Part shown: positions 1 to 64,000 of the stretch, piece by piece
How positions within the stretch are numbered: position 1 is the stretch's first letter
Layout of the letters: every line of letters begins with the position of its first letter
Origin: Cantharellus purpuraceus
Lineage: Eukaryota > Basidiomycota > Agaricomycetes > Cantharellales > Hydnaceae
Reading direction: 5' to 3'
DNA: 64,000 nucleotides
Assembly: GCA_025174535.1 (NCBI GenBank)
Contig: JALBUN010000048.1
Coordinates: 2,232,001-2,296,000 of the forward strand
Translations under genes and position numbers: made by a program
The notes under the pieces: generated by a model
What the model saw: only the letters and a program-made list of their open reading frames with translations
Told to the model about the DNA's origin: nothing
Databases searched by the model: none

Positions 1-1090
1 TTGAAGCGCCATGGTAGCAGCACATGCTCTCGTAGTAATTATTTTGATCACATGTTTCTGGAGGGTGTGCCTAAGTGTCTACTACCTGATGTGCACGCAT
101 AGCTCCGAATCGGACGACACTCGACGTGTGATGTAGTGTATTATTACTCTCAACGTTTGTAGAACACAGTGTAGTGTAAGGTAAGAATGTCGGGCGACTC
201 ATAAGCCCATCTTCAAGTTCTGAAGACACGCACTTCAATCGCCAGGCCGAGTTTACTCGAACATGACATTGGTATTGGCCTTCACCAGAACCGCTATCAG
301 GGTGGATAGAAAACTTCCTGTGCGGGCAGAGACGGGCCAGAAATAGAAGGAAACAACGCGTGCAAGAGAATCGGGATCACACATATAGATGGCGTGCTAA
401 GCATCAAAGGTGTCGGTACATGGTAACTTGGAAACGGAGGGATTGTTAGTAACTCGAAGCTGCTGGGGAGCCATGACTCACGTACAGACACCAATAATAA
501 TGTGGTCATAACGTCAGGCAGCTGGGTCCACATAGCTAGAGAAGATAGTTTCACATGGTCAAGGATTCAAGCGAATAATACTTATGTAAATTGAGGTTAG
601 CCCTGGCAGGCAATCATGAAGGTTTGAAAACAAAACTGTACATATGGCGTTACATGCAGCGAATTTTATAGCAGCGGCCGGGTTCCCGTAAAATGGCGCA
701 CCACGACTACCGATGCAACACCGGAACAGAGGATTCTATTCATGATTATACTAGCATATACCTACGATACCATGAATGCCATCTTATGCACACAGCAAGG
801 TTTGTGAAAAAAAAATAACATCAGGCGACGAATGCTCTACACATAATCGTAGCATCTCAACGATAAACAAAACAAACGTAATCAGACAACAGCGAAGGGT
901 ATATTCAACGATATTGCCAATCAGCAATACTGAAGGGAGCATGCAAGTTGGCTGAGCCTATTCGAGTCGGAGCGGTTGATATGGGCTGTCATTGTCGAAA
1001 GTTACAAATCAGTGGTGTGCACTGGAATTAGAGTAGCGCACAGATGGGTGGGCAGTTCTTTGTGCCATAATTTGCTATAGAGGGAAGTGT
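1..1090. other. intergenic, no gene recognised
   Basis: I see no convincing coding exon, RNA gene or repeat here. The open frames are short and lack splice-compatible continuation. The stretch lies beyond the 3' end of the minus-strand gene that stops at 1095, so it probably holds that gene's 3' untranslated region and spacer. Confidence 0.5.
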
Positions 1091-1094
1091 CAGG

Positions 1095-2023
1095 TCAATA
1101 GTGGAATAGTTTGTAAGAACTGACTAAAATCATTTGTTGTTCCGATGCAATCTCTGAAACGAATATCGGATACAGGTCACATCTAGGAAAGATCATTGAA
1201 CTCACCATGCTGTTCGGTTGGCTCCTCGGTTTGTTTCATGAGCTCCAGAAACTTTCTATTCATGAAGTCAGGCATATTTGCACGTATCTGCACGCCCGGG
1301 ACACCTTGCTTCGAAAACTTGAGAAAGTAGTGGTCTTCGTTGTGCACGCTAAGTGTGCTTCCGTGCTCCAGTGTCCACCCTGGTGCATTGAATTCTTCAA
1401 ATGCCGCTCTTAGTTTGGCGCACTTGCCTTGGAGCTTGGCAATGAACCCAGAATCAAATACTATCACTAGGGTTCCGCGTATGCCAAATAGAAGGCACTT
1501 GAGGGATGTATCAAACTCCCGGGCGCCGACTTCCTCGCGCGTAGCAAGAATCATAGTTTCATAGATAGGCTGAAGATCAGTCGACCATCCATGGCCAACA
1601 GTATGTTTGGCGAAATAACCACCGCGCTCGGCAGCGAAAGATATATAGTCGGATCTAGGTGCTGAGGGCGTGCCAACGAGATGGGCATGAACTTTGGGAG
1701 GAAGATTGCTCGAAAAGTAGGCTGGAAATGATCACGATGGGAAACCAAATACGGCTCAAACACGGTGTAACTTACTGTTGTCGTTTACGAAATTGCGTGC
1801 GATCCAATATTGACAGGTTGGATCCATACTGTATACATGCCATGAGTACTCACACAGTCGACCAACCCCTCCAGTGGCGTCACCTGATCCAAGAAGTAGC
1901 CATGGGAGCTAGCTCTCCTGTTTTCACCTTGTCTGTAAATGACAATGGCACGTTTTGAGCAGCGAAGCGCCTGCCATAGGACAGGAAAAATACGTCGGGA
2001 GTAGGTCCAAATACAACCGCCAT
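1095..2023 (-). CDS. uncharacterised four-exon repeat protein, 255 aa
   Basis: I do not recognise a named family. Four exons fit together in frame: 2023-1884, 1828-1776, 1721-1206 and 1153-1095. They sum to 768 nt with GT-AG introns of about 52-55 bp, ending in TGA. The product has at least four loosely similar units of 30-50 residues. Each has a hydrophobic 'xFGPxxxxFFxxY' type start followed by a short helix-like end. Examples begin VVFGPTPDVFFLSYG, YISFAAERGGYFAK, CLLFGIRGTLVIVFD and LSVHNEDHYFLKF. Such spaced strands resemble the blade repeats of basidiomycete beta-propeller-like hypothetical proteins; that reading is inference. No signal peptide or membrane segment is evident. The start is the first ATG in the frame of the first unit; an upstream exon is possible. 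It is divergent from the TEL1 gene, with about 370 bp between the starts. Confidence 0.55.
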
Positions 2024-2391
2024 AAGCGAAGATAGTGGAGGCGAGAGAGGAGCGTCAATTTATCCACCATGGCAAGCGGACTTGATGCTGAATTGATACT
2101 GTGGGTGTTTGGTGGGGAATGTTCCGTGGAGACAAATTTACTCTGAACACGCGTTTTCATCGAATATTCCTGACAAAAGATGGTATTGCCACGTTACTCA
2201 CTGTCGCGCTTCCTGGAAACTGGATCTAACTAGAAGGCTATCTGGGAACGTGGTACGGACGCGACGCGTGACGGGAAATGCCGATCGACGTACTGCTTTG
2301 CCACAGCGACGTAATAAGAGCCAAAGAGATGTATGTCGGTCTGAGATTCCAGTTCCTATTGTCTGCTTATTCAATTTCTCTTTAGGCCAAC
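2024..2391. promoter_or_regulatory. divergent intergenic region between the repeat-protein gene and TEL1
   Basis: This 368-bp spacer separates two divergently starting genes, so it must hold both promoters. I see no clear TATA box. A pyrimidine-rich stretch followed by AG lies just before the TEL1 ATG (about 2365-2386). It could be the end of a 5' UTR intron or a simple pyrimidine-rich initiator. Confidence 0.4.
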
Positions 2392-5300
2392 ATGGCACAG
2401 AATCTCACGGCTATTATTGCTGGTCTTCAAAGCGAAAATGTTAAACCGCGTCAGGACGCTTTAGCACTCATGGACGAAGCCTTGGCCAATGATGAAATTG
2501 TTGACCGACTTGCAAGTTCTTCTGGGAGCTCCAAGAAGTGGCTAGCAGTGTTCCAAGCCCTGTTCGTTGCTGTTGCCGTGGAAAAGACAAGTTGCGTTAA
2601 GAAAGGTCTTCACAAGGCTACTTCCATCTCTATCTCCCGATTAGAGAAAGCAGGAAGTGTGGTCCGTGGCGCGATAGAAAGGAACGTCGCCCTTCTGCCA
2701 TACAAGGTGGTTCAATCTCTTTTAGAGCACCTCATGAACACAATGGTCGACAAGGCCAGGGACCGTCTCCTCGCTCCGGTGTCGCTTAACTATATTAAGA
2801 GCATTGTGGTTATATGTTCTCACAGTCCGCACCTCGACCATCTTGACCCAGACTTATGGATCGCTTTGGGATCGCTTGCTTTTGCGATCATCCTGGAAAC
2901 AAGCCTCGCGCCCCCTCGGGGGTTTACAGAGAACGACATGGACCAAACTTTGGATCAAACCGGCATGGATATATATGATCCACACATTGATGTCTCCGAC
3001 CTCGAAGATGATCGGCCGATTGGGTCCAAGAGAGCACGTCGGCGTTCACCCTCAGGCAACCAGCAGCGGCCCTCAAGTGCAAAATCTCCCATCGAAAGTA
3101 CGCGCACAATGTCTCAGGAGCAGATTGAGGTCATGGGACTCTTGGCCATCTTATTTCGATCCCCCCACGCACCTCTCTTGAGGTCTGGCATCGCAAAGCA
3201 CATCCTCGATCGGATCCATCGGTTTTTCGTCATGTTTCCAACATGGAGCATCGCGCATACCAACGCTGTAATTTCTATCAATGTCGTCCTCTCTCAGTTG
3301 GAGTTGAATATGACTAAGACATGCACCGACTTTGCCCTGAAGTTGTGGCCACTGTTGATCTCCTACTGGAACGGAAAAGAGAAAAAGGACAGAGTTGTCC
3401 GGGAAGAACTAGCGGTGACTATGATCACATTTTTCCCTCTTGTGACGGTTCCGAAGGTGGCCAATGTTCCCACCAACTTGGTTCAGGAACGGGTCGCCGA
3501 GTTATACGAGTGTCTCCAAGATGACATCGATCGATTCATATTTGAGAGTTTGCCCCTGGACTCCTTGCGCCTCCATGTGCATGCGTCAAATGACGTGAAG
3601 GATGTTTTCGATGCGATAACATTCCGCTCTGGGTATAAGTTTGATCCACCCAATGCACTATCATGGGCAATTCTTGAGCTTCACGCAGACTGTGCGGGAG
3701 CGGTATGTCCCCTTCATGATGGTTCGCATACTCAGCACTCGCTGAACACATTGTGCAGCTGCATCTCTATTCGGAAGGAATTGATGGTCGAGCAAATCCC
3801 AAACGACGACGACGAGAATCACCCCTGTCGAATATTCTGACATTAGTGCGAAAGGATAGTATCTCGCCCAAACGGCGGTGGGACACCTTGCAGGTCTTAC
3901 TTTTCGTCATTGACCGACATTGGAAGGACCTTCATGATGCTTTGCAGCAGGAGATTTGTAGTACTTTGCTCAGTCTCTTAGCGCATGACGATCTGAATTT
4001 ACAGTCATGGACGTTTTTGTGCCTAGGCGCCATAGCAGCCGCTCCGGGTACAGTCAACGATGACTCAATTGATTGGGATGCTATATGGAGCCAAGCCGTT
4101 CATCGTACAAGTGTTTTGGGCGTTGGGCGTGCAGCATCTCATACGGCACACATTTTACTTGCCAGTCAACGATTGCCCATACACCGCGTATTAGCAGAAA
4201 TTGAAGGATTCGCCGCCAATCTTGTCATCCAGGGCCCTACATTTCCGTTCGACAGTGTCTGTGCGTTTGTTTGCGATTGCCTCCGCATTGCAAGCCAAGA
4301 CATGCGTCTGTATCGTATCCAACTTCCCGACAAAGTCCTCTCCTGGTTATCACAAACTTGGGCTATAGTAGGGGCAGATTTGCGCCATCAGCTGCCGCTT
4401 CATGCAATATCTGACATATTGGCGGTGTTCGAAGTTGCTTGCGGGTTGTCCAAGCCCAGCCCGTTTTCGTTGAGGTATCTTTTGCCGGATAGCGTGCTGA
4501 TCGATGCAATCATTGAGCGCCATCGAACCGCGGCCTATCGGGATTACTTGCTTTATGCTCGACTTGGGCCATTTCGTGTACCGGATTCTTGTTATTCTCA
4601 CTCCTCAAATACCAAGAATCAACGCCCGATCAGCGCATCTCAAGTGACTCCGAACGCGCGAGAAATCAAAGTCAGCGCTCTCCTGCTGAGATCGCTGGAA
4701 TCTCTCTGTGACGAATGGAGGGATGTAGAAGATGAACCAAAGGCTGCGACTCCGGAAAAGGTCCGCCGATCTTTCGACACAGCTGTTATCGCCCTTTACT
4801 TTGAGGCATCCCTCATGCACAATGGTACACAATCTAACAGACGCGTTATACAAACCGCTTGCAAGCTTGTGATGCGTGCCACTCCATGCCTCAGGCTGGC
4901 AAAATGGAAGCCATATGAACGTGCCTTGATCTTGTTGGGTCTTGAGCCGCTCATCTCCGACAATGGGTCTCGCCGCGAAGATGATCCATGGGACTTGATA
5001 CTTGGACCTGTCAAGGGAAGCGGCGTCCGACGGGGTACGCTCGTTACGTTGTCTTCGGATGTGGATCTCAATAAATCCGATACATTGTCAACCCGACGAG
5101 AGCTTCAAAATGTGGTGTGGAAAAGCACTGATGTTTGTCAATGCTATACAACTCAAGTTTTCTTTATACTTATGACAATTCCTTCCAGGTTCAAGATACT
5201 TTCGATCAAGTCATGACTGATCTCCGAGAGGCTCTGCAAGTGTTAACTGCCTCACAAGTCTCCACACACGTCGGTGACGAGGAGGATGAAGATTTCAGCC

Positions 5301-8300
5301 ATATTCAGATTGCGAACTCTACTCCTTCGACCTCGCGTGCTTATGCTCGTGCCCGCGAACTGTGCATCCAGATTTGTATCACATTCTTGGCGGTTGCTCC
5401 GATGCTTCAATCTGGCAGTCACAATGCAACGCATGATAAACAACTCGTATCCTTACTTCAGAAGTGTGAAGCGTCTGCATTCTTAGCTCTGGCACCCGAA
5501 ATTTTTCAATCCATCAGGAAGAAGCATCTATATATCGCAGTGAAAACAGCTGAAATGCTTACGGACCGCCTGGAAGAAGTTCTCACCACGTCATATGATT
5601 CTGCCCGCAGCATTGGAGCAACCTTGCTGGCAATCCAATTCTTGCACAGTACATCCCATCTTTGGATGCAACCTGCCGTTGCAGATTCGCAGCTCTGCAA
5701 ATCAGTTCGCCTGCTTCATGATTGGCTTTCAAGAATCATTTCAAAAGATAAACTGATATCGTGGCGGGTTCGGGATCGCCTCGTTTGCTATCTCGACCAC
5801 TACTTGACCATTGACCCACATGAAGCCTTCTGGTCCCTACCCATCGAGGGCGCAGGTGCCGAAGACGCGGAAACACTTGAACATATAAATGAAGAACGTC
5901 TTCCTTCTCGTATCCTACCTAGATTGGCTGACGACGGTGACGTCCGTGTGCGGTTCCGTGTCGCTGTCGCCAATGGTCGGCTATTACGCTCATCAGAAGT
6001 GACAAGTGTCGACCCAATGCCCATATATGAAAGGGTGAAGAATGGGCTCTCAGTCTATTTGGATCAGTGAGTTAACAGTGACCGTTTTTGGTTGTGTTAA
6101 TAATATGTATGCCAGGCGTGAGCATATGCTTACACGATTTATACATCTTGGCAATGCCATGGTTGTCAGCTCGGCAGTGCGACGAGGACCTTACTGGCAT
6201 CTACTAGAGACTTGCCTGCACGAACTAGGCTATACAGTAGCCGTCGAAGCGGTCCTTTCCGCAGTCGCTACGCGTCTGGGACTTCCAAGTTTACGGAGCC
6301 TTTTTGAAGCATATGCCTCGCAGCTCGTGCAGTCGATCTTGCAATCAGGAAAGGACTTCTTTCGTTTTCCTCCATCGCTACTAGGATATGATAACAGGAG
6401 GCAGTGCGGACATGCTACGTTCGGTCTGCTTGCTCCGATGGTGCTCGTGGCCTCTGCTGCAGACACCTCTTCTACTGAGGGTACAAGGGAAAGGACCTTT
6501 GCGGACCACTGTCATAAGGCTCAGAAGTCTGTGTCAGAGGGCTTAGCAGAATGCTATGCGGATGTCGTGGCTATTACCATTTTGAATTGGACCGATACTC
6601 AAGATGAAGGCCTCGACGTGACGCAGACGATCTCCTATGAAATACACAAATTGTCTTCCAAAATTAGCGACGGCGCTGAACCTGGCACTTTAGTCCAGAC
6701 ACATCTAGACCGCATCGTTTTCTCCATCATACGGACAGTATGCGATACTGATTACTCTATGAGCGGCACCATCTCTCGAGCGTTTGTTAATTACAATCGC
6801 TCAGAACGAGCCAGTGCAACATTTCTTGCTTTGAATGTTCATCGCAAACCGGATGGTTTTTCCATGCACTATCCAAACACGCCGGCCTTCAGTGCATATA
6901 CTGTCTTGCGGTCTCTCAAGTGGCTTGACGACCAGGTTGGCGGTGTCTTCGCACCACCCATTGTTTATCACGTTATGCATCATTTATTCGCAAGCATAGC
7001 GGAATCACCGCTGGTTAACGAGCAAGTGCGGCTCCTACACGCATTGACTATTTGGATCTCGATCAATGGTCTCTCTTTCAAAGATCTTACACTGCTTCGC
7101 ACTTTATTGCGCGGTGCTATCATTCTGTTATCCCAGTCGGACCTAGCGCGTTTCGCCCAAGGCATCCTTGGGTGGGCCTTCCACCATTATCGGACTCTCA
7201 AGTCTCCGGAGCCAACCTTTCCTGATCTCCTGGGTCGTATCGCTAGGATCGCGCATGATTATTCAAATGACATGCACGATCCCACTATTAGCGCACTAGG
7301 AGACGAGCTTATGGATTGGATTGAGAAGGAGGCATGGACATTATCCGAGGAAGACTTCTTCAGGCCACAGATTGCCAGTGCTTTGCCATTATGGCCTCGA
7401 CATCCTAGTGGTTCACTCGCAGAAGTAGCTCAGGATCTTTACCAGTCGCACGCACTCTCCGACATTTTACAGAACCAGTACAGTTCATCTGACAAGTTCC
7501 GCCTCGTTCGCCGTCTCCGCGATCTTACTAACGTCGAAGCTTACACCCAAGAGCAATTCTGTACCCAAGACTTCTGGCATCTCAAGAACTGCATACCTCA
7601 GCAGGGAGAGATCCAGGATGAAGATATCGACGCCTTCGTGGATCTCCTTTTCAAGCACGTCGCTCAGATACGTTCATTGAACATCGAGCACTTGACTCTA
7701 AATTCGGCTTCTACGCTGCACGTACAAGAATCGCGCACCAAGCGGAACAAGGACAAGGCTCTCATTTCCCCTATGCGGTCAATCGTACTGTCACTTCTTA
7801 ATATCCTATCTACCGAAGTGGCCGTACAGATCCATCGCGCATATAGAACTCTTCGAACTTTGTTCGCCCTGCCTATTGCCGAGTTACACGACAGTCATCC
7901 ATGGCCTCCATCTTATCAGGATGAGATATCATATTTGCATTCTTGCCCTCTCCCTCCGGTGAACGCTTCCTCACGGTCGCTGCAAGAATTTGGTACATCT
8001 GATATGTTACGCACTGGGGACTTTCAACATTGGATTTGCGAGGTCGCTACACTCCTAAATGATGTTCTTGCTGGCAACGATTTATTCTACGCTCAATTAT
8101 CATCATTGATCCACTCTGATTCACCCTTCGCCACCCAGATGCTTCCGGTGCTTGTGCATGGGAACCTGGTGTCCAATGGAACGGAGGCGCGCACTATTCT
8201 GTCTAGGTATTTCTCGTCAATCCTTATGGAGGAAGGAGCTTCAGCTTCTCAGTGTCAAGCAATCGTGGAGACCGTTTTGCATCTCAGGAATTTCGAGCCA

Positions 8301-11300
8301 ACCTCAGTGGAAACTGCAGACCCCTTGGCGCATGATAAGTGGCTGGACATAAATTTTAAACTTTTGAGTCGGGGGGCAATGTTTTGCGGCGCATATACAA
8401 CGGCACTTCTTTTCCTGGAATTAGATGCCGACTACTCGCAGTCTTCTGGAGATGTTGAGACTGCCGCAGAAGATATTTTATATGACATATACAGTCATAT
8501 CGAAGAACCAGATGGGTTTTACGCAATCAAAAGCAACGATGTCCACGGTTTTCTCACACGACGTTTTCATCACGAGGGCCAATGGGATATGGCTTTCAAA
8601 TTTCATGGTGCTGAATTTGCCGTAGGTCTCCATGGATCGCGCGGAGCAGAAGGCATATATCAGTCCCTCCATTCGAACGGCTTTGATAAACTAGCAATGG
8701 CTGTACTTCAGTCGTCATCTTCTGAGATGACTGGAATGACCCAAGGCTCTTCTCAGCTTGGTTACGAACTTGCTTGGCGCACTCAGATGTGGGATTTACC
8801 GGAGCCTCGCGGCGATGGACAAGCAGGCTCAGCCCTATACATAGCTCTTCGCGCTATCCATAGACATAGGGATCAGCTGACCATTGACACTCTTTTGAAA
8901 AATGCGTCACGCGATGAGATGTTACGCCTATATTCCACTGGCAACGAAGACATGGTTGGTATAAGGTCAAGGGTACAGACGCTTATTTGTCTGGGCGAAA
9001 TCAGGAAGTGGCGTGGAGTAAATATCCAGGATCAGTTGACATCTGGAGAATTTTCTCCTCATGTTTGGGAGGATTTTGTGGATATTTCTTCAGAGTTCGA
9101 GTGCGTTCTTCTTGCTTATACTGTGGATTTATATTCACGAGCGTTTTTAGTTTTGCCACGCTTGAGAGCATCATTGCTACTCGCATGAGTCTTCTTTACT
9201 CAGTCAAGCAACAAGAACAGCGCGAGCAGCTAGGGGACCTCGAATCGCCTTGCACGGCTGCATTGAAGCAACTCGAACAGAAGTGTCTGCTGAGACTCTC
9301 TGAGGCGGCAAGACTGTCTGAAAATCATCAAACGGCTCTGAATGCCGTCATGCACGCGCAATGCTTGGAACGTGCACCATCATTCGAGGTGTCTCAAGAA
9401 TTTGCACATGTGCTCTGGCTTCTGAAAGAGCACAAGCCGGCTGTTGAGTACTTGAAAAGTCTCGCGATGGGACCAGCTGCTTCAAATTCCCATCAAGAAG
9501 AGTCTCAAAGTGCGCTGGTCCTGTCTCGTTTGGTATGTGCGGATAGTTTGTTTGTATAACTGCACATTTACCAGGACATTCATTCATATTAGGGCACCTG
9601 GAGCGCTGAAGCCTGCTTGCAAAAACCGACAGACATTCGGGAGCAGTTTTTTGCTAGAGCAACAACAATCCTCCTAGGAAGCGAAAGCCAGGAGTTGGAA
9701 CAAACGATGGACCCATCGCTGGCGGTAGTATTTCAGCAATACGCGCTGTTTTCCGAGGAGCAGTATCATGCTATCCTTAGATCACCTGAAGTGTCGCGAC
9801 TGAAGGTGTATGTGGAACGGAAGAAGCAAGAAATCGAGCAGTTGAACGAAAGTCTTCGAATGACTACGTCTGGTTCATCGCGTACCCACCTCTCGCAACA
9901 CCAGCGTAAGGCTATGGCACTCTATGAAGAAGATGTTGCACAGTTCTCCGTCCACACCGAGTCTCGGACAACTTTTTTGGTTCAAGCCATCGACATGTAC
10001 TCTCGCTGCCTTCAAGCATCTGATGAATTCGATGACAGCGCAGTCATTCGACTATGTTCCCTCTGGTTCGCCAATTTTGGCGAGACTAAACTTCAACCGA
10101 ACTTTAACCATGCGTTCTCGAGAATCCCCTCTCGCAAGTTTATTTTCTTGGCGCATCAGTTGTCTGCCAGGTTGTCTAACACTGACAAGGCCACATCGAG
10201 AGTCTCAGACGCCCAAAGAAACCTTCAATCCCTGATCATTAGAATGTGCAATGAGCATCCTTTCCACAGTCTCTATCAGGTTTGGGCTTTGCAGCAAGGT
10301 GCCCCGACTAATGAGCACGATAGCAGTCGACGACTTTCTAGTAGAGGCACCCCTGTTTCCACCCACCCCGGTCGCGCGAAAGCAGCAAGTGACATTCTCG
10401 CCGTGTGTCGCCAGCAGGTATCCAACGCTCCACGAGTACAGGCTATCGAACTTTTGTGCAATGCCTATCTTGAATGGGCGCAGTATCCTCTGAAGGGAGA
10501 CGAAACTTATAAACAAAATCGAATTCAGCACAAGGTGCCTCGAATTCGCCTACGAGAGATAGCAAATCTACCAGTCCCTGTCAGCACCGCCCACACTCCA
10601 CTGGACAAAACAATGCGGTACGACAATATTGTGACAATCAGAAAATATTCCAGCTGTTTCACATTGGCTGGTGGGGTGAATCTTCCAAAGATATCTGAAT
10701 GCCAAGGAAGTGATGGTCGCATGTACAAGCAATTGGTAAGTCACTGTGCCTCATTTGCCAAGTCTTTGGTTTACCAACTTTTTGGTCCAGTTCAAAGGTG
10801 AAGGTCACGACGATCTCAGACAGGACGCTGTTATGGAACAGGTCTTTGAGCTTGTGAATATCGTCTTGAAGCGCGATCGTCAAACGCGGAAGCGGCAATT
10901 GGGGGTGCGATGTTACAAGGTAATTCCGCTTGCCCCTCAAGCTGGCTTGCTGGAATTTGTTGAGAATACAATGCCGATTGGGTCATGGCTAATGCAAGCA
11001 CATCGACGGTGAAGCGTCTAGCATTCTGATACAGGGGCGTTTTCTAAGTGCCTGCTATTCTAGATACCATCCTGGCGATTTGACTTCTGGAGAGTGCGTA
11101 GAAACCATCAAGAGCAACAGAAGACAGTGCACCAAGGGTGGCGCCATACAAGCTGACAAAATGCGTGAGCTCTTTCTCAAGATGATGCAAGGATTCCGTC
11201 CGGTATTCCGACATTTCTTCACGGAACGGAACAAGCTTCCTCTAGCCTGGTTCTCAACCCGACTAAAATACGCCCGAAGCGCGGCTACTACTTCTATCGT

Positions 11301-12127
11301 TGGGCATATTCTAGGTTTGGGCGACCGCCACGTGTCGAACATCTTGATCGACAGGACCACCGGCGAACTTGTTCATATTGATCTGGGTATTGCCTTTGAC
11401 CAGGTGAGCGTATATGTTGTTTTCTGAGACAATGGTTGGTATGCCCACCCCATCGCTTCTGTTAGGGCAAATTACTTCCAATACCGGAGTTGGTTCCTTT
11501 TCGCCTTACCGCGGATATAGTCGACGGACTGGGAACGGCAGGCACCGAAGGCGTGTTTCGCCGCTGCGCAGAAGAAACGCTGCGGGTTCTCCGCGCCGAA
11601 TCAGGCGTTATTACGACCGTGTTGGAGGTGTTCAGACATGACCCTTTACATTCCTGGTAAGGAAATGTGAACCTTCGCACGGTGTAATGGTTCTGACATT
11701 GTCGTCTGTCTCCATAGGACCGCCAGTGCCATCAAGATTAAACGAATGCAAGGCCCAAGCGATGGGTCGACCCACCACCAGCATCTCTCGACGACGGCCA
11801 CGACAGACACGGCCACGACCGCGACGACTGCCGGGTTCGGCTTTGGTGCTACTGGCGTCGGGATCGACATGGCTAGCGACGCGGCGGACGAGAGCGCTGA
11901 CAGGGCGTTGACGTCTGTGCGCCGCAAGCTGGATCAGTCCCTGAGTATTGAGTACACCGTAAATGAGCTCATCACGACCGCTACAGATCCGACTAATTTG
12001 GCGCAGATATTTTACGGTGAGTTGATGACTGTTCCAAGCGCTATCATACCTCCGTGTGACGACGCACTTGCTAAATCTGATGATCGCCCTTATTTTCTTT
12101 CATGCAGGCTGGAGTCCACATCTGTGA
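2392..12127 (+). CDS. TEL1: TEL1/ATM-type phosphatidylinositol-3-kinase-like protein kinase, 11 exons, 3046 aa
   Basis: This is the DNA double-strand-break checkpoint and telomere-maintenance kinase of the PIKK family, acting in the nucleus with Mre11-Rad50-Xrs2/Nbs1. Exons: 2392-3702, 3759-5132, 5189-6066, 6116-9100, 9151-9532, 9593-10735, 10791-11008, 11064-11403, 11466-11656, 11718-12016 and 12108-12127. They total 9141 nt in one frame, giving 3046 aa, close to the usual ATM/Tel1 length of about 2800-3060. Near the N-terminus is a TAN-like motif ([11 protein letters not shown]). A long helical solenoid and FAT region follow. The kinase domain has [12 protein letters not shown] at about residue 2692, the catalytic loop [11 protein letters not shown] (Asp about 2851) and HIDLG (about 2870). 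The protein ends with a FATC domain whose last residues, IFYGWSPHL, are split by the final intron. ATM/Tel1 is preferred over ATR/Mec1 because of the TAN-like motif, the DRHVSNIL loop and the C-terminus. Introns are 49-91 bp. No disruption is seen. Confidence 0.93.
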
Positions 12128-13677
12128 TATATGATTTCCTGTGCTTTCCTTTCTTCCTATTTGTCAAATTTCTTTTCTTTTCTCTCATCAACATCATCAT
12201 CATCATGTCATGCCATCCATAATAACAAAACAAATGTTCTTCCTACTACGCATCTCTCCGTGTACGAATCCATGTAGCCTTTATTAATTAATTGCAATAG
12301 TCATTTCAATGATCTCAAGACATTTCCTCATGTCGCCATCGTCACGCTCTTTTCATCCTGTATCACGCATCTGATAATTCATAGTAGCACATGTCTTTGC
12401 TTCCTACACACGCGATCCAGGCACGTCCCAAGGGAACGAGGAAGGAAAAGTACCGCGAACTATAGGTACCGGATACCATTCAAGATTCTAGAGAAGAGAA
12501 ACCGGGGCCTTCTAGATGACACGCACCGCACGCACTGCTTACGCACCTCCTACACATACAGACACAAAACACAAGACACACATGACGTATACACAAACAG
12601 AGGAAAGAAGGGGGAAATTTCCAGCTACCACACGCCCGAGTTTTCATAGTCGAATAACGGGACACGGTTGCACACAACGCACGGATGAACACGGGTCGTA
12701 ACGGACGTTTGTAGATTTCGAGAAAAACTATCAAAACAAAAAAGGAACCGGAAACGGAAGCGGAAACGGAGACGGAAATGAATCGCTAGAAAAAAAAAAG
12801 AAAAAAAGGCGTCCGAGTATGCGCGCACACAATGATGGTGACGGATGGGTGGGTGGGGTGGGTGTTGAAAAGCGAGAGGGTAACATAAGGCGTCCGTAGC
12901 GAGAGGTAAACAGGAAGCAAAAAGGACGCGGGATAGCACGTCAAGTGCGTGTAAGACAGGGTATGGATTGGATATATTTTATAATATGTGGAATAGCAAG
13001 TGTCTGTGTGCATGCATGCACGCGATCGTGCGTACTTCTGTGCATTTGTACACTTCGTGCGCGAGAGTGCATGAGTGAAAAAGTGGGATGACAGAGCGCG
13101 TGTCTATCCGTCTGTCCGACTGTACGTTGTCTGCGAGTCATTTGTATCGTCGCCGTCGTCTTTAATCGTCATCACCATTGCAATTGCGAGGTGGGAATCT
13201 TTGTTAAGATATAGCGGTGATATCGTGGAGGCCGTAGTAAGGGCGAGACCCAGGGACCCGGGTGCTGAAACAAACTGGGGGACAAAATCGGGTAACAAAA
13301 CAGGACCGGACTGGAGGGGTCAGGGTGGGTAAGATGGAATGTGAGATGAGGTAACGTGGGTAGTATAGGATAGGGGGTAGTCACACGCCGGTGCAAGAAA
13401 AAGAAAGAGAAACAGTGGAGACAGTAGAAAGGAGGAGACGTTGCGGAACAGAGGGTCGTGACACGCGTAAGAGGGGAAAGGGAAGAGGCGGGGAAATGAG
13501 ATAGCATGGGGTGAATGAAGCGCAGCCAAAGCAACAACCGTTCAAGAAAGGGAGTCAAGGAGCAGAAGCAAGATTACCGTGCCGTCGCTGCATCGCCGTA
13601 CATGCGGAGTGCCGTCCTCCCCTCTCCCCTCCTCCTTGTTTCCATCATGAACAAAAGGGGAAAAGGCGCTACATAGA
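12128..13677. other. convergent intergenic region, no gene supported
   Basis: This 1.55-kb spacer lies between the convergent TEL1 and STE20 genes. It is low in coding character and contains purine-rich simple sequence (a GGAAACGGAAGC-like run near 12745-12790) and GT-rich stretches. The short open frames on both strands have no splice logic or recognisable motifs. It probably holds both 3' UTRs. Confidence 0.5.
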
Positions 13678-16541
<2,864 letters not shown>

Positions 16542-16961
16542 CGAGGTTACGGTCCAACACTATTACTCGTTTCGTGATCGGAGTGGCGGACTTTGGATAC
16601 GGCACGACATGCAAGTTTTTTTTGTTTTATGCAACGCCGTAATATTTCTTCATAGCTTGTATATACAGCGTGTCCGTGGTGCAGTGATGATGGCCTATCC
16701 ACAGACGATCAGGAACATTTCCCGGTAATTATATACCCCATCGCCACGGTGATAAGCGGTGACCAGCCGCGTCCACCGACCTCTCCTCGCTGCCAGGCAC
16801 AGTGAGCTCAACAGTCCCACGTAACCACCTCCCGTCGCAGCTGTGCAACGCCGCACAGCCCTGCAGCCTGCGACGGCATCGGTACACGCGGCTCTAGGTT
16901 TGCCACGGGTCAATGCATCGTAAAAGGACCCAATTTCCCACCCTCGTTACCGCTGCTCTTA
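16542..16961. promoter_or_regulatory. bidirectional promoter region between STE20 and the esterase gene
   Basis: This 420-bp spacer separates two divergent start codons and must contain both promoters. AT-rich stretches occur near 16620-16670 (TTTTTTTGTTTTATGC and GTATATACAG) and near 16727-16734 (TTATATAC). The latter is a possible TATA-like element for the esterase side. No other motif is clear. Confidence 0.4.
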
Positions 16962-18710
16962 ATGACCCGGAACATCCACCTTCTCGTCTGCATTCACGGC
17001 TTGTGGGGGAACCCTGGCAATCTCGCTGAACTCGCCCGCATCGCGCGTGCAAAGTGTCCCCAGCCCACCGCCCGCGACGCTGCCAGCGGTGTCGCTCCGG
17101 ACGATGCCGCGACGAGCGCCGAAATCGAGCTAGACGTGCTGGTGACGACGAGCAACGCAGACGATAACACGTACGATGGGATCGACTGGGGCGCAGAGCG
17201 GGTAGCAGAGGAGGTAGGTCGTCATTCGCTGCCGTACCACGCATCTGATGCCATGTCAGAGTCCGTCTAGATGCAAGCGCACATTTCCGCCGTGCAAGAA
17301 GACGGATCACACAGAATCACTCGCTTCTCGGTCGTGGGCTACAGTCTGGGCGGCCTTCTCGCTCGGTATCTCATAGGGTAATATAACCTTCCCCGATAGA
17401 AACAGCAACTAACTTCCTGGAATAGCATCCTCCACACGCGTGGCTTCTTCACTACCGTCGAACCTTGCAACTTCATCACCATATCCACGCCCCATATTGG
17501 CTTACCAAGATACCCTGGAGTTCTCTCCGCCTGCTTCAACGCCTTTTCACCACGACTGCTCTCCAGATCAGGCGAACAGTTGTCCCTCAGAGACAATTGG
17601 TCAGACTCTCAGCGACCCCTCCTGCACGTCATGGCGGACAAAAGTATCCTATTCCTTCTTCCACTGGTGGAGCGTGCTTGACGTATTCCTTCAGACAACA
17701 TCTTCTTGCAGACGCTCGCCCAGTTCCCTCATGTGCATGTCTATGCCAACGCGTACGACACCACTTCTTCCACACACGCTATTGTCTCACTATATACGCA
17801 GGATCAACGACGTCACCGTCCCATACCTCACCGGAGCTATAGAGCTCGAAGACCCCTTCCTCTCTCCTCCCAATCTCCAAATGTACGTCCCCACCCTCAC
17901 ATCACGCCTCATGGACTCACCACAGACCCCAGAGACATGGATGAGGACTACCCCCCCATCATCAAACGCGTGACGCACCGTGACACTGTGCTCTCCCCGC
18001 GCGGACCTAAGGTATCTTCCTTCCTTCGCTCCCTAAAGCCCAGACCGCTCCTCCTCCCCATCCCGCGGACCTTCCAAGTCGTACGTACCCCCACCCCCAA
18101 ATCTCAACAACACCAAACACCAAGCCACTCACCCCTCTCCACACATGACATTGCCTCATAGATGATATGGATTTTCCTCCCCATCCTCCTCCCGCTCTTC
18201 GTCGGCTTCATCCTCGTGCGCCTCTCCTTCAAATCCCGGGCGTCACGGGTGCGGATCCTGGGGCTCGAGCAGTACACGCGTACCAACGGGACCACGACGC
18301 TCGTAGAGACGCTGCGGGTGCTCGAGAAGGGCACGGGGGAGGCGGTGGAGGCGATGGTGGGGGCAGCGGCGGGTGGGGGCGGGCCTGACGGTGTTACTGA
18401 TGGCAATAATAACGGAACCGCAACCGACACGCCCGTGTTCACACCCGCCACCACCCCCGACTCCGAGGCCCTCCTATCCTCCTCCCCCGCGCCCCTCACG
18501 TCCCCCCGCACAGCCCCCCGCCTCACACCGCTCCAGTGCACGCTCGTCGACGCGCTCAACGCGCTCCCGCAGCTGCAGAAGCACCTCGCGTACATCGATG
18601 GCGTTCTCAACTCGCACGCCGTCATCGTGTGCCGCGATGTGCGGCGGTATGAGATGCATCGGCGCGGCGAGGGGGTGTTGAGGCATGTGGTGGATGGGTT
18701 GGTGATGTAA
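16962..18710 (+). CDS. putative serine esterase/lipase, DUF676 (ROG1-like) family, 7 exons, 470 aa
   Basis: The predicted product is an alpha/beta-hydrolase that cleaves acyl esters; family members in yeast include ROG1 and the lipid-droplet phospholipase LPL1. Exons: 16962-17213, 17271-17377, 17426-17643, 17695-17752, 17802-17882, 17933-18080 and 18162-18710. They total 1413 nt, with introns of 48-81 bp. The start has the family pattern 'HLLVCIHGLWGNPGNL'. The nucleophile elbow is VVGYSLGG (Ser about 109). The NDVTVPYLTGAI stretch (Asp about 215) fits the acid region. Exon 7 opens with a strongly hydrophobic segment (about residues 289-309, IWIFLPILLPLFVGFILV) that should anchor or embed the protein in a membrane or lipid droplet. 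The C-terminal tail carries a Gly- and Pro/Thr-rich linker. Two broken copies lie at 25.6-27.2 kb. Substrate and exact subfamily are not readable from sequence alone. Confidence 0.85.
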
Positions 18711-18903
18711 GGGGGAAGGGGAGGGGGGGGGGGGGGCTGGGTACATAATACATGTTTTAACGTATAGAGACGGTTATTTATGGCTTGAGATGTTGGCATG
18801 CTAGTGATTATAAAAGGTATTCTATGCAGTTGGCGCAGGAGTGGGTTTAAATTGTAAGAGTGGGTGTTCAATGGTCATCAGTCTCTTAAGCTTGAGTTCG
18901 GAA

Positions 18904-19205
18904 TCCTTGGGCCCTAATCGAAGTCATCGGACGCCACTTTGATGAGTCCCTAACATGGAGTGCTGGAGTTATCAACAGTATTCAGTAGCCAGATTTATCA
19001 CACAGGGAAACAGCACCGTGACACAGGTAGGAATGTAGAAAGCGAAAATCCTTGGGCCCTAATCGAAATCATCGGACGCCACTTCAAGTTTGCTTTGATG
19101 ATGCCCTAACATGGAATGCTTGAGTTATCAACGGTACCCAGTGGCCAGGCCCATCACACAACAAAATGGCACCGTCACGCAGGTAGGAATGTAAACAGCG
19201 AAAAC
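18904..19205. repeat. two-copy tandem repeat, unit about 145-157 bp
   Basis: Two adjacent units (18904-19048 and 19049-about 19205) each start TCCTTGGGCCCTAATCGAA. They share a TCATCGGACGCCACTT block, a CCCTAACATGGA block and the closing GGTAGGAATGTA. The second unit has a short extra segment. Part of the same unit reappears at about 26473-26545, downstream of the esterase fragment, so it is a 3'-flanking repeat that travelled with that gene duplication. Confidence 0.75.
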
Positions 19206-19516
19206 ACACCTTTGGTACGGTATTCTACAGTTTAGCTAGCCCCAAGAACCATGTCAAGAATGACCTTGTAAAGGCCTCGTGCGGGGCTGCTGAGGAGCGA
19301 CTTTCAGGCGGTGGTAGACTTCCTCACCTTTTGCTATCCATGCCTCATGTCAGTCTCTTTGTAAGTTATCTCGACCTCAAAATAGACATGGGGAAAAGGT
19401 ATATATTAGACTGCAGATGATTCCAAGGGCGACTGCGGATTGCTCTGACACAGACATGTACATGGCTTACTGTAATACACCATCACCGATGTGTGCTCAT
19501 CCATTACAAGGAGAGG
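19206..19516. other. intergenic spacer, nothing recognised
   Basis: This AT-rich spacer lies downstream of the NACHT-WD40 gene and holds its probable 3' UTR. I see no exon or repeat beyond the end of the preceding tandem unit. Confidence 0.4.
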
Positions 19517-22500
19517 TCATCGCCAACAGTCCAATCTCATGGCGGCTCTGTTCACGGCTAGCTGACCACTCGTGCTATTATCAATCCTGCAAGTGTATCC
19601 TTGCACAGGGCGCAACGCCTGAACAGGCTCGTCATTCTCATCACAGATATATATTATCCTGAACACACCTATGCCACTGACGCGCCATATCAAACATCCC
19701 CGGCACCTTTCAGATCCAAGATAATAATACGTCCATCCACACGTAACAAACACCGTTGACCCAGCTATGACCAATTGTATGAAGTCCCGGTGTTGAGGGG
19801 GTATCCAGCAGCTGTGCACTGCTCGTTCACCAATGATCCAGCCATGATTCTCGGTTGTAGACAAGAGGTACGCGGGGGTGTCGTTTGTCGCCTCCTGATC
19901 AACTGGATCATAAACATGAAGCCGAAAGAAGTCCAATAGATGGACGCGAGTTCCATCCGACAATTGGAGTCGTCTAGATAGCGAACTAAACTCGTTTGTC
20001 TCGTTTGTTGCTACATCCCATGTCCACACCGTTCCGGGCGATCCATATATGACATAAGTGCCGTCGTACGAGAAGGCGACGGACCATATAGAGACCCCGG
20101 TGTCTAGCTCGCTCTCAATCTGGTCTGTCGCTGGGTCCCAGATTTCAATCGTTCCGTCAGCCAATCCAAGTACAACACGATTGCCATCGCCCGAGAAGGC
20201 AGCGCACACGCAACACGCGGGCCAATACGGACTGTTCTCGCTCGTCGTGCGACAATTCAATACTTGAACAGTGAGGGGGGTTATCCCAGATACAGCAACA
20301 ACATGGCTTCCATCGTTGGAGAAGGCGATGAACCATACCCGATCTGAATCTACTAGCAACTTGCATTCTACCGTGTTCATCACGTGATTCCAGACGTAAA
20401 TCGTGCCGTCGTTGGTGCCAATCGCAATACGACTACCGTCGCGTGAGAGTGCACAACAGGTTATATCCGAGGAACATAACCGATCCTGGTTCGGGAGCCT
20501 AATCTCATTGTCCGCGGTAGATGTAATGCGCCTACTGTCATCGAGCCTGCGAACTGAATTGAAATTTGCTTCCCATATCCAAACCGTTTTGTCGTGAGAT
20601 CCAGATGCAATGCGACTGTCGTCGTGTGAAAAGGCGACAGACCTGATCATTGAATGACCCTCCAGACTATACATCAACCTGCCCGTTTCCACACACCAGA
20701 TGCATACTGTTTCAGGTACCGCCAAATCCTCCAGTAGAGACGCGATCTGACTACCATCGGATGAAATAGCTACTATTGACCAACCGACCGACTCGCTCAG
20801 TGTCAGATGTCTTGAGTGGCGAGACACGATTTTGGGGTTGTCGTGTAAGGCGTGAACCGATGTCATCCCAGTCGCTGTTGACGGTTCCTTGCCTCCTGTG
20901 ATACCTTCCACATCCCAGATGCACACATTATCATATGACGCGACCGCAATGTGCCGGGAGTTAGAAGAGACTACGACAGATGCCACTTCACTGAATGGAG
21001 TCGTGAGCTCACAAGAGAGCTGGCCAGATACAATGTCCCATATACAAATGACTCTTCCAGAACAAGACACTATGCACTTGTCGTTGCTGGACACGGCAAC
21101 AGCTGGAACTGAATGTGGATGGCACGACAGGAGGTGTTCTGTTTCGTATGTCATCGTATTCCAAACTCGAACTGTTTCATACGTCATCGTATTCCAAACG
21201 CGAACTGTTTTGTCCTTTGATCCAGACACAATGAAGTGGCCATTATGCGAAAAGGCCACGGACACCACTTTATCTGTATGACCTTCTAGCTCAGCCTCCT
21301 GCTCCCCTGTCACGCTGTTCCAGATCCGAACTGTCCGATCCTTCGATCCCGACGCGATGTGGTTGCCATCAGGTGAGAAAGCCAAACACACCACATCATC
21401 CGTACAACCCTCTAGCTCACTCTCCTTCTCCCCAGTCACGGTGTTCCAGATTTGGACTGTTTTAGATGATCCAGAAACAACGCGACTGCCGTCGGGTGAG
21501 AAGGCAATAGATAGCACCCAAGCGGCGTGTGGCAGAACATGTACCGCCGGCCCCCAGGACTCTGACAACCCATATAGCACTCGAGGCACGTTACGGAAGG
21601 CGTCAGCATATTGCTCGCGCATCAGTGACTTCTCCGGGATCCACACCAGTGAAGAGTGATAAGTTTCGAGAGGGTGCCTGTTAATTGGCTCAAGCGCGAA
21701 TCGGAGAAACCGACGAGAGTCTTCGAGGAGTGGTAGCGTACCCTCAAATCCACCGTGCTTTGTCGAAAATACCTGAGAGAAGGATTAGAATATTCTTACT
21801 CCAAGCCAACTTACTTACTGAGGTTGCTTCACTGGCTTTGTCAAGCGACTTTATCCCCGATCCGAGACCTCTTAAGGCGCTCAGACATTCAAACCAGTGC
21901 AGTAGGTGGTCGTTGACAAACCCGGAGAGAAGATCTTGGACATCCTTTACTGAAGTATGTGCTGGAGCTCTTTCGAGAGTGTGAACAAGGTGCGATGCCC
22001 AGTGCAAGCAAGAATATCGTAGGCCTTCGTGGATAGCATTGGATTCATGGGATGGCAAGAATGTCTTGTTGAAATCCAGATTGCAAATGTTACGTTTCAG
22101 AGACTGATTCAAGCACCGGAGGCACCTGACAGTCAACATTCGGTGGCCTTCAAACACATCTAGGAAGTACGTCGGACAACGGGACGGATCAATGATATAA
22201 TCGCGAAATGAGGCATGAAAGGTCGAGACTGGATTCATGTCGGCAGCAGGCACATGGATCACGGAGCAGAATGGCGCTAACGCAATCCGAGCCTCGAGAC
22301 TGTCCATGTTCAACAAGGATGCGATGGCATCTATTGATAACGGGACCTGCAGGAATACGACTGCGGAAAGCGTCTCGCGTCTCAGAGACACATCGTCAAT
22401 TTCAAGATTGCTATGGAACGCCTGCTGCATGATGTCGTTGTATAGCGAATCGATTACTCCCGTCTGCATCCTTGACGGCGTAAGACGTGTGATGTGAAGG

Positions 22501-24806
22501 AGACGCTTTCTGAAGTCCACATCAGGCACGCCAATATACCGAACAGCAGTCGCGGCGTAAATGAACAATCGGTCCGACCGCTCCAGAAGAATGTCAAGCT
22601 CATCCAGAGGAGGCCAGGAAATAGGGTGCAGGCTCCTTTGAGCAATTGCAGACAAGGAAAATTGAAGGTACGTTTTGATGTCCTTTTGCACCACTGCTCT
22701 CTCAACTCTATGCAAAGGAAGGAGCTTTGGCGGATGGCCAGGGTTGGAGTGAATCGCATTCCGGATTGTGGTCAGTTCCCGACTCGAAATGAGAAACTTG
22801 AGAGGTATGGCTAGAGCGAATGTAAAGATAGACTTGATCAAACTCTCCACGGTCCCAAGCCTGGTGCATTCATCGACAGCGTCAATAATGATGATTTTAT
22901 ATGTCTTGATAGATATGCTAAGGGCGCGCTTCATTGGCTCTACCAGAAGCAAGCGGAACTGCTTAGAGAGAGGGTGCAACGAACCCACTTCCGGTTCGTC
23001 CTCAATGGCCTGACTTATTGCGGGTCGAAGGAGAGGAGAAGCCTGAGAAAGTTGGTAGGCGATGGTAGGGATGATGAGACTTGCGTCTGACTTCTTGGGA
23101 GACTGAGCGTGAACAGAAGAAGCTCGCTCCAAGCATATGCTTCTCGTCAAGAATTTCACTGAGGGTGTGAGCGATGCTGGACTTGCCGGTTCCCGCCATC
23201 CCAGTTAACCAGCAGACCTTTGGACCCAGATCATCGAATGCCCATTTCTCGAGTTCAGCCAAGACCTGTACGCGGGTACCCTCCATACAACCTTGAGGTT
23301 CATCGTCGTCAGGTGCTTGACGGGTGTTGTAAGATGCGTTTCTTGCATGAGGAAGGCTATCTAATCATTCTGTCATCAAAGGTATACATGGCACCGCATC
23401 ATAGCCAACTTACTGACACGAGCCATGTCCTCATCCTTGGGTACCTCAGCTTTCTGGGCACGTCCTAACATCCGCAATTAAACCACACAGAAGCATCGCA
23501 TCAAAGCCAACTCACGAGGAGTCTCCGAGTCCCTGACCATTTGCAATATGTCCTTTATCATACCTTCAACGGTGTCCATCTGGGGACCTCCTACCATTCT
23601 CTCATGAAAACTACATAAAAGCCCAGCACCACAGCCAACTCACGAGCGGTCTCCCAATCCTTAAGCATTTGCAAGATTTCCTTCGTCGTTGCTTCAACAT
23701 GACACACGGTGTCCGTCTGGAGATGTCCTAATCATCCACTCGTCAAAACGACACATAGCCTTCGCCTCACAGCCAACTCACGAGTCGCCTCCTCTTTCAG
23801 CATTCGCAACATTTCCTCTGCCATATCTTCAACACGAAGCATGGTCTCCATCTGCAGTCCGTCGGTTCGGCGAGCGGGTTTCACATGGTCCGAGGAATCA
23901 CTCACGTCGAATATGCCCTTTGCTACTCCAATGTCACGAAACGATTGTGTAACCAAAGCGCGGTCTTTAACATTCTCGATCGCACGCCTAACCCGTCCGT
24001 GCTTTTGTACACGTTCGATCTTATCCTTATGCTGCTCCAAAGCACTGAAGTGCCAGTGAATTCGAAGGTAGGCGTATGAATCATGAGGAAATAACGGACA
24101 CTGAAAAGTCTGTAACACGACTCGGACCAGCTACGGCGTCCTCTGGGGCTCCATCGGAGTCGTGCTGCTTGTACTTGGTAATGATGGAGATGATTGCATC
24201 GAGTGTCTCCTGTATTGCTTCAAAGCCTTTCTCGTTCTGCCTTACATTCTGTCTCATGAGTTAGTCCTGCACGTGTGCAGTCATCTACTGCGAAGAGGTA
24301 CATACATCGTACACCGTCGTGACGCGGTTCGCACCCGCAGCAGCAGCCTTCAGCGGTGGGAGTGCGTATCCTACCGTATCCGCCATGGCAACGCCACCTT
24401 TGAATCCCTCATAAACAACGCCGCCTATATCCTTAAGCAACGTCCGAGGAACATCAGCGCCATTAAGGACATTGCTAAAGTGGTTAACGTTGCCATCACC
24501 AACTGGTGAGCATTGTGGCTGATGAGCATGAACGCCATCAGTGGGAAGGTTGGAGGAGCCATCTGGGTTTGACGCCCTTGATGGAGGAGGCTGAGGCTGC
24601 AGGACACTAACGGGTGGGGGGGCGGCACCAGGGTTTAATAGCCTTGACGGAGGCTGAGGCTGCAGGACACCAACGGGTGGGGCGGCGGCACATGACTCTA
24701 ACGGACCGGGAGGCGTTGGAGAGAATCGAGATGACGCTCGAGGTCGTTTCAGTAGCTTGCGCGATGTATCGTGACTGGAGTGAGGGGTGTGAGGTCTCTT
24801 TGACAT
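19517..24806 (-). CDS. NACHT-WD40 STAND receptor (fungal NLR-like), multi-exon, apparent frameshift
   Basis: STAND proteins of this layout are signal-transducing NTPases tied to heterokaryon incompatibility and innate-like recognition in filamentous fungi. The likely start is at 24806 (MSKRPHTPHSS). The N-terminus is Pro-rich with two repeated 'VGVLQPQPP / VSVLQPQPP' units and no named effector domain. A helical linker follows, encoded by tandemly duplicated exons (23450-23860). The NACHT part at about 23290-21825 has Walker A GMAGTGKSS and Walker B IIIIDAVDEC. About eleven WD40 blades fill 21640-19900, with units such as VLSIAFSPDGSRVVSGS and a short 33-bp internal duplication (21140-21215). 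An intron at about 21823-21779 joins NACHT to WD40. In NACHT near 23100-23125 the frame changes by one base between SFFCSRS and KKSDASLIIPT with no room for an intron. The allele may therefore be a pseudogene, or the base may be an assembly error. Exon borders in the N-terminal third are only partly resolved. Confidence 0.8.
23455..23860 (-). repeat. tandem exon-intron duplication array inside the NACHT-WD40 gene
   Basis: Three to four consecutive units of about 130 bp each consist of a 75-83 bp exon plus a 51-54 bp intron. Each intron starts GTGAGTTGGCT on the minus strand (donors near 23515, 23644 and 23780) and splits an Arg codon as C|GA in the same phase. The encoded 25-28 residue units are related: METMLRVEDMAEEMLRMLK, then HLQTDTV...KEILQMLKDWE, then GPQMDTVEGMIKDILQMV. 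A fourth, degenerate unit follows (RAQKAEVPKDEDMAR). Hydrophobic spacing suggests amphipathic helices. The symmetric-phase exons allow units to be gained or lost without breaking the frame. Confidence 0.8.
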
Positions 24807-25619
24807 GGTGAAGCAAGCGATCTTGGTGGCCTTGGGTAGGCGCTGCCCATTATATGTCAATGAGTGGTGTTTGCCGTGGCTTATCCTACCTATGTCCACA
24901 GCCTGAGGTAGACAATGCCTCGTGGATCAAGAAGGAAAGGCTATACGCCTACGGGAAGCTCCAGACGGGCGGTAACAGACAATCATTCATTCTGTGGTCA
25001 CAAAGAAGCTTGTAGCTTTAAGTTGATATATGTCGCAGCAGTTCAGACCCTCGATGCATATTGCAGAGTTCGCGTGAGCAACGCGTGGTCTCAGAATCGT
25101 GTTCAATGGGGAAATTTGAAGTGAAATTCACGGAACTTTGGGACAAGCCTTTGAGCAACGGGACGATGTCGAGATTATAGGCGGAGGGGTTAAGAGAGGT
25201 GACCGGAGCGTTCAATGATCATACCGGCAGAGATCAATGTTTTCTTAGCGTATGGACTCCCCAGGACCATGTGAATCAGAAAGTATTCTATTCCAATGGC
25301 CCTGCAAAGGTGAGTTAGGATTCTCGTCTCAGATTTTCTGCTCATTTATCCTCTGGAGTTATGACAGCACCTACGGATCTGGGACACCGTCGACATCAAT
25401 GGTTAATGGTGTCTGTACCTGGATACATGGAAAAATGTTGGTGCATACTATAAACAGTCAAATGCTCAATAACAGTCTGAGCGCTGGGTTAGATCCCGCA
25501 AGTAACTAAAGCGACATTCTTCCAGCTCGATGGACGGTACATGAATTTGCATATGGATTCTCAAGACGGGACAATATTGACATACATTCCAAGGGCGCAT
25601 TTCATTTGTTGGCCTGCTC
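24807..25619. other. intergenic, promoter side of the NACHT-WD40 gene
   Basis: The first few hundred bases must carry the NLR gene promoter. The remainder shows no supported exon; one open frame at 25252-25509 lacks recognisable motifs or splice context. No repeat shared with the rest of the window was seen here. Confidence 0.4.
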
Positions 25620-26340
25620 ACCATGTATCCCTCTTACACACCTATCATCAAACGCGTGACGCACGGCGGCGACTCTGCGCTCTCCCCGCGCGGTCCTAGG
25701 GTGTTCTCCTTCTTCCGCTCCCTAAAGCCCCGACCGCTCCTCCTCCCCATTCCGCGGTCTCTCTAAGTCGCACGTACTCCCACCCCCAACCCCCACACCA
25801 AACACCAAGCACTCATCACTCTCCACGCACCACCCCATAGACCATATGGCTCTTCCTCCCCACCGCCGGCTCTTTATCTCCTACATCCTCATACGCCTCT
25901 CCGTCAAATCCCACGCGTCGTGCGTGTGCATCCTAGCGCTTGAGCAGTGCAGGCGTGCTAGCGGCACCACGACGGTCATGGAGACCCTGCTGGGGATTGA
26001 GAAGAGCATAGGTGATGGTAGAAGCAGCGGGCACCACTATGACGACGGACGTGTGCACGTACTCGGACTCGCCCACGCCCATCCCCACACCCACCACAAC
26101 CCCCAACCCCGATCCTCCTCCCCCACCCGCTACGACCCTCCGCCTCACACCGCTCCAACACACGCTCGTCGACGCCCTCACCGCGCTCCCGTGGTTGCAC
26201 AAACAGCTCGCGTACATCGATATTCTCAACTCGCACACCATCATCATCTGCCGTGATGTGCGGTGGTATCGGCGCGGCAAGGGGGTGTTGAGGCATGCAG
26301 TAGATGGTTGTTTATGTAGGGTGGGCTGGGTACATGCTTT
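25620..26340 (+). pseudogene. broken copy of the esterase 3' half (exons 6-7)
   Basis: The sequence parallels 17940-18710 of the intact esterase gene: the TCATCAAACGCGTGACGCAC block, the CCCTAAAGCCC block, the intron and the exon 7 start. It has a premature TAA at the position of the exon 6 end (around 25764). The hydrophobic anchor is altered, several deletions shorten exon 7, and exons 1-5 are absent. It is followed by the same flanking repeat that lies downstream of the intact gene. Confidence 0.8.
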
Positions 26341-26472
26341 AACATGTAGACAGTCGTTGAGGCTAATACGTTATTCTGCTAGTAAAAAGTATTCTATTCA
26401 GCGGACAAAGCAGTTGGTAAGCTGCAAAAGTGGGTATTCATGGTCACGGGTATATATCTTAAGCTTAAGGTC

Positions 26473-26545
26473 CGCCCTAGGCCCTAATCGAAATCATCGA
26501 ACGCCACTTCAAGTTGCTTTGACGGTGCCCTAACATGGAATGCTT
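26473..26545. repeat. single partial copy of the 18.9-kb flanking repeat
   Basis: It matches the GGCCCTAATCGAAATCATCG and CCCTAACATGGAATGCTTGA blocks of the tandem repeat at 18904-19205. The match ends exactly where the next esterase fragment begins, which marks the junction between the two broken gene copies. Confidence 0.75.
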
Positions 26546-26554
26546 GATCCAGAG

Positions 26555-27209
26555 TCCATCTAGATGCAAGTGCATATTTCCGCCGTGCAAGAAGACGGAT
26601 CACACAGAATCACTCGCTTCTCGGTCGTGGGCTACAGTCTGGGCGGCCTTCTCGCTCGGTATCTCATAGGGTAATATAACCTTCCCCGATAGAAACAGCA
26701 ACTAACTTCCTGGAATAGCATCCTCCACACGCGTGGCTTCTTCACTACCGTCGAACCTTGCAACTTCATCACCATATCCACGCCCCATATTGGCTTACCA
26801 AGATACCCTGGAGTCCTTTCCGCCTGCTTCAATGCCTTTTCACCACGGCTGCTCTCCAGATCAGCGAATAATTGTCTCTCAGAGACAATTGGTCAGACTC
26901 TCAGCGACCCCTCCTGCACGTCATGGCGGACAAAAGTATCCTATTCCTTCTTCCACTGGTGGAGCGTGCTTGACGTATTCCTTCAGACAACATCTTCCAG
27001 ACGCTCGCCCAGTTCCCTCATGTGCATGTCTATGCCAACGCGTACGACACCACTTCTTCCACACACGCTATTGTCTCACTATATACGCAGGATCAACGAC
27101 GTCACCGTCCCATACCTCACCGGAGCTATAGAGCTCGAAGACCCCTTCCTCTCTCCACCCAGTCTCCAAATGTGCGTCCCCCACCCCACATCACACCTCA
27201 TGGACTCAC
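26555..27209 (+). pseudogene. broken copy of the esterase 5' half (intron 1 to intron 5)
   Basis: It is nearly identical to 17258-17920 of the intact gene and begins inside intron 1. It includes the GYSLGG nucleophile exon and ends inside intron 5, where a TG-starting retroelement sequence abuts at 27210. Exon 1 is missing. A one-base deletion near 26865 shifts the frame, and a 3-bp deletion lies near the exon 4 start. High identity to the functional copy points to a recent duplication. Confidence 0.85.
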
Positions 27210-28685
27210 TGTCAAGATTGATTTTTGGCTGAAGGGGTAGACTCTGAGCCAATGAATGCTATGAAGATATAGCAAATATTATTTAGTAAGACTCCAAATA
27301 TAGAGGCCTACAGTCAGGGGAGAGATATCCAAGGTAACCTGGTTATATGCAGGATGGTACCTTCAAGGATGTGTTGGAGTGGCAGTATCCTCATGATTGG
27401 TGATAGTTACAATGAGTGGCCAATCAGAATATTAATTCACAAGTCATGAGTTGTAACTTGGATATAGCAAAGAGAGAAATACTTTAGTTGCTCAGCAAAT
27501 GAGGTGTTATGCACTAGGTCCAATGGGGGGTTGGAACCTGGGTCAGAGTTTGGGGTTGGAGTCAGAGTGGGTGTTGGGGTACATCATGGGTGTAAGTTGT
27601 GCCTTTGTTCACACTGTTACAGAACTCAACCAAGTATATTGGTTGGGCGATGTGTTGTACAGTGTGGTTTTTAGCTAAGTTCTCTCTACTATAAGTGGAC
27701 CCACACATGTACTGGGTCCACTGGCTTACATAATAACTATACATATGCACCCTATGGGTGCATATATCTACCAAGAGGACAACATTCCTGAAGGGAATGC
27801 TGCATATATCAATTATACTTATATACTATAGTAAGTAAGTACCTTGGGTACTTACACCCTTCCCTTTTTGAATGAGACATGATCTCATCCAGTACTTTTT
27901 AATCATACAGCTCCTTATGAAGCTGATCTGATGAGTTGGTATCCATATGATTGTCTTAATCATATGGCTCTGGAGGGGGACAGCTCTCAGTCATCCCTGA
28001 TGCTGTTGCAGTATCCTCATCCACTTGAATGGATGAGGAGGATGCAATTGCTACCACAGTGTCCCAATCAAGTTCATGATTAAGTTGATTGTGACCTAAA
28101 TGCTCAGTAAGAGAGCATTTAGCAGCTTTATGAGCTGCTTGGGAGACTCCCTGAGTCTCCTGCTTTCGCTTACCAACCCTGGCAGGCTGGTTAAAAGCTG
28201 TGCCAGAGGTGATGTGTTTAGCAAACTCCTCTAAAATAGCAGCATGATTGGGGGTGATGCCTCCCAATTGCCCAAACCAGAGCACAAGCTCTAATTCAGT
28301 ATGTTCTTTGGGGGAGCAATTCCCCCAATCATACGCTCCAGTGACTGAAGCACAAAAGGTGTCACCAAGAGTTGGTGAGTACTTTTGGCCACTGGTCAAT
28401 AATTCCCAGTGGCTGGGATTCTGGAACATAGTCCAGAGGTTCTTCTTGAATGCAGAAGAACCCTTCTTAGGAGTGGCCTTTTGCAGCCACATCCATATGT
28501 CCACATCAGACAAGTTCATGGTGCCATCTGACTCCTGTCAGATGGCCAGGGGGACCCCATTAGGGTTTACTTGCCACCCCTGTATGCGGTCAAGTGTGTC
28601 TACCGGTGTGGTTGGTAGAGTGACAATAAGACTCGTGTTATCAGCACAAGCTAGCAGAGTCATTCTTTTGATTACTCTGCACATT
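27210..28685 (-). mobile_element. hairpin-paved retroelement fragment (3' region with accessory ORF)
   Basis: This segment begins with TGTCAAGATTG at the point where the esterase copy is truncated and ends at the solo LTR at 28686. From about 27600 onward it is dense in short perfect inverted repeats. Examples are 28524-28545 (CCATCTGAC, 4-nt loop, GTCAGATGG) and 28308-28328 (TTGGGGGA...TCCCCCAA). A stretch near 27600-27690 is homologous, in inverse orientation, to 51362-51440, which ties the two fragments to one family. It holds one ORF on the minus strand. Confidence 0.6.
27956..28519 (-). CDS. unrecognised ORF of the hairpin-paved element, 187 aa
   Basis: This is an uninterrupted 187-codon frame beginning MNLSDVDIWMWLQKATPKKG. 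It has a basic middle segment (RVGKRKQET) and an acidic Ser/Thr-rich C-terminus. I do not recognise a domain. It is encoded within hairpin-rich DNA, so almost every 30-50 bp of the frame contains an inverted repeat. It is probably an accessory or structural protein of the element; a gag-like role is possible but not shown. Confidence 0.45.
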   Translation of the reverse strand: MNLSDVDIWMWLQKATPKKGSSAFKKNLWTMFQNPSHWELLTSGQKYSPTLGDTFCASVTGAYDWGNCSPKEHTELELVLWFGQLGGITPNHAAILEEFAKHITSGTAFNQPARVGKRKQETQGVSQAAHKAAKCSLTEHLGHNQLNHELDWDTVVAIASSSSIQVDEDTATASGMTESCPPPEPYD

Positions 28686-30114
28686 TGTTTTGGAACCCGC
28701 AAAATTATGGTGTTAGGGCAAACTCTAAATCACCACAATTCCGTGAATGAACAGCTGAGAAGAATATCAAATCCTACTGCAGCACAACTCCAGAAATGAT
28801 TTAACGTTTGTACTTTGGTTACAATCCGTTGTAATGGTCAATGCAGACGATACACAGGAAGGTAATACATTTCTTAGCAGTAGGAAAAGAATAAGACTTC
28901 CAGAGTCTAGAGTTCATGGATGCTTAGGGGTCCAGATATTCCAAAAAGAGGGGAATGCACTTAGAGGCTAGAGGAAGTAGGTGGATGAATCTGACCGTCC
29001 AAGTGGTGACACTCTGAAGCGGGTAACAGCGATGTGTGAAGTATTCTAGCAACTGCTTCACACGAGTTCAAGATCCTAATGCTCTGCAAAGGCAGTACAC
29101 ACTAGTAACTTAAACAAGAGCACTAACGGCAGGACGATCGACAGACAATCTCACCCTGTAGATTCGTAGTCACGCAAGGTAGATACTACACTCACGCCCA
29201 AAGCAGGACAATCACCACTTCGAGTGCAATCGAATACAGTTACACAACTGTAAGCGACCCTTGAACTGGACAATCAACAGTTACTGAGATATAGAGGATG
29301 ACACTGTATGTCACTCTAGTCACACTGATGTGCAGATGATGGGGTAGAAATGGTTATTTATTCAGAGGCAGAATGGGCTCCTTTTATATTGTATTTATAG
29401 GAGCTGACTAATACTACTGGAAAATTCTACCTATTAATAGATGGAAACTACTGGAAGCTAGTGGAATATGTGAGAAGGGGGTGGAAGTTTCCTAGCCAAT
29501 GAGCTGCTTGGATTTGCTCTGACTCATGGCATGAGTCATGGATGGAGTCATAGTATGAGTAATCACAGGAGTCATGGTATGAGTCATGGAAGGAGTCATA
29601 GCATGAGTCATGGCAGGAGTCATTGCATGAGTCACCATTACTCAAATAACTCGGTCAATACTTCGTTTCCCGGGCTGATTAGCACAGCCATGGGTAGGCA
29701 CAGCTTCTATTGAACTCTCCACTGAAAATGGAGTCAGGAGGTGCAGTGGTTGCGAAGATATTGAGCATTTACTGGCAGTGGTGACCAGATTGAGTCGGAG
29801 ATTGAAATGAGTCATGTGATTGAAAATGAGTCAGTTGTCCAGGTGACTCCGGCTGACTTTGGGGCTGCCGACATCTGCGAAGGTTTGTGGGTCCATGTGG
29901 GTCCCAAAACTTTGCCCAGCAGAACAATAAGTTTGTAGACTCATTTCTGCATGGAAAATTCCCAAAAAAAATATGAAAAAATAGAGAATATTTGAATGGC
30001 CCTGAATCAAGAGAAAGCAGCACATATATGCTGATATTTTAAGGCCATGAAGCGAAATTGTACAGTTTTGGGACTTTAAACAAGATCTTTTAAGGGAAAA
30101 CCAGTTCCCATACA
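28686..30114. mobile_element. solo LTR, family A, copy 1 (about 1.43 kb)
   Basis: It starts TGTTTTGGAACCCGC and ends TTCCCATACA, matching the copy at 53081-54512 over both terminal parts and in length (1429 against 1432 bp). Both obey the TG...CA rule, and no internal retroelement coding sequence lies between the ends. A TATATTGTATTTATAG stretch near 29385 is a possible promoter core. Direct flanks (ACATT / ATCAC) do not match, so this copy may have been rearranged. It contains a short tandem array at 29522-29637 that is absent from the other copy. Confidence 0.7.
29522..29637. repeat. GAGTCATGG-type minisatellite
   Basis: About nine imperfect units of roughly 12 bp built on GAGTCATGG followed by a variable 2-4 bases. 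It lies inside the family A solo LTR and is not present in the sister LTR, so it expanded after the two copies separated. Confidence 0.75.
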
Positions 30115-30335
30115 ATCACTATATGACAGGACAGAGGTGGGGTCCGCTCCAATGGGAGTTGGATACGCTGGAGTTGGAAGCTCTGGGTGCTGTATATGAC
30201 ACGGACTTGAACTCCTCAGGATCTTGGGACTCTTTGGAGAATCTCAATAGGTTGGATGATGAGAGGTGGTGGTCATGGGAGGAGATAGATTGGATGATCA
30301 GGGAACAGGAGTTGGACTCGGAGAATCCAGAGAAG
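30115..30335 (+). other. short ORF-bearing fragment between two LTRs
   Basis: A 72-codon frame (30123-30341) is rich in Trp, Asp and Glu (for example DDERWWSWEEIDWM) and runs into the start of the family B LTR. I do not recognise it. It may be the 3' flank of the inserted B element or a piece of another element. There is no promoter or splice evidence for a gene. Confidence 0.3.
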
Positions 30336-30968
30336 TGTTAAGAAAAGATATGGAGGGGTGTTGTGGGTGAGTGTAAAATGATGGTGAGGGATGGTGGCGA
30401 AGTAGATTTTGAATAGGGGAGCAATTACTGCAAGGATGCAGATATATGCAGGGTCGATGGAAAGATATTGTTTAGTAGAGTAGTGTTACCAAATATCAGA
30501 ATATTTGGTTAAAAACTGGGACTTCTGCGAAATATTTGAGCAGAAATGGGAATAGCAACACTTCGAAAAAGTGTTTGCTTAATAGAAATGGATGTAATGA
30601 TCCAAATCGTTCGTAATTTGAGATAGCAATAGTTGATGCAATATTCTAATGGGATATGCAAAAGATTTCCAATCGAATAGGTCGTTTAGGAGTTATTCCA
30701 GGAACGACAGAAAGTTGACACAAGCTGTTTGTTTGCAGCTTGGAAGGGATTAAGAGTAATGAATCTCCTTATTGATACTCGTACACAGTTGTAGTTAATA
30801 TACAATTTGACAATCACATGATAAAAAAGCCTTTTAGTAAGATTGAAACATATGATAAAAGAAATGATGTGGATACTGATAATATGTGATGTCATGGGGA
30901 AAAACTTTTTACAGAGAAAGGAGTTTTTACCCGTTTGACTTGAGGTTTATGACGAATGAAAATCATCA
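30336..30968 (-). mobile_element. family B LTR, copy 1 (3' LTR of the minus-strand gypsy copy)
   Basis: In sense orientation (minus strand) it starts TGATGATTTTCATTCG just after a polypurine tract (AAAAAGGGAGGTA) and ends CTTAACA. The inverse copy at 45614-46247 matches along its whole length. Its position directly downstream of the minus-strand chromodomain remnant makes it the 3' LTR of that element. Confidence 0.65.
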
Positions 30969-33900
30969 TAATACCTCCCTTTTTGAGTAGTAACCACCCC
31001 CGTAGAACGAAAGGATGGCTCACAAAATAAAATCGAAAAACACCTTCTCCTCATCCCTTAATCAAAAAATTCCCAAACTTTTCACAACTTTTTCTTATCA
31101 TAAAACTCCCCCTTCTTGCTCCAATAGATTGTAATATTCCTTGAATAAATTCTTGACAAGAAGGAGGGAACAGTGGATGGGGAATCAGAGGAGTCAGGTG
31201 TAGGAGAATTGGAGATAGAGGAGAAGTGATGTATCTAGAGAATGTGATGACTAGTGAATGACTGAATTTTCTTGGATAAAACTGGAGTGAATTAAAACAA
31301 TGTGGGGCCGGGTTTATGAGGATAGGTCTGGTGGAAATCAGAGATAATCTCCATTGCATGTCCTAATTCTGAAGCTGGTAGCCAGGAGGTTTCTTCATCT
31401 GTTCCTTTGTATCCTGCCCACTTGACAAGGTATTGCAGTTTACATTTTTGTCTCTTGTCACTTGGAGTCCAGGATCTCTGATATCTCATACTCCAGTTCT
31501 CCATCTATGATGACAGGAGGGACTGGAGTTGGTTCTCTACTGGAGAATGGATCTGGAGTTGAGGGTTCAAGCATGGAAATGTGGAAGACAGGGTGAATGG
31601 AGCGCATGCTTTCTTATAGATGGAGGGTAAAGGAGTTAGGGCCTGCTTGAGTGATGATTTTGAAAGGACCAAGGTATTTTCCCAATAGTTTCTTGGAAGG
31701 TCTCGTTGTATGGATATTGTCAGATTTGACAAAAACCTTGTCCCCAACCTTGAAGTCTAGGGCCAGAGATCAGTGATGGTCAGCAGAGGTGGAGTATTGG
31801 AGTTGGGCATCAGAGATGGTTTTTCAGAGATGCTGATGGAGTTCATTGAGGTCCACAGCAAAGTTTCAAGCTCTTGAGGAAGTGAGGTCTTGTTTGGGAT
31901 GTATGGAGATGTTTGGGTGATAACCCTTGTTGGCAAAGTATGGAGATAAGCCAGTAATGGCATTCAGAGCATTATTATATGCAAATTCTGCAAGTGGAAG
32001 TAAGTTGGACTAGTTGTCCTGTTGGTAGTTGCAGTAGACTTGGAGGTACTGTTCCAGAGTCTGGTTCATTCATTCAGTTTGTCCATCGGCTTCTAGGTGG
32101 TATCTAGAGGTGAAATGGAGTTTGATTTCCAAAGCTTTTCTGAGGGTTTGGAAAAAGGAGGACACGAACTCCATACCATGGTTGGAGGTAATGTGTGATG
32201 GAACTCCATGCTTGGAAAAGACATGGAGCACGGATAGTTTTGTAAGCATAGGAGCTGTGATGGTGTTGACTGTAGGAATAAAAATGGACTGCTTGGTGAG
32301 GTGATCCACAATAACTAAGATGGTGTCATAACTGGAGGATGCTGGGAGCTTCTCGACAAAGTCCATGGATATGGAGTTCCATGGACTCTCTGGAATGGGG
32401 AGTTGCTTGAGTAGTCCATAAGGATGATGTCTCTGTGACTTTGAGCACAAGACTTGATGTAGGACTTAACGGAACTATGGAGTTCAGGCCAGACATAGTC
32501 CTGCCTGACTAGTTCTATAGTTTGGTTCTGTCCAAAATGACTGGTGATTGGATGGTCATGTTTGTTCTGGAGTATGTGGAGTTGGAGGTTGTTCATGTTG
32601 GGAACATAGATGTGGTTGTCAAGATGGAGTAAGCCTTCCAGGTCAATGGACCAGTGATTGGTCGGTTTAATGAGATGTCCAGAGATGGCTGGATCTGATT
32701 GGAGTGTGGATCAGATATCGGAGTGGAGTGTATCAATGTCCATAGTGATGGCTGCTTGGAGGACTGGAGAATAGAACATTGTTGCTTGGAGGGAAGCAGT
32801 TAACTGTTTGTTAGTGAACACAGGCCTAAGATTATGTGGATTTACTGCTGCATAATCATTTCCTCCCTCTTTAGGATAGACATCCCATCGTCTAGTTAAC
32901 AAGTCCGGTTTTGTGCTGAGTTTGCCAGGACAGAAACAGATTATCAGATTAAACTGGGACAGGAATTCAGACCAGCGGGCTTGCCTCCTAGTAAGGAGTT
33001 TGGTAGTTGAAAAGTATTTGAGGTTCTTGTGGTCTGTGATGACATTGACCAGAGTTGGAGATCCTTTGAGGTAATGTCGCCAGGACTTGAAAGCTTCAAA
33101 GATTGTGAGTAGTTCTTTATCATGTACATTGTAGTTGAGTTCTGCCAGGGTGAAAGTCTGAGAATGGAAAGCTATTGGATGAACCTTGTTGTCTGCTGGA
33201 GAGATGGTTGATAAAATGGCTGCCAGTGCATAGTCGGAGGCATCAGTTTCTACAATGATCGGAGATCCTGGGTTCCATTGTGATAAGACCGGAGCTGTAG
33301 TGAAAGCTCTCTTTAACATTTCGAAAGATGTCTGACAGGAGTCTGAGAACTCCCATGGAGTTCCTTTACAAGTTAAACAAGTTAATGGAACTGTGAGGTC
33401 AGAGTAGTTGAATATGAAACACCTATAGAAATCGGCAAATCCTAAGAAGGATTGCATGTCCTTGACTTTGCAGGGTTCTGGCCAATCTTGTATCACCTGG
33501 ACTTTGCTGGAGTCCATAGTAAGTCCATTTGGAGACAATATATATCCAAGGTACTTGACTGTGTTCTTGTGGAAAGAACATTTGTCGGCACAAGCATACA
33601 GCTTGTGTTTCCAGAGTCAGAGAAGGACTTCATGGACATGGTTGCTGTGTTCTTCAGAGTTGTCAGAGTATATCAGGATATCATCCAAGTACATGAGGAT
33701 GCATATATCCAGGAGGTTGGAGAAGATGTCATTCATAAGACACTGGAATGCTGCCGGAGCATTGGTAAGTCCAAAGGGCATAACACACCACTCAAATGAG
33801 CCATAGTGAGTGTGAAACACAGTTTTCCATTCATCACCTTCATGAATCTGGACAAGATGGTAAGCATGCTGGAGATCGATTTTGGTGAAGAATTGAGCCT

Positions 33901-36659
33901 TCCTAGGACTGTCTAGAAGATCGGAGATGTGAGGAAGTGGGTAACAGTCTTTTTTGGTGATTTTATTAAGGCCCCTGAAATCAACACAGAGTCAGAGGGA
34001 GCTGTCTGTTTTCCAAATGAAAAGGACTGGAGCGCTGCCTGGAGATTGGGTCAGCCAGATGAAATCATAAGATAGATGCTCATTGATGAATTCTTGAAGA
34101 GCCTGGAGTTTGCTCTGGGACAAGGAGTAGATCAGACCAAAAGGAGGAGATGTTTCCTCTTCCATTTTGATTCTCAAATTGTATGACTTGTGAGCGGGTA
34201 GGGTATTGGCACAGGTTTTGCTAAAAATGTCTGTGAATTTGTGATATTCAGTCAGGATGTTCCTCATGTTGACTGGAGGGTCCTTGGAGTTCCTTGGAAC
34301 TGTGGAGGAGATGAACAACTTAAATGTTTGTGCATTGGCTCAGAAGGAGTCATGGGTGAAGGTTGCTGTGTTGATGAAAGCAATTTTCAGAGCAACAAGT
34401 GGAGATGGAGTTATGGAGTTGAGTGGAGCTGATGCTACCAACTTGGATGGTGCCAAGAATTTAGTCTCTATCGGAGTTTGGAACGAGATACTGCCCAATA
34501 CCCAGTCAATCAACAGATTGTAGCAGGTGAGCCAGTTGTGTCCCAGAACTGCCAAGCAACTAACATCCAATGGAGTTACATAAAAAGTAATGGAGTGGGT
34601 TTCTCCCATAGGAAAATGGAGTGGCAAGTTGATTGTGGATTTAATAATGGAGTTAGAGGATCCATCAAAGAGCTGTAATGGGATCAGAGTGATGTCTTCA
34701 GTCCAGAGATGATGTCCAGAGACAAATGAAGAATTGAGGAAATAATGAGTGGAACTGAAGTCCACTAGGGTTGGGATCGGAGTTGAGGGGATGAGATCAG
34801 AGGTGAGTTGGAGTGTCAAGGAGTTAGGGTCTGAAAGAGGATGCGTTGAGATGTAGCTCTGTGAAGGCACTAGTGAGTTCAATGCAACCCTTGTCCAGTG
34901 CCAGAGCCAGAGGGTTGCTGATTATTTTTTGGCTCTGTAGCCTTGGCTTTGGAGCTCTTGTCAGACTTGTTGTCTGTTGTAGCAGTATGAGCCTTTGCAG
35001 CTGCTGAGGTGGTCTTCAGACAATCCTTGGCAATGTAACCTACTCGTCCACAAGAGAGAGGTTCTGTTCAATATGATGCTGTCGTTCCTGTGGAGTAAGT
35101 TTACCATCTTTACCTAGCTTGGTAGAGAGGTCAGGGGTCTGCTTCAGAGTTCCAGAGGTAGAGGCTGTAGGGGGGTTGGATCTGGAGTTACCAGATTTAC
35201 CAGAGTTGGACTGCTTCTTGTTGTTGCTGCCCTGGGTGTTGGAGGAAGAAGTGGACTTGCCCTTGTCATGGGACTTGTCCTGATTCTTGCCTGAGGAGGT
35301 CTCTTGAGCTACCTCAGAGCATTGTTCCCAATACCAAGCATTGATGGATTGTACTAAAGTCCTGAGTTCAGATAGGGTGACTGGTTTGCCTACTCTGGCA
35401 ACTTTGTCCTTTATTTGGGATGGAAGGCCATTGTATAATTGGCATCAGAGTGCAGCATTTCCCCATTGGACACGAGCAGCTAGTCAATTGAACTCAACTA
35501 GATACTTAGTGATCTGCTGGTTATCAGCATTCAGAGATTCTCGAGTTCAGCCTTGGCTTCGGCCTCCAGATCATGAGGTCCAAAATTGGTCTCCAATTTG
35601 GACATGATGTTACATCCTGTAACACCGAGTTCCGATCTCCGGATTCCATCTCCACCTCTGTCAACTCCACCTCTGTCAACTCCGGACCCCACCATTGTTC
35701 TCCTCATTAGTAGTCTTCTTCTTATGGGTTACAACAACCGTTATACTTTCTAATTGTTTAGTATTAGTTCGGACATGAGTCTGAACTCCGAACTCCTTTC
35801 CATGTTGTATTCCATATTAGTCTTATTGTCTTATCGCTTTTAGTTTTACCATTCAATTCTCTACATACTTATACGGGCTACTTCTTGTATGTTACAGTAG
35901 TTCATATATCAACTAAGATTCCCCATCAGCTTCTTGGTTACTAGCTTCTTGACAAGTATCTTCTTGACAAGTCAAACTCTGGGTCTTTGATCCAACTCCG
36001 AACTCTGAACTCCAAAATATTGGACCAACGATTTGAGGGGGCGCAACACATAAGTTGAAGCCAAGTCCACTCGATCTGACTCAATAGTTATTTGTCCCCA
36101 TCTGTCTCCGGTTGAACTGGAACAGTCAATCCCATCCCCTTCCTCACTAGTATCTGAACACCAGCTACTCCTTTAAACTCCAAGTTTTCAGCACTTAACA
36201 CATAAACTCAGAGTCGTTGTCTAGCCAGGAGGCTTTGGAATTGGAGGTCAGGGTGGGTTTGAACCAATCAAGTGCAGTTCCTTTTAAATAAGATAGAGCA
36301 TAAGTAACTTTAGCACTACCATTGGAGAACGCATCAGGACAGTCACGGAAGTTGAGTGTGCATTGCATAAGAAAGGGTTGGAGTTTGTGGGAATCGGATC
36401 CATCGAAGGTATCTGGTTCTCTTCTTCAGAGATGATATGGAATTAGCCAACATACTGAGGGCTTCTGCAAGGTTAGGGATTGGGATGGATGAGGGATTGG
36501 CTAGAGGAGTGCCTTCCTGGAGTTCAGCCTTAAGCTCCTGATTGGATACTGGAGCTTCTCCAGGGACTTCCTCAATGGTGGCGGGTGGTACTCCCACTCA
36601 GATGGAGGTTTGGGTGCTTTGGAGGGGCATGACAATCAAGGGTAGTAGTTTGTATATTC
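30969..36659 (-). pseudogene. degenerate Ty3/gypsy chromovirus, copy B
   Basis: Read on the minus strand from 36659 down, this is a gag-pol copy broken by stops, frameshifts and an LTR insertion. The parts are: gag N-terminus (36597-36343); gag continuation and nucleic-acid-binding region with one knuckle-like CxxxGYIAKDC remnant (about 35600-34900); protease-linker region (34882-34340, with VLGHNWLT); RT (34318-33617, with [14 protein letters not shown] and YLDDILIYS); RNase H (33538-32711, with VETDASDYALAAIL); integrase (32596-32070, with SMDFVEKLP); and a chromodomain remnant (31504-31292, with KLQYLVKWAGYKG). The 5' end is cut by a family D LTR at 36660. It cannot be functional. Its closest relative in the window is the plus-strand copy at 52.4-58.7 kb. 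Confidence 0.85.
35605..36199 (-). mobile_element. solo LTR, family D, inserted in gag of copy B
   Basis: On the minus strand it runs from TGTTAAG to GATGTAACA (595 bp). It interrupts the gag frame between '...DSEFM' and 'SKLETNFGPH', and removing it restores the reading. Flanks on that strand read TTATG and TCATG, a 4-of-5 match consistent with a 5-bp target-site duplication. Other D copies are at 36660, 50019 and 50537. Confidence 0.8.
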
Positions 36660-37813
36660 TGTTAAGCTCTGGGACAACTTGGGGTTCAATGGGAAAAGGC
36701 TGGAGTTTGGGAGGGAGATGGGACTTTACTGTTCCAGTTCAACTGGAGACAGGGTGGGAGCAATACTATTGAGTCAGATTGAGTGGACTTGGCTTCAACT
36801 TGTGTGTTGCACCCCCTCGGATCATCAGTCCAATATTTTGGAGTTTGGAGTTTGGAGTTGGATCAGGGATCCAGAGTTCAACTTGTCGGGGAGATACTTG
36901 TCAAGAAACTAGCAACCAAGAAGTTAATGGGCAAATCTTAGTCGATATATGAACTACTGTAATAGACAGAGAGTAGCCTGTATAAGTATGTGGAGAATTG
37001 AATGCTGAAACTAAAACAATAAGACAATAAGATGGATATGGAGTACTGTTATGACTATATTCATTAACACCCAGATCCCCATCTGATCCACTCAGATCCC
37101 CATGCATATGAAATCTATACTCCATTTGGGAACCATCACATCTCCATTTATCTGTCTGATGGTCACCACCAAATCTCACCCATCCGTCTCCGGTTCTGAT
37201 TGATGCATCAGCATCACCATAGGAACCCAGCCATCCGTCCCCGTCGGACTTGGACATACTCATGTAAGGCTGTCGGCCTCAGAGACCCATCACCAGAGTA
37301 ATTATTATTAGATTTCAAATATGTATTCAAGTTGCCCGACTGGGGACTTCATTCCCCAGTTTGAATATCAAATCATGCCTAGTTCCTAAGTCTGATCCTA
37401 ACTCTCTAAGTTGTACTCCATCTCTGAAATCTCAGACACTGGTATTAGTGAGGGCGCAGCACATAAGCTGAAGCCAAGTCCATTCCGACCCCCACAATGT
37501 ACCTGACTCCCTCTCCAACTCTGACCAAACCTCCAACCCAACCTCCAACCCAACCTCTGACCCCCAATTGGACCTAGTGTGTAACAAGTACAACACGGAA
37601 AGGAGTTTGGAGTTTGGACCCAAGTCCAAACTGAAACTAAACAATATAAAAGAAGGAGGTTTGTTGTAACCCATAAGAAGAAACTATTTATAAGGAGAAC
37701 AATAATGGAGTTTGGGGTTGACAGAGGTGGAGTTGATGGAGGTGGAGTTGATGGGGATGGAGATGAAGGAGATGGAGGTCAGGAGTTTGGACTTGGTGTT
37801 ACAGGATGTAACA
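36660..37813 (+). mobile_element. family D LTR interrupted by a family F solo LTR
   Basis: It starts TGTTAAGCTCTGGG and ends GGATGTAACA. Excluding the nested insert (37047-37591 with one target-site copy), its two parts sum to about 610 bp, the same as the D copy at 50019. The left flank is copy B gag. The right flank begins GAGCT, matching the left flank of the D copy at 50019-51361. Confidence 0.75.
37047..37586 (+). mobile_element. solo LTR, family F, nested in the D LTR
   Basis: This is a 540-bp insert starting TGTTATGACTATATTC and ending GTGTGTAACA. It is flanked by a perfect 5-bp target-site duplication AGTAC (37042-37046 and 37587-37591). A second F copy lies at about 51908-52420, upstream of a gag gene. 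Confidence 0.85.
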
Positions 37814-38341
37814 GAGCTCCTTTGCCATAGATTGAGGGGTTTCCTCTTCAATCTGGATCAGTAATCCTTGCCTCACAGGGATTACTGGGTCTCTGATTCC
37901 CTCCATTGGGGGAATTTCATTTGCTCCGTCCAACCAATCATTCGGTTGGATCCTCTCACCCCAGGGAGATCCAGACTCTCTGGATTTGGATTCCTGTTGA
38001 GAATCTGATCTTCAGCAACGTGACTTGCATTGCTCAGAGTTCTCTTGGAGCAATTTTAACATTGTTCCTAGCTCTGCAATTTGCTGCCCCATAGTAGTGG
38101 CAGCATGCCCTGCTTTGGCAGCCATCTTAGCTGCCTGAGCACTAGCTCTGCTAATGCTCTTCATCTCATGTTGATTATGCATGAATTGTTCAGTCAATCT
38201 TGTGATTGACCTGTGGGTTTCACACCACTCTGTGCTGCACAATTCCCTAGTAGAAGTATTGTGCTCATATATTGAGCACATTGTTGGTTCACTTATGGAA
38301 TAGATCCTATAAGCCTGCATGCAATGGTCCTAGCAAACAGT
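37814..38341 (-). pseudogene. gag N-terminal part of the hairpin-paved element
   Basis: On the minus strand, right after the H LTR, a frame begins MQAYRIYSISEPTMCS. It runs through an Ala-rich helical stretch (SRASAQAAKMAAKAGH) to a TGA, then continues in frame to the D LTR at 37813. The reading resumes at 50018 and below (DQEIELWKQREVEASHKH), so one gag gene is split across 12 kb. The DNA is hairpin-rich (for example TCCAACC...GGTTGGA near 37940). Confidence 0.65.
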
Positions 38342-38875
38342 TGTTCAGCATGCCAAAGAACAGTCAGGCCAAGGGGTAGCACTGAGTAATGGGTAAGTGT
38401 AATAGTGCTCTGTGATTGGAGGATGATGGGGAGCAAAAAGGATGGTTGAGATGGTAGATCGCACTCTGGGACTTTCTGGCAAGATGGTTGATTGTGCTCT
38501 GTGACTGGAGGACAATGGGGAGCCCAGTTGGGAGGTATGCAAAGGCTGGTTTCAGGAGATGCAACCTCTCAGTGAGGGAGGGAAATCTGATCATTGAACC
38601 AAGGTGTTTTACCTCAGTGTAGAGCTGATGGATTGTGATGTAGAGCATAGAGCGTAGGCTTAGAGCATGGACTTTGACTTTAGAGTGTTGGCTGAAAACT
38701 TGTTGATTGATATGATGCAAGAAATGCTGATCAAGCCAGCTGATGAAGCATGTGAAGTTGAACTACTAATGGGGAAATCATGGAGAAATGAAGCAACAGA
38801 TAGGGGTAATCTTTGTAAGAATAGGAGGTGATGAGTCATAAAAGAACCAAAAATAGAACAAGGATGAGTAAGTCA
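38342..38875 (-). mobile_element. family H LTR (LTR of the hairpin-paved element)
   Basis: Sense on the minus strand, it starts TGACTTACTCATCC at 38875 and ends about CATGCTGAACA at 38342. Its start coincides with the end of the accessory-ORF arm, and its end with the gag leader. The other copy is split between 59350-59482 and 47243-47781. This copy has lost the segment that carries TATAAATAGG in the other one, so it may lack a working promoter. Confidence 0.65.
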
Positions 38876-39550
38876 TCTATGAATGAATTAAAAGATGAAA
38901 CAGGGGTGAGTCATATAAAAGAACAATAGAAACATCCACCAATACCATCCTCCCTACAGCTCTGAAGGTAAGTCAACCCTGAGTCACATGAAGACTTCAG
39001 TCAGCGTCCACAACAGATACTCCTTATTGTCTTAGTGATCTGTCTCCATATGGTATCCCATTCCAAGGGTATTTGGTCCCTTTGCCTGACATGATGTAAC
39101 CTGAGTTGGATTGAAGTGGGAGGATAGGTTGGTGATGGTGACTGAAACTCTACCTCACGTTCAACTCTTCTATCTGTGTTATGATATAGAGGTGAAATGC
39201 CAAGGAATGTATATGGTTCAACAGAATTGTGAAAGAATATGGGATTGCCAATGGTATAAGAGAGACAAGGTGGGGATCTTGGACATTGAAAGAGTTTTGG
39301 AAGTATTTTGACATGTGGAGGTGGCTTAACATGCCTGTGGAGCTCAGCATATTTTTGATAGTCCTCTGTGTCCAGAGACCAGTGTGACATATTATTAGAA
39401 GAGATGTTGGAGAGAGGAATAGAATTGGAAGCCATGTGAATGATGATGAAAGGATCGGTGTGAATAGAAGGCTGATAATGATCAATGGTGATGAAACATG
39501 AGTGACGATTGATGGCTAGAAATAGAGACTGAGGTGGAGAGGGAGTTGTG
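38876..39550 (-). repeat. left arm of a 0.67-kb inverted repeat flanking the pol region
   Basis: The sequence is the near-perfect reverse complement of about 44750-45423. It contains on the minus strand the same accessory ORF (39435-39001) that the right arm carries on the plus strand; the two 144-residue translations are identical. In the element's sense it is the 3' end just upstream of the H LTR. Confidence 0.85.
39001..39435 (-). CDS. retroelement 3' accessory ORF, 144 aa (inverted duplicate)
   Basis: This is an intact frame identical in protein to 44869-45300. It begins MASNSIPLSNISSNNMSHW and has conserved blocks WSLDTED, PPPHV, IGNPIFF and PYTFLG, shared with the 145-aa ORF at 46391-46828 of a different LTR family. 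Function unknown; there is no recognised domain and no membrane segment. It sits between the pol region and the 3' LTR, where envelope-like or accessory genes of LTR elements occur, but it does not resemble an envelope protein. Confidence 0.5.
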   Translation of the reverse strand: MASNSIPLSNISSNNMSHWSLDTEDYQKYAELHRHVKPPPHVKILPKLFQCPRSPPCLSYTIGNPIFFHNSVEPYTFLGISPLYHNTDRRVEREVEFQSPSPTYPPTSIQLRLHHVRQRDQIPLEWDTIWRQITKTIRSICCGR

Positions 39551-42500
39551 GTGCTATTCCCTCAGTTGAGGGATCAATGGAAAGAAAGGTACACTGACCT
39601 ATTCAGCAGCATACCCTTAGAACTTCCCCCATTTAGGGAAGTTAACCACAAGATTAATCTCATGGATCCTGACAAGGAAATACATTATCACTTGCCTAAG
39701 TGTCCAGAGCACTACCGAGCAGAACTTTCAGAGAAAGTTCTGTGATACACCACTGCTAAATGGTGGGTATCGGCTACAGCCTGGCAGGCTGTACCAATGC
39801 TATCCATTCCCAAAAAAAATGGGAAGCTCTGCACCGTGTTCGACTTGTGCAAACAGAATGATAATACAGTGAAGGATGTAATGCCCTTCCCCCATCAGGA
39901 CAACATTAGACATGATGTTGCCCACTGTACATATCAATCTAAACTCAATATGTCTGAGGCGTACAAACAGATACATGCCAGACCAATGGATATACCCAAG
40001 ATGGTGTTTGCAACTGTCTTGGGGACATTCGTCAGTCAAGTCATGCAGCAAGGGGACTGCAATGCCCCCATGACATTTCAGCGGCTCATGACTGCCATCT
40101 TCTGAGAATATATCAGAAGATTCATCTATGTATATCTGGATGACATATTTGTGTACTCTTGTACTATACAAGAGCATGAACACCACCTAGAGGTATTCAC
40201 TGAGCTCAGGAAAGCACATATGTTCCTGAGCAAGGATAAGATCAATCTATACTCAACAAGTATGGATTGCCTTGGTCACCTAATTGATGACCAAGGTGTG
40301 CATGCAGACACTGATAAAATGCAGCAAATACAAGAGTGGAGACAACCTAGGTCGTACCACAAAGTCCAATGTTTTCTTGGACTAGTGCAGTATCTGGCAC
40401 ACTATATGCCAGACATAACTGCATACACAACCCCTTTATCAGGTTGTGCTCATAATAATTGTCCATTCTTATGGACACCACTGCTAGAGAAATGCTTCAA
40501 AAGCATCAAGCTCCTAGCATGTAGGGCTCCAATATTGAAGCCCATCAATGTCAATAACCCTGATACTATTTGGGTTATTACTGATGGCTCCAAGACTGGA
40601 GTTGGAGCCATCTATGGACAAGGAAAAGATTGGGAGACCTGTCAGCCTGCCAGATTCCTATCCAAGAAATCTAGTGCTGCACAACAGCACTATAAGACCC
40701 ATGAGCATGAGACTATAGCTGTGCTTGAAGCCCTAATGAGATGGGAAGATAAGCTACTAGGATGAAAGTTTGTCCTAGTAACCGACCACAAGGGTCTCAA
40801 ATACTTTGAGACCCAAAAGAACCTGTCTCCTAGACAGATTAGATGGTGGGAGTTCTTATCCCATTTCAACTTTACTACCCTGTATATAGATGGGGTAGAG
40901 AATAAAGTAGCAGATTGTCTATCATGCTACTATGCTGATGACTCCCCAACAGAGAGTCATCCCAACCACATCTACATAAATGCAGATGAATGTCTCAACC
41001 CTGAAGGAGAACTGCTCCCCATGGAACAGTTTGTTGAGATCAGGACAGCAGCAGTCACCCAAAGGTGACTGCTCAAGAAAAAAGAAAACAGAGCGCTAGA
41101 AGCTGAAGCACTCAATATTCAAACAGAATCATTGAATGATGATTCTAATTCCTTTAAAGAAATAGAGGACGTTGGAGTGATGTCATCAGATGATGATGGA
41201 ACACCATTGCGATCCCACATCAAGCATGGGATCAACCTTGTGCAGATTGTACAAGGTACATATAGAAAGGATACTGTCCTTTCTAAGGTGCTGGAAGCAC
41301 CTAAAGAACACACATGATTTGGTGTGCATGATGGTCTAATATGGACCAAAAATATATACAAACACAATGTCATCTGTATACCCCACTCAGCATTCCTGAA
41401 GGGAGGAGGCTGGTCAAGATAATAATCGACCATGCACACCAAGTAGTTGGCCAATTTGGTCAACTAAAAACCACGAATTACATTTGATGGTCATACTGGT
41501 GGCCAAGCATGGCCACCAATGTTGAATCATTCTGCACTTCATCCATGAAGTGCCAAATGAATAAAGACAGTACAAAGAAACCCACAGGGCTTCTTCATAG
41601 CTTGCCAGTACTGGAACAGCCCTGGCAATCAATAGGTATGGACTTTATGGGTCCATTACCCAAAATTGAATGACTGTGACTATCTGTTATTTGAATAATG
41701 TAAATAATTGCTTTGCTGGAGTGTAGTGACGAGCAGAAGTCGAATAGAAAGTGGAGAAGTGGTGGGAACTGGATGTATGCGTAGTCGAATTGAAGATATA
41801 CTTGAGTAGTATCTTCCTACGAAGTTTGATGGGATTTGGTGTGATCTTCGTCTAGATATTGACAATTTGAGCAGGGATCAGGAGCAGATGACTCGAACGA
41901 GAGTAAATGCTTAATAAAAACGTAGCCAGTTATTGTATGGCTTCGTAATTCGAGATTCGAGTTGGATATGCAATATTCTAATAGAATATGCAAAAGCTAA
42001 TAGAAATACGCGTTCGTTCTGGAGATATTCCAGATACGAATAGATTCAGACACACAGATAGAAACAGGTGAGAGGAAATTCTCTAGTCTATTCAAGTGCA
42101 TTACAGATGTGATTTATATATGATACTAAGTCCTATGAATGAGTGAAGTCATTCGTAAATGTCCTGAGTTAATGATGGGATGGATGATGAGATGATGATG
42201 GGGGGAAGTGTCCATGATGATGAAATGATGAAAATAAAAGCGAAAATAATGTCCAGGAAGTTCTGGAACTCACAGGGGCTTCTCCTGTTCCCTATTCCAT
42301 TCCTGTAACCGTCCTCCTTTACCCCCTTTGTCCCTCAAAACCTCCTGAGCCTCCTATATGCTCCTGTTCCTCCCCTGTCCCCTGTAATCCCCCTCTCCTC
42401 TCCCTTCTCCCCAGAAGTCCGGCAGCTAGACGTCCGGCAGCTGGAACAACACTATCTACTGGTAGTCATAGATTGCTTCATGTCACAGGTACATATAATG

Positions 42501-43453
42501 CCTATGAACATGCGTGTAACAGTGAAAGGAGTAGCATGGCTATTCCTTAAAGAAGTTGTACACCTTCACGGTGTACCAGACTCAATCATGTCTGATCAAG
42601 ATCCAAAATTCACATCTATCTTTTGGCGTGAACTACAGCAGATAATGAGAGTGAAACTTTTCATGTCCACAGTGTTCCATCTGCAAATGGATGGAGTAAC
42701 AGAATGAGTGAATCGTTCCACTGGCCAAATACTTTGTACTGTTGTACAAAGTGATCAGAAAGATTGGGCACACAAGTGTCCAATGGTGGAGTTCACGCTA
42801 AACTCCAACATAAGCTCAACAATGGGGTTTACTCCATTTGAGCTTAACCACGGGTATATGCCTAAAATAGGCATGCCCATTAACAATGACACAAGTTCAA
42901 GGGTGTCAAATGATTTGCACAGCAGGCTCAAATGAACCTGCTAGCAGTGCACAATGTGATTATAGAAAGTCGTGTCATTCAGACATTTCATGCCAATAAG
43001 AAATGTCAGGAAGGTTCAACCTTCCAGAGAGGTGACAAAGTCTACCTCTCAACAAAAAACTTGACTCTACCTAAGGGTAGAACCAGCAAACTAGTGCCCA
43101 GGTATATTGAGTCCTATAAAATAATCAAAGCCCATAATAAAGCTTCAACGGTGACACTGGAACTGCCACCAGAAATGACTAGTAGGCCCATTACACCTAC
43201 ATTCCATGTCAGCCTCATTCAACCATATGTGCTGAATGATGAGGTGAGATTCCTGAAACAGGAAGCAATGTCATTGTATGACTTTGGGAATGATGATGAG
43301 CAGGAGTGGCTTGTCGATGAAATCATCACTCATCGATGGATAAGCAATAAAGAACTTGAATTTCAAGTTCTATGGATGTTGGGAGACGTCACCTGGGAAC
43401 CATACACATCATGTAAGGACCTAGAAGCTCTAGACAATTATTTAGAGCTTTGA
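39548..43453 (+). pseudogene. pol region of the hairpin-paved gypsy element
   Basis: Plus-strand frames in order: an RT lead-in (39548-39745, HYHLPKCPEHYRAELSEKVL-like); RT (39797-40180, with a CTVFDLCKQN block and YVYLDDIFVYS); RNase H (about 40560-41068, ITDGSKTGVGAIYG and LVTDHKGLKYFETQ); an integrase zinc-binding and catalytic core (41400-41680 and 42457-42935, with SIGMDFMGPLPK, YLLVVIDCF and IMSDQDPKF); and a C-terminal chromodomain-like end (42932-43453, EWLVDEIITHRWISNKELEF). In-frame TGA codons at 40103, 40763 and 42705 replace arginines. A 767-bp solo LTR splits the integrase. The striking trait is the density of perfect short inverted repeats through the coding sequence, such as 40270-40296, 40583-40612 and 40792-40814. 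The element is dead, but its frames are still readable. Confidence 0.8.
41685..42451. mobile_element. 767-bp solo LTR inserted in integrase
   Basis: It starts TGTTATTTGAATAATG and ends GGAACAACA. It is flanked by a perfect 5-bp target-site duplication CTATC (41680-41684 and 42452-42456). Removal joins the integrase codons for DYLLVVID. Near its right end is a direct repeat GTCCGGCAGCT (two copies four bases apart). An internal stretch (about 41905-42060) resembles the family B LTR. Unlike the surrounding element it is not hairpin-rich. Confidence 0.88.
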
Positions 43454-43888
43454 AGGGTGACTTGAGTGTGAGAACTACCTCATAGATGGTAGTTCTCAGA
43501 GAGACAGAGCCCCAAAGATCTAATGGGGCTCAAGGGGGAGAAGTGGAGCCACCAAGAATAAAGGTAGCTCCTAGCAGGATGCGATAAAGAGCTACCATCA
43601 ATGACAGTAGCTCAACAAGGGGAGAAGGAACTACCTCAATTAAATGGTAGTTTCTAGATAAGGATAGAGCTACCATTACAACAGACAGCTTGATGGTAGA
43701 AAAAAAACTGCTCCCATAGGGAGCAGTTCACTGTCATGCTACTCATAGTAGCATGAAAGGGCTAAGCAATAATTAATTGCATTACACCCATGTGACATAG
43801 TTACTGGAAAATTCTCAATAAAGAATTTTCAAGCTCAGCCATAAAAGGCTAGTGGTGTTTCTTTGAACCACCACAACCCCCCATCAAA
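43454..43888 (+). other. non-coding spacer of the hairpin-paved element
   Basis: No open frame is supported here. The segment between the chromodomain stop and the next ORF is still packed with inverted repeats. Examples are AGAACTACC...GGTAGTTCT (43473-43498), GCTCCCATAGGGAGC (about 43709), TGCTACTCATAGTAGCA (about 43738) and GAAAATTC...GAATTTTC (about 43807). The hairpins are therefore not confined to coding sequence. Confidence 0.6.
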
Positions 43889-44521
43889 ATGTCATCTCTC
43901 AGAAGGGAGATGATGGATGCTCAGGATGAGCATCCAATGGAAGTTGAACAAACTTCCACAGTGGCAGCACCAGCAACAAGTGCTGCAGATATGATCAGGG
44001 GTCATCAAGATGAGATGACCTGGAAAATTGGCAGATGGCACAGTGGCACTGCCATCCATCACCCTCACAGGTGCAACAAGTGCGATGCATATGTGTTGCA
44101 CTTAATTGAGGCCCAAAATGGAGGCCAACTATATCTTTCCACCGCTTCGGTGGAAAGAGCATTAAGAGTTGCATGGCTGCAACTTATACACAACATTGAA
44201 GATGATGTTGTGACACATTATTGTGAAGACTATGATAAGATGTACAAGGATAACTTGGACCTGTTTGTGCAGGTCCAAGAACTCAAAGGACTTCTTGACA
44301 ATGAGAAGTCCAAAGTAACTCGTCTCAGAGATGAGTTAAAAACACTGAAGGAGGCTGCTGATAACACCTCCTACATTCACGACCAAGCTCATGATGGTGC
44401 AATTGGCCCCAGTAGCATCGCTATCATGTGCTATGGCAGGCAAATCATTGCCTGCCATTATGCCATCACAGCCTGTGGCCCCATCATCACAGGAAATGAT
44501 CAATCTCACCAAATAGGATGA
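43889..44521 (+). CDS. accessory ORF of the hairpin-paved element, 210 aa, CxxC and coiled coil
   Basis: This is an uninterrupted frame beginning MSSLRREMMDAQDEHPMEVE. It has a possible metal-binding HRCNKCDAYVLH motif at about residues 53-64. A predicted coiled coil lies at about residues 118-160 (VQELKGLLDNEKSKVTRLRD). The composition suggests a small oligomerising protein; there is no known domain. It lies downstream of pol and upstream of the second accessory ORF. Its DNA contains hairpins such as 44136-44156 (TTTCCACC...GGTGGAAA) and 44254-44279 (10-bp arms). It stays open while pol is broken, so it may be younger, or open by chance. Confidence 0.5.
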   Translation: MSSLRREMMDAQDEHPMEVEQTSTVAAPATSAADMIRGHQDEMTWKIGRWHSGTAIHHPHRCNKCDAYVLHLIEAQNGGQLYLSTASVERALRVAWLQLIHNIEDDVVTHYCEDYDKMYKDNLDLFVQVQELKGLLDNEKSKVTRLRDELKTLKEAADNTSYIHDQAHDGAIGPSSIAIMCYGRQIIACHYAITACGPIITGNDQSHQIG

Positions 44522-44737
44522 TCGCCCAAGCATGCCTTGGGTCAACCCTCAAGGGTTTGAGGGTCAAGATTGGGATGACACCAACGCAATCTGGGAGGGA
44601 TATGACCATGATCATGGCCTCTTCCTGGCTAGCATCCCCAAGGGTGCTAAGCAACCGGTGACGAGCCAGGACGCATCGAGGACATATATCAAACCACTTT
44701 GACAGTCCAGCTCTGCCAGTGTCTTTTTGTATCAAGC

Positions 44738-44746
44738 TTTTAAATA
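44738..44746 (+). promoter_or_regulatory. TATA-like box upstream of the 144-aa accessory ORF
   Basis: TTTTAAATAG lies about 125 bp before the ATG at 44869, inside the element and far from its LTR. A comparable TATA box precedes the homologous ORF at 46391. This suggests separate transcription of the 3' ORF; inference from position only. Confidence 0.35.
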
Positions 44747-44749
44747 GTG

Positions 44750-45423
44750 CCATAACTCCCTCCCCACCTCAGTCTCTATTTCTAGCCATCAATCGTCACT
44801 CATGTTTCATCACCATTGATCATTATCAGCCTTCTATTCACACCGATCCTTTCATCATCATTCACATGGCTTCCAATTCTATTCCTCTCTCCAACATCTC
44901 TTCTAATAATATGTCACACTGGTCTCTGGACACAGAGGACTATCAAAAATATGCTGAGCTCCACAGGCATGTTAAGCCACCTCCACATGTCAAAATACTT
45001 CCAAAACTCTTTCAATGTCCAAGATCCCCACCTTGTCTCTCTTATACCATTGGCAATCCCATATTCTTTCACAATTCTGTTGAACCATATACATTCCTTG
45101 GCATTTCACCTCTATATCATAACACAGATAGAAGAGTTGAACGTGAGGTAGAGTTTCAGTCACCATCACCAACCTATCCTCCCACTTCAATCCAACTCAG
45201 GTTACATCATGTCAGGCAAAGGGACCAAATACCCTTGGAATGGGATACCATATGGAGACAGATCACTAAGACAATAAGGAGTATCTGTTGTGGACGCTGA
45301 CTGAAGTCTTCATGTGACTCAGGGTTGACTTACCTTCAGAGCTGTAGGGAGGATGGTATTGGTGGATGTTTCTATTGTTCTTTTATATGACTCACCCCTG
45401 TTTCATCTTTTAATTCATTCATA
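44750..45423 (+). repeat. right arm of the 0.67-kb inverted repeat
   Basis: It is the reverse-complement partner of 38876-39550, with the accessory ORF in sense. The match ends at 45423, which is exactly where the H LTR should begin. Instead the sequence changes to the 3' end of a B-type element, marking a recombination junction. Confidence 0.85.
44869..45300 (+). CDS. retroelement 3' accessory ORF, 144 aa
   Basis: This is the sense copy of the ORF also found at 39435-39001. It is homologous to the ORF at 46391-46828: shared blocks are WS(L/V)D, PPP(H/Q)V, (I)xxPxF, PYTFxG and a Trp-containing basic C-terminus. It ends a few hundred bases before the expected 3' LTR. Function unknown. Its DNA is not notably hairpin-rich, unlike the pol region beside it. 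Confidence 0.55.
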   Translation, partial: ASNSIPLSNISSNNMSHWSLDTEDYQKYAELHRHVKPPPHVKILPKLFQCPRSPPCLSYTIGNPIFFHNSVEPYTFLGISPLYHNTDRRVEREVEFQSPSPTYPPTSIQLRLHHVRQRDQIPLEWDTIWRQITKTIRSICCGR

Positions 45424-45613
45424 GTGTCAAGAATTCATTCAAGTAATATTACAATCTATTGGAGCAAGAAGGTGGAGTTTTATGATAAGGAAAAGTTGTG
45501 AAAAGTTTGGGAATTTTTTGATTAAGGGATGAGGAGGAGGTGATTTTCGATTTTATTTTGTGAGCCATCCTTTCGTTCTACAGGGTGGCTACTACTCAAA
45601 AAGGGAGGTATTA
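45424..45613 (+). mobile_element. 3' non-coding end of a second B-type element with polypurine tract
   Basis: It is the reverse complement of about 31165-30969, downstream of the chromodomain in copy B. It ends with the purine tract AAAAAGGGAGGTA before the LTR. Nothing of the B pol precedes it here, so only the 3' tail survives at this junction. Confidence 0.7.
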
Positions 45614-46247
45614 TGATGATTTTCATTCGTCATAAACCTCAAGTCAAACGGGTAAAAACTCCTTTCTCTATAAAAAGTTTTTCCCATGACAACACATATT
45701 ATCAGTATCCACATCATTTCTTTTATCATATGTTTCAATCTTACTAAAAGGCTTTTTTATCATGTGATTGTCAAATTGTATATTAACTACAACTGTGTAC
45801 GAGTATCAATAAGGAGATTCACTATTCTTAATCCCTTCCAAGCTGCAAACAAACAGCTTGTGTCAACTTTCTGTCGTTCCTGGAATAACTCCTAAACGAC
45901 CTATTAGATTTGAAATCTTTTGCATATCCCATTAGGATATTGCATCAACTATTGCTATCTCAGCCTACAAACGGTTTGAATCATTACATCCATTTCTATT
46001 AAGCAAACACTTTTTCGAAGTGTTGCTATTCCCATTTCTGCTCAAATATTTTGCAGAAGTCCCAGTTCTTAACCAAATATTCTGATATTTGGTAACATTA
46101 CTCTACTAAACAACACCTTTCCATAGACCCCCCACATATATCTGCATCCTTGCAGTAATTGCTCCCCTATTCAAAATCTACTTCGCCACCATCCCTCACC
46201 TTCATCCTACACTCACCCACAACACCCCTCCATATCTTTTATTAACA
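45614..46247 (+). mobile_element. family B LTR, copy 2
   Basis: It starts TGATGATTTTCATTCG and ends ATTAACA, 634 bp. It is the inverse of the LTR at 30336-30968 and is well conserved with it. It contains CTCTATAAAAAGTT (about 45665), a plausible TATA region. Confidence 0.7.
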
Positions 46248-46323
46248 CATTTCAGAGCTGCAGAATAGGCACAGTGAAGCTTAGCGCTCACCAAATTCAT
46301 CCATGCCGAAATTCCACTAACTG

Positions 46324-46330
46324 TATATAA
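46324..46330 (+). promoter_or_regulatory. TATA box of the 145-aa accessory ORF
   Basis: TATATAAG lies 61 bp upstream of the ATG at 46391, within the internal part of the G element and not in an LTR. It is a good match to a eukaryotic TATA box at a suitable distance. Confidence 0.5.
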
Positions 46331-46390
46331 GCCAGTGAATCCACTTCCCCTTCCTCAGTAAAACCATCATCGTTCACTACCCAACCCACC

Positions 46391-46828
46391 ATGCCTTACC
46401 AGTCTGAATCCACCCCTCTACGCTCACTCCGTTCCTACCCATCAATCACTTGGTCAGTTGACTCAAGGGATACTGCACGTGCTGTAGAGGATTATAACCT
46501 CCCATCTCCACCTCCACAAGTTCATTTCCCCTTCTGGCATCATAATCCATCAAGACGCCAGACATACTACATCAGGGACCCTCTATTCATCAGCAACTAT
46601 GACATACCATACACCTTCCAAGGGCTCGCCGGTAAAGTCACCTATGAGGGAGGGGAGATGATACTTGGAGCAGTTTTCAGCATGAATGATCCCATATCCT
46701 CTGGAGAGTTCACCATCCCACTTTACCCCAAGGCAGAGAAGAGTCACCATCAACACTCGTCATGGGCTCTACTTTGGCAGAGAGTGAGAAGGGACCTTGC
46801 AGAGTGCTTCAGGGTGTGTCTCTCTTGA
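46391..46828 (+). CDS. 3' accessory ORF of the G element, 145 aa
   Basis: This is an intact frame beginning MPYQSESTPLRSLRSYPSIT. It shares ordered blocks with the 144-aa ORF at 44869-45300 although the two belong to different LTR families. It lies just upstream of a polypurine tract (AAGAGGGAGGTGA, 46869-46881) and the 3' LTR. No known domain; predicted soluble, with a basic C-terminal helix (WQRVRRDLAECF). Conservation between lineages suggests it was, or is, a functional retroelement protein. Confidence 0.6.
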   Translation: MPYQSESTPLRSLRSYPSITWSVDSRDTARAVEDYNLPSPPPQVHFPFWHHNPSRRQTYYIRDPLFISNYDIPYTFQGLAGKVTYEGGEMILGAVFSMNDPISSGEFTIPLYPKAEKSHHQHSSWALLWQRVRRDLAECFRVCLS

Positions 46829-46881
46829 GATGGATGGGACGATAGTGCATATCAAGACGACATGCATTAAGAGGGAGGTGA

Positions 46882-47242
46882 TGTCAGGGTTCAAATAAGT
46901 CATATCTATTTTTAGTATTTTCTCTTGACACCCCTATCAGCGCAGCCTGTCAGGGTGTGTCTCCCCTATTTCATTGCCCCTATCACTTCCCCTATCTTTC
47001 CTCCCCTATCTTGGTTCTCCTATCCGTCTCCATCATTTAGTATAAAGACTCGCCTTGGTGCAGTGTAATCCCCTCAGCTTGATCTCTGAGGATATCCGCT
47101 GTACCAGGTAAGTCCCATGTATTTATCAGAAACAGCTGTATAGACTGAGGATATCCACTGTACCAGCTGGCATTATTTCTTATCGGCTCTCACTTATTGA
47201 GCATCTTGTTGTTGTGGCCTCATCATCAGCGTCGCCCTCACA
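46882..47242 (+). mobile_element. family G LTR, 3' copy (361 bp)
   Basis: It starts TGTCAGGGTTCAAATAAG right after a polypurine tract and ends CGCCCTCACA. TATAAAGACTCG near 47041 is a likely promoter core. It matches the inverted copy at 58988-59349. The bases after it, TTCAT (47243-47247), pair with ATGAA after the other copy, so the two are the two LTRs of one inserted element. Confidence 0.85.
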
Positions 47243-47860
47243 TTCATCAGCTGGCTTGATCAGCATTTCTTGCATCATATTGCATCATTTGCTCCTCATA
47301 TTGTGTTGTTGTGCCCTGGGGATTTGTATATGAAAGGGTGCTAGTTTTCACCTTTTGGATCAATCAACAAGTTTTCAGCCAACGCTCTAAAGTCACAGTC
47401 CACGCTCTAAGTCTATGCTCTATGCTCTATATCACAATCCATCAGCTCTACACTGAGGTAAAGCACCTTGGTTCAATGATCAGATTTCCCTCCCCCACTG
47501 AGAGGTTGCATCTCCTGAAACCAGCCTTTGCATACCTCTCAACTGGGCCCCCCATCATCCTCCAGTCACAGAGCATGATCAACCATCTTGCCAGAAAGTC
47601 CCAGAGCACAATCTACCATTTTGACCATCCTTTTCACTCTCCATCATCCTCCAGTCCCAGAGCACTATAAATAGGCTCAACAGCACCCTCTTCATTCACC
47701 CTCACCAGACACAGAGCACTATTACACTTACCCATACTCAGTGCTACCCCTCAGCCTGACTGTTCTTTGGTGTGCTGAACAACTGCGTTACACACCATCT
47801 GTTTGCTAGGACTGTTGTGCACACGCTTATAGGATCTATTCAATAAGCGAACAGACAACA
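47243..47860 (+). mobile_element. 3' part of the H LTR plus leader
   Basis: It continues the H LTR (match to 38742-38342 reversed) from the G insertion site to about 47781, including TATAAATAGG near 47665. The first about 80 bases of the leader follow (match to the gag start region near 38320). At about 47860 it switches abruptly to minus-strand protease sequence, a rearrangement junction. Confidence 0.65.
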
Positions 47861-50018
47861 GGGTATGAAGAGCATCAGTATTATGCTCTTCATTGGTGGG
47901 GACTTCTTCAGTCCCCATCATGATTCGACCTGGGCCATTAAAGTCCAGGCATATTCCTAGCTTTTGTAGGAATGGGGTGCCAAGTATTACATTGTAATAC
48001 TCAACGTTGGTGACATCAAAGTATTCTTCAGTGTCCTGACTACCAAACTTTATGGTAGTGTGAGTACCATAATTTATGGTACTCCTGCTCCCAATGCATG
48101 CTAATTGCAGTGCAATGGGTTGCTCTAGTGCAAAGGTTTTCATACCTGTCACCCATGTGAATTCAGGGGATATCATTATCCCCTCGCTTCCACTGTCTAA
48201 TGGACAGTGGGCAAGTGTTCCACCAATCTCCCAATACCCAGAGATTGTTTTATTGTCTTTGCATGGTCTATCTGGTCATGCTGTTGACTTCTGTTGGCTC
48301 CTATGATTATACATAGGTTTGGCTGATCTGTCGATGCTGACAGCAGCTATATGCAGCTGTTGTGATTCCCTGCTTGTCAGGAATCTTGTTGCACTACAGA
48401 AACACACTGCATAGGTGTGTTTTGGTGGAATTCAATCATTGGGTCAAATTCGTATCACATTAGAGCAATACATTGGTGTAGCCTCCTCTTTGGGGGCATC
48501 ATCTTGGTCATCCCATTCGTATGGGGTGATATCCTCATTCCATTCATCAGCTACTTCTATAGCTGGCATTTTTCCCTCTAGATGGTCCTTGGGATCATCC
48601 ATTGCTTCTTCATGTTCTCCCTCTATCAGGGAGAATCCATCTACATTGTCCTCCACTATGTGTGAGGACACATCCTTTCAGACTGCAGCTGACCTTATGT
48701 TGCCCTTTAGTTTGGGGCAGCTGGGTCACATGTGACCTGTCTGGCTGCATTTGTAGCACAACATTACTGGTAATGTTGTTCGATCAATCACCACTCACAT
48801 GTGCTGGTGGCTTCGATTGATAATTACCCTTCAAAAGGTAATTGTTGGAATTAGACCCAAAGCTTCCATTATGGTGTTCCAACCTTGACACACTCGCTTG
48901 TCATGAGTGTGTGTTGGGAGCTGTATACACACGTCCATGGGGCATGGGTCAACTCCCCATATTCATCATACCAGTAGTTCTATTGACTACTGGTCTATGG
49001 GTTGAGGAGGACATGTTAGTCACATTCTCTGGGTGTCACATACCATGGTGGTATTGCGTTGCTTCCTCTATCATTTGAGCAGTTTTGTACAACTGCTTGA
49101 TACTGCTGAACTCAGCATTGAAGCCCTTCTTGAGGACTTTTTGTCTCAGAGGTTCATGCATTGTGGTTATGAACCTCTTCCTGTATGTGTATGCATCCGG
49201 TGGCATTATCATGCAGCCCACATACTTATCTAGGTCATTCATTAATTTTTGAACAGTCCTTTGACCCTGTATTACAGAGTCAAATTTATTTGACGCATCA
49301 TCATGCATCAGGGTATGTAGGAATCTATGCTGCAATCCTTGGATTGCAGTTTCCAGGGTCCAGTCTTGGACTGCCCTGTCATAGTGTTCTACATTCCTGT
49401 AGAACCATTCCTGGGCCTCACCTTTAAGGTGAGTGTCTAAGTACAATAGCTGAAGGTTTGTACTTGATGGCCCTAGGAGATTATTCATCTTCAGCCATCG
49501 TAGCATACCTGCTACAAATATCTTGAACTCTTTGAGATCTGCACCTCCTGCATATTGCTCAGGAGGTGATACTTTAATGCCCACCTTGGTGAGTACAGAC
49601 TTCTCTGGGTCTGTATCTCTATTATCAACTATAGCTATGTGCACCATGTGAGTAATGCCATCAATAGGATCAGTTGTGTCCAATTGATCTGGTATGCCTT
49701 GACCTTCTAGGGTCAATGGCACTGATTGTTCCCTGTTATGGGGAACATCTTCTTGAGGTACCCATTGGGTATCTCATTGCTCATGGCAGGTGTCTCCTGA
49801 AAGGCCCACCGCTTGTATGCGCTGATAACTGTTCAGTGCATGTCACAACTGTTGGTTTAAATTGACAGCCACATTAAGCTCTTGCTGGGGCCACTGCTCT
49901 CTAAACAGCTGGCCAAGCTCCTGCTCTGCATGTTTAGCCTTCCATTCAAGGGCTAACCTGTGTTTATGAGAAGCCTCAACTTCTCGTTGTTTCCATAGCT
50001 CGATCTCTTGATCGAGCT
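47861..50018 (-). pseudogene. gag C-terminal part and protease of the hairpin-paved element
   Basis: On the minus strand from 50018 down: a gag helical start (DQEIELWKQREVEASHKH); the gag core (49722-49036, with QEWFYRNVEHYDRAVQDW); a zinc knuckle CYKCSQTGHMxPSC near 48760-48715 in which x is a TGA; an acidic spacer (48671-48444); and the protease (about 48310-47861) with LDSGSEG as the active site. Hairpins fill the stretch, including one whose arm contains the Asp-Ser-Gly codons (48190-48210). It continues the gag begun at 38320-37814. Confidence 0.75.
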
Positions 50019-50536
50019 TGTTAAGCTCTGGGACAACTCAGGGTTCAATGGGAAAAGGCCAGAGTTTGGCTGCTAGTAAAGAGGGAGATGGGACTTTACT
50101 GTTCCAGTTCAATTGGAGACAGGGTGGGAGCAATACTATTGAGTCAGATTGAGTGGACTTGGCTTCAACTTGTGTGTTGCACCCCCTCAGATTGTTGGTC
50201 CAATATTTTGGAGTTTGGAGTTTAGAGTTGGATCAGGGATCCAGAGTTCAACTTGTCAAGAAGGTACTTGTCAAGAAGCTAGCAACTAAGAAGTTAATGG
50301 GCAAATCTTAGTCAATATACGAACTACTGTAATAGACAGAGAGTAGCCTGTATAAGTATGTGGAGAATTGAATGCTGAAACTAAAACAATAAGACAATAA
50401 GATGGATATGGAGTACAACATGGAAAGGAGTTTGGAGTTTGGACCCAAGTCCAAACTGCAACTAAACAATATAAAAGAAGGAGGTTTGTTGTAATCCATA
50501 AGAAGAAACTACTTATAAGGAGAACAATAATGGAGT

Positions 50537-51254
50537 TGTTAAGCATTGAAAATCTCAGAGTGCAAAGGAGTCACTGGAGTTCAGATGCTAGTGAGGAATA
50601 GGGTGGGACTTTACTGTTCCAGTTCAACCAGAGACAGATGTCAACAATAACTATTGAGTCGGATCAAGTGGACTTGGCTTCAACTTGTGTGTTGTGCACC
50701 CTCAAATTGTCAGTCCAATATTTCAGAGATTGGAGTACAGAGTTGAATCAAGGATCCAGAGTTTGACTTGTCAAGAAGATACTTGTCAAGAAGCTAGCAA
50801 CCAAGAAGCTGATGAGGAATCTTAGTCGATATACAAACTGCTGTAACATACAGAGAGTAGCCCATATAAGTATGTGAAGAAATGAATGATAAACTAAAAG
50901 TGATCGGACAATAAGATGGATATGGAATACAACACAGAAAGGAGTTTGGAGTTTGGACTCAAGTCCAAACTAATATAAAAGGTAATGGCTTGTTGTAACC
51001 CATAAGAAGAAAACTACTTATAAGGAGAACAATAATGGAGTTTGGGGTTGATGGGGTTGATGGAGTTTGGGGTTGATGGAGTTTGGGGTTGATGGAGTTT
51101 GGGGTTGATGGAGTTTGGGGTTGATGGAGTTTGGGGTTGATGGAGTTTGGGGTTGATGGAGTTTGGGGTTGATGGAGGTGGAGTTAACGGAGGTGGAGTA
51201 AAAGGAGATGGAGATGGGATCTGGAGATCAGACTCGGTGTTACAAGATGTAACA
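50537..51254 (+). mobile_element. family D solo LTR nested in another D LTR
   Basis: It starts TGTTAAGCATTG and ends AGATGTAACA (718 bp). It is flanked by a perfect target-site duplication GGAGT (50532-50536 and 51255-51259). A TATAAAAG box lies near 50973. It is longer than other D copies because of a minisatellite expansion. Confidence 0.88.
51035..51180. repeat. 16-bp minisatellite in the D LTR
   Basis: About eight near-perfect copies of TGGAGTTTGGGGTTGA in tandem, downstream of the TATA box. Other D copies have only one or two units (for example near 37705), so the array expanded in this copy. Confidence 0.9.
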
Positions 51255-51361
51255 GGAGTTCAGGGTTGATGGAGGTGGAGTTGACAGAGGTGGAGTTGAT
51301 GGGGATGGAGATGAAGGAGATGGAGGTCAGGAGTTTGGACTTGGTGTTACAGGATGTAACA

Positions 51362-51907
51362 CTACCACACTGTACAACACATTGCCCAACCAATATACTT
51401 CATTGAGTTCTGTGCAATGGTGTGAACTAAGACACACATTTACACTTTTTTGAACTTCCAAAGGAAGAATCAATTCTTCCTCATTATTGAAGTTTTCTAG
51501 TCAATACTAGAAAACCAACTGTTGCTGGTGTACAGACGTATACCAACCCCCCCAGTCACTCGAAGTGAGCAACTAGTAAACTAACTTAGTTAGTCTACAA
51601 AGATAGAAGAAAGAAAGGAGTCATCATAATGATGGCTCACAGTAGAGTGAGTCATACTGGCAGCACCCAGGACATCATAAAAAATGATGAATGGCAGCAC
51701 ATAGCCAGCAGCAGAAGCTCCCATGAAGGGGAGCTAGACCCTAGAGAAGTTGCAGGGACTTCTCATAAGGAAGACTCTAGAAGAGAGTCACCGCGATTGA
51801 GACTGCACAGATGATCAGAAAATAGATCATCTGTCAAACAAGAACCCTTCATCGAGTGGTTCTTTGATTAGAGAAGAAAGGAGGAGACAGTCATCAACTG
51901 TCTCCAA
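51362..51907 (+). mobile_element. hairpin-paved element fragment, non-coding
   Basis: It is homologous to the reverse complement of about 27690-27600 at its start. It is dense in inverted repeats, such as GGAAGAATTGATTCTTCC-like (about 51462), GTTTTCTAG...CTAGAAAAC (about 51489) and 51883-51905 (GGAGACAGT, 5-nt loop, ACTGTCTCC). No frame is supported. The right end meets the F LTR. Confidence 0.65.
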
Positions 51908-52420
51908 TGTACTATATTCATTAACGTCCAGATCCCCGTCTGATCCACTCAGATCCCCACACGTATGAAATCTATACTCCATTTGGAAACTGCCACGTCT
52001 CCATCTACCTGTCCAATTGTCACCACCAATTCCGCCCATCTGTCTCCGGTTCCAATTGATGCATCAGCATCACCATAGGAACCCAGACATCCATCCCCAT
52101 CAGACTCGGACATACTCATGTAAGGCTGTCAGCCTCAGAGACCCATCACCGGAGTAATGATTATTAGATTTCAAAATATGTATTCAAGTTGCCCGACTGG
52201 GGACTTCATTCCCCAGTTTGAATATTGAATCACGCCTAGTTCCTAAGTCTGATCCTAACTCTCTAAGTTGTACTCCATCTCTGAAATCTCGGACACCGGT
52301 ATTAGTGAGGGTGCAGCACATAAGCTGAAGCCAAGTCTGTTCCGACCCCCATGACATGCTCCGACTCCGACAAAACCTCTGACCCAATCTCTGACCCCCA
52401 ATCAGACCTAGTGCGTAACA
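51908..52420 (+). mobile_element. family F LTR upstream of the copy C gag
   Basis: It matches 37047-37586 from TACTATATTCATTAAC to GTGCGTAACA. Its placement about 35 bp before the gag start suggests it is the 5' LTR of the following element. I could not read a clear primer-binding site after it, and no F LTR is visible at the other end. Confidence 0.55.
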
Positions 52421-55400
52421 GTGTATTCAAACTCCCATACTCACTCCTACCAATGCCACGATCCACTGCTAATTCCAAATGCACACGAACCATCGAGGTG
52501 CTTGCTCCCAGCATCAACACCATCCCCAAGGTTGTTGAAGAACCGACGGACCACATAGAGGCCATCAATGAAGAAGATGACACCCCGCCCTCTCCAAATC
52601 TGGCACAAGCCATCTCCCTGCTCACCAGCAGCATCCATAACCCACAAGCTCCTAAGTCCCAGACCAAGGTCTGAGAACCTGACCCCTTCGATGGCTCCGA
52701 TCTGCAAAAGCTCCAGCCGTTCTTGGTGCAATGCTGGTTGAATTTCCACGATCACCTTGACGTGTTCACATCCGATTGGGCAAAGGTCACCTTTGCCATG
52801 TCCTATCTCAAGGGCACCACACTGGACTACTTTGAGCCAGTGCTCATGGATGACTCTGATGACCTGATATGGTCAGATGATTACTCCGACTTCGTCTCCA
52901 AACTTTGGACCAATTTCGGTCCTTACAACCCTGAGGCCGATGCCAAGAATGAACTTGATCGATTTCGGATGAAGGAAAATCACAAAATTGCAAAATACAT
53001 TGTGAGTTTCCAGCAGCTAGCCCCAAAAGTCCAATGGGGCGACGCCGCACTCCGACGCCAATTTTATGTTGGACTCCCATTGTTTTGGAACCCGCAAAAT
53101 TATGGTGTTAGGGCAAACTCTAAATCACCACAATTCCGTGAATGAACAGCTGAGAAGAATATCAAACCCTGCTGCAGCACAACTCCAGAAACAATTTAAC
53201 GTTTGTACTTTGGTTACAATCCTTTGTATTGGTCAATGCAGACTATACGCAGAAAGGTAATACGTTTCTTAGCAGCAAGAAATGAATAAGACTTCCAGAG
53301 TCTAGAGTTCATGGACGCTTAGGGGTCCAGATATTCCAAAAAGAGGGGAATGCACTTAGAGGCTAAAGGAAGTAGGTGGATGAATCCAACCGTCCAACCA
53401 GTGGCACTCAGAAGCGGGTAACAGCAATGTGTGAAGTAGTCTAGCAACTGCTTCACATGAGTTCAAGCTTCTAATGCTCTGCAAAGGCAGTACACACTAG
53501 TTACTTAAACAAGAGCACTAATGGCAGGACTATCGACAGACAATCTCACCCTGTAGATTCGTAGTCACGTGAGGCAGATACTACACTCACGCCCAAAGCA
53601 GGAATATCACTACCTTGAGTGCAATCAAGTACAGTTACACAACTGTAAAAGATCCTTGAACTGGTAATCAACAGTTACTGAGATAGAGGATGACACTGTA
53701 TGTCACTCTAGTCACACTGGTGTGCAGAAGATGGGTAGAATATGATGATATGTTATTCTTTCAGAGGCAGAATGGCCTCCTTATATATTGTATTTACAGG
53801 GGCTGACTAATGCTTCTGGAATATTCTACCTATTAATAGATGCAAACTACTGGAAGGTTGTGGAAGGTGGAAGAAAGGGGTAGAATATTCCAAGCCAATC
53901 ACAGGATCTGATCACAGCACTAACACTGATCAGGAGCTGAATAATGGTTCTGGAAAGTTCTATCTAATAATAGAGGGAAACAGCTAGAATGTTATGGAAA
54001 GGGGTAGAATATTCCAAGGCAATCACCTGATTTGATCACCCATCAGCTGATCTGATCCCTGAGCTAGGCACTGATCAGGCAAAAAGAAGGGTGTCCACCC
54101 TGTTTTCTGCACTGGTTTGGACAGCCATGGATAGCCACATCTCAGGTGATGATCTCCATGGAAAATAGTGCCCTGAGAGGCTGTGGTTGTTAAGTTACAG
54201 AATATTTATTGATCAGAGACATCTGAGCTTGAATTGAGGCCAAATGCCTGGTCCAAAAGGGGAGAGCCGGCTGCGCGAAGGTTTGTGGGCGCCTATGGGT
54301 CCACAACTGTAGCACAGCAGAAATAAATGATTCTGAGCTGAGTTCTGCATGGAATATTCCCGAAAAAATATGGAAAAATAGAGAATATTTGAATAAGTCC
54401 ATTCCAGGTACAAGCATCAAATATATGCGGATATTTAGGAATGGAAAAGCAAAGAATAGCACATTGGTGCTGCATAAATGGAATTTGATAGGGAAAAGGT
54501 GGTTCCCATACATCCATCCCGCATCAAGGACGAGATATCACACATCGGTAAGCCGGATACTTTGGTTACCCTTCGCAAGCTAACCCAATCCATCGATGCC
54601 CGTTATTGGGAATGTCAATCCAAGGTCTCCCGTGAAAATTCGGCCAACAACAAATCAGACAAATCATTGGACAAGACCCCAAAGTCCAACAAGGGGTCCG
54701 ATAAGAGGACCACCACCAACTCAGGCCAGAAGTCAAACACTGGTAATGCTGCCGCTTCTGGTTCCAGTCAGAACAACTCTGGCACCAGCAATAACTCCAG
54801 AGCTCACAAGAGTGCTCCAGACCTCTCCACCAAGCTGGGGAAGGACGGAAAACTTACCCAGCAGGAACACCAGTGTCGCATGGACAACAACCTCTGTCTG
54901 TTCTGTGGAAAGCCTGGCCACCAAGCCAAGGATTGCAACAAGGCAACCTCGTCTGCAGCAAAGGCAAAGGGCTGTGCTGCCAACGCCACGATGGACAAGT
55001 CCGACGCAAAAGCGATGGACCCAAAAAAATAGTAAGCAGTCCTATAGCCTCCATATGGGCTGAGGGCTGTGTTGGTACTCCCCATACGACAAACAAGGTC
55101 CGCCTGAATGCATCCACTCTTTCCCACCTGACTCCCTTACCCTCCTCATCTACTCCGACTCCATTCCCGATACCACTACTCAAGCATTAATTGACTCTGG
55201 TTCTACTCATTGTTTCCTCAATTCTTCTTTTTCCAATTTACATAAACTCCATACATACACCATAACTCTGATATCACTCTGATTATTTGATGGCACTACT
55301 AATGCTGTTATTTCACAAGCTATAGATCTGTCTATCTGTTTTTCTGTCAGAGAAATCCAGAACCTTACATTCTATGTTACTCTGCTTGACTCCAGCTGTT

Positions 55401-58400
55401 CTGTGGTTCTCGGACATAACTGGCTCACCCACTACAATCCGTTGATTGACTGGGCATTGGGCCATATCACATTCCGTTCTCCAGTACAGGCTGTGTCATC
55501 CCTGACATCACCAGCAACTTTAGGTGCAAAACTATCTTCTGCCTCCACTGACTCCGCTCCGATAGATACTCCGTCTACCCCACCGTTTATATCACTGGTG
55601 GACGCTATGGTCTTCACCAGACTAAGCAAACTGGATGGTTCTCACACATTCCAGGTTCACCTCTCCGATCCAATATTCCTCACCACTTGTTCCGCCCAAT
55701 CAACTCCACTGGACCTATCTATGGTTCCTAAGGAGTATCATGAGTTCGCCGACATGTTCAGCAAGTCTAAAGCTGACTCCCTAGCAGAACACCGACCATA
55801 CAATTTCAAGATTGAACTGGAGGACAACTCCACCCCTCCACTTGGCCCTATCTACTTGCTATCCCAAAAAGAGCTACTGGCTCTCCAAACATTCATAGAC
55901 AAGAACTTGGCCATGGGCTTCATCCACCCATCCCTATCACCCCATGGAGCTCCGGTCCTATTTGTCTGCAAAAAGGACGGATCACTCTGTCTATGCGTCG
56001 ACTTCCATGGACTCAACAAGATCACCAAGAAAGACCAATACCCAATACCCTGCACCGTGGACCTACTCGAGAGTCCTTGAAAGGCTAAGATCTATTCCAA
56101 AATAGATCTCCGACATGCCTACCATCTAGTCCACATCCGAGAAGGCAACAAATGGAAAACAACTTTCCGCACACGATATGGATCTTTCAAGTAAGGTTCA
56201 TGAATGATACCTTCACTGACCTCCTTGATGTGACTGTCCTTGTTTACTTAGATGACATTTTGGTATATTTGGACAACAAAGAACATCGGACACATGTCCG
56301 AGATGTACTCTGACGTCTCCGAAAACATGGCCTCTTCACCCACGCTGACAAATGCAAATTCCACTCCGACTTGGTCGAATACCTAGGCTATATCCTCTCC
56401 CCAGCAGGATTGACAATGTCTGATGACAAAATCAAAGCCATACAGGAATGGCCGGAACCCTGGAAAGTCAAAGACGTACAGTCCTTCCTGGGGCTTGCCA
56501 ACTTCTACTGCCACTTCATTCATGGCTACTCCGATATCACCGTTCCGCTCACCCAACTCACTAGGAAGGGTATCCAATGGAATTTCACTGACAAATGTAG
56601 ACAGAGCTTTGAGACCTTGAAAAAGGCCTTTACTTCCGCTCCAATACTGAGTCATTGGGTTCCAGACATTCCTATCCTATTAGAGACCGATGCCTCCGAC
56701 TATGCACTTGCCATGATCCTGTCCATCATCTCTCCAGACGATGGACAAGTCCATCTGATAGCTTTTCACTTGCGTACATTTATGCCCCCCAAACTGAACT
56801 ATGACATCCATGACAAAGAGCTCCTTGCCATATATGAAGCCTTCTGGATATGGAGACACTACCTTGAAGGCCCCTCCAATCCAGTGGACGTCATAACAGA
56901 CCACAAGAACTTGGAATACTTCTCCACAACGAAACTGCTCACCCAGAGACAAGTCCAATGGTCTGAATACCTATCTCAGTTCAATCTCATTATCCGTTTC
57001 CATCCAGGTCGACTTGGAGCAAAGCCCGACACATTAACTAGATGATGGGATGTCTACCCTAAAGAGGGGAATAGCGACTATGCCACTGTAAACCCACACA
57101 ACTTTCGTCCTGTGTTTACTAATGAGCAGCTGGCATTGTCCCTACGAGCATCCACCCTCATGACTCCCACCCTCCGAGCTGTCACCATTATGGACATTGA
57201 CCAACTCTGCTCTGACATCCACTCATCACTCCGATCCGATTCTGTTGCAGTTAAACACTTGGACAACCCTTCCAATCTGAAATGGTCACTTGACCCTAAA
57301 GGACACCTCTGACACAACAACTGGATATACGTCCCCAATGCCAATGGTCTCTGACTCCGAATTTTGCAGTATTATCATGATCACCCAATCTCTGGCCATT
57401 TCAGGCAAAATCACACACAAGGATTAATCTGACGAGACTACATATGGCCAAAAATGCAAGAATACATTCAACACTGCACCACGTGTATGCACTCAAAATT
57501 GCAAAGGCACAAACCCTACAGAACACTTAAGCAACTTCCAGTCCCGGAGCAACCATGGAACTCCATCTCCATGGATTTCATAGAGAAGCTCCCCCTATCG
57601 CTCAGATACGACACCATACTCGTGATTGTTGACAGGTTCACTAAACAATCATTATTTATTCCGACACATGACACCATCACCTCTGCCTCACTAGCTAAGT
57701 TGTTCGTTCTCCATGTATTCTCTAAACATGGAGTCCCATCGCATGTCACATCTGATTGGGGCTCGGAGTTCGTGTCCTCCTTCTTCTGCACATTAGGAAA
57801 GGCTCTCAACATGAAGCTTCACTTCACCTCCAGATACCATCCTGAAGGAGACAGACAAACGGAATGAATGAATCAGTCCCTGGAACAATATCTCCAAGTC
57901 TATTGTAACTATCAACAAGACAACTGGGCTGATCTACTTCCAGTAGCAGAGTTTGCCTACAACAACGCTCCAAACGCGCTACTGGCATCTCTCCATTCTT
58001 TGCTAATAAAGGCTATCATCCGAACATCTCCATCCACCCTGAGAAAGAACGTGCCTCCACCAAAGCCTGCCAATTTGTAACCAACCTTGATCAACTACAC
58101 CAACATCTCTGAGAAACCATCTCCAATGCCCAGAAACAATATCAAGTCTCCACAGACTGACGCTGCATTCCAGCTCCGGACCTGCAAATTGGAGACAAAG
58201 TATTCGTTAAGGCCGAACACTTCCAGACCACCCACCCATTGAAGAAACTCTCCGAGAAATACTTAGGTCCTTATGAGGTCATTGCTCGCACAGGCAGCAG
58301 GTCCTTCACCCTTCACCTCCCTGACCACTTCCGAGCAGTTCATCCAGTCTTCCATATATCAATGCTCAAACCTGCTACTACGAATGAGATCTCCAGTCAC

Positions 58401-58650
58401 ATGCAACCCCCACCTCCCCCGATCATCATCAAAGGAGACAATGAATATGAGATATCTGAGATCCTGGACTCAAAGATCAACCGTCGATACAAGTGCAAGC
58501 TCCAGTACTTAGTCAAATGGACTGGATATGAAGGCACCAATGAAGAGTCCTCATGGATCTCTGCGTCCAAACTCAATCATGCATCTGAATCCATCTCCGA
58601 CTTTCACTCCACTTATCCAGACAAACCTGGCCCTCTTATGAATCTTTAAG
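52421..58650 (+). pseudogene. degenerate Ty3/gypsy chromovirus, copy C
   Basis: Gag runs from about 52455 (MPRSTANSKCTRTIEV), is interrupted by a family A LTR at 53081-54512, and resumes with SRIKDEISHIG. Then come the knuckle CLFCGKPGHQAKDC (about 54895), protease LIDSGSTHCFLNSS (about 55190) and a linker with VLGHNWLTHYNPLIDW. RT (55700-56370) lacks the block between its GSF and RFMND motifs, a deletion of about 10-20 codons that removes the usual PFGLTNAP core. RNase H (56371-57045) has ETDASDYALAMIL. Integrase (57360-58080) has HISGHF-type zinc residues and SMDFIEKLP. The chromodomain (58440-58620) has KLQYLVKWTGYEG. In-frame TGA codons sit at arginine positions (52672, 56078, 56311, 57043, 57310, 57352, 57430 and 57865). 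Inactive. Confidence 0.85.
53081..54512. mobile_element. solo LTR, family A, copy 2, inserted in gag of copy C
   Basis: It starts TGTTTTGGAACCCGC and ends TTCCCATACA (1432 bp). Flanks CCCAT (53076-53080) and TCCAT (54513-54517) match at four of five bases. Excision restores the gag reading GLP-SRIKDE. It is the sister copy of 28686-30114. Confidence 0.85.
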
Positions 58651-58987
58651 TTCAATTACTAATGCTAATTCTATTATTTTGCATCGTCATTTTATTACAA
58701 GTCACAAGGAAAATTACCAGCCTGCCCAAAAAACTCCGAAGGAATGTCACTCTGCCTCATTTTTCTCCGCTCCGAAATTTATAATCATAATCATTTTTAT
58801 TTTTATACATCGCGTTTCCTTTTCCCCTTCCCCTTATCTACCTCAGGCTCCATCTCCAACTCATCATCACTCTCTACATCCGACACCCAATCTTTCTCAT
58901 CCCCCATGTCCGAATCCTCGTCCAAAGGGGCCATGAACTTCCGCAACTGACGTAACTCAGCCATCCGCTGACCCTCCAGAACCTCCT
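58651..58987. other. junction between copy C 3' tail and G element 5' internal sequence
   Basis: The first part is AT-rich 3' tail after the copy C chromodomain. From about 58803 a minus-strand frame that starts inside the G LTR (59033) reads an acidic stretch (DEDSDMGDEKDWVSDVESDD) and a basic tail, probably the start of the G element gag. The join near 58800 is one breakpoint of the inferred inversion. Confidence 0.45.
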
Positions 58988-59349
58988 TGTGAGGGCGACG
59001 CTGATGATGAGGCCACAACAACAAGATACTCAATAAGTGAGAGCCGATAAGAAATAATGCCAGCTGGTACAGCGGATATCCTCAGTCTATACAGCTGTTT
59101 CTGATAAATACATGGGACTTACCTGGTACAGCGGATATCCTCAGAGATCAAGCTGAGGGGATTACACTGCACCAAGGTGAGTCTTTATACTAAATGATGG
59201 AGACGGATAGGAGAACCAAGATAGGGGAGGAAAGATAGGGGAAGTGATAGGGGCAATGAAATAGAGGAGACGCACCCTGACAGGCTGCGCTGATAGGGGT
59301 GTCAAGAGAAAATACTAAAAATAGAATATGACTTATTTGAACCCTGACA
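58988..59349 (-). mobile_element. family G LTR, 5' copy (362 bp)
   Basis: It is the inverse of 46882-47242 and collinear with it throughout. On the minus strand it starts TGTCAGGG at 59349 and ends CCCTCACA at 58988, followed by internal sequence. The preceding bases (59350-59354, ATGAA on the plus strand) are the partner of TTCAT at 47243-47247. Confidence 0.85.
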
Positions 59350-59482
59350 ATGAAGCATGTGAAGTTGAACTACTAATGGGGAAATCATGGAGAAATGAAG
59401 CAACAGATAGGGGTAATCTTTGTAAGAATAGGAGGTGATGAGTCATAAAAGAACCAAAAATAGAACAAGGATGAGTAAGTCA
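59350..59482 (-). mobile_element. 5' part of the H LTR, split by G insertion
   Basis: The 133 bp match 38743-38875 almost exactly, up to the LTR start TGACTTACTCATCC at 59482. The rest of this LTR is at 47243-47781. It abuts the 3' end of the third gypsy element. Confidence 0.85.
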
Positions 59483-62400
59483 TGTGTCCAATACCATGTG
59501 TTGGGCTCCTGCCAGCTGTCCAATCAAAGAGGACCTGTTTGGGAGGTTCTGTGAAGTTCTCAAAGTGTCTGAAGGGAAGAGCCGCATAGGTGGCTGCTGA
59601 AATACGCCTTGGGGCTTCAGGATTTTCCCAATGGAAGTCTGCAATGCACCTTCTAGCCCCACTGGCATCCTTAGCTGGGATCCAGAGGTCGTCAGCAGCT
59701 CCATAGCCCTTCCAACGCACCAGGTATTCCAGTCTTCCTCGGAAAACTCTGCTGTCAAGGATCTTCTCAACTTCGTATTCCTGTACTCCATCTCGAATGA
59801 CTGGAGGTGGTGGAGGAGATGACTGGCGTTCAGGGATGGGATCCTTTTCATAAGGACGGAGTAAGACAACAGAGAACACTGGATGAGTGCGGCCAAAGAT
59901 TGGGGGAAGTCGTAGGCCATAGGCATTTCGTGAGACCACCTTATTAATCACATATGGTCCTAACCATTTGTGATCAAGTTTCTTGGTTGGACGGGTGGTG
60001 GTGATATTTTGTGCATTGAGCCAGACCTTGTCACCAAGTTTGTATACTGGGGCTGCTTGCCGATGGGCATCATAGAATCATGCCATATCATCTGCTGCCT
60101 TTTCCAGGGCGGAGCGAGCCTCAGTGGTGGCCGTCTCCATATGCTCAGTGAATTCTTCCAGTGCTTCAAGTCATGTCTCTCGGATTGGCTCTAGCCCAAG
60201 CCTTGGGTGTTGGCCTGTATCAAGCATGAAGGGGGTTGATTGCGTGGAGGAGTGGATGCGGTTGTTGTATGTGAATTCGGCAAGAGGAACCCACTCAATC
60301 CAGTCATCCTGGCGCTGATTGATGAAAAGCCTCAAGTATTGTTCAATTTCTTGATTGACCCTTTCCGTCTGACCATCGGTTTGTGGATGATATGCTGTGG
60401 ATGCTGCAACCTTGATCCCCAAAAGCTTATTGAGCTCGCGCATAAATTGAGAGACAAACTGGGTGCCATGGTCACTGATGATCTCCTCAGGAAGGCCGTG
60501 GTGTTTCCACACATGGTCTCGGAAAAGTCGTGCAACTCCTATGGAGTTGATGTCAGAGGTGGTAGGGATAACATGTGCTCGTTTGGAAAGACGGTCCACA
60601 ACAACAAGGAGTGCATCATAGCCATGGCTGATGGGTAGTTCTACAATAAGGTCAACAGATATCACTTGCCACCTCCGATCTGGGACACGATTAGGCAGGA
60701 GTTTACCCATAGGAGGAGCAGGGAAAGTTTTTGTCCGATTGCAGAGGTCACATCCCTTGATGTATTTGGCAATGTATCGTCCAAATCCAGGCCACCAGTA
60801 GCTGTGGGATACAAGTTCTGTTGTTCTCCAGCGACCAGGGTGACCTGTAATGTGAGTATCGTGGTGTGCCCTTACAATGTCATGGCGCAATTTTGGGTCA
60901 AGAGGGACATATACCTTGTCACGATAGAGGACGAGTCCATTCTCCTCGGTCCATTCCTGTCCTCGTAAATTCCGAGAGGGACCAAGTTCCTTAAGAGCCT
61001 TTACAACCTTTTCATCTCTGTTGGTGCAGTTCTGCACACGTTCCAGGAATATGTCTCCTTCTCCTGTGATCATTTGAGCTTCTGGCCCTGGATAGGTGGA
61101 TGTCGCATCGATGTGGAACAGCTCAGGGCCAAGAAGAACCTGGTTCTGGTTATCTTCCTTCCCCCGCTTATGATATACACGTCGTGAGAGGGCATCAGGT
61201 TTGGCTGAATGTCGTCCAGGACGGTGGATCCGTTCAAAGTCAAAATGAGAAAGGTATAGTGACCAGCGAGCTTGTCGACGATTGAGATTCTGAGCTGTAT
61301 GGAAATATGTGAGGTTTTGATGGTCGTTAAGGATTTCAATCTTGTATTTGGTCCCTTCCAAGATGTGGCGCCATTCTTCTAGTCCACGGATGACTGAGAG
61401 CAATTCCTTATCATGGATGGCATAGTTGCGCTCTGCATCTGAAAGGCTCTTGGATACAAAACCTACCGGCCTCCATTTCTCATCGTCACAGAGTTGAGAT
61501 AGAACAGCACCTGTTGCATATGCTGAAGCATCTGTCTCTAGTCGAAAATGCTTGGTTTGATCTGGGAGGACAAGGATTGGAGTTGACGTGACAAGCTGCT
61601 TGAGTTTATCAAAGGCTTCTTGTTCTGGGCCATTGGGTATCCAGGACTACTTAACTGATTCAGAGGCTTTGCGATATGTGAGAAGTCCTCAATGAAGCGA
61701 CGATAGAAATTGATGAAACCCAGGAAGGATTTGACTTCTGTCACATTGCACGGTGTGGGCCAGTCTCTGACTCTGGCCACCTTAACTGGGTCCATAGCTA
61801 CCTGTCCCTGTGAGAGAATCAATCCAAGATAATCTACCTTCTGTTGCAAGAAAAGGCATTTCTCTGGTTTGAGGTACAGGTGGTTGGCCCAAAGAATTTC
61901 AAGGACAGATTGCACGATCGTGTGGTGTTGTTCTAGGGATTCAGTGAAAATGAGGATGTCGTCCATGAACACTACCATAGTGCCATCATCAATGAGCTCC
62001 TTGAAAATGCCATTCATCATCGTCTGAAAGGTTGCTGGGCTGTTTGTGAGACCAAAGAACATGACCAGGGGTTCAAATAGACCACGATTGGTTCGAAAGG
62101 CTGCCTTCCACTCATTGCCCTCTTTAATACACACATTGTTATATCCCCATCGGATGTCAAGCTTGGTAAAGTACTTGGCATTGGCTGTGGCAATTTTATT
62201 CATGATGTCTGGTACCAGGGGTAGTGGGTAGGCGTTCTTGATTGTGATATCATTCAGCTTGCGGTAGTCTTGCACAAAACGAAGATTACCGTCCTTCTTC
62301 TTCACAAAAAAGACAGGGGATGCCATGGGTGACTTGGAAGGACATATACGATGATTCCGTAGGTTCTCCTCAAGGAATGCATCCAACTCCTTCTGCTCAT

Positions 62401-64000
62401 TTGGGGACATTGGATAGACCTTTGTGCTGAAGGGTTGCGCTCCTGGAGTGAGTTCAATAGCGTGGTCCCACAGTTTTTGAGGTGGAAGTTGGTCAAAGGA
62501 CTCCTTTGCAAAAACATCCTTAAATCCCCAGTACACCTTTGGGACAATCTCCTCAAAGGTTTTGACTGGAGTAGATTCTGCAGCCTTCTGTGTGAGCTGT
62601 TGAGAAACTGTTGAACCAGCATAGATATTCTCCAAGTCTTCTTCTACAAAGATAACAAATGTTTGGTCTCCCTCGTATTGGGGTTGCCCATGTGAGTTCT
62701 TGCCATTTGAAGGAGTTGTACCAAGTGAATGCTCTTTGTGTTCTGGTACTTCTCCACATGAATCAGGGCAGCGAGTCATCTGTACCTTTCCTGTACGCCA
62801 GTCTACCTCTGGGTTGTGCTTCACAAGCCAGGTGTGCCCAACAATTATGCCAAAGGTTCCCAGGCTTGTGACTGAAAATGTGGCACGTTCAGTATGGGTC
62901 CCATATGTGCAGATGAGATCGACTTCTTCCTTGATTGAACCTGCTTCATTTGGGGTCCCATCAATGTTATAAACAGGTATGGCACGTGGTAGAGGGCGTG
63001 TTCGAAGTTTCTCTGCTTTGACATATTCTGCATCAATGAACATTCCTGTAGCACCACTATCAAGGAGTGCATCCATGGCTAGAGGGTATCCAGTGTCTAC
63101 CGAGTGGATTTTCATGGGAATTCTTGTACATCGACGGATGTCTGCAGATCGAAGGTAGAGACGAGGAGGGTCATCATGTTTAGCTGGAAGTTGAGAAGGG
63201 TTTTCAGGCATGGCTGTTTTGGTTTCAGTCTGATGGACAATAGTGTGCGTGTAACATATCGCTTGTGAGCCCTACAGTACATGATTCAAGAACTGAAAAC
63301 CGGTTTGTCAGGCAGGGCATGCTCTTCACTGCTGACTGGCCTGAAAATCCTGCTTCTCCTCTTGCTTTGGAATTACTGCCTTCTGCGCTTCTTCCTTGGC
63401 CTTCAGTGCAGCTGCTACTGACTCTGATATCATGCCTGCAATTGCTGTTTGTGTGAGATCAGCTCGGATACGTTCCTTGCGTGGTTCAGGGCATGCTGGG
63501 GATATATGGCCACGCTTTCCACAGTTATAGCACGTCCGAGTCTCAATGCGATGGCGGTTGGAGTCAATATCCATAGGTGCAGCACCATTAGAGGTTGCCA
63601 AGGTAGTTGGTACAGAGATGACCGGAGTGCTGTGAGGGCAGGATGGGGTAGAGCGGGCAGGAGTGAGGGAAGTCTGAGCACGTCTCACTTCTAGAAGATG
63701 ACGGTGGTTGCGGTCAATTTGACAGGCTGCTTCCTTCCATGCCTTGAGATCGGACAGGAGGGATGGCTGTGCATGGATCTTGTCAAGAATCATCGGGCAT
63801 AGGCATCTTCCAGTGCTGCATCATTAAACCCAGTCCTTCCTGCTAGTATCTCAAACTGTGCCGTGTATTCATCCGCTGACATGCCAGGTGTCATCCTAAG
63901 ATCGTGTAGCTTTGTTTGTGCTGTTCGAGAGCGGTCAGGGTCCCCAAAAGCATTCTCCACCTGCTTAATGAATTCCTCCAAGGTGGAGAGCAGTGAGGTC
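59483..64000 (-). pseudogene. Ty3/gypsy chromovirus, copy 3, running off the window
   Basis: This is the best-preserved element. Gag (63981-63326, open at the window edge) has the knuckle CYNCGKRGHISPACP. Protease-RT (63211-61538) has LLDSGATGMFID, FVQDYRKLND, FGLTNSPATFQ and VVFMDDILIF. RNase H and integrase (61570-60171) have ETDASAYATGAVL, HHDTHITGHPGRW...CDLC, SVDLIVELP and YHPQTDGQTERVNQ. The tail with chromodomain (60168-59385) has YEVEKILDSRVFRGRLEYLVRWKGYG. Frame breaks occur near 61630 and between gag and protease. In-frame TGA codons lie at 60171-60173 and 60078-60080, the latter where ARFYD would be expected. The 3' LTR is not visible; H LTR sequence abuts at 59482. Confidence 0.88.

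What the first reader, a model, noticed from the sequence alone, without database searches (positions are those of the whole stretch)
39548..44690. Retroelement paved with perfect short hairpins through coding and non-coding sequence
Reading 40.08-40.83 kb by eye gives about 13 non-overlapping perfect inverted repeats. At least seven have arms of 8 bp or more: ATCTTCTGA (about 40098), CTCAGGAA (about 40204), CCTTGGTCA (40270), AATAACCC (about 40551), GATGGCTCCA (40583), TACTAGGA (about 40754) and GGGTCTCAAA (40792). For arms of 8 bp or more with about ten allowed loop lengths, random sequence should give about 0.1 per 750 bp. The same density continues into the accessory ORF and the spacer (for example 44254-44279 with 10-bp arms), and in the pieces at 27.5-28.7, 37.8-38.3, 47.9-50.0 and 51.4-51.9 kb. 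Host genes and the other three gypsy copies here do not show it. I know of no described LTR element with this property. Possible causes are selection for a structured genomic RNA or cDNA (packaging, RNAi or nuclease evasion) or a template-switching process that turns quasi-palindromes into perfect ones.
Basis: seen in the sequence. Interest (0 to 1): 0.88.

Follow-up and report, generated by a model that had tools for sequence, protein, structure and literature searches.

The report
Jumping gene paved with tiny hairpins
A family of virus-like jumping genes in an unnamed fungus carries about 200 short, mostly perfect mirror-image (hairpin) sequences packed through its sequence, genes included, which points to an odd copying process or to selection on its nucleic acid; the nearest published parallel I found is in hairworm mitochondria.

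Summary
In 39559-41667 and 42450-44742, perfect inverted repeats with arms of 8 bp or more (loop 3-12) number 18 and 17, against 0.3-0.4 in dinucleotide shuffles. Sixteen open pieces give 83 arms of 7 bp or more against 8.2 in codon-preserving shuffles. The element is a Ty3/gypsy LTR retrotransposon (about 9.4 kb, my estimate) in a 40-Mb genome. Aligning it with 49 other copy loci gives about 200 shared stem-loops over 8,627 bases, 56% covered, in LTR, leader, gag, pol, spacer and two accessory frames. Element bases hold 7.4 arms of 8 or more per kb; other bases of the same loci 1.3. Perfect runs never exceed 11 bp. The strong excess is local (spacers under about 20 nt). There is no sense-strand G.U tolerance (8 fixed G.T against 25 A.C in 1,750 pairs), no GC-length trade-off, and spacing is random. 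Ordinary selection for a stable genomic RNA is therefore unlikely. I favour local fold-back (quasi-palindrome) copying during cDNA synthesis, filtered by protein selection (0.5). No copy shows a new hairpin and no outgroup DNA was reachable, so selection on DNA hairpins stays a live rival.

The parts
27594..27860 (-). LTR (about 265-275 bp), begins TGTAAGT; paved
   Evidence: 11 whole LTR hits in the fetched loci; 9 of 11 hold 4-7 hairpins with arms >=7, L064 holds 3 and the 70%-identity L063 holds 2; the window's own LTR holds 5
27860..28684 (-). Second accessory frame (acc2; longest open piece 27959-28537, 193 aa), paved
   Evidence: No Pfam match at E<=0.01; lies about 400 bp after the acc1 block in L044 and other loci; 24 stems in the block with the LTR
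51362..51906 (+). End of 5' LTR and leader, paved, displaced in the window
   Evidence: Order LTR-leader-PRE-gag in L061, L062, L064; 13 stems
37815..38280 (-). Segment before gag (PRE), paved
   Evidence: Precedes gag in L059-L064; 13 stems, 66% covered
47861..50018 (-). gag (Ty3_capsid) and following sequence, paved
   Evidence: Pfam PF19259 E 5e-8 in 49039-49773; 51 stems; no protease domain was called
39559..41685 (+). Reverse transcriptase, RNase H and start of the integrase zone, paved
   Evidence: PF00078, PF17919, PF17917; 50 stems
41686..42450 (.). Nested insertion of another repeat, not paved
   Evidence: 12 of the 19 loci listed run from about 41685 straight to 42451; no arms >=8
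42451..43450 (+). Integrase core and Tf2-1-like SH3 domain (frame broken in this copy), paved
   Evidence: PF00665 E 7e-6 (below Pfam's cut-off), PF24626 E 3e-12
43451..43852 (+). Non-coding spacer, paved
   Evidence: Perfect arms of 10-11 at 43469, 43706, 43734
43853..44518 (+). First accessory frame (acc1), paved; no relatives found
   Evidence: No Pfam match above cut-off; 0 of 217 candidates at E<=0.001 in the protein collection
38877..39558 (+). One of two inverted copies of another repeat flanking the pol segment; not paved
   Evidence: 99.4% identical inverted copy at 44743-45424; 0 arms >=7 in 38402-39558

Best explanation
It is a Ty3/gypsy LTR retrotransposon family whose nucleotide sequence has been reshaped by a local, DNA-level inverted-copying process. 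The most likely form is fold-back (quasi-palindrome) template switching by the nascent cDNA during reverse transcription. A short chance complementarity a few bases away primes copying of one arm from the other, and mismatches are lost. Many cycles leave stems of up to about 10 bp almost everywhere that protein selection tolerates. Shown: density, mostly Watson-Crick pairing without sense wobble, locality, the 11-bp ceiling, a roughly six-fold higher density in element than in non-element bases of the same loci, presence before the burst that made the sampled copies, and retained protein conservation in RT/RNase H. Inferred: that the agent is template switching, that it acts in the retro-cycle, and that the pattern is mutational rather than adaptive.
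For: About 200 stems over 8,627 bases, 56% covered, 1,750 pairs, only 8 fixed G.T pairs. Inverted 7-mers enriched 40-49x at spacers 3-11, 20x at 12-14, 7x at 15-17, 3x at 18-20, then 1.1-1.9x out to 400; close direct repeats 0-3.1x. No link of arm length to GC (rho -0.08, p 0.38, 130 perfect stems), GNRA loops 2 of 35, UNCG 0 of 35, gaps mean 18.4 sd 19.4, as for random placement. Similar stem density in all six blocks, 22-28 per kb. Residues in arms are as typical of 120 relatives as the rest (own-residue frequency 0.69 in 5' arms, 0.68 in 3' arms, 0.60 in mixed codons, 0.62 outside), and the codon register that costs the protein least is over-represented (36 of 83 vs 26% in codon shuffles). 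Element bases 7.42 arms of 8 or more per kb, other bases of the same loci 1.29.
Against: No copy carried a hairpin that the others lack by the criterion (arm 8 or more, at least 3 pairs better than the median of the other rows), so the process is not seen in action. Variants shared by several copies at stem sites change one side only: 0 of 57 compensated; they are not significantly rarer in stems than elsewhere (odds 0.74, p 0.07). A third of stems (67 of 200) carry one fixed mismatch. Why perfect runs stop at 11 bp even in non-coding parts is not explained. Arms are longer where loops are shorter (rho -0.33, p 0.0001), which stability selection would also give. A crude fold-back simulation on random sequence gave only 3.5-9.5 hairpins per kb with arms up to 14. 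The paving's edge at the LTR ends is seen in few flanks, and two flanks (L061, L022) have 3 and 2 hairpins in 300 bases. No outgroup DNA.
Confidence: 0.5

Rival explanations
1. Selection for many short hairpins as a function of the nucleic acid itself, for example single-stranded cDNA or dsDNA hairpins that protect, compact or mark the element, with an optimum near one helical turn.
For: Perfect runs never exceed 11 bp: 24 of 10 and 12 of 11 among 200 stems. Non-coding perfect runs are often 9-10 (23 of 56, with 12 of 56 at 7). Short loops are commonest (82 of 200 are 3-4 nt) and go with longer arms. A.C exceeds G.T (25:8, p 0.005 against 1:1), as if pairing were judged on the minus strand, although the ratio next to the stems (37:16) could also give it. 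Shared variants per site are 0.0205 in stems, 0.0437 in loops and 0.0255 elsewhere (stems against loops alone was not tested).
Against: No GC-length compensation and random spacing; no compensated variant (0 of 57). Hairpins fill coding, leader and LTR alike, so about 200 sites would each need selection.
Confidence: 0.3
2. Selection for a structured genomic RNA (packaging, RNAi or nuclease evasion), as in genome-scale ordered RNA structure of RNA viruses.
For: Folding energy is far below shuffles: sense z -3.4 to -10.8 in 20 pieces.
Against: Antisense is similarly extreme, z -4.6 to -8.7 in the same 20 pieces. G.T helices are fewer than A.C ones: 341 vs 680 summed over rows (rows there include overlapping loci), 8 vs 25 fixed in the de-duplicated set; one-mismatch stems of the window itself are 8 G.T, 10 A.C, 6 other. 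Eight random sequences selected in silico for low RNA energy gave 0-4 perfect hairpins per kb and 29-67% of pairs within 40 nt, against 82% in the element.
Confidence: 0.1
3. A host process acting on integrated DNA (repair, cruciform conversion) or an assembly artefact.
For: None found beyond the general possibility.
Against: The same stems occur in copies on many contigs, while non-element bases of the same loci lack the density and the nested insertion is unpaved; later decay is ordinary CpG loss (344 CpG columns: TG 3284, CA 3136, CG 1302).
Confidence: 0.04

Closest known systems
Coding palindromes in mitochondrial genes of Nematomorpha (PMC6649704; abstract, Discussion and part 1 of 3 of Results read)
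   Same: Many perfect inverted repeats inside coding sequence, both arms encoding conserved residues, a bias against the register that ties codon positions 3 to 3, template switching proposed as a possible cause
   Different: There 110 repeats of 15 bp or more in four genomes average 43 bp (up to 142) in mtDNA; here perfect runs are at most 11 bp, about 200 stems lie in one retroelement family, many carry a mismatch, and non-coding parts are equally paved
Template switching between short inverted repeats in yeast (PMC8604942; abstract and outline read)
   Same: Homogenises arms of short non-identical inverted repeats and produces multi-base changes in coding DNA
   Different: Events by DNA polymerase in 39 genes across strains; here a whole element is saturated and no single event was caught
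Ty3/gypsy LTR retrotransposons
   Same: gag capsid, RT, RNase H, integrase, Tf2-1-like SH3, LTRs, polypurine tract
   Different: Hairpin paving; acc1 without relatives found and acc2 without a Pfam match; no tRNA-type TGG primer site by eye
Genome-scale ordered RNA structure of RNA viruses (recalled, not read)
   Same: Folding energy far below shuffled sequence over the whole genome
   Different: Here similar on both strands, without sense wobble, and mostly local

Membership tests
Ty3/gypsy LTR retrotransposon | RT, RNase H, then integrase in pol, with Ty3-type capsid | tested here: met
   PF19259, PF00078, PF17919, PF17917, PF00665, PF24626 in the pieces, ordered by the loci; the rve piece and the first RVT_1 piece score below Pfam's cut-off
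Ty3/gypsy LTR retrotransposon | Direct LTRs with TG...CA ends, polypurine tract and primer site | tested here: inconclusive
   Whole LTR in 11 hits, TGTAAGT-type start and mostly an ...ACA end; tract AAAAAGGGGAGG before 5 of 7 3' LTRs and a variant before 2; no tRNA-like TGG primer site by eye; no single locus held both LTRs of one element and no target duplication was checked
Nematomorph-type coding palindromes | Perfect inverted repeats in coding DNA, both arms encoding conserved residues | tested here: met
Nematomorph-type coding palindromes | Arms of 15 bp and more | tested here: not met
   Longest perfect run 11 bp in 200 stems
Nematomorph-type coding palindromes | No excess of imperfect repeats | tested here: not met
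   67 of 200 stems carry one fixed internal mismatch
Quasi-palindrome template-switch products | Arms homogenised in one step relative to a parent sequence | tested here: inconclusive
Genome-scale ordered RNA structure | Sense-strand structure kept with G.U tolerated | tested here: not met
   8 fixed G.T vs 25 A.C in 1,750 pairs; 341 vs 680 helices

The most novel reading that the evidence does not exclude
A retroelement whose nucleotide sequence, coding and non-coding, has been driven to an array of about 200 near-one-turn Watson-Crick hairpins by habitual fold-back copying in its own replication cycle, so that a mutational process rather than fitness has largely set its synonymous sequence.
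Probability: 0.45. Interest if true: 0.88.

Novelty: new variant of a known kind. Interest (0 to 1): 0.78.

Why it matters
If mutational, it shows that a replication process can saturate a coding genome of several kilobases with hairpins while its RT/RNase H protein stays conserved, a natural record of template switching at high density. If adaptive, it is a form of nucleic-acid armour not described for LTR elements in the papers found. Either way, synonymous sites, codon statistics and folding energies of such elements cannot be read in the usual way, and related elements in sequenced mushrooms would make the choice between mutation and selection directly testable.

Tried and rejected
Sense-RNA structure selection: rejected on wobble and strand symmetry. 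Assembly or host-locus cause: rejected because copies on many contigs share the stems and non-element bases of the loci lack the density. Serial copying between neighbouring hairpins: a few runs reuse a motif (43.46-43.70 and 47.98-48.08 kb), but close direct repeats show nothing like the inverted excess (0-3.1x at spacers up to 20; the control gypsies reach 2.5-6.5x). Direction of copying from protein conservation of 5' against 3' arms: no asymmetry. Covariation between arms at protein level in relatives: 0.800 of pairs achievable vs 0.791 with arms swapped, no clear signal in 14 stems. Bias of mismatches towards the loop: none for ordinary mismatches, 9 against 9 with 3 equal. Outgroup DNA: no confirmed relative in viral contigs or genome contigs; protein relatives at 52-81% identity exist (best 120 of 265 listed) but their DNA could not be fetched. 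Two older copies (L041, L042, 83-84% identity in the RT region) keep most stem pairs unchanged (123 of 155, of which 9 are gapped, and 139 of 162), so give no deeper view. Species name: not found; the closest Tel1 relatives are unnamed metagenome proteins. Fold-back simulation: four untuned runs, did not reach the observed density.

Searches used a first alignment in which some loci overlapped one copy. The main counts were remade with one row per copy locus and rows over 97% identical dropped (49 groups plus the window; rows kept PRE 12 of 13, GAG 27 of 29, RT 41 of 44, IN3 26 of 29, P28 17 of 18, P51 10 of 12, window included). The per-block densities, the wobble-helix counts, the loop, gap and GC figures, the CpG figures, the mismatch positions and the length figures are from the first alignment; the register and codon-shuffle figures are from the window. 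A wrong reading (flank lengths beyond the LTRs) was found on re-checking and replaced.
Full report
Observation. Inverted repeats were counted as perfect arms with loops of 3-12. In the two parts of the element at 39559-41667 and 42450-44742 there are 26 and 31 with arms of 7 or more, and 18 and 17 with arms of 8 or more, against 1.3-1.6 and 0.3-0.4 in dinucleotide shuffles. The same holds at 27560-28684, 37815-38400, 47760-50040 and 51362-51906. Two other gypsy stretches, host genes and the repeat nested in the element do not show it (the nested repeat has 2 arms of 7 and none of 8). Codon-preserving shuffles give means of 1.6/0.4/0.1 for arms of 7/8/9 or more in the RT frame against 18/13/6 observed, and 8.2 (maximum 15) against 83 over 16 open pieces of 6,099 bases (loops 3-14).

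What it is. The window lies in a 40.15-Mb genome of 50 contigs. A DNA search with 40000-40900 scored 40 of 134 candidates; all 40 match, the 39 besides the window's own at 90-93% identity. A protein search (150 of 971 candidates scored) gave over a hundred matches at 71-94% identity, many of them partial and some pieces of one copy, and then only matches near 30%. Piecing loci together gives the order LTR, leader, segment before gag, gag with Ty3-type capsid, RT, RNase H, integrase with a Tf2-1-like SH3 domain, a non-coding spacer, accessory frame 1, about 400 bp, accessory frame 2, polypurine tract, LTR. I estimate about 9.4 kb from the block lengths; no single locus held a whole element. In the window the element is broken up. 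gag lies on the minus strand at 47861-50018 and pol on the plus strand at 39559-44656, between two 99.4% identical inverted copies of another repeat; inversion between these copies is my inference.

Anatomy across copies. With one row per copy locus and near-identical rows removed, 200 stem-loops (7 or more paired columns, loop 3-14, at most one mismatch) lie in 8,627 bases and cover 56% of them. Density is alike in all six blocks, 22-28 per kb; mean arm length is 9.3 in non-coding and 9.0 in coding parts (p 0.26). Loops of 3 and 4 are commonest (46 and 36 of 200). The longest perfect run is 11 (12 stems), with 24 of 10 and none of 12. The 11s are about what chance extension of 10-bp stems would give (inference), so stems seem to be made up to about 10 bp. 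133 of 200 stems have no fixed internal mismatch; 67 have one.

Edges. Over 57 fetched loci, element-matching bases hold 7.42 arms of 8 or more per kb and the other bases 1.29. Directly outside LTRs the evidence is thinner. The window has 0 hairpins (arms of 7 or more) in the 690 bases beyond its LTR; L042 0 in 300, L063 0 in 125, L062 0 in 272, L064 0 in 274. L061 has 3 in 300 and L022 2 in 300 on the outer side, which I did not resolve. L048 has 1 in 40, and for L044, L049, L054 and L055 at most 26 bases were read.

Age and decay. The stems are common to the copies. A scan for hairpins present in some rows but clearly worse in the others found none. What varies most is post-insertion CpG decay: 344 CpG columns now read TG 3284, CA 3136, CG 1302, TA 66, symmetric between strands. 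So the hairpins predate the burst that made these copies. L041 and L042, at 83-84% identity in the RT region, keep most stem pairs.

Which level. In 1,750 stem pairs there are 8 fixed G.T, 25 fixed A.C and 34 other mismatches. Counting helices row by row gives 341 with G.T and 680 with A.C, against 514 all Watson-Crick (rows with overlapping loci). If the sense RNA were the selected structure, G.U should be tolerated and exceed A.C; the opposite is seen. The A.C excess is significant against 1:1 (p 0.005) but the ratio next to the stems is 37:16, so I do not lean on it. Sense and antisense fold similarly well: z -3.4 to -10.8 (mean -6.9) and -4.6 to -8.7 (mean -6.4) in 20 pieces (means computed by hand). 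Arm length is unrelated to GC, GNRA and UNCG loops are 2 and 0 of 35, and gaps between stems are spread as if random; arms are longer where loops are shorter. Inverted 7-mers are in strong excess only at spacers up to about 20 nt, then 1.1-1.9x. Eight random sequences selected in silico for low RNA energy reached a similar energy per base with 0-4 perfect hairpins per kb and 29-67% of pairs spanning 40 nt or less, against 82% in the element and 58% in host gene pieces.

Protein. In the RT/RNase H stretch the residues in 5' arms, 3' arms, mixed codons and outside stems match 120 metagenome and genome relatives about equally (0.69, 0.68, 0.60, 0.62). The codon register pairing positions 2 with 3 and 1 with 1, the one the nematomorph paper finds least constraining, holds 36 of 83 hairpins against about 26% in codon shuffles. 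The 3-with-3 register holds 24 of 83 (29%) against 38%. In the alignment-based set of 129 coding stems the three registers are 47, 37 (3-with-3) and 45. Hairpins were thus fitted to existing proteins.

Recent lineage. Of 57 non-CpG variants shared by three or more copies at stem sites, none is compensated; in 20 of the 57 the rarer form is the paired one, so the direction is open. Shared variants per site are 0.0205 in stems, 0.0437 in loops and 0.0255 outside, while single-copy variants are about equal (0.17-0.19). Stems against everything else gives odds 0.74, p 0.07; in the first alignment, with a slightly different cut, p 0.53. This neither proves nor excludes maintenance on the time scale of the burst.

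Mechanism. A local, strand-symmetric, sequence-agnostic, Watson-Crick copying process concentrated in sequence that passes through this element's replication is best explained by fold-back template switching of the nascent cDNA, with proteins kept by selection. The weak points are that it was not seen in action, that the 11-bp ceiling needs an assumed short copying tract, that a third of stems carry a mismatch, and that a crude simulation on random sequence gave only 3.5-9.5 hairpins per kb with arms up to 14, against about 13.6 per kb in the open pieces. Selection on single-stranded or double-stranded DNA hairpins with an optimum near one turn remains open.

Literature. Seven full-text searches of the PMC library (capped result lists and abstract starts seen) showed no LTR element with this property. 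The nearest case is the coding palindromes of nematomorph mitochondria (PMC6649704: abstract, Discussion and part 1 of 3 of Results read), whose authors also suggest repeat conversion, possibly by template switching. PMC8604942 (abstract and outline) describes arm homogenisation in yeast. Genome-scale ordered RNA structure is cited from memory.

Limits. All copies are from one genome of unnamed species. That it is an agaricomycete is my inference from protein relatives, among which the only named ones seen are a Rhizoctonia solani protein and an Auricularia protein. Only 49 other copy loci were compared of the many candidates that exist.

Noticed in passing
38877-39558 and 44743-45424: Two 99.4% identical inverted copies of another repeat flank the pol segment; their recombination would explain why gag and pol now lie on opposite strands.
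   Followed up: partly
43853-44518 (+): Accessory frame 1 (acc1), with a CxxC...H-like stretch and a coiled-looking tail by eye; its DNA is present in other copies, but no protein relative was found at E<=0.001 among 217 candidates.
   Followed up: partly
27959-28537 (-): Accessory frame 2, without a Pfam match.
   Followed up: no
L022, L061, L062, L064 after the 5' LTR: Sequence following the LTR reads close to CTTTTTTGAACTTCCAAAGG with no tRNA-like TGG primer site; priming may be unusual.
   Followed up: no
whole element family: Strong CpG loss, TG 3284 / CA 3136 / CG 1302 over 344 CpG columns, equal on both strands.
   Followed up: yes
35608-37813 and 50019-51361: A shared set of direct and inverted repeats with AGTTTGGAC...GTCCAAACT and TGTTACA...TGTAACA palindromes and a TGGAGTTTGGGGTTGA tandem run; a different repeat family.
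   Followed up: no
L061 and L022, outside the 5' LTR: 3 and 2 hairpins in the 300 bases outside the LTR, unlike the other outer flanks; possibly nested in another copy.
   Followed up: no
19520-23159 (-): WD40 repeats (PF00400) and an NPHP3_N domain (PF24883) in adjacent frames, resembling a fungal NLR-like gene (the NLR label is recalled).
   Followed up: no
2392-9188 (+): Tel1/ATM-like gene (TAN domain PF11640).
   Followed up: no
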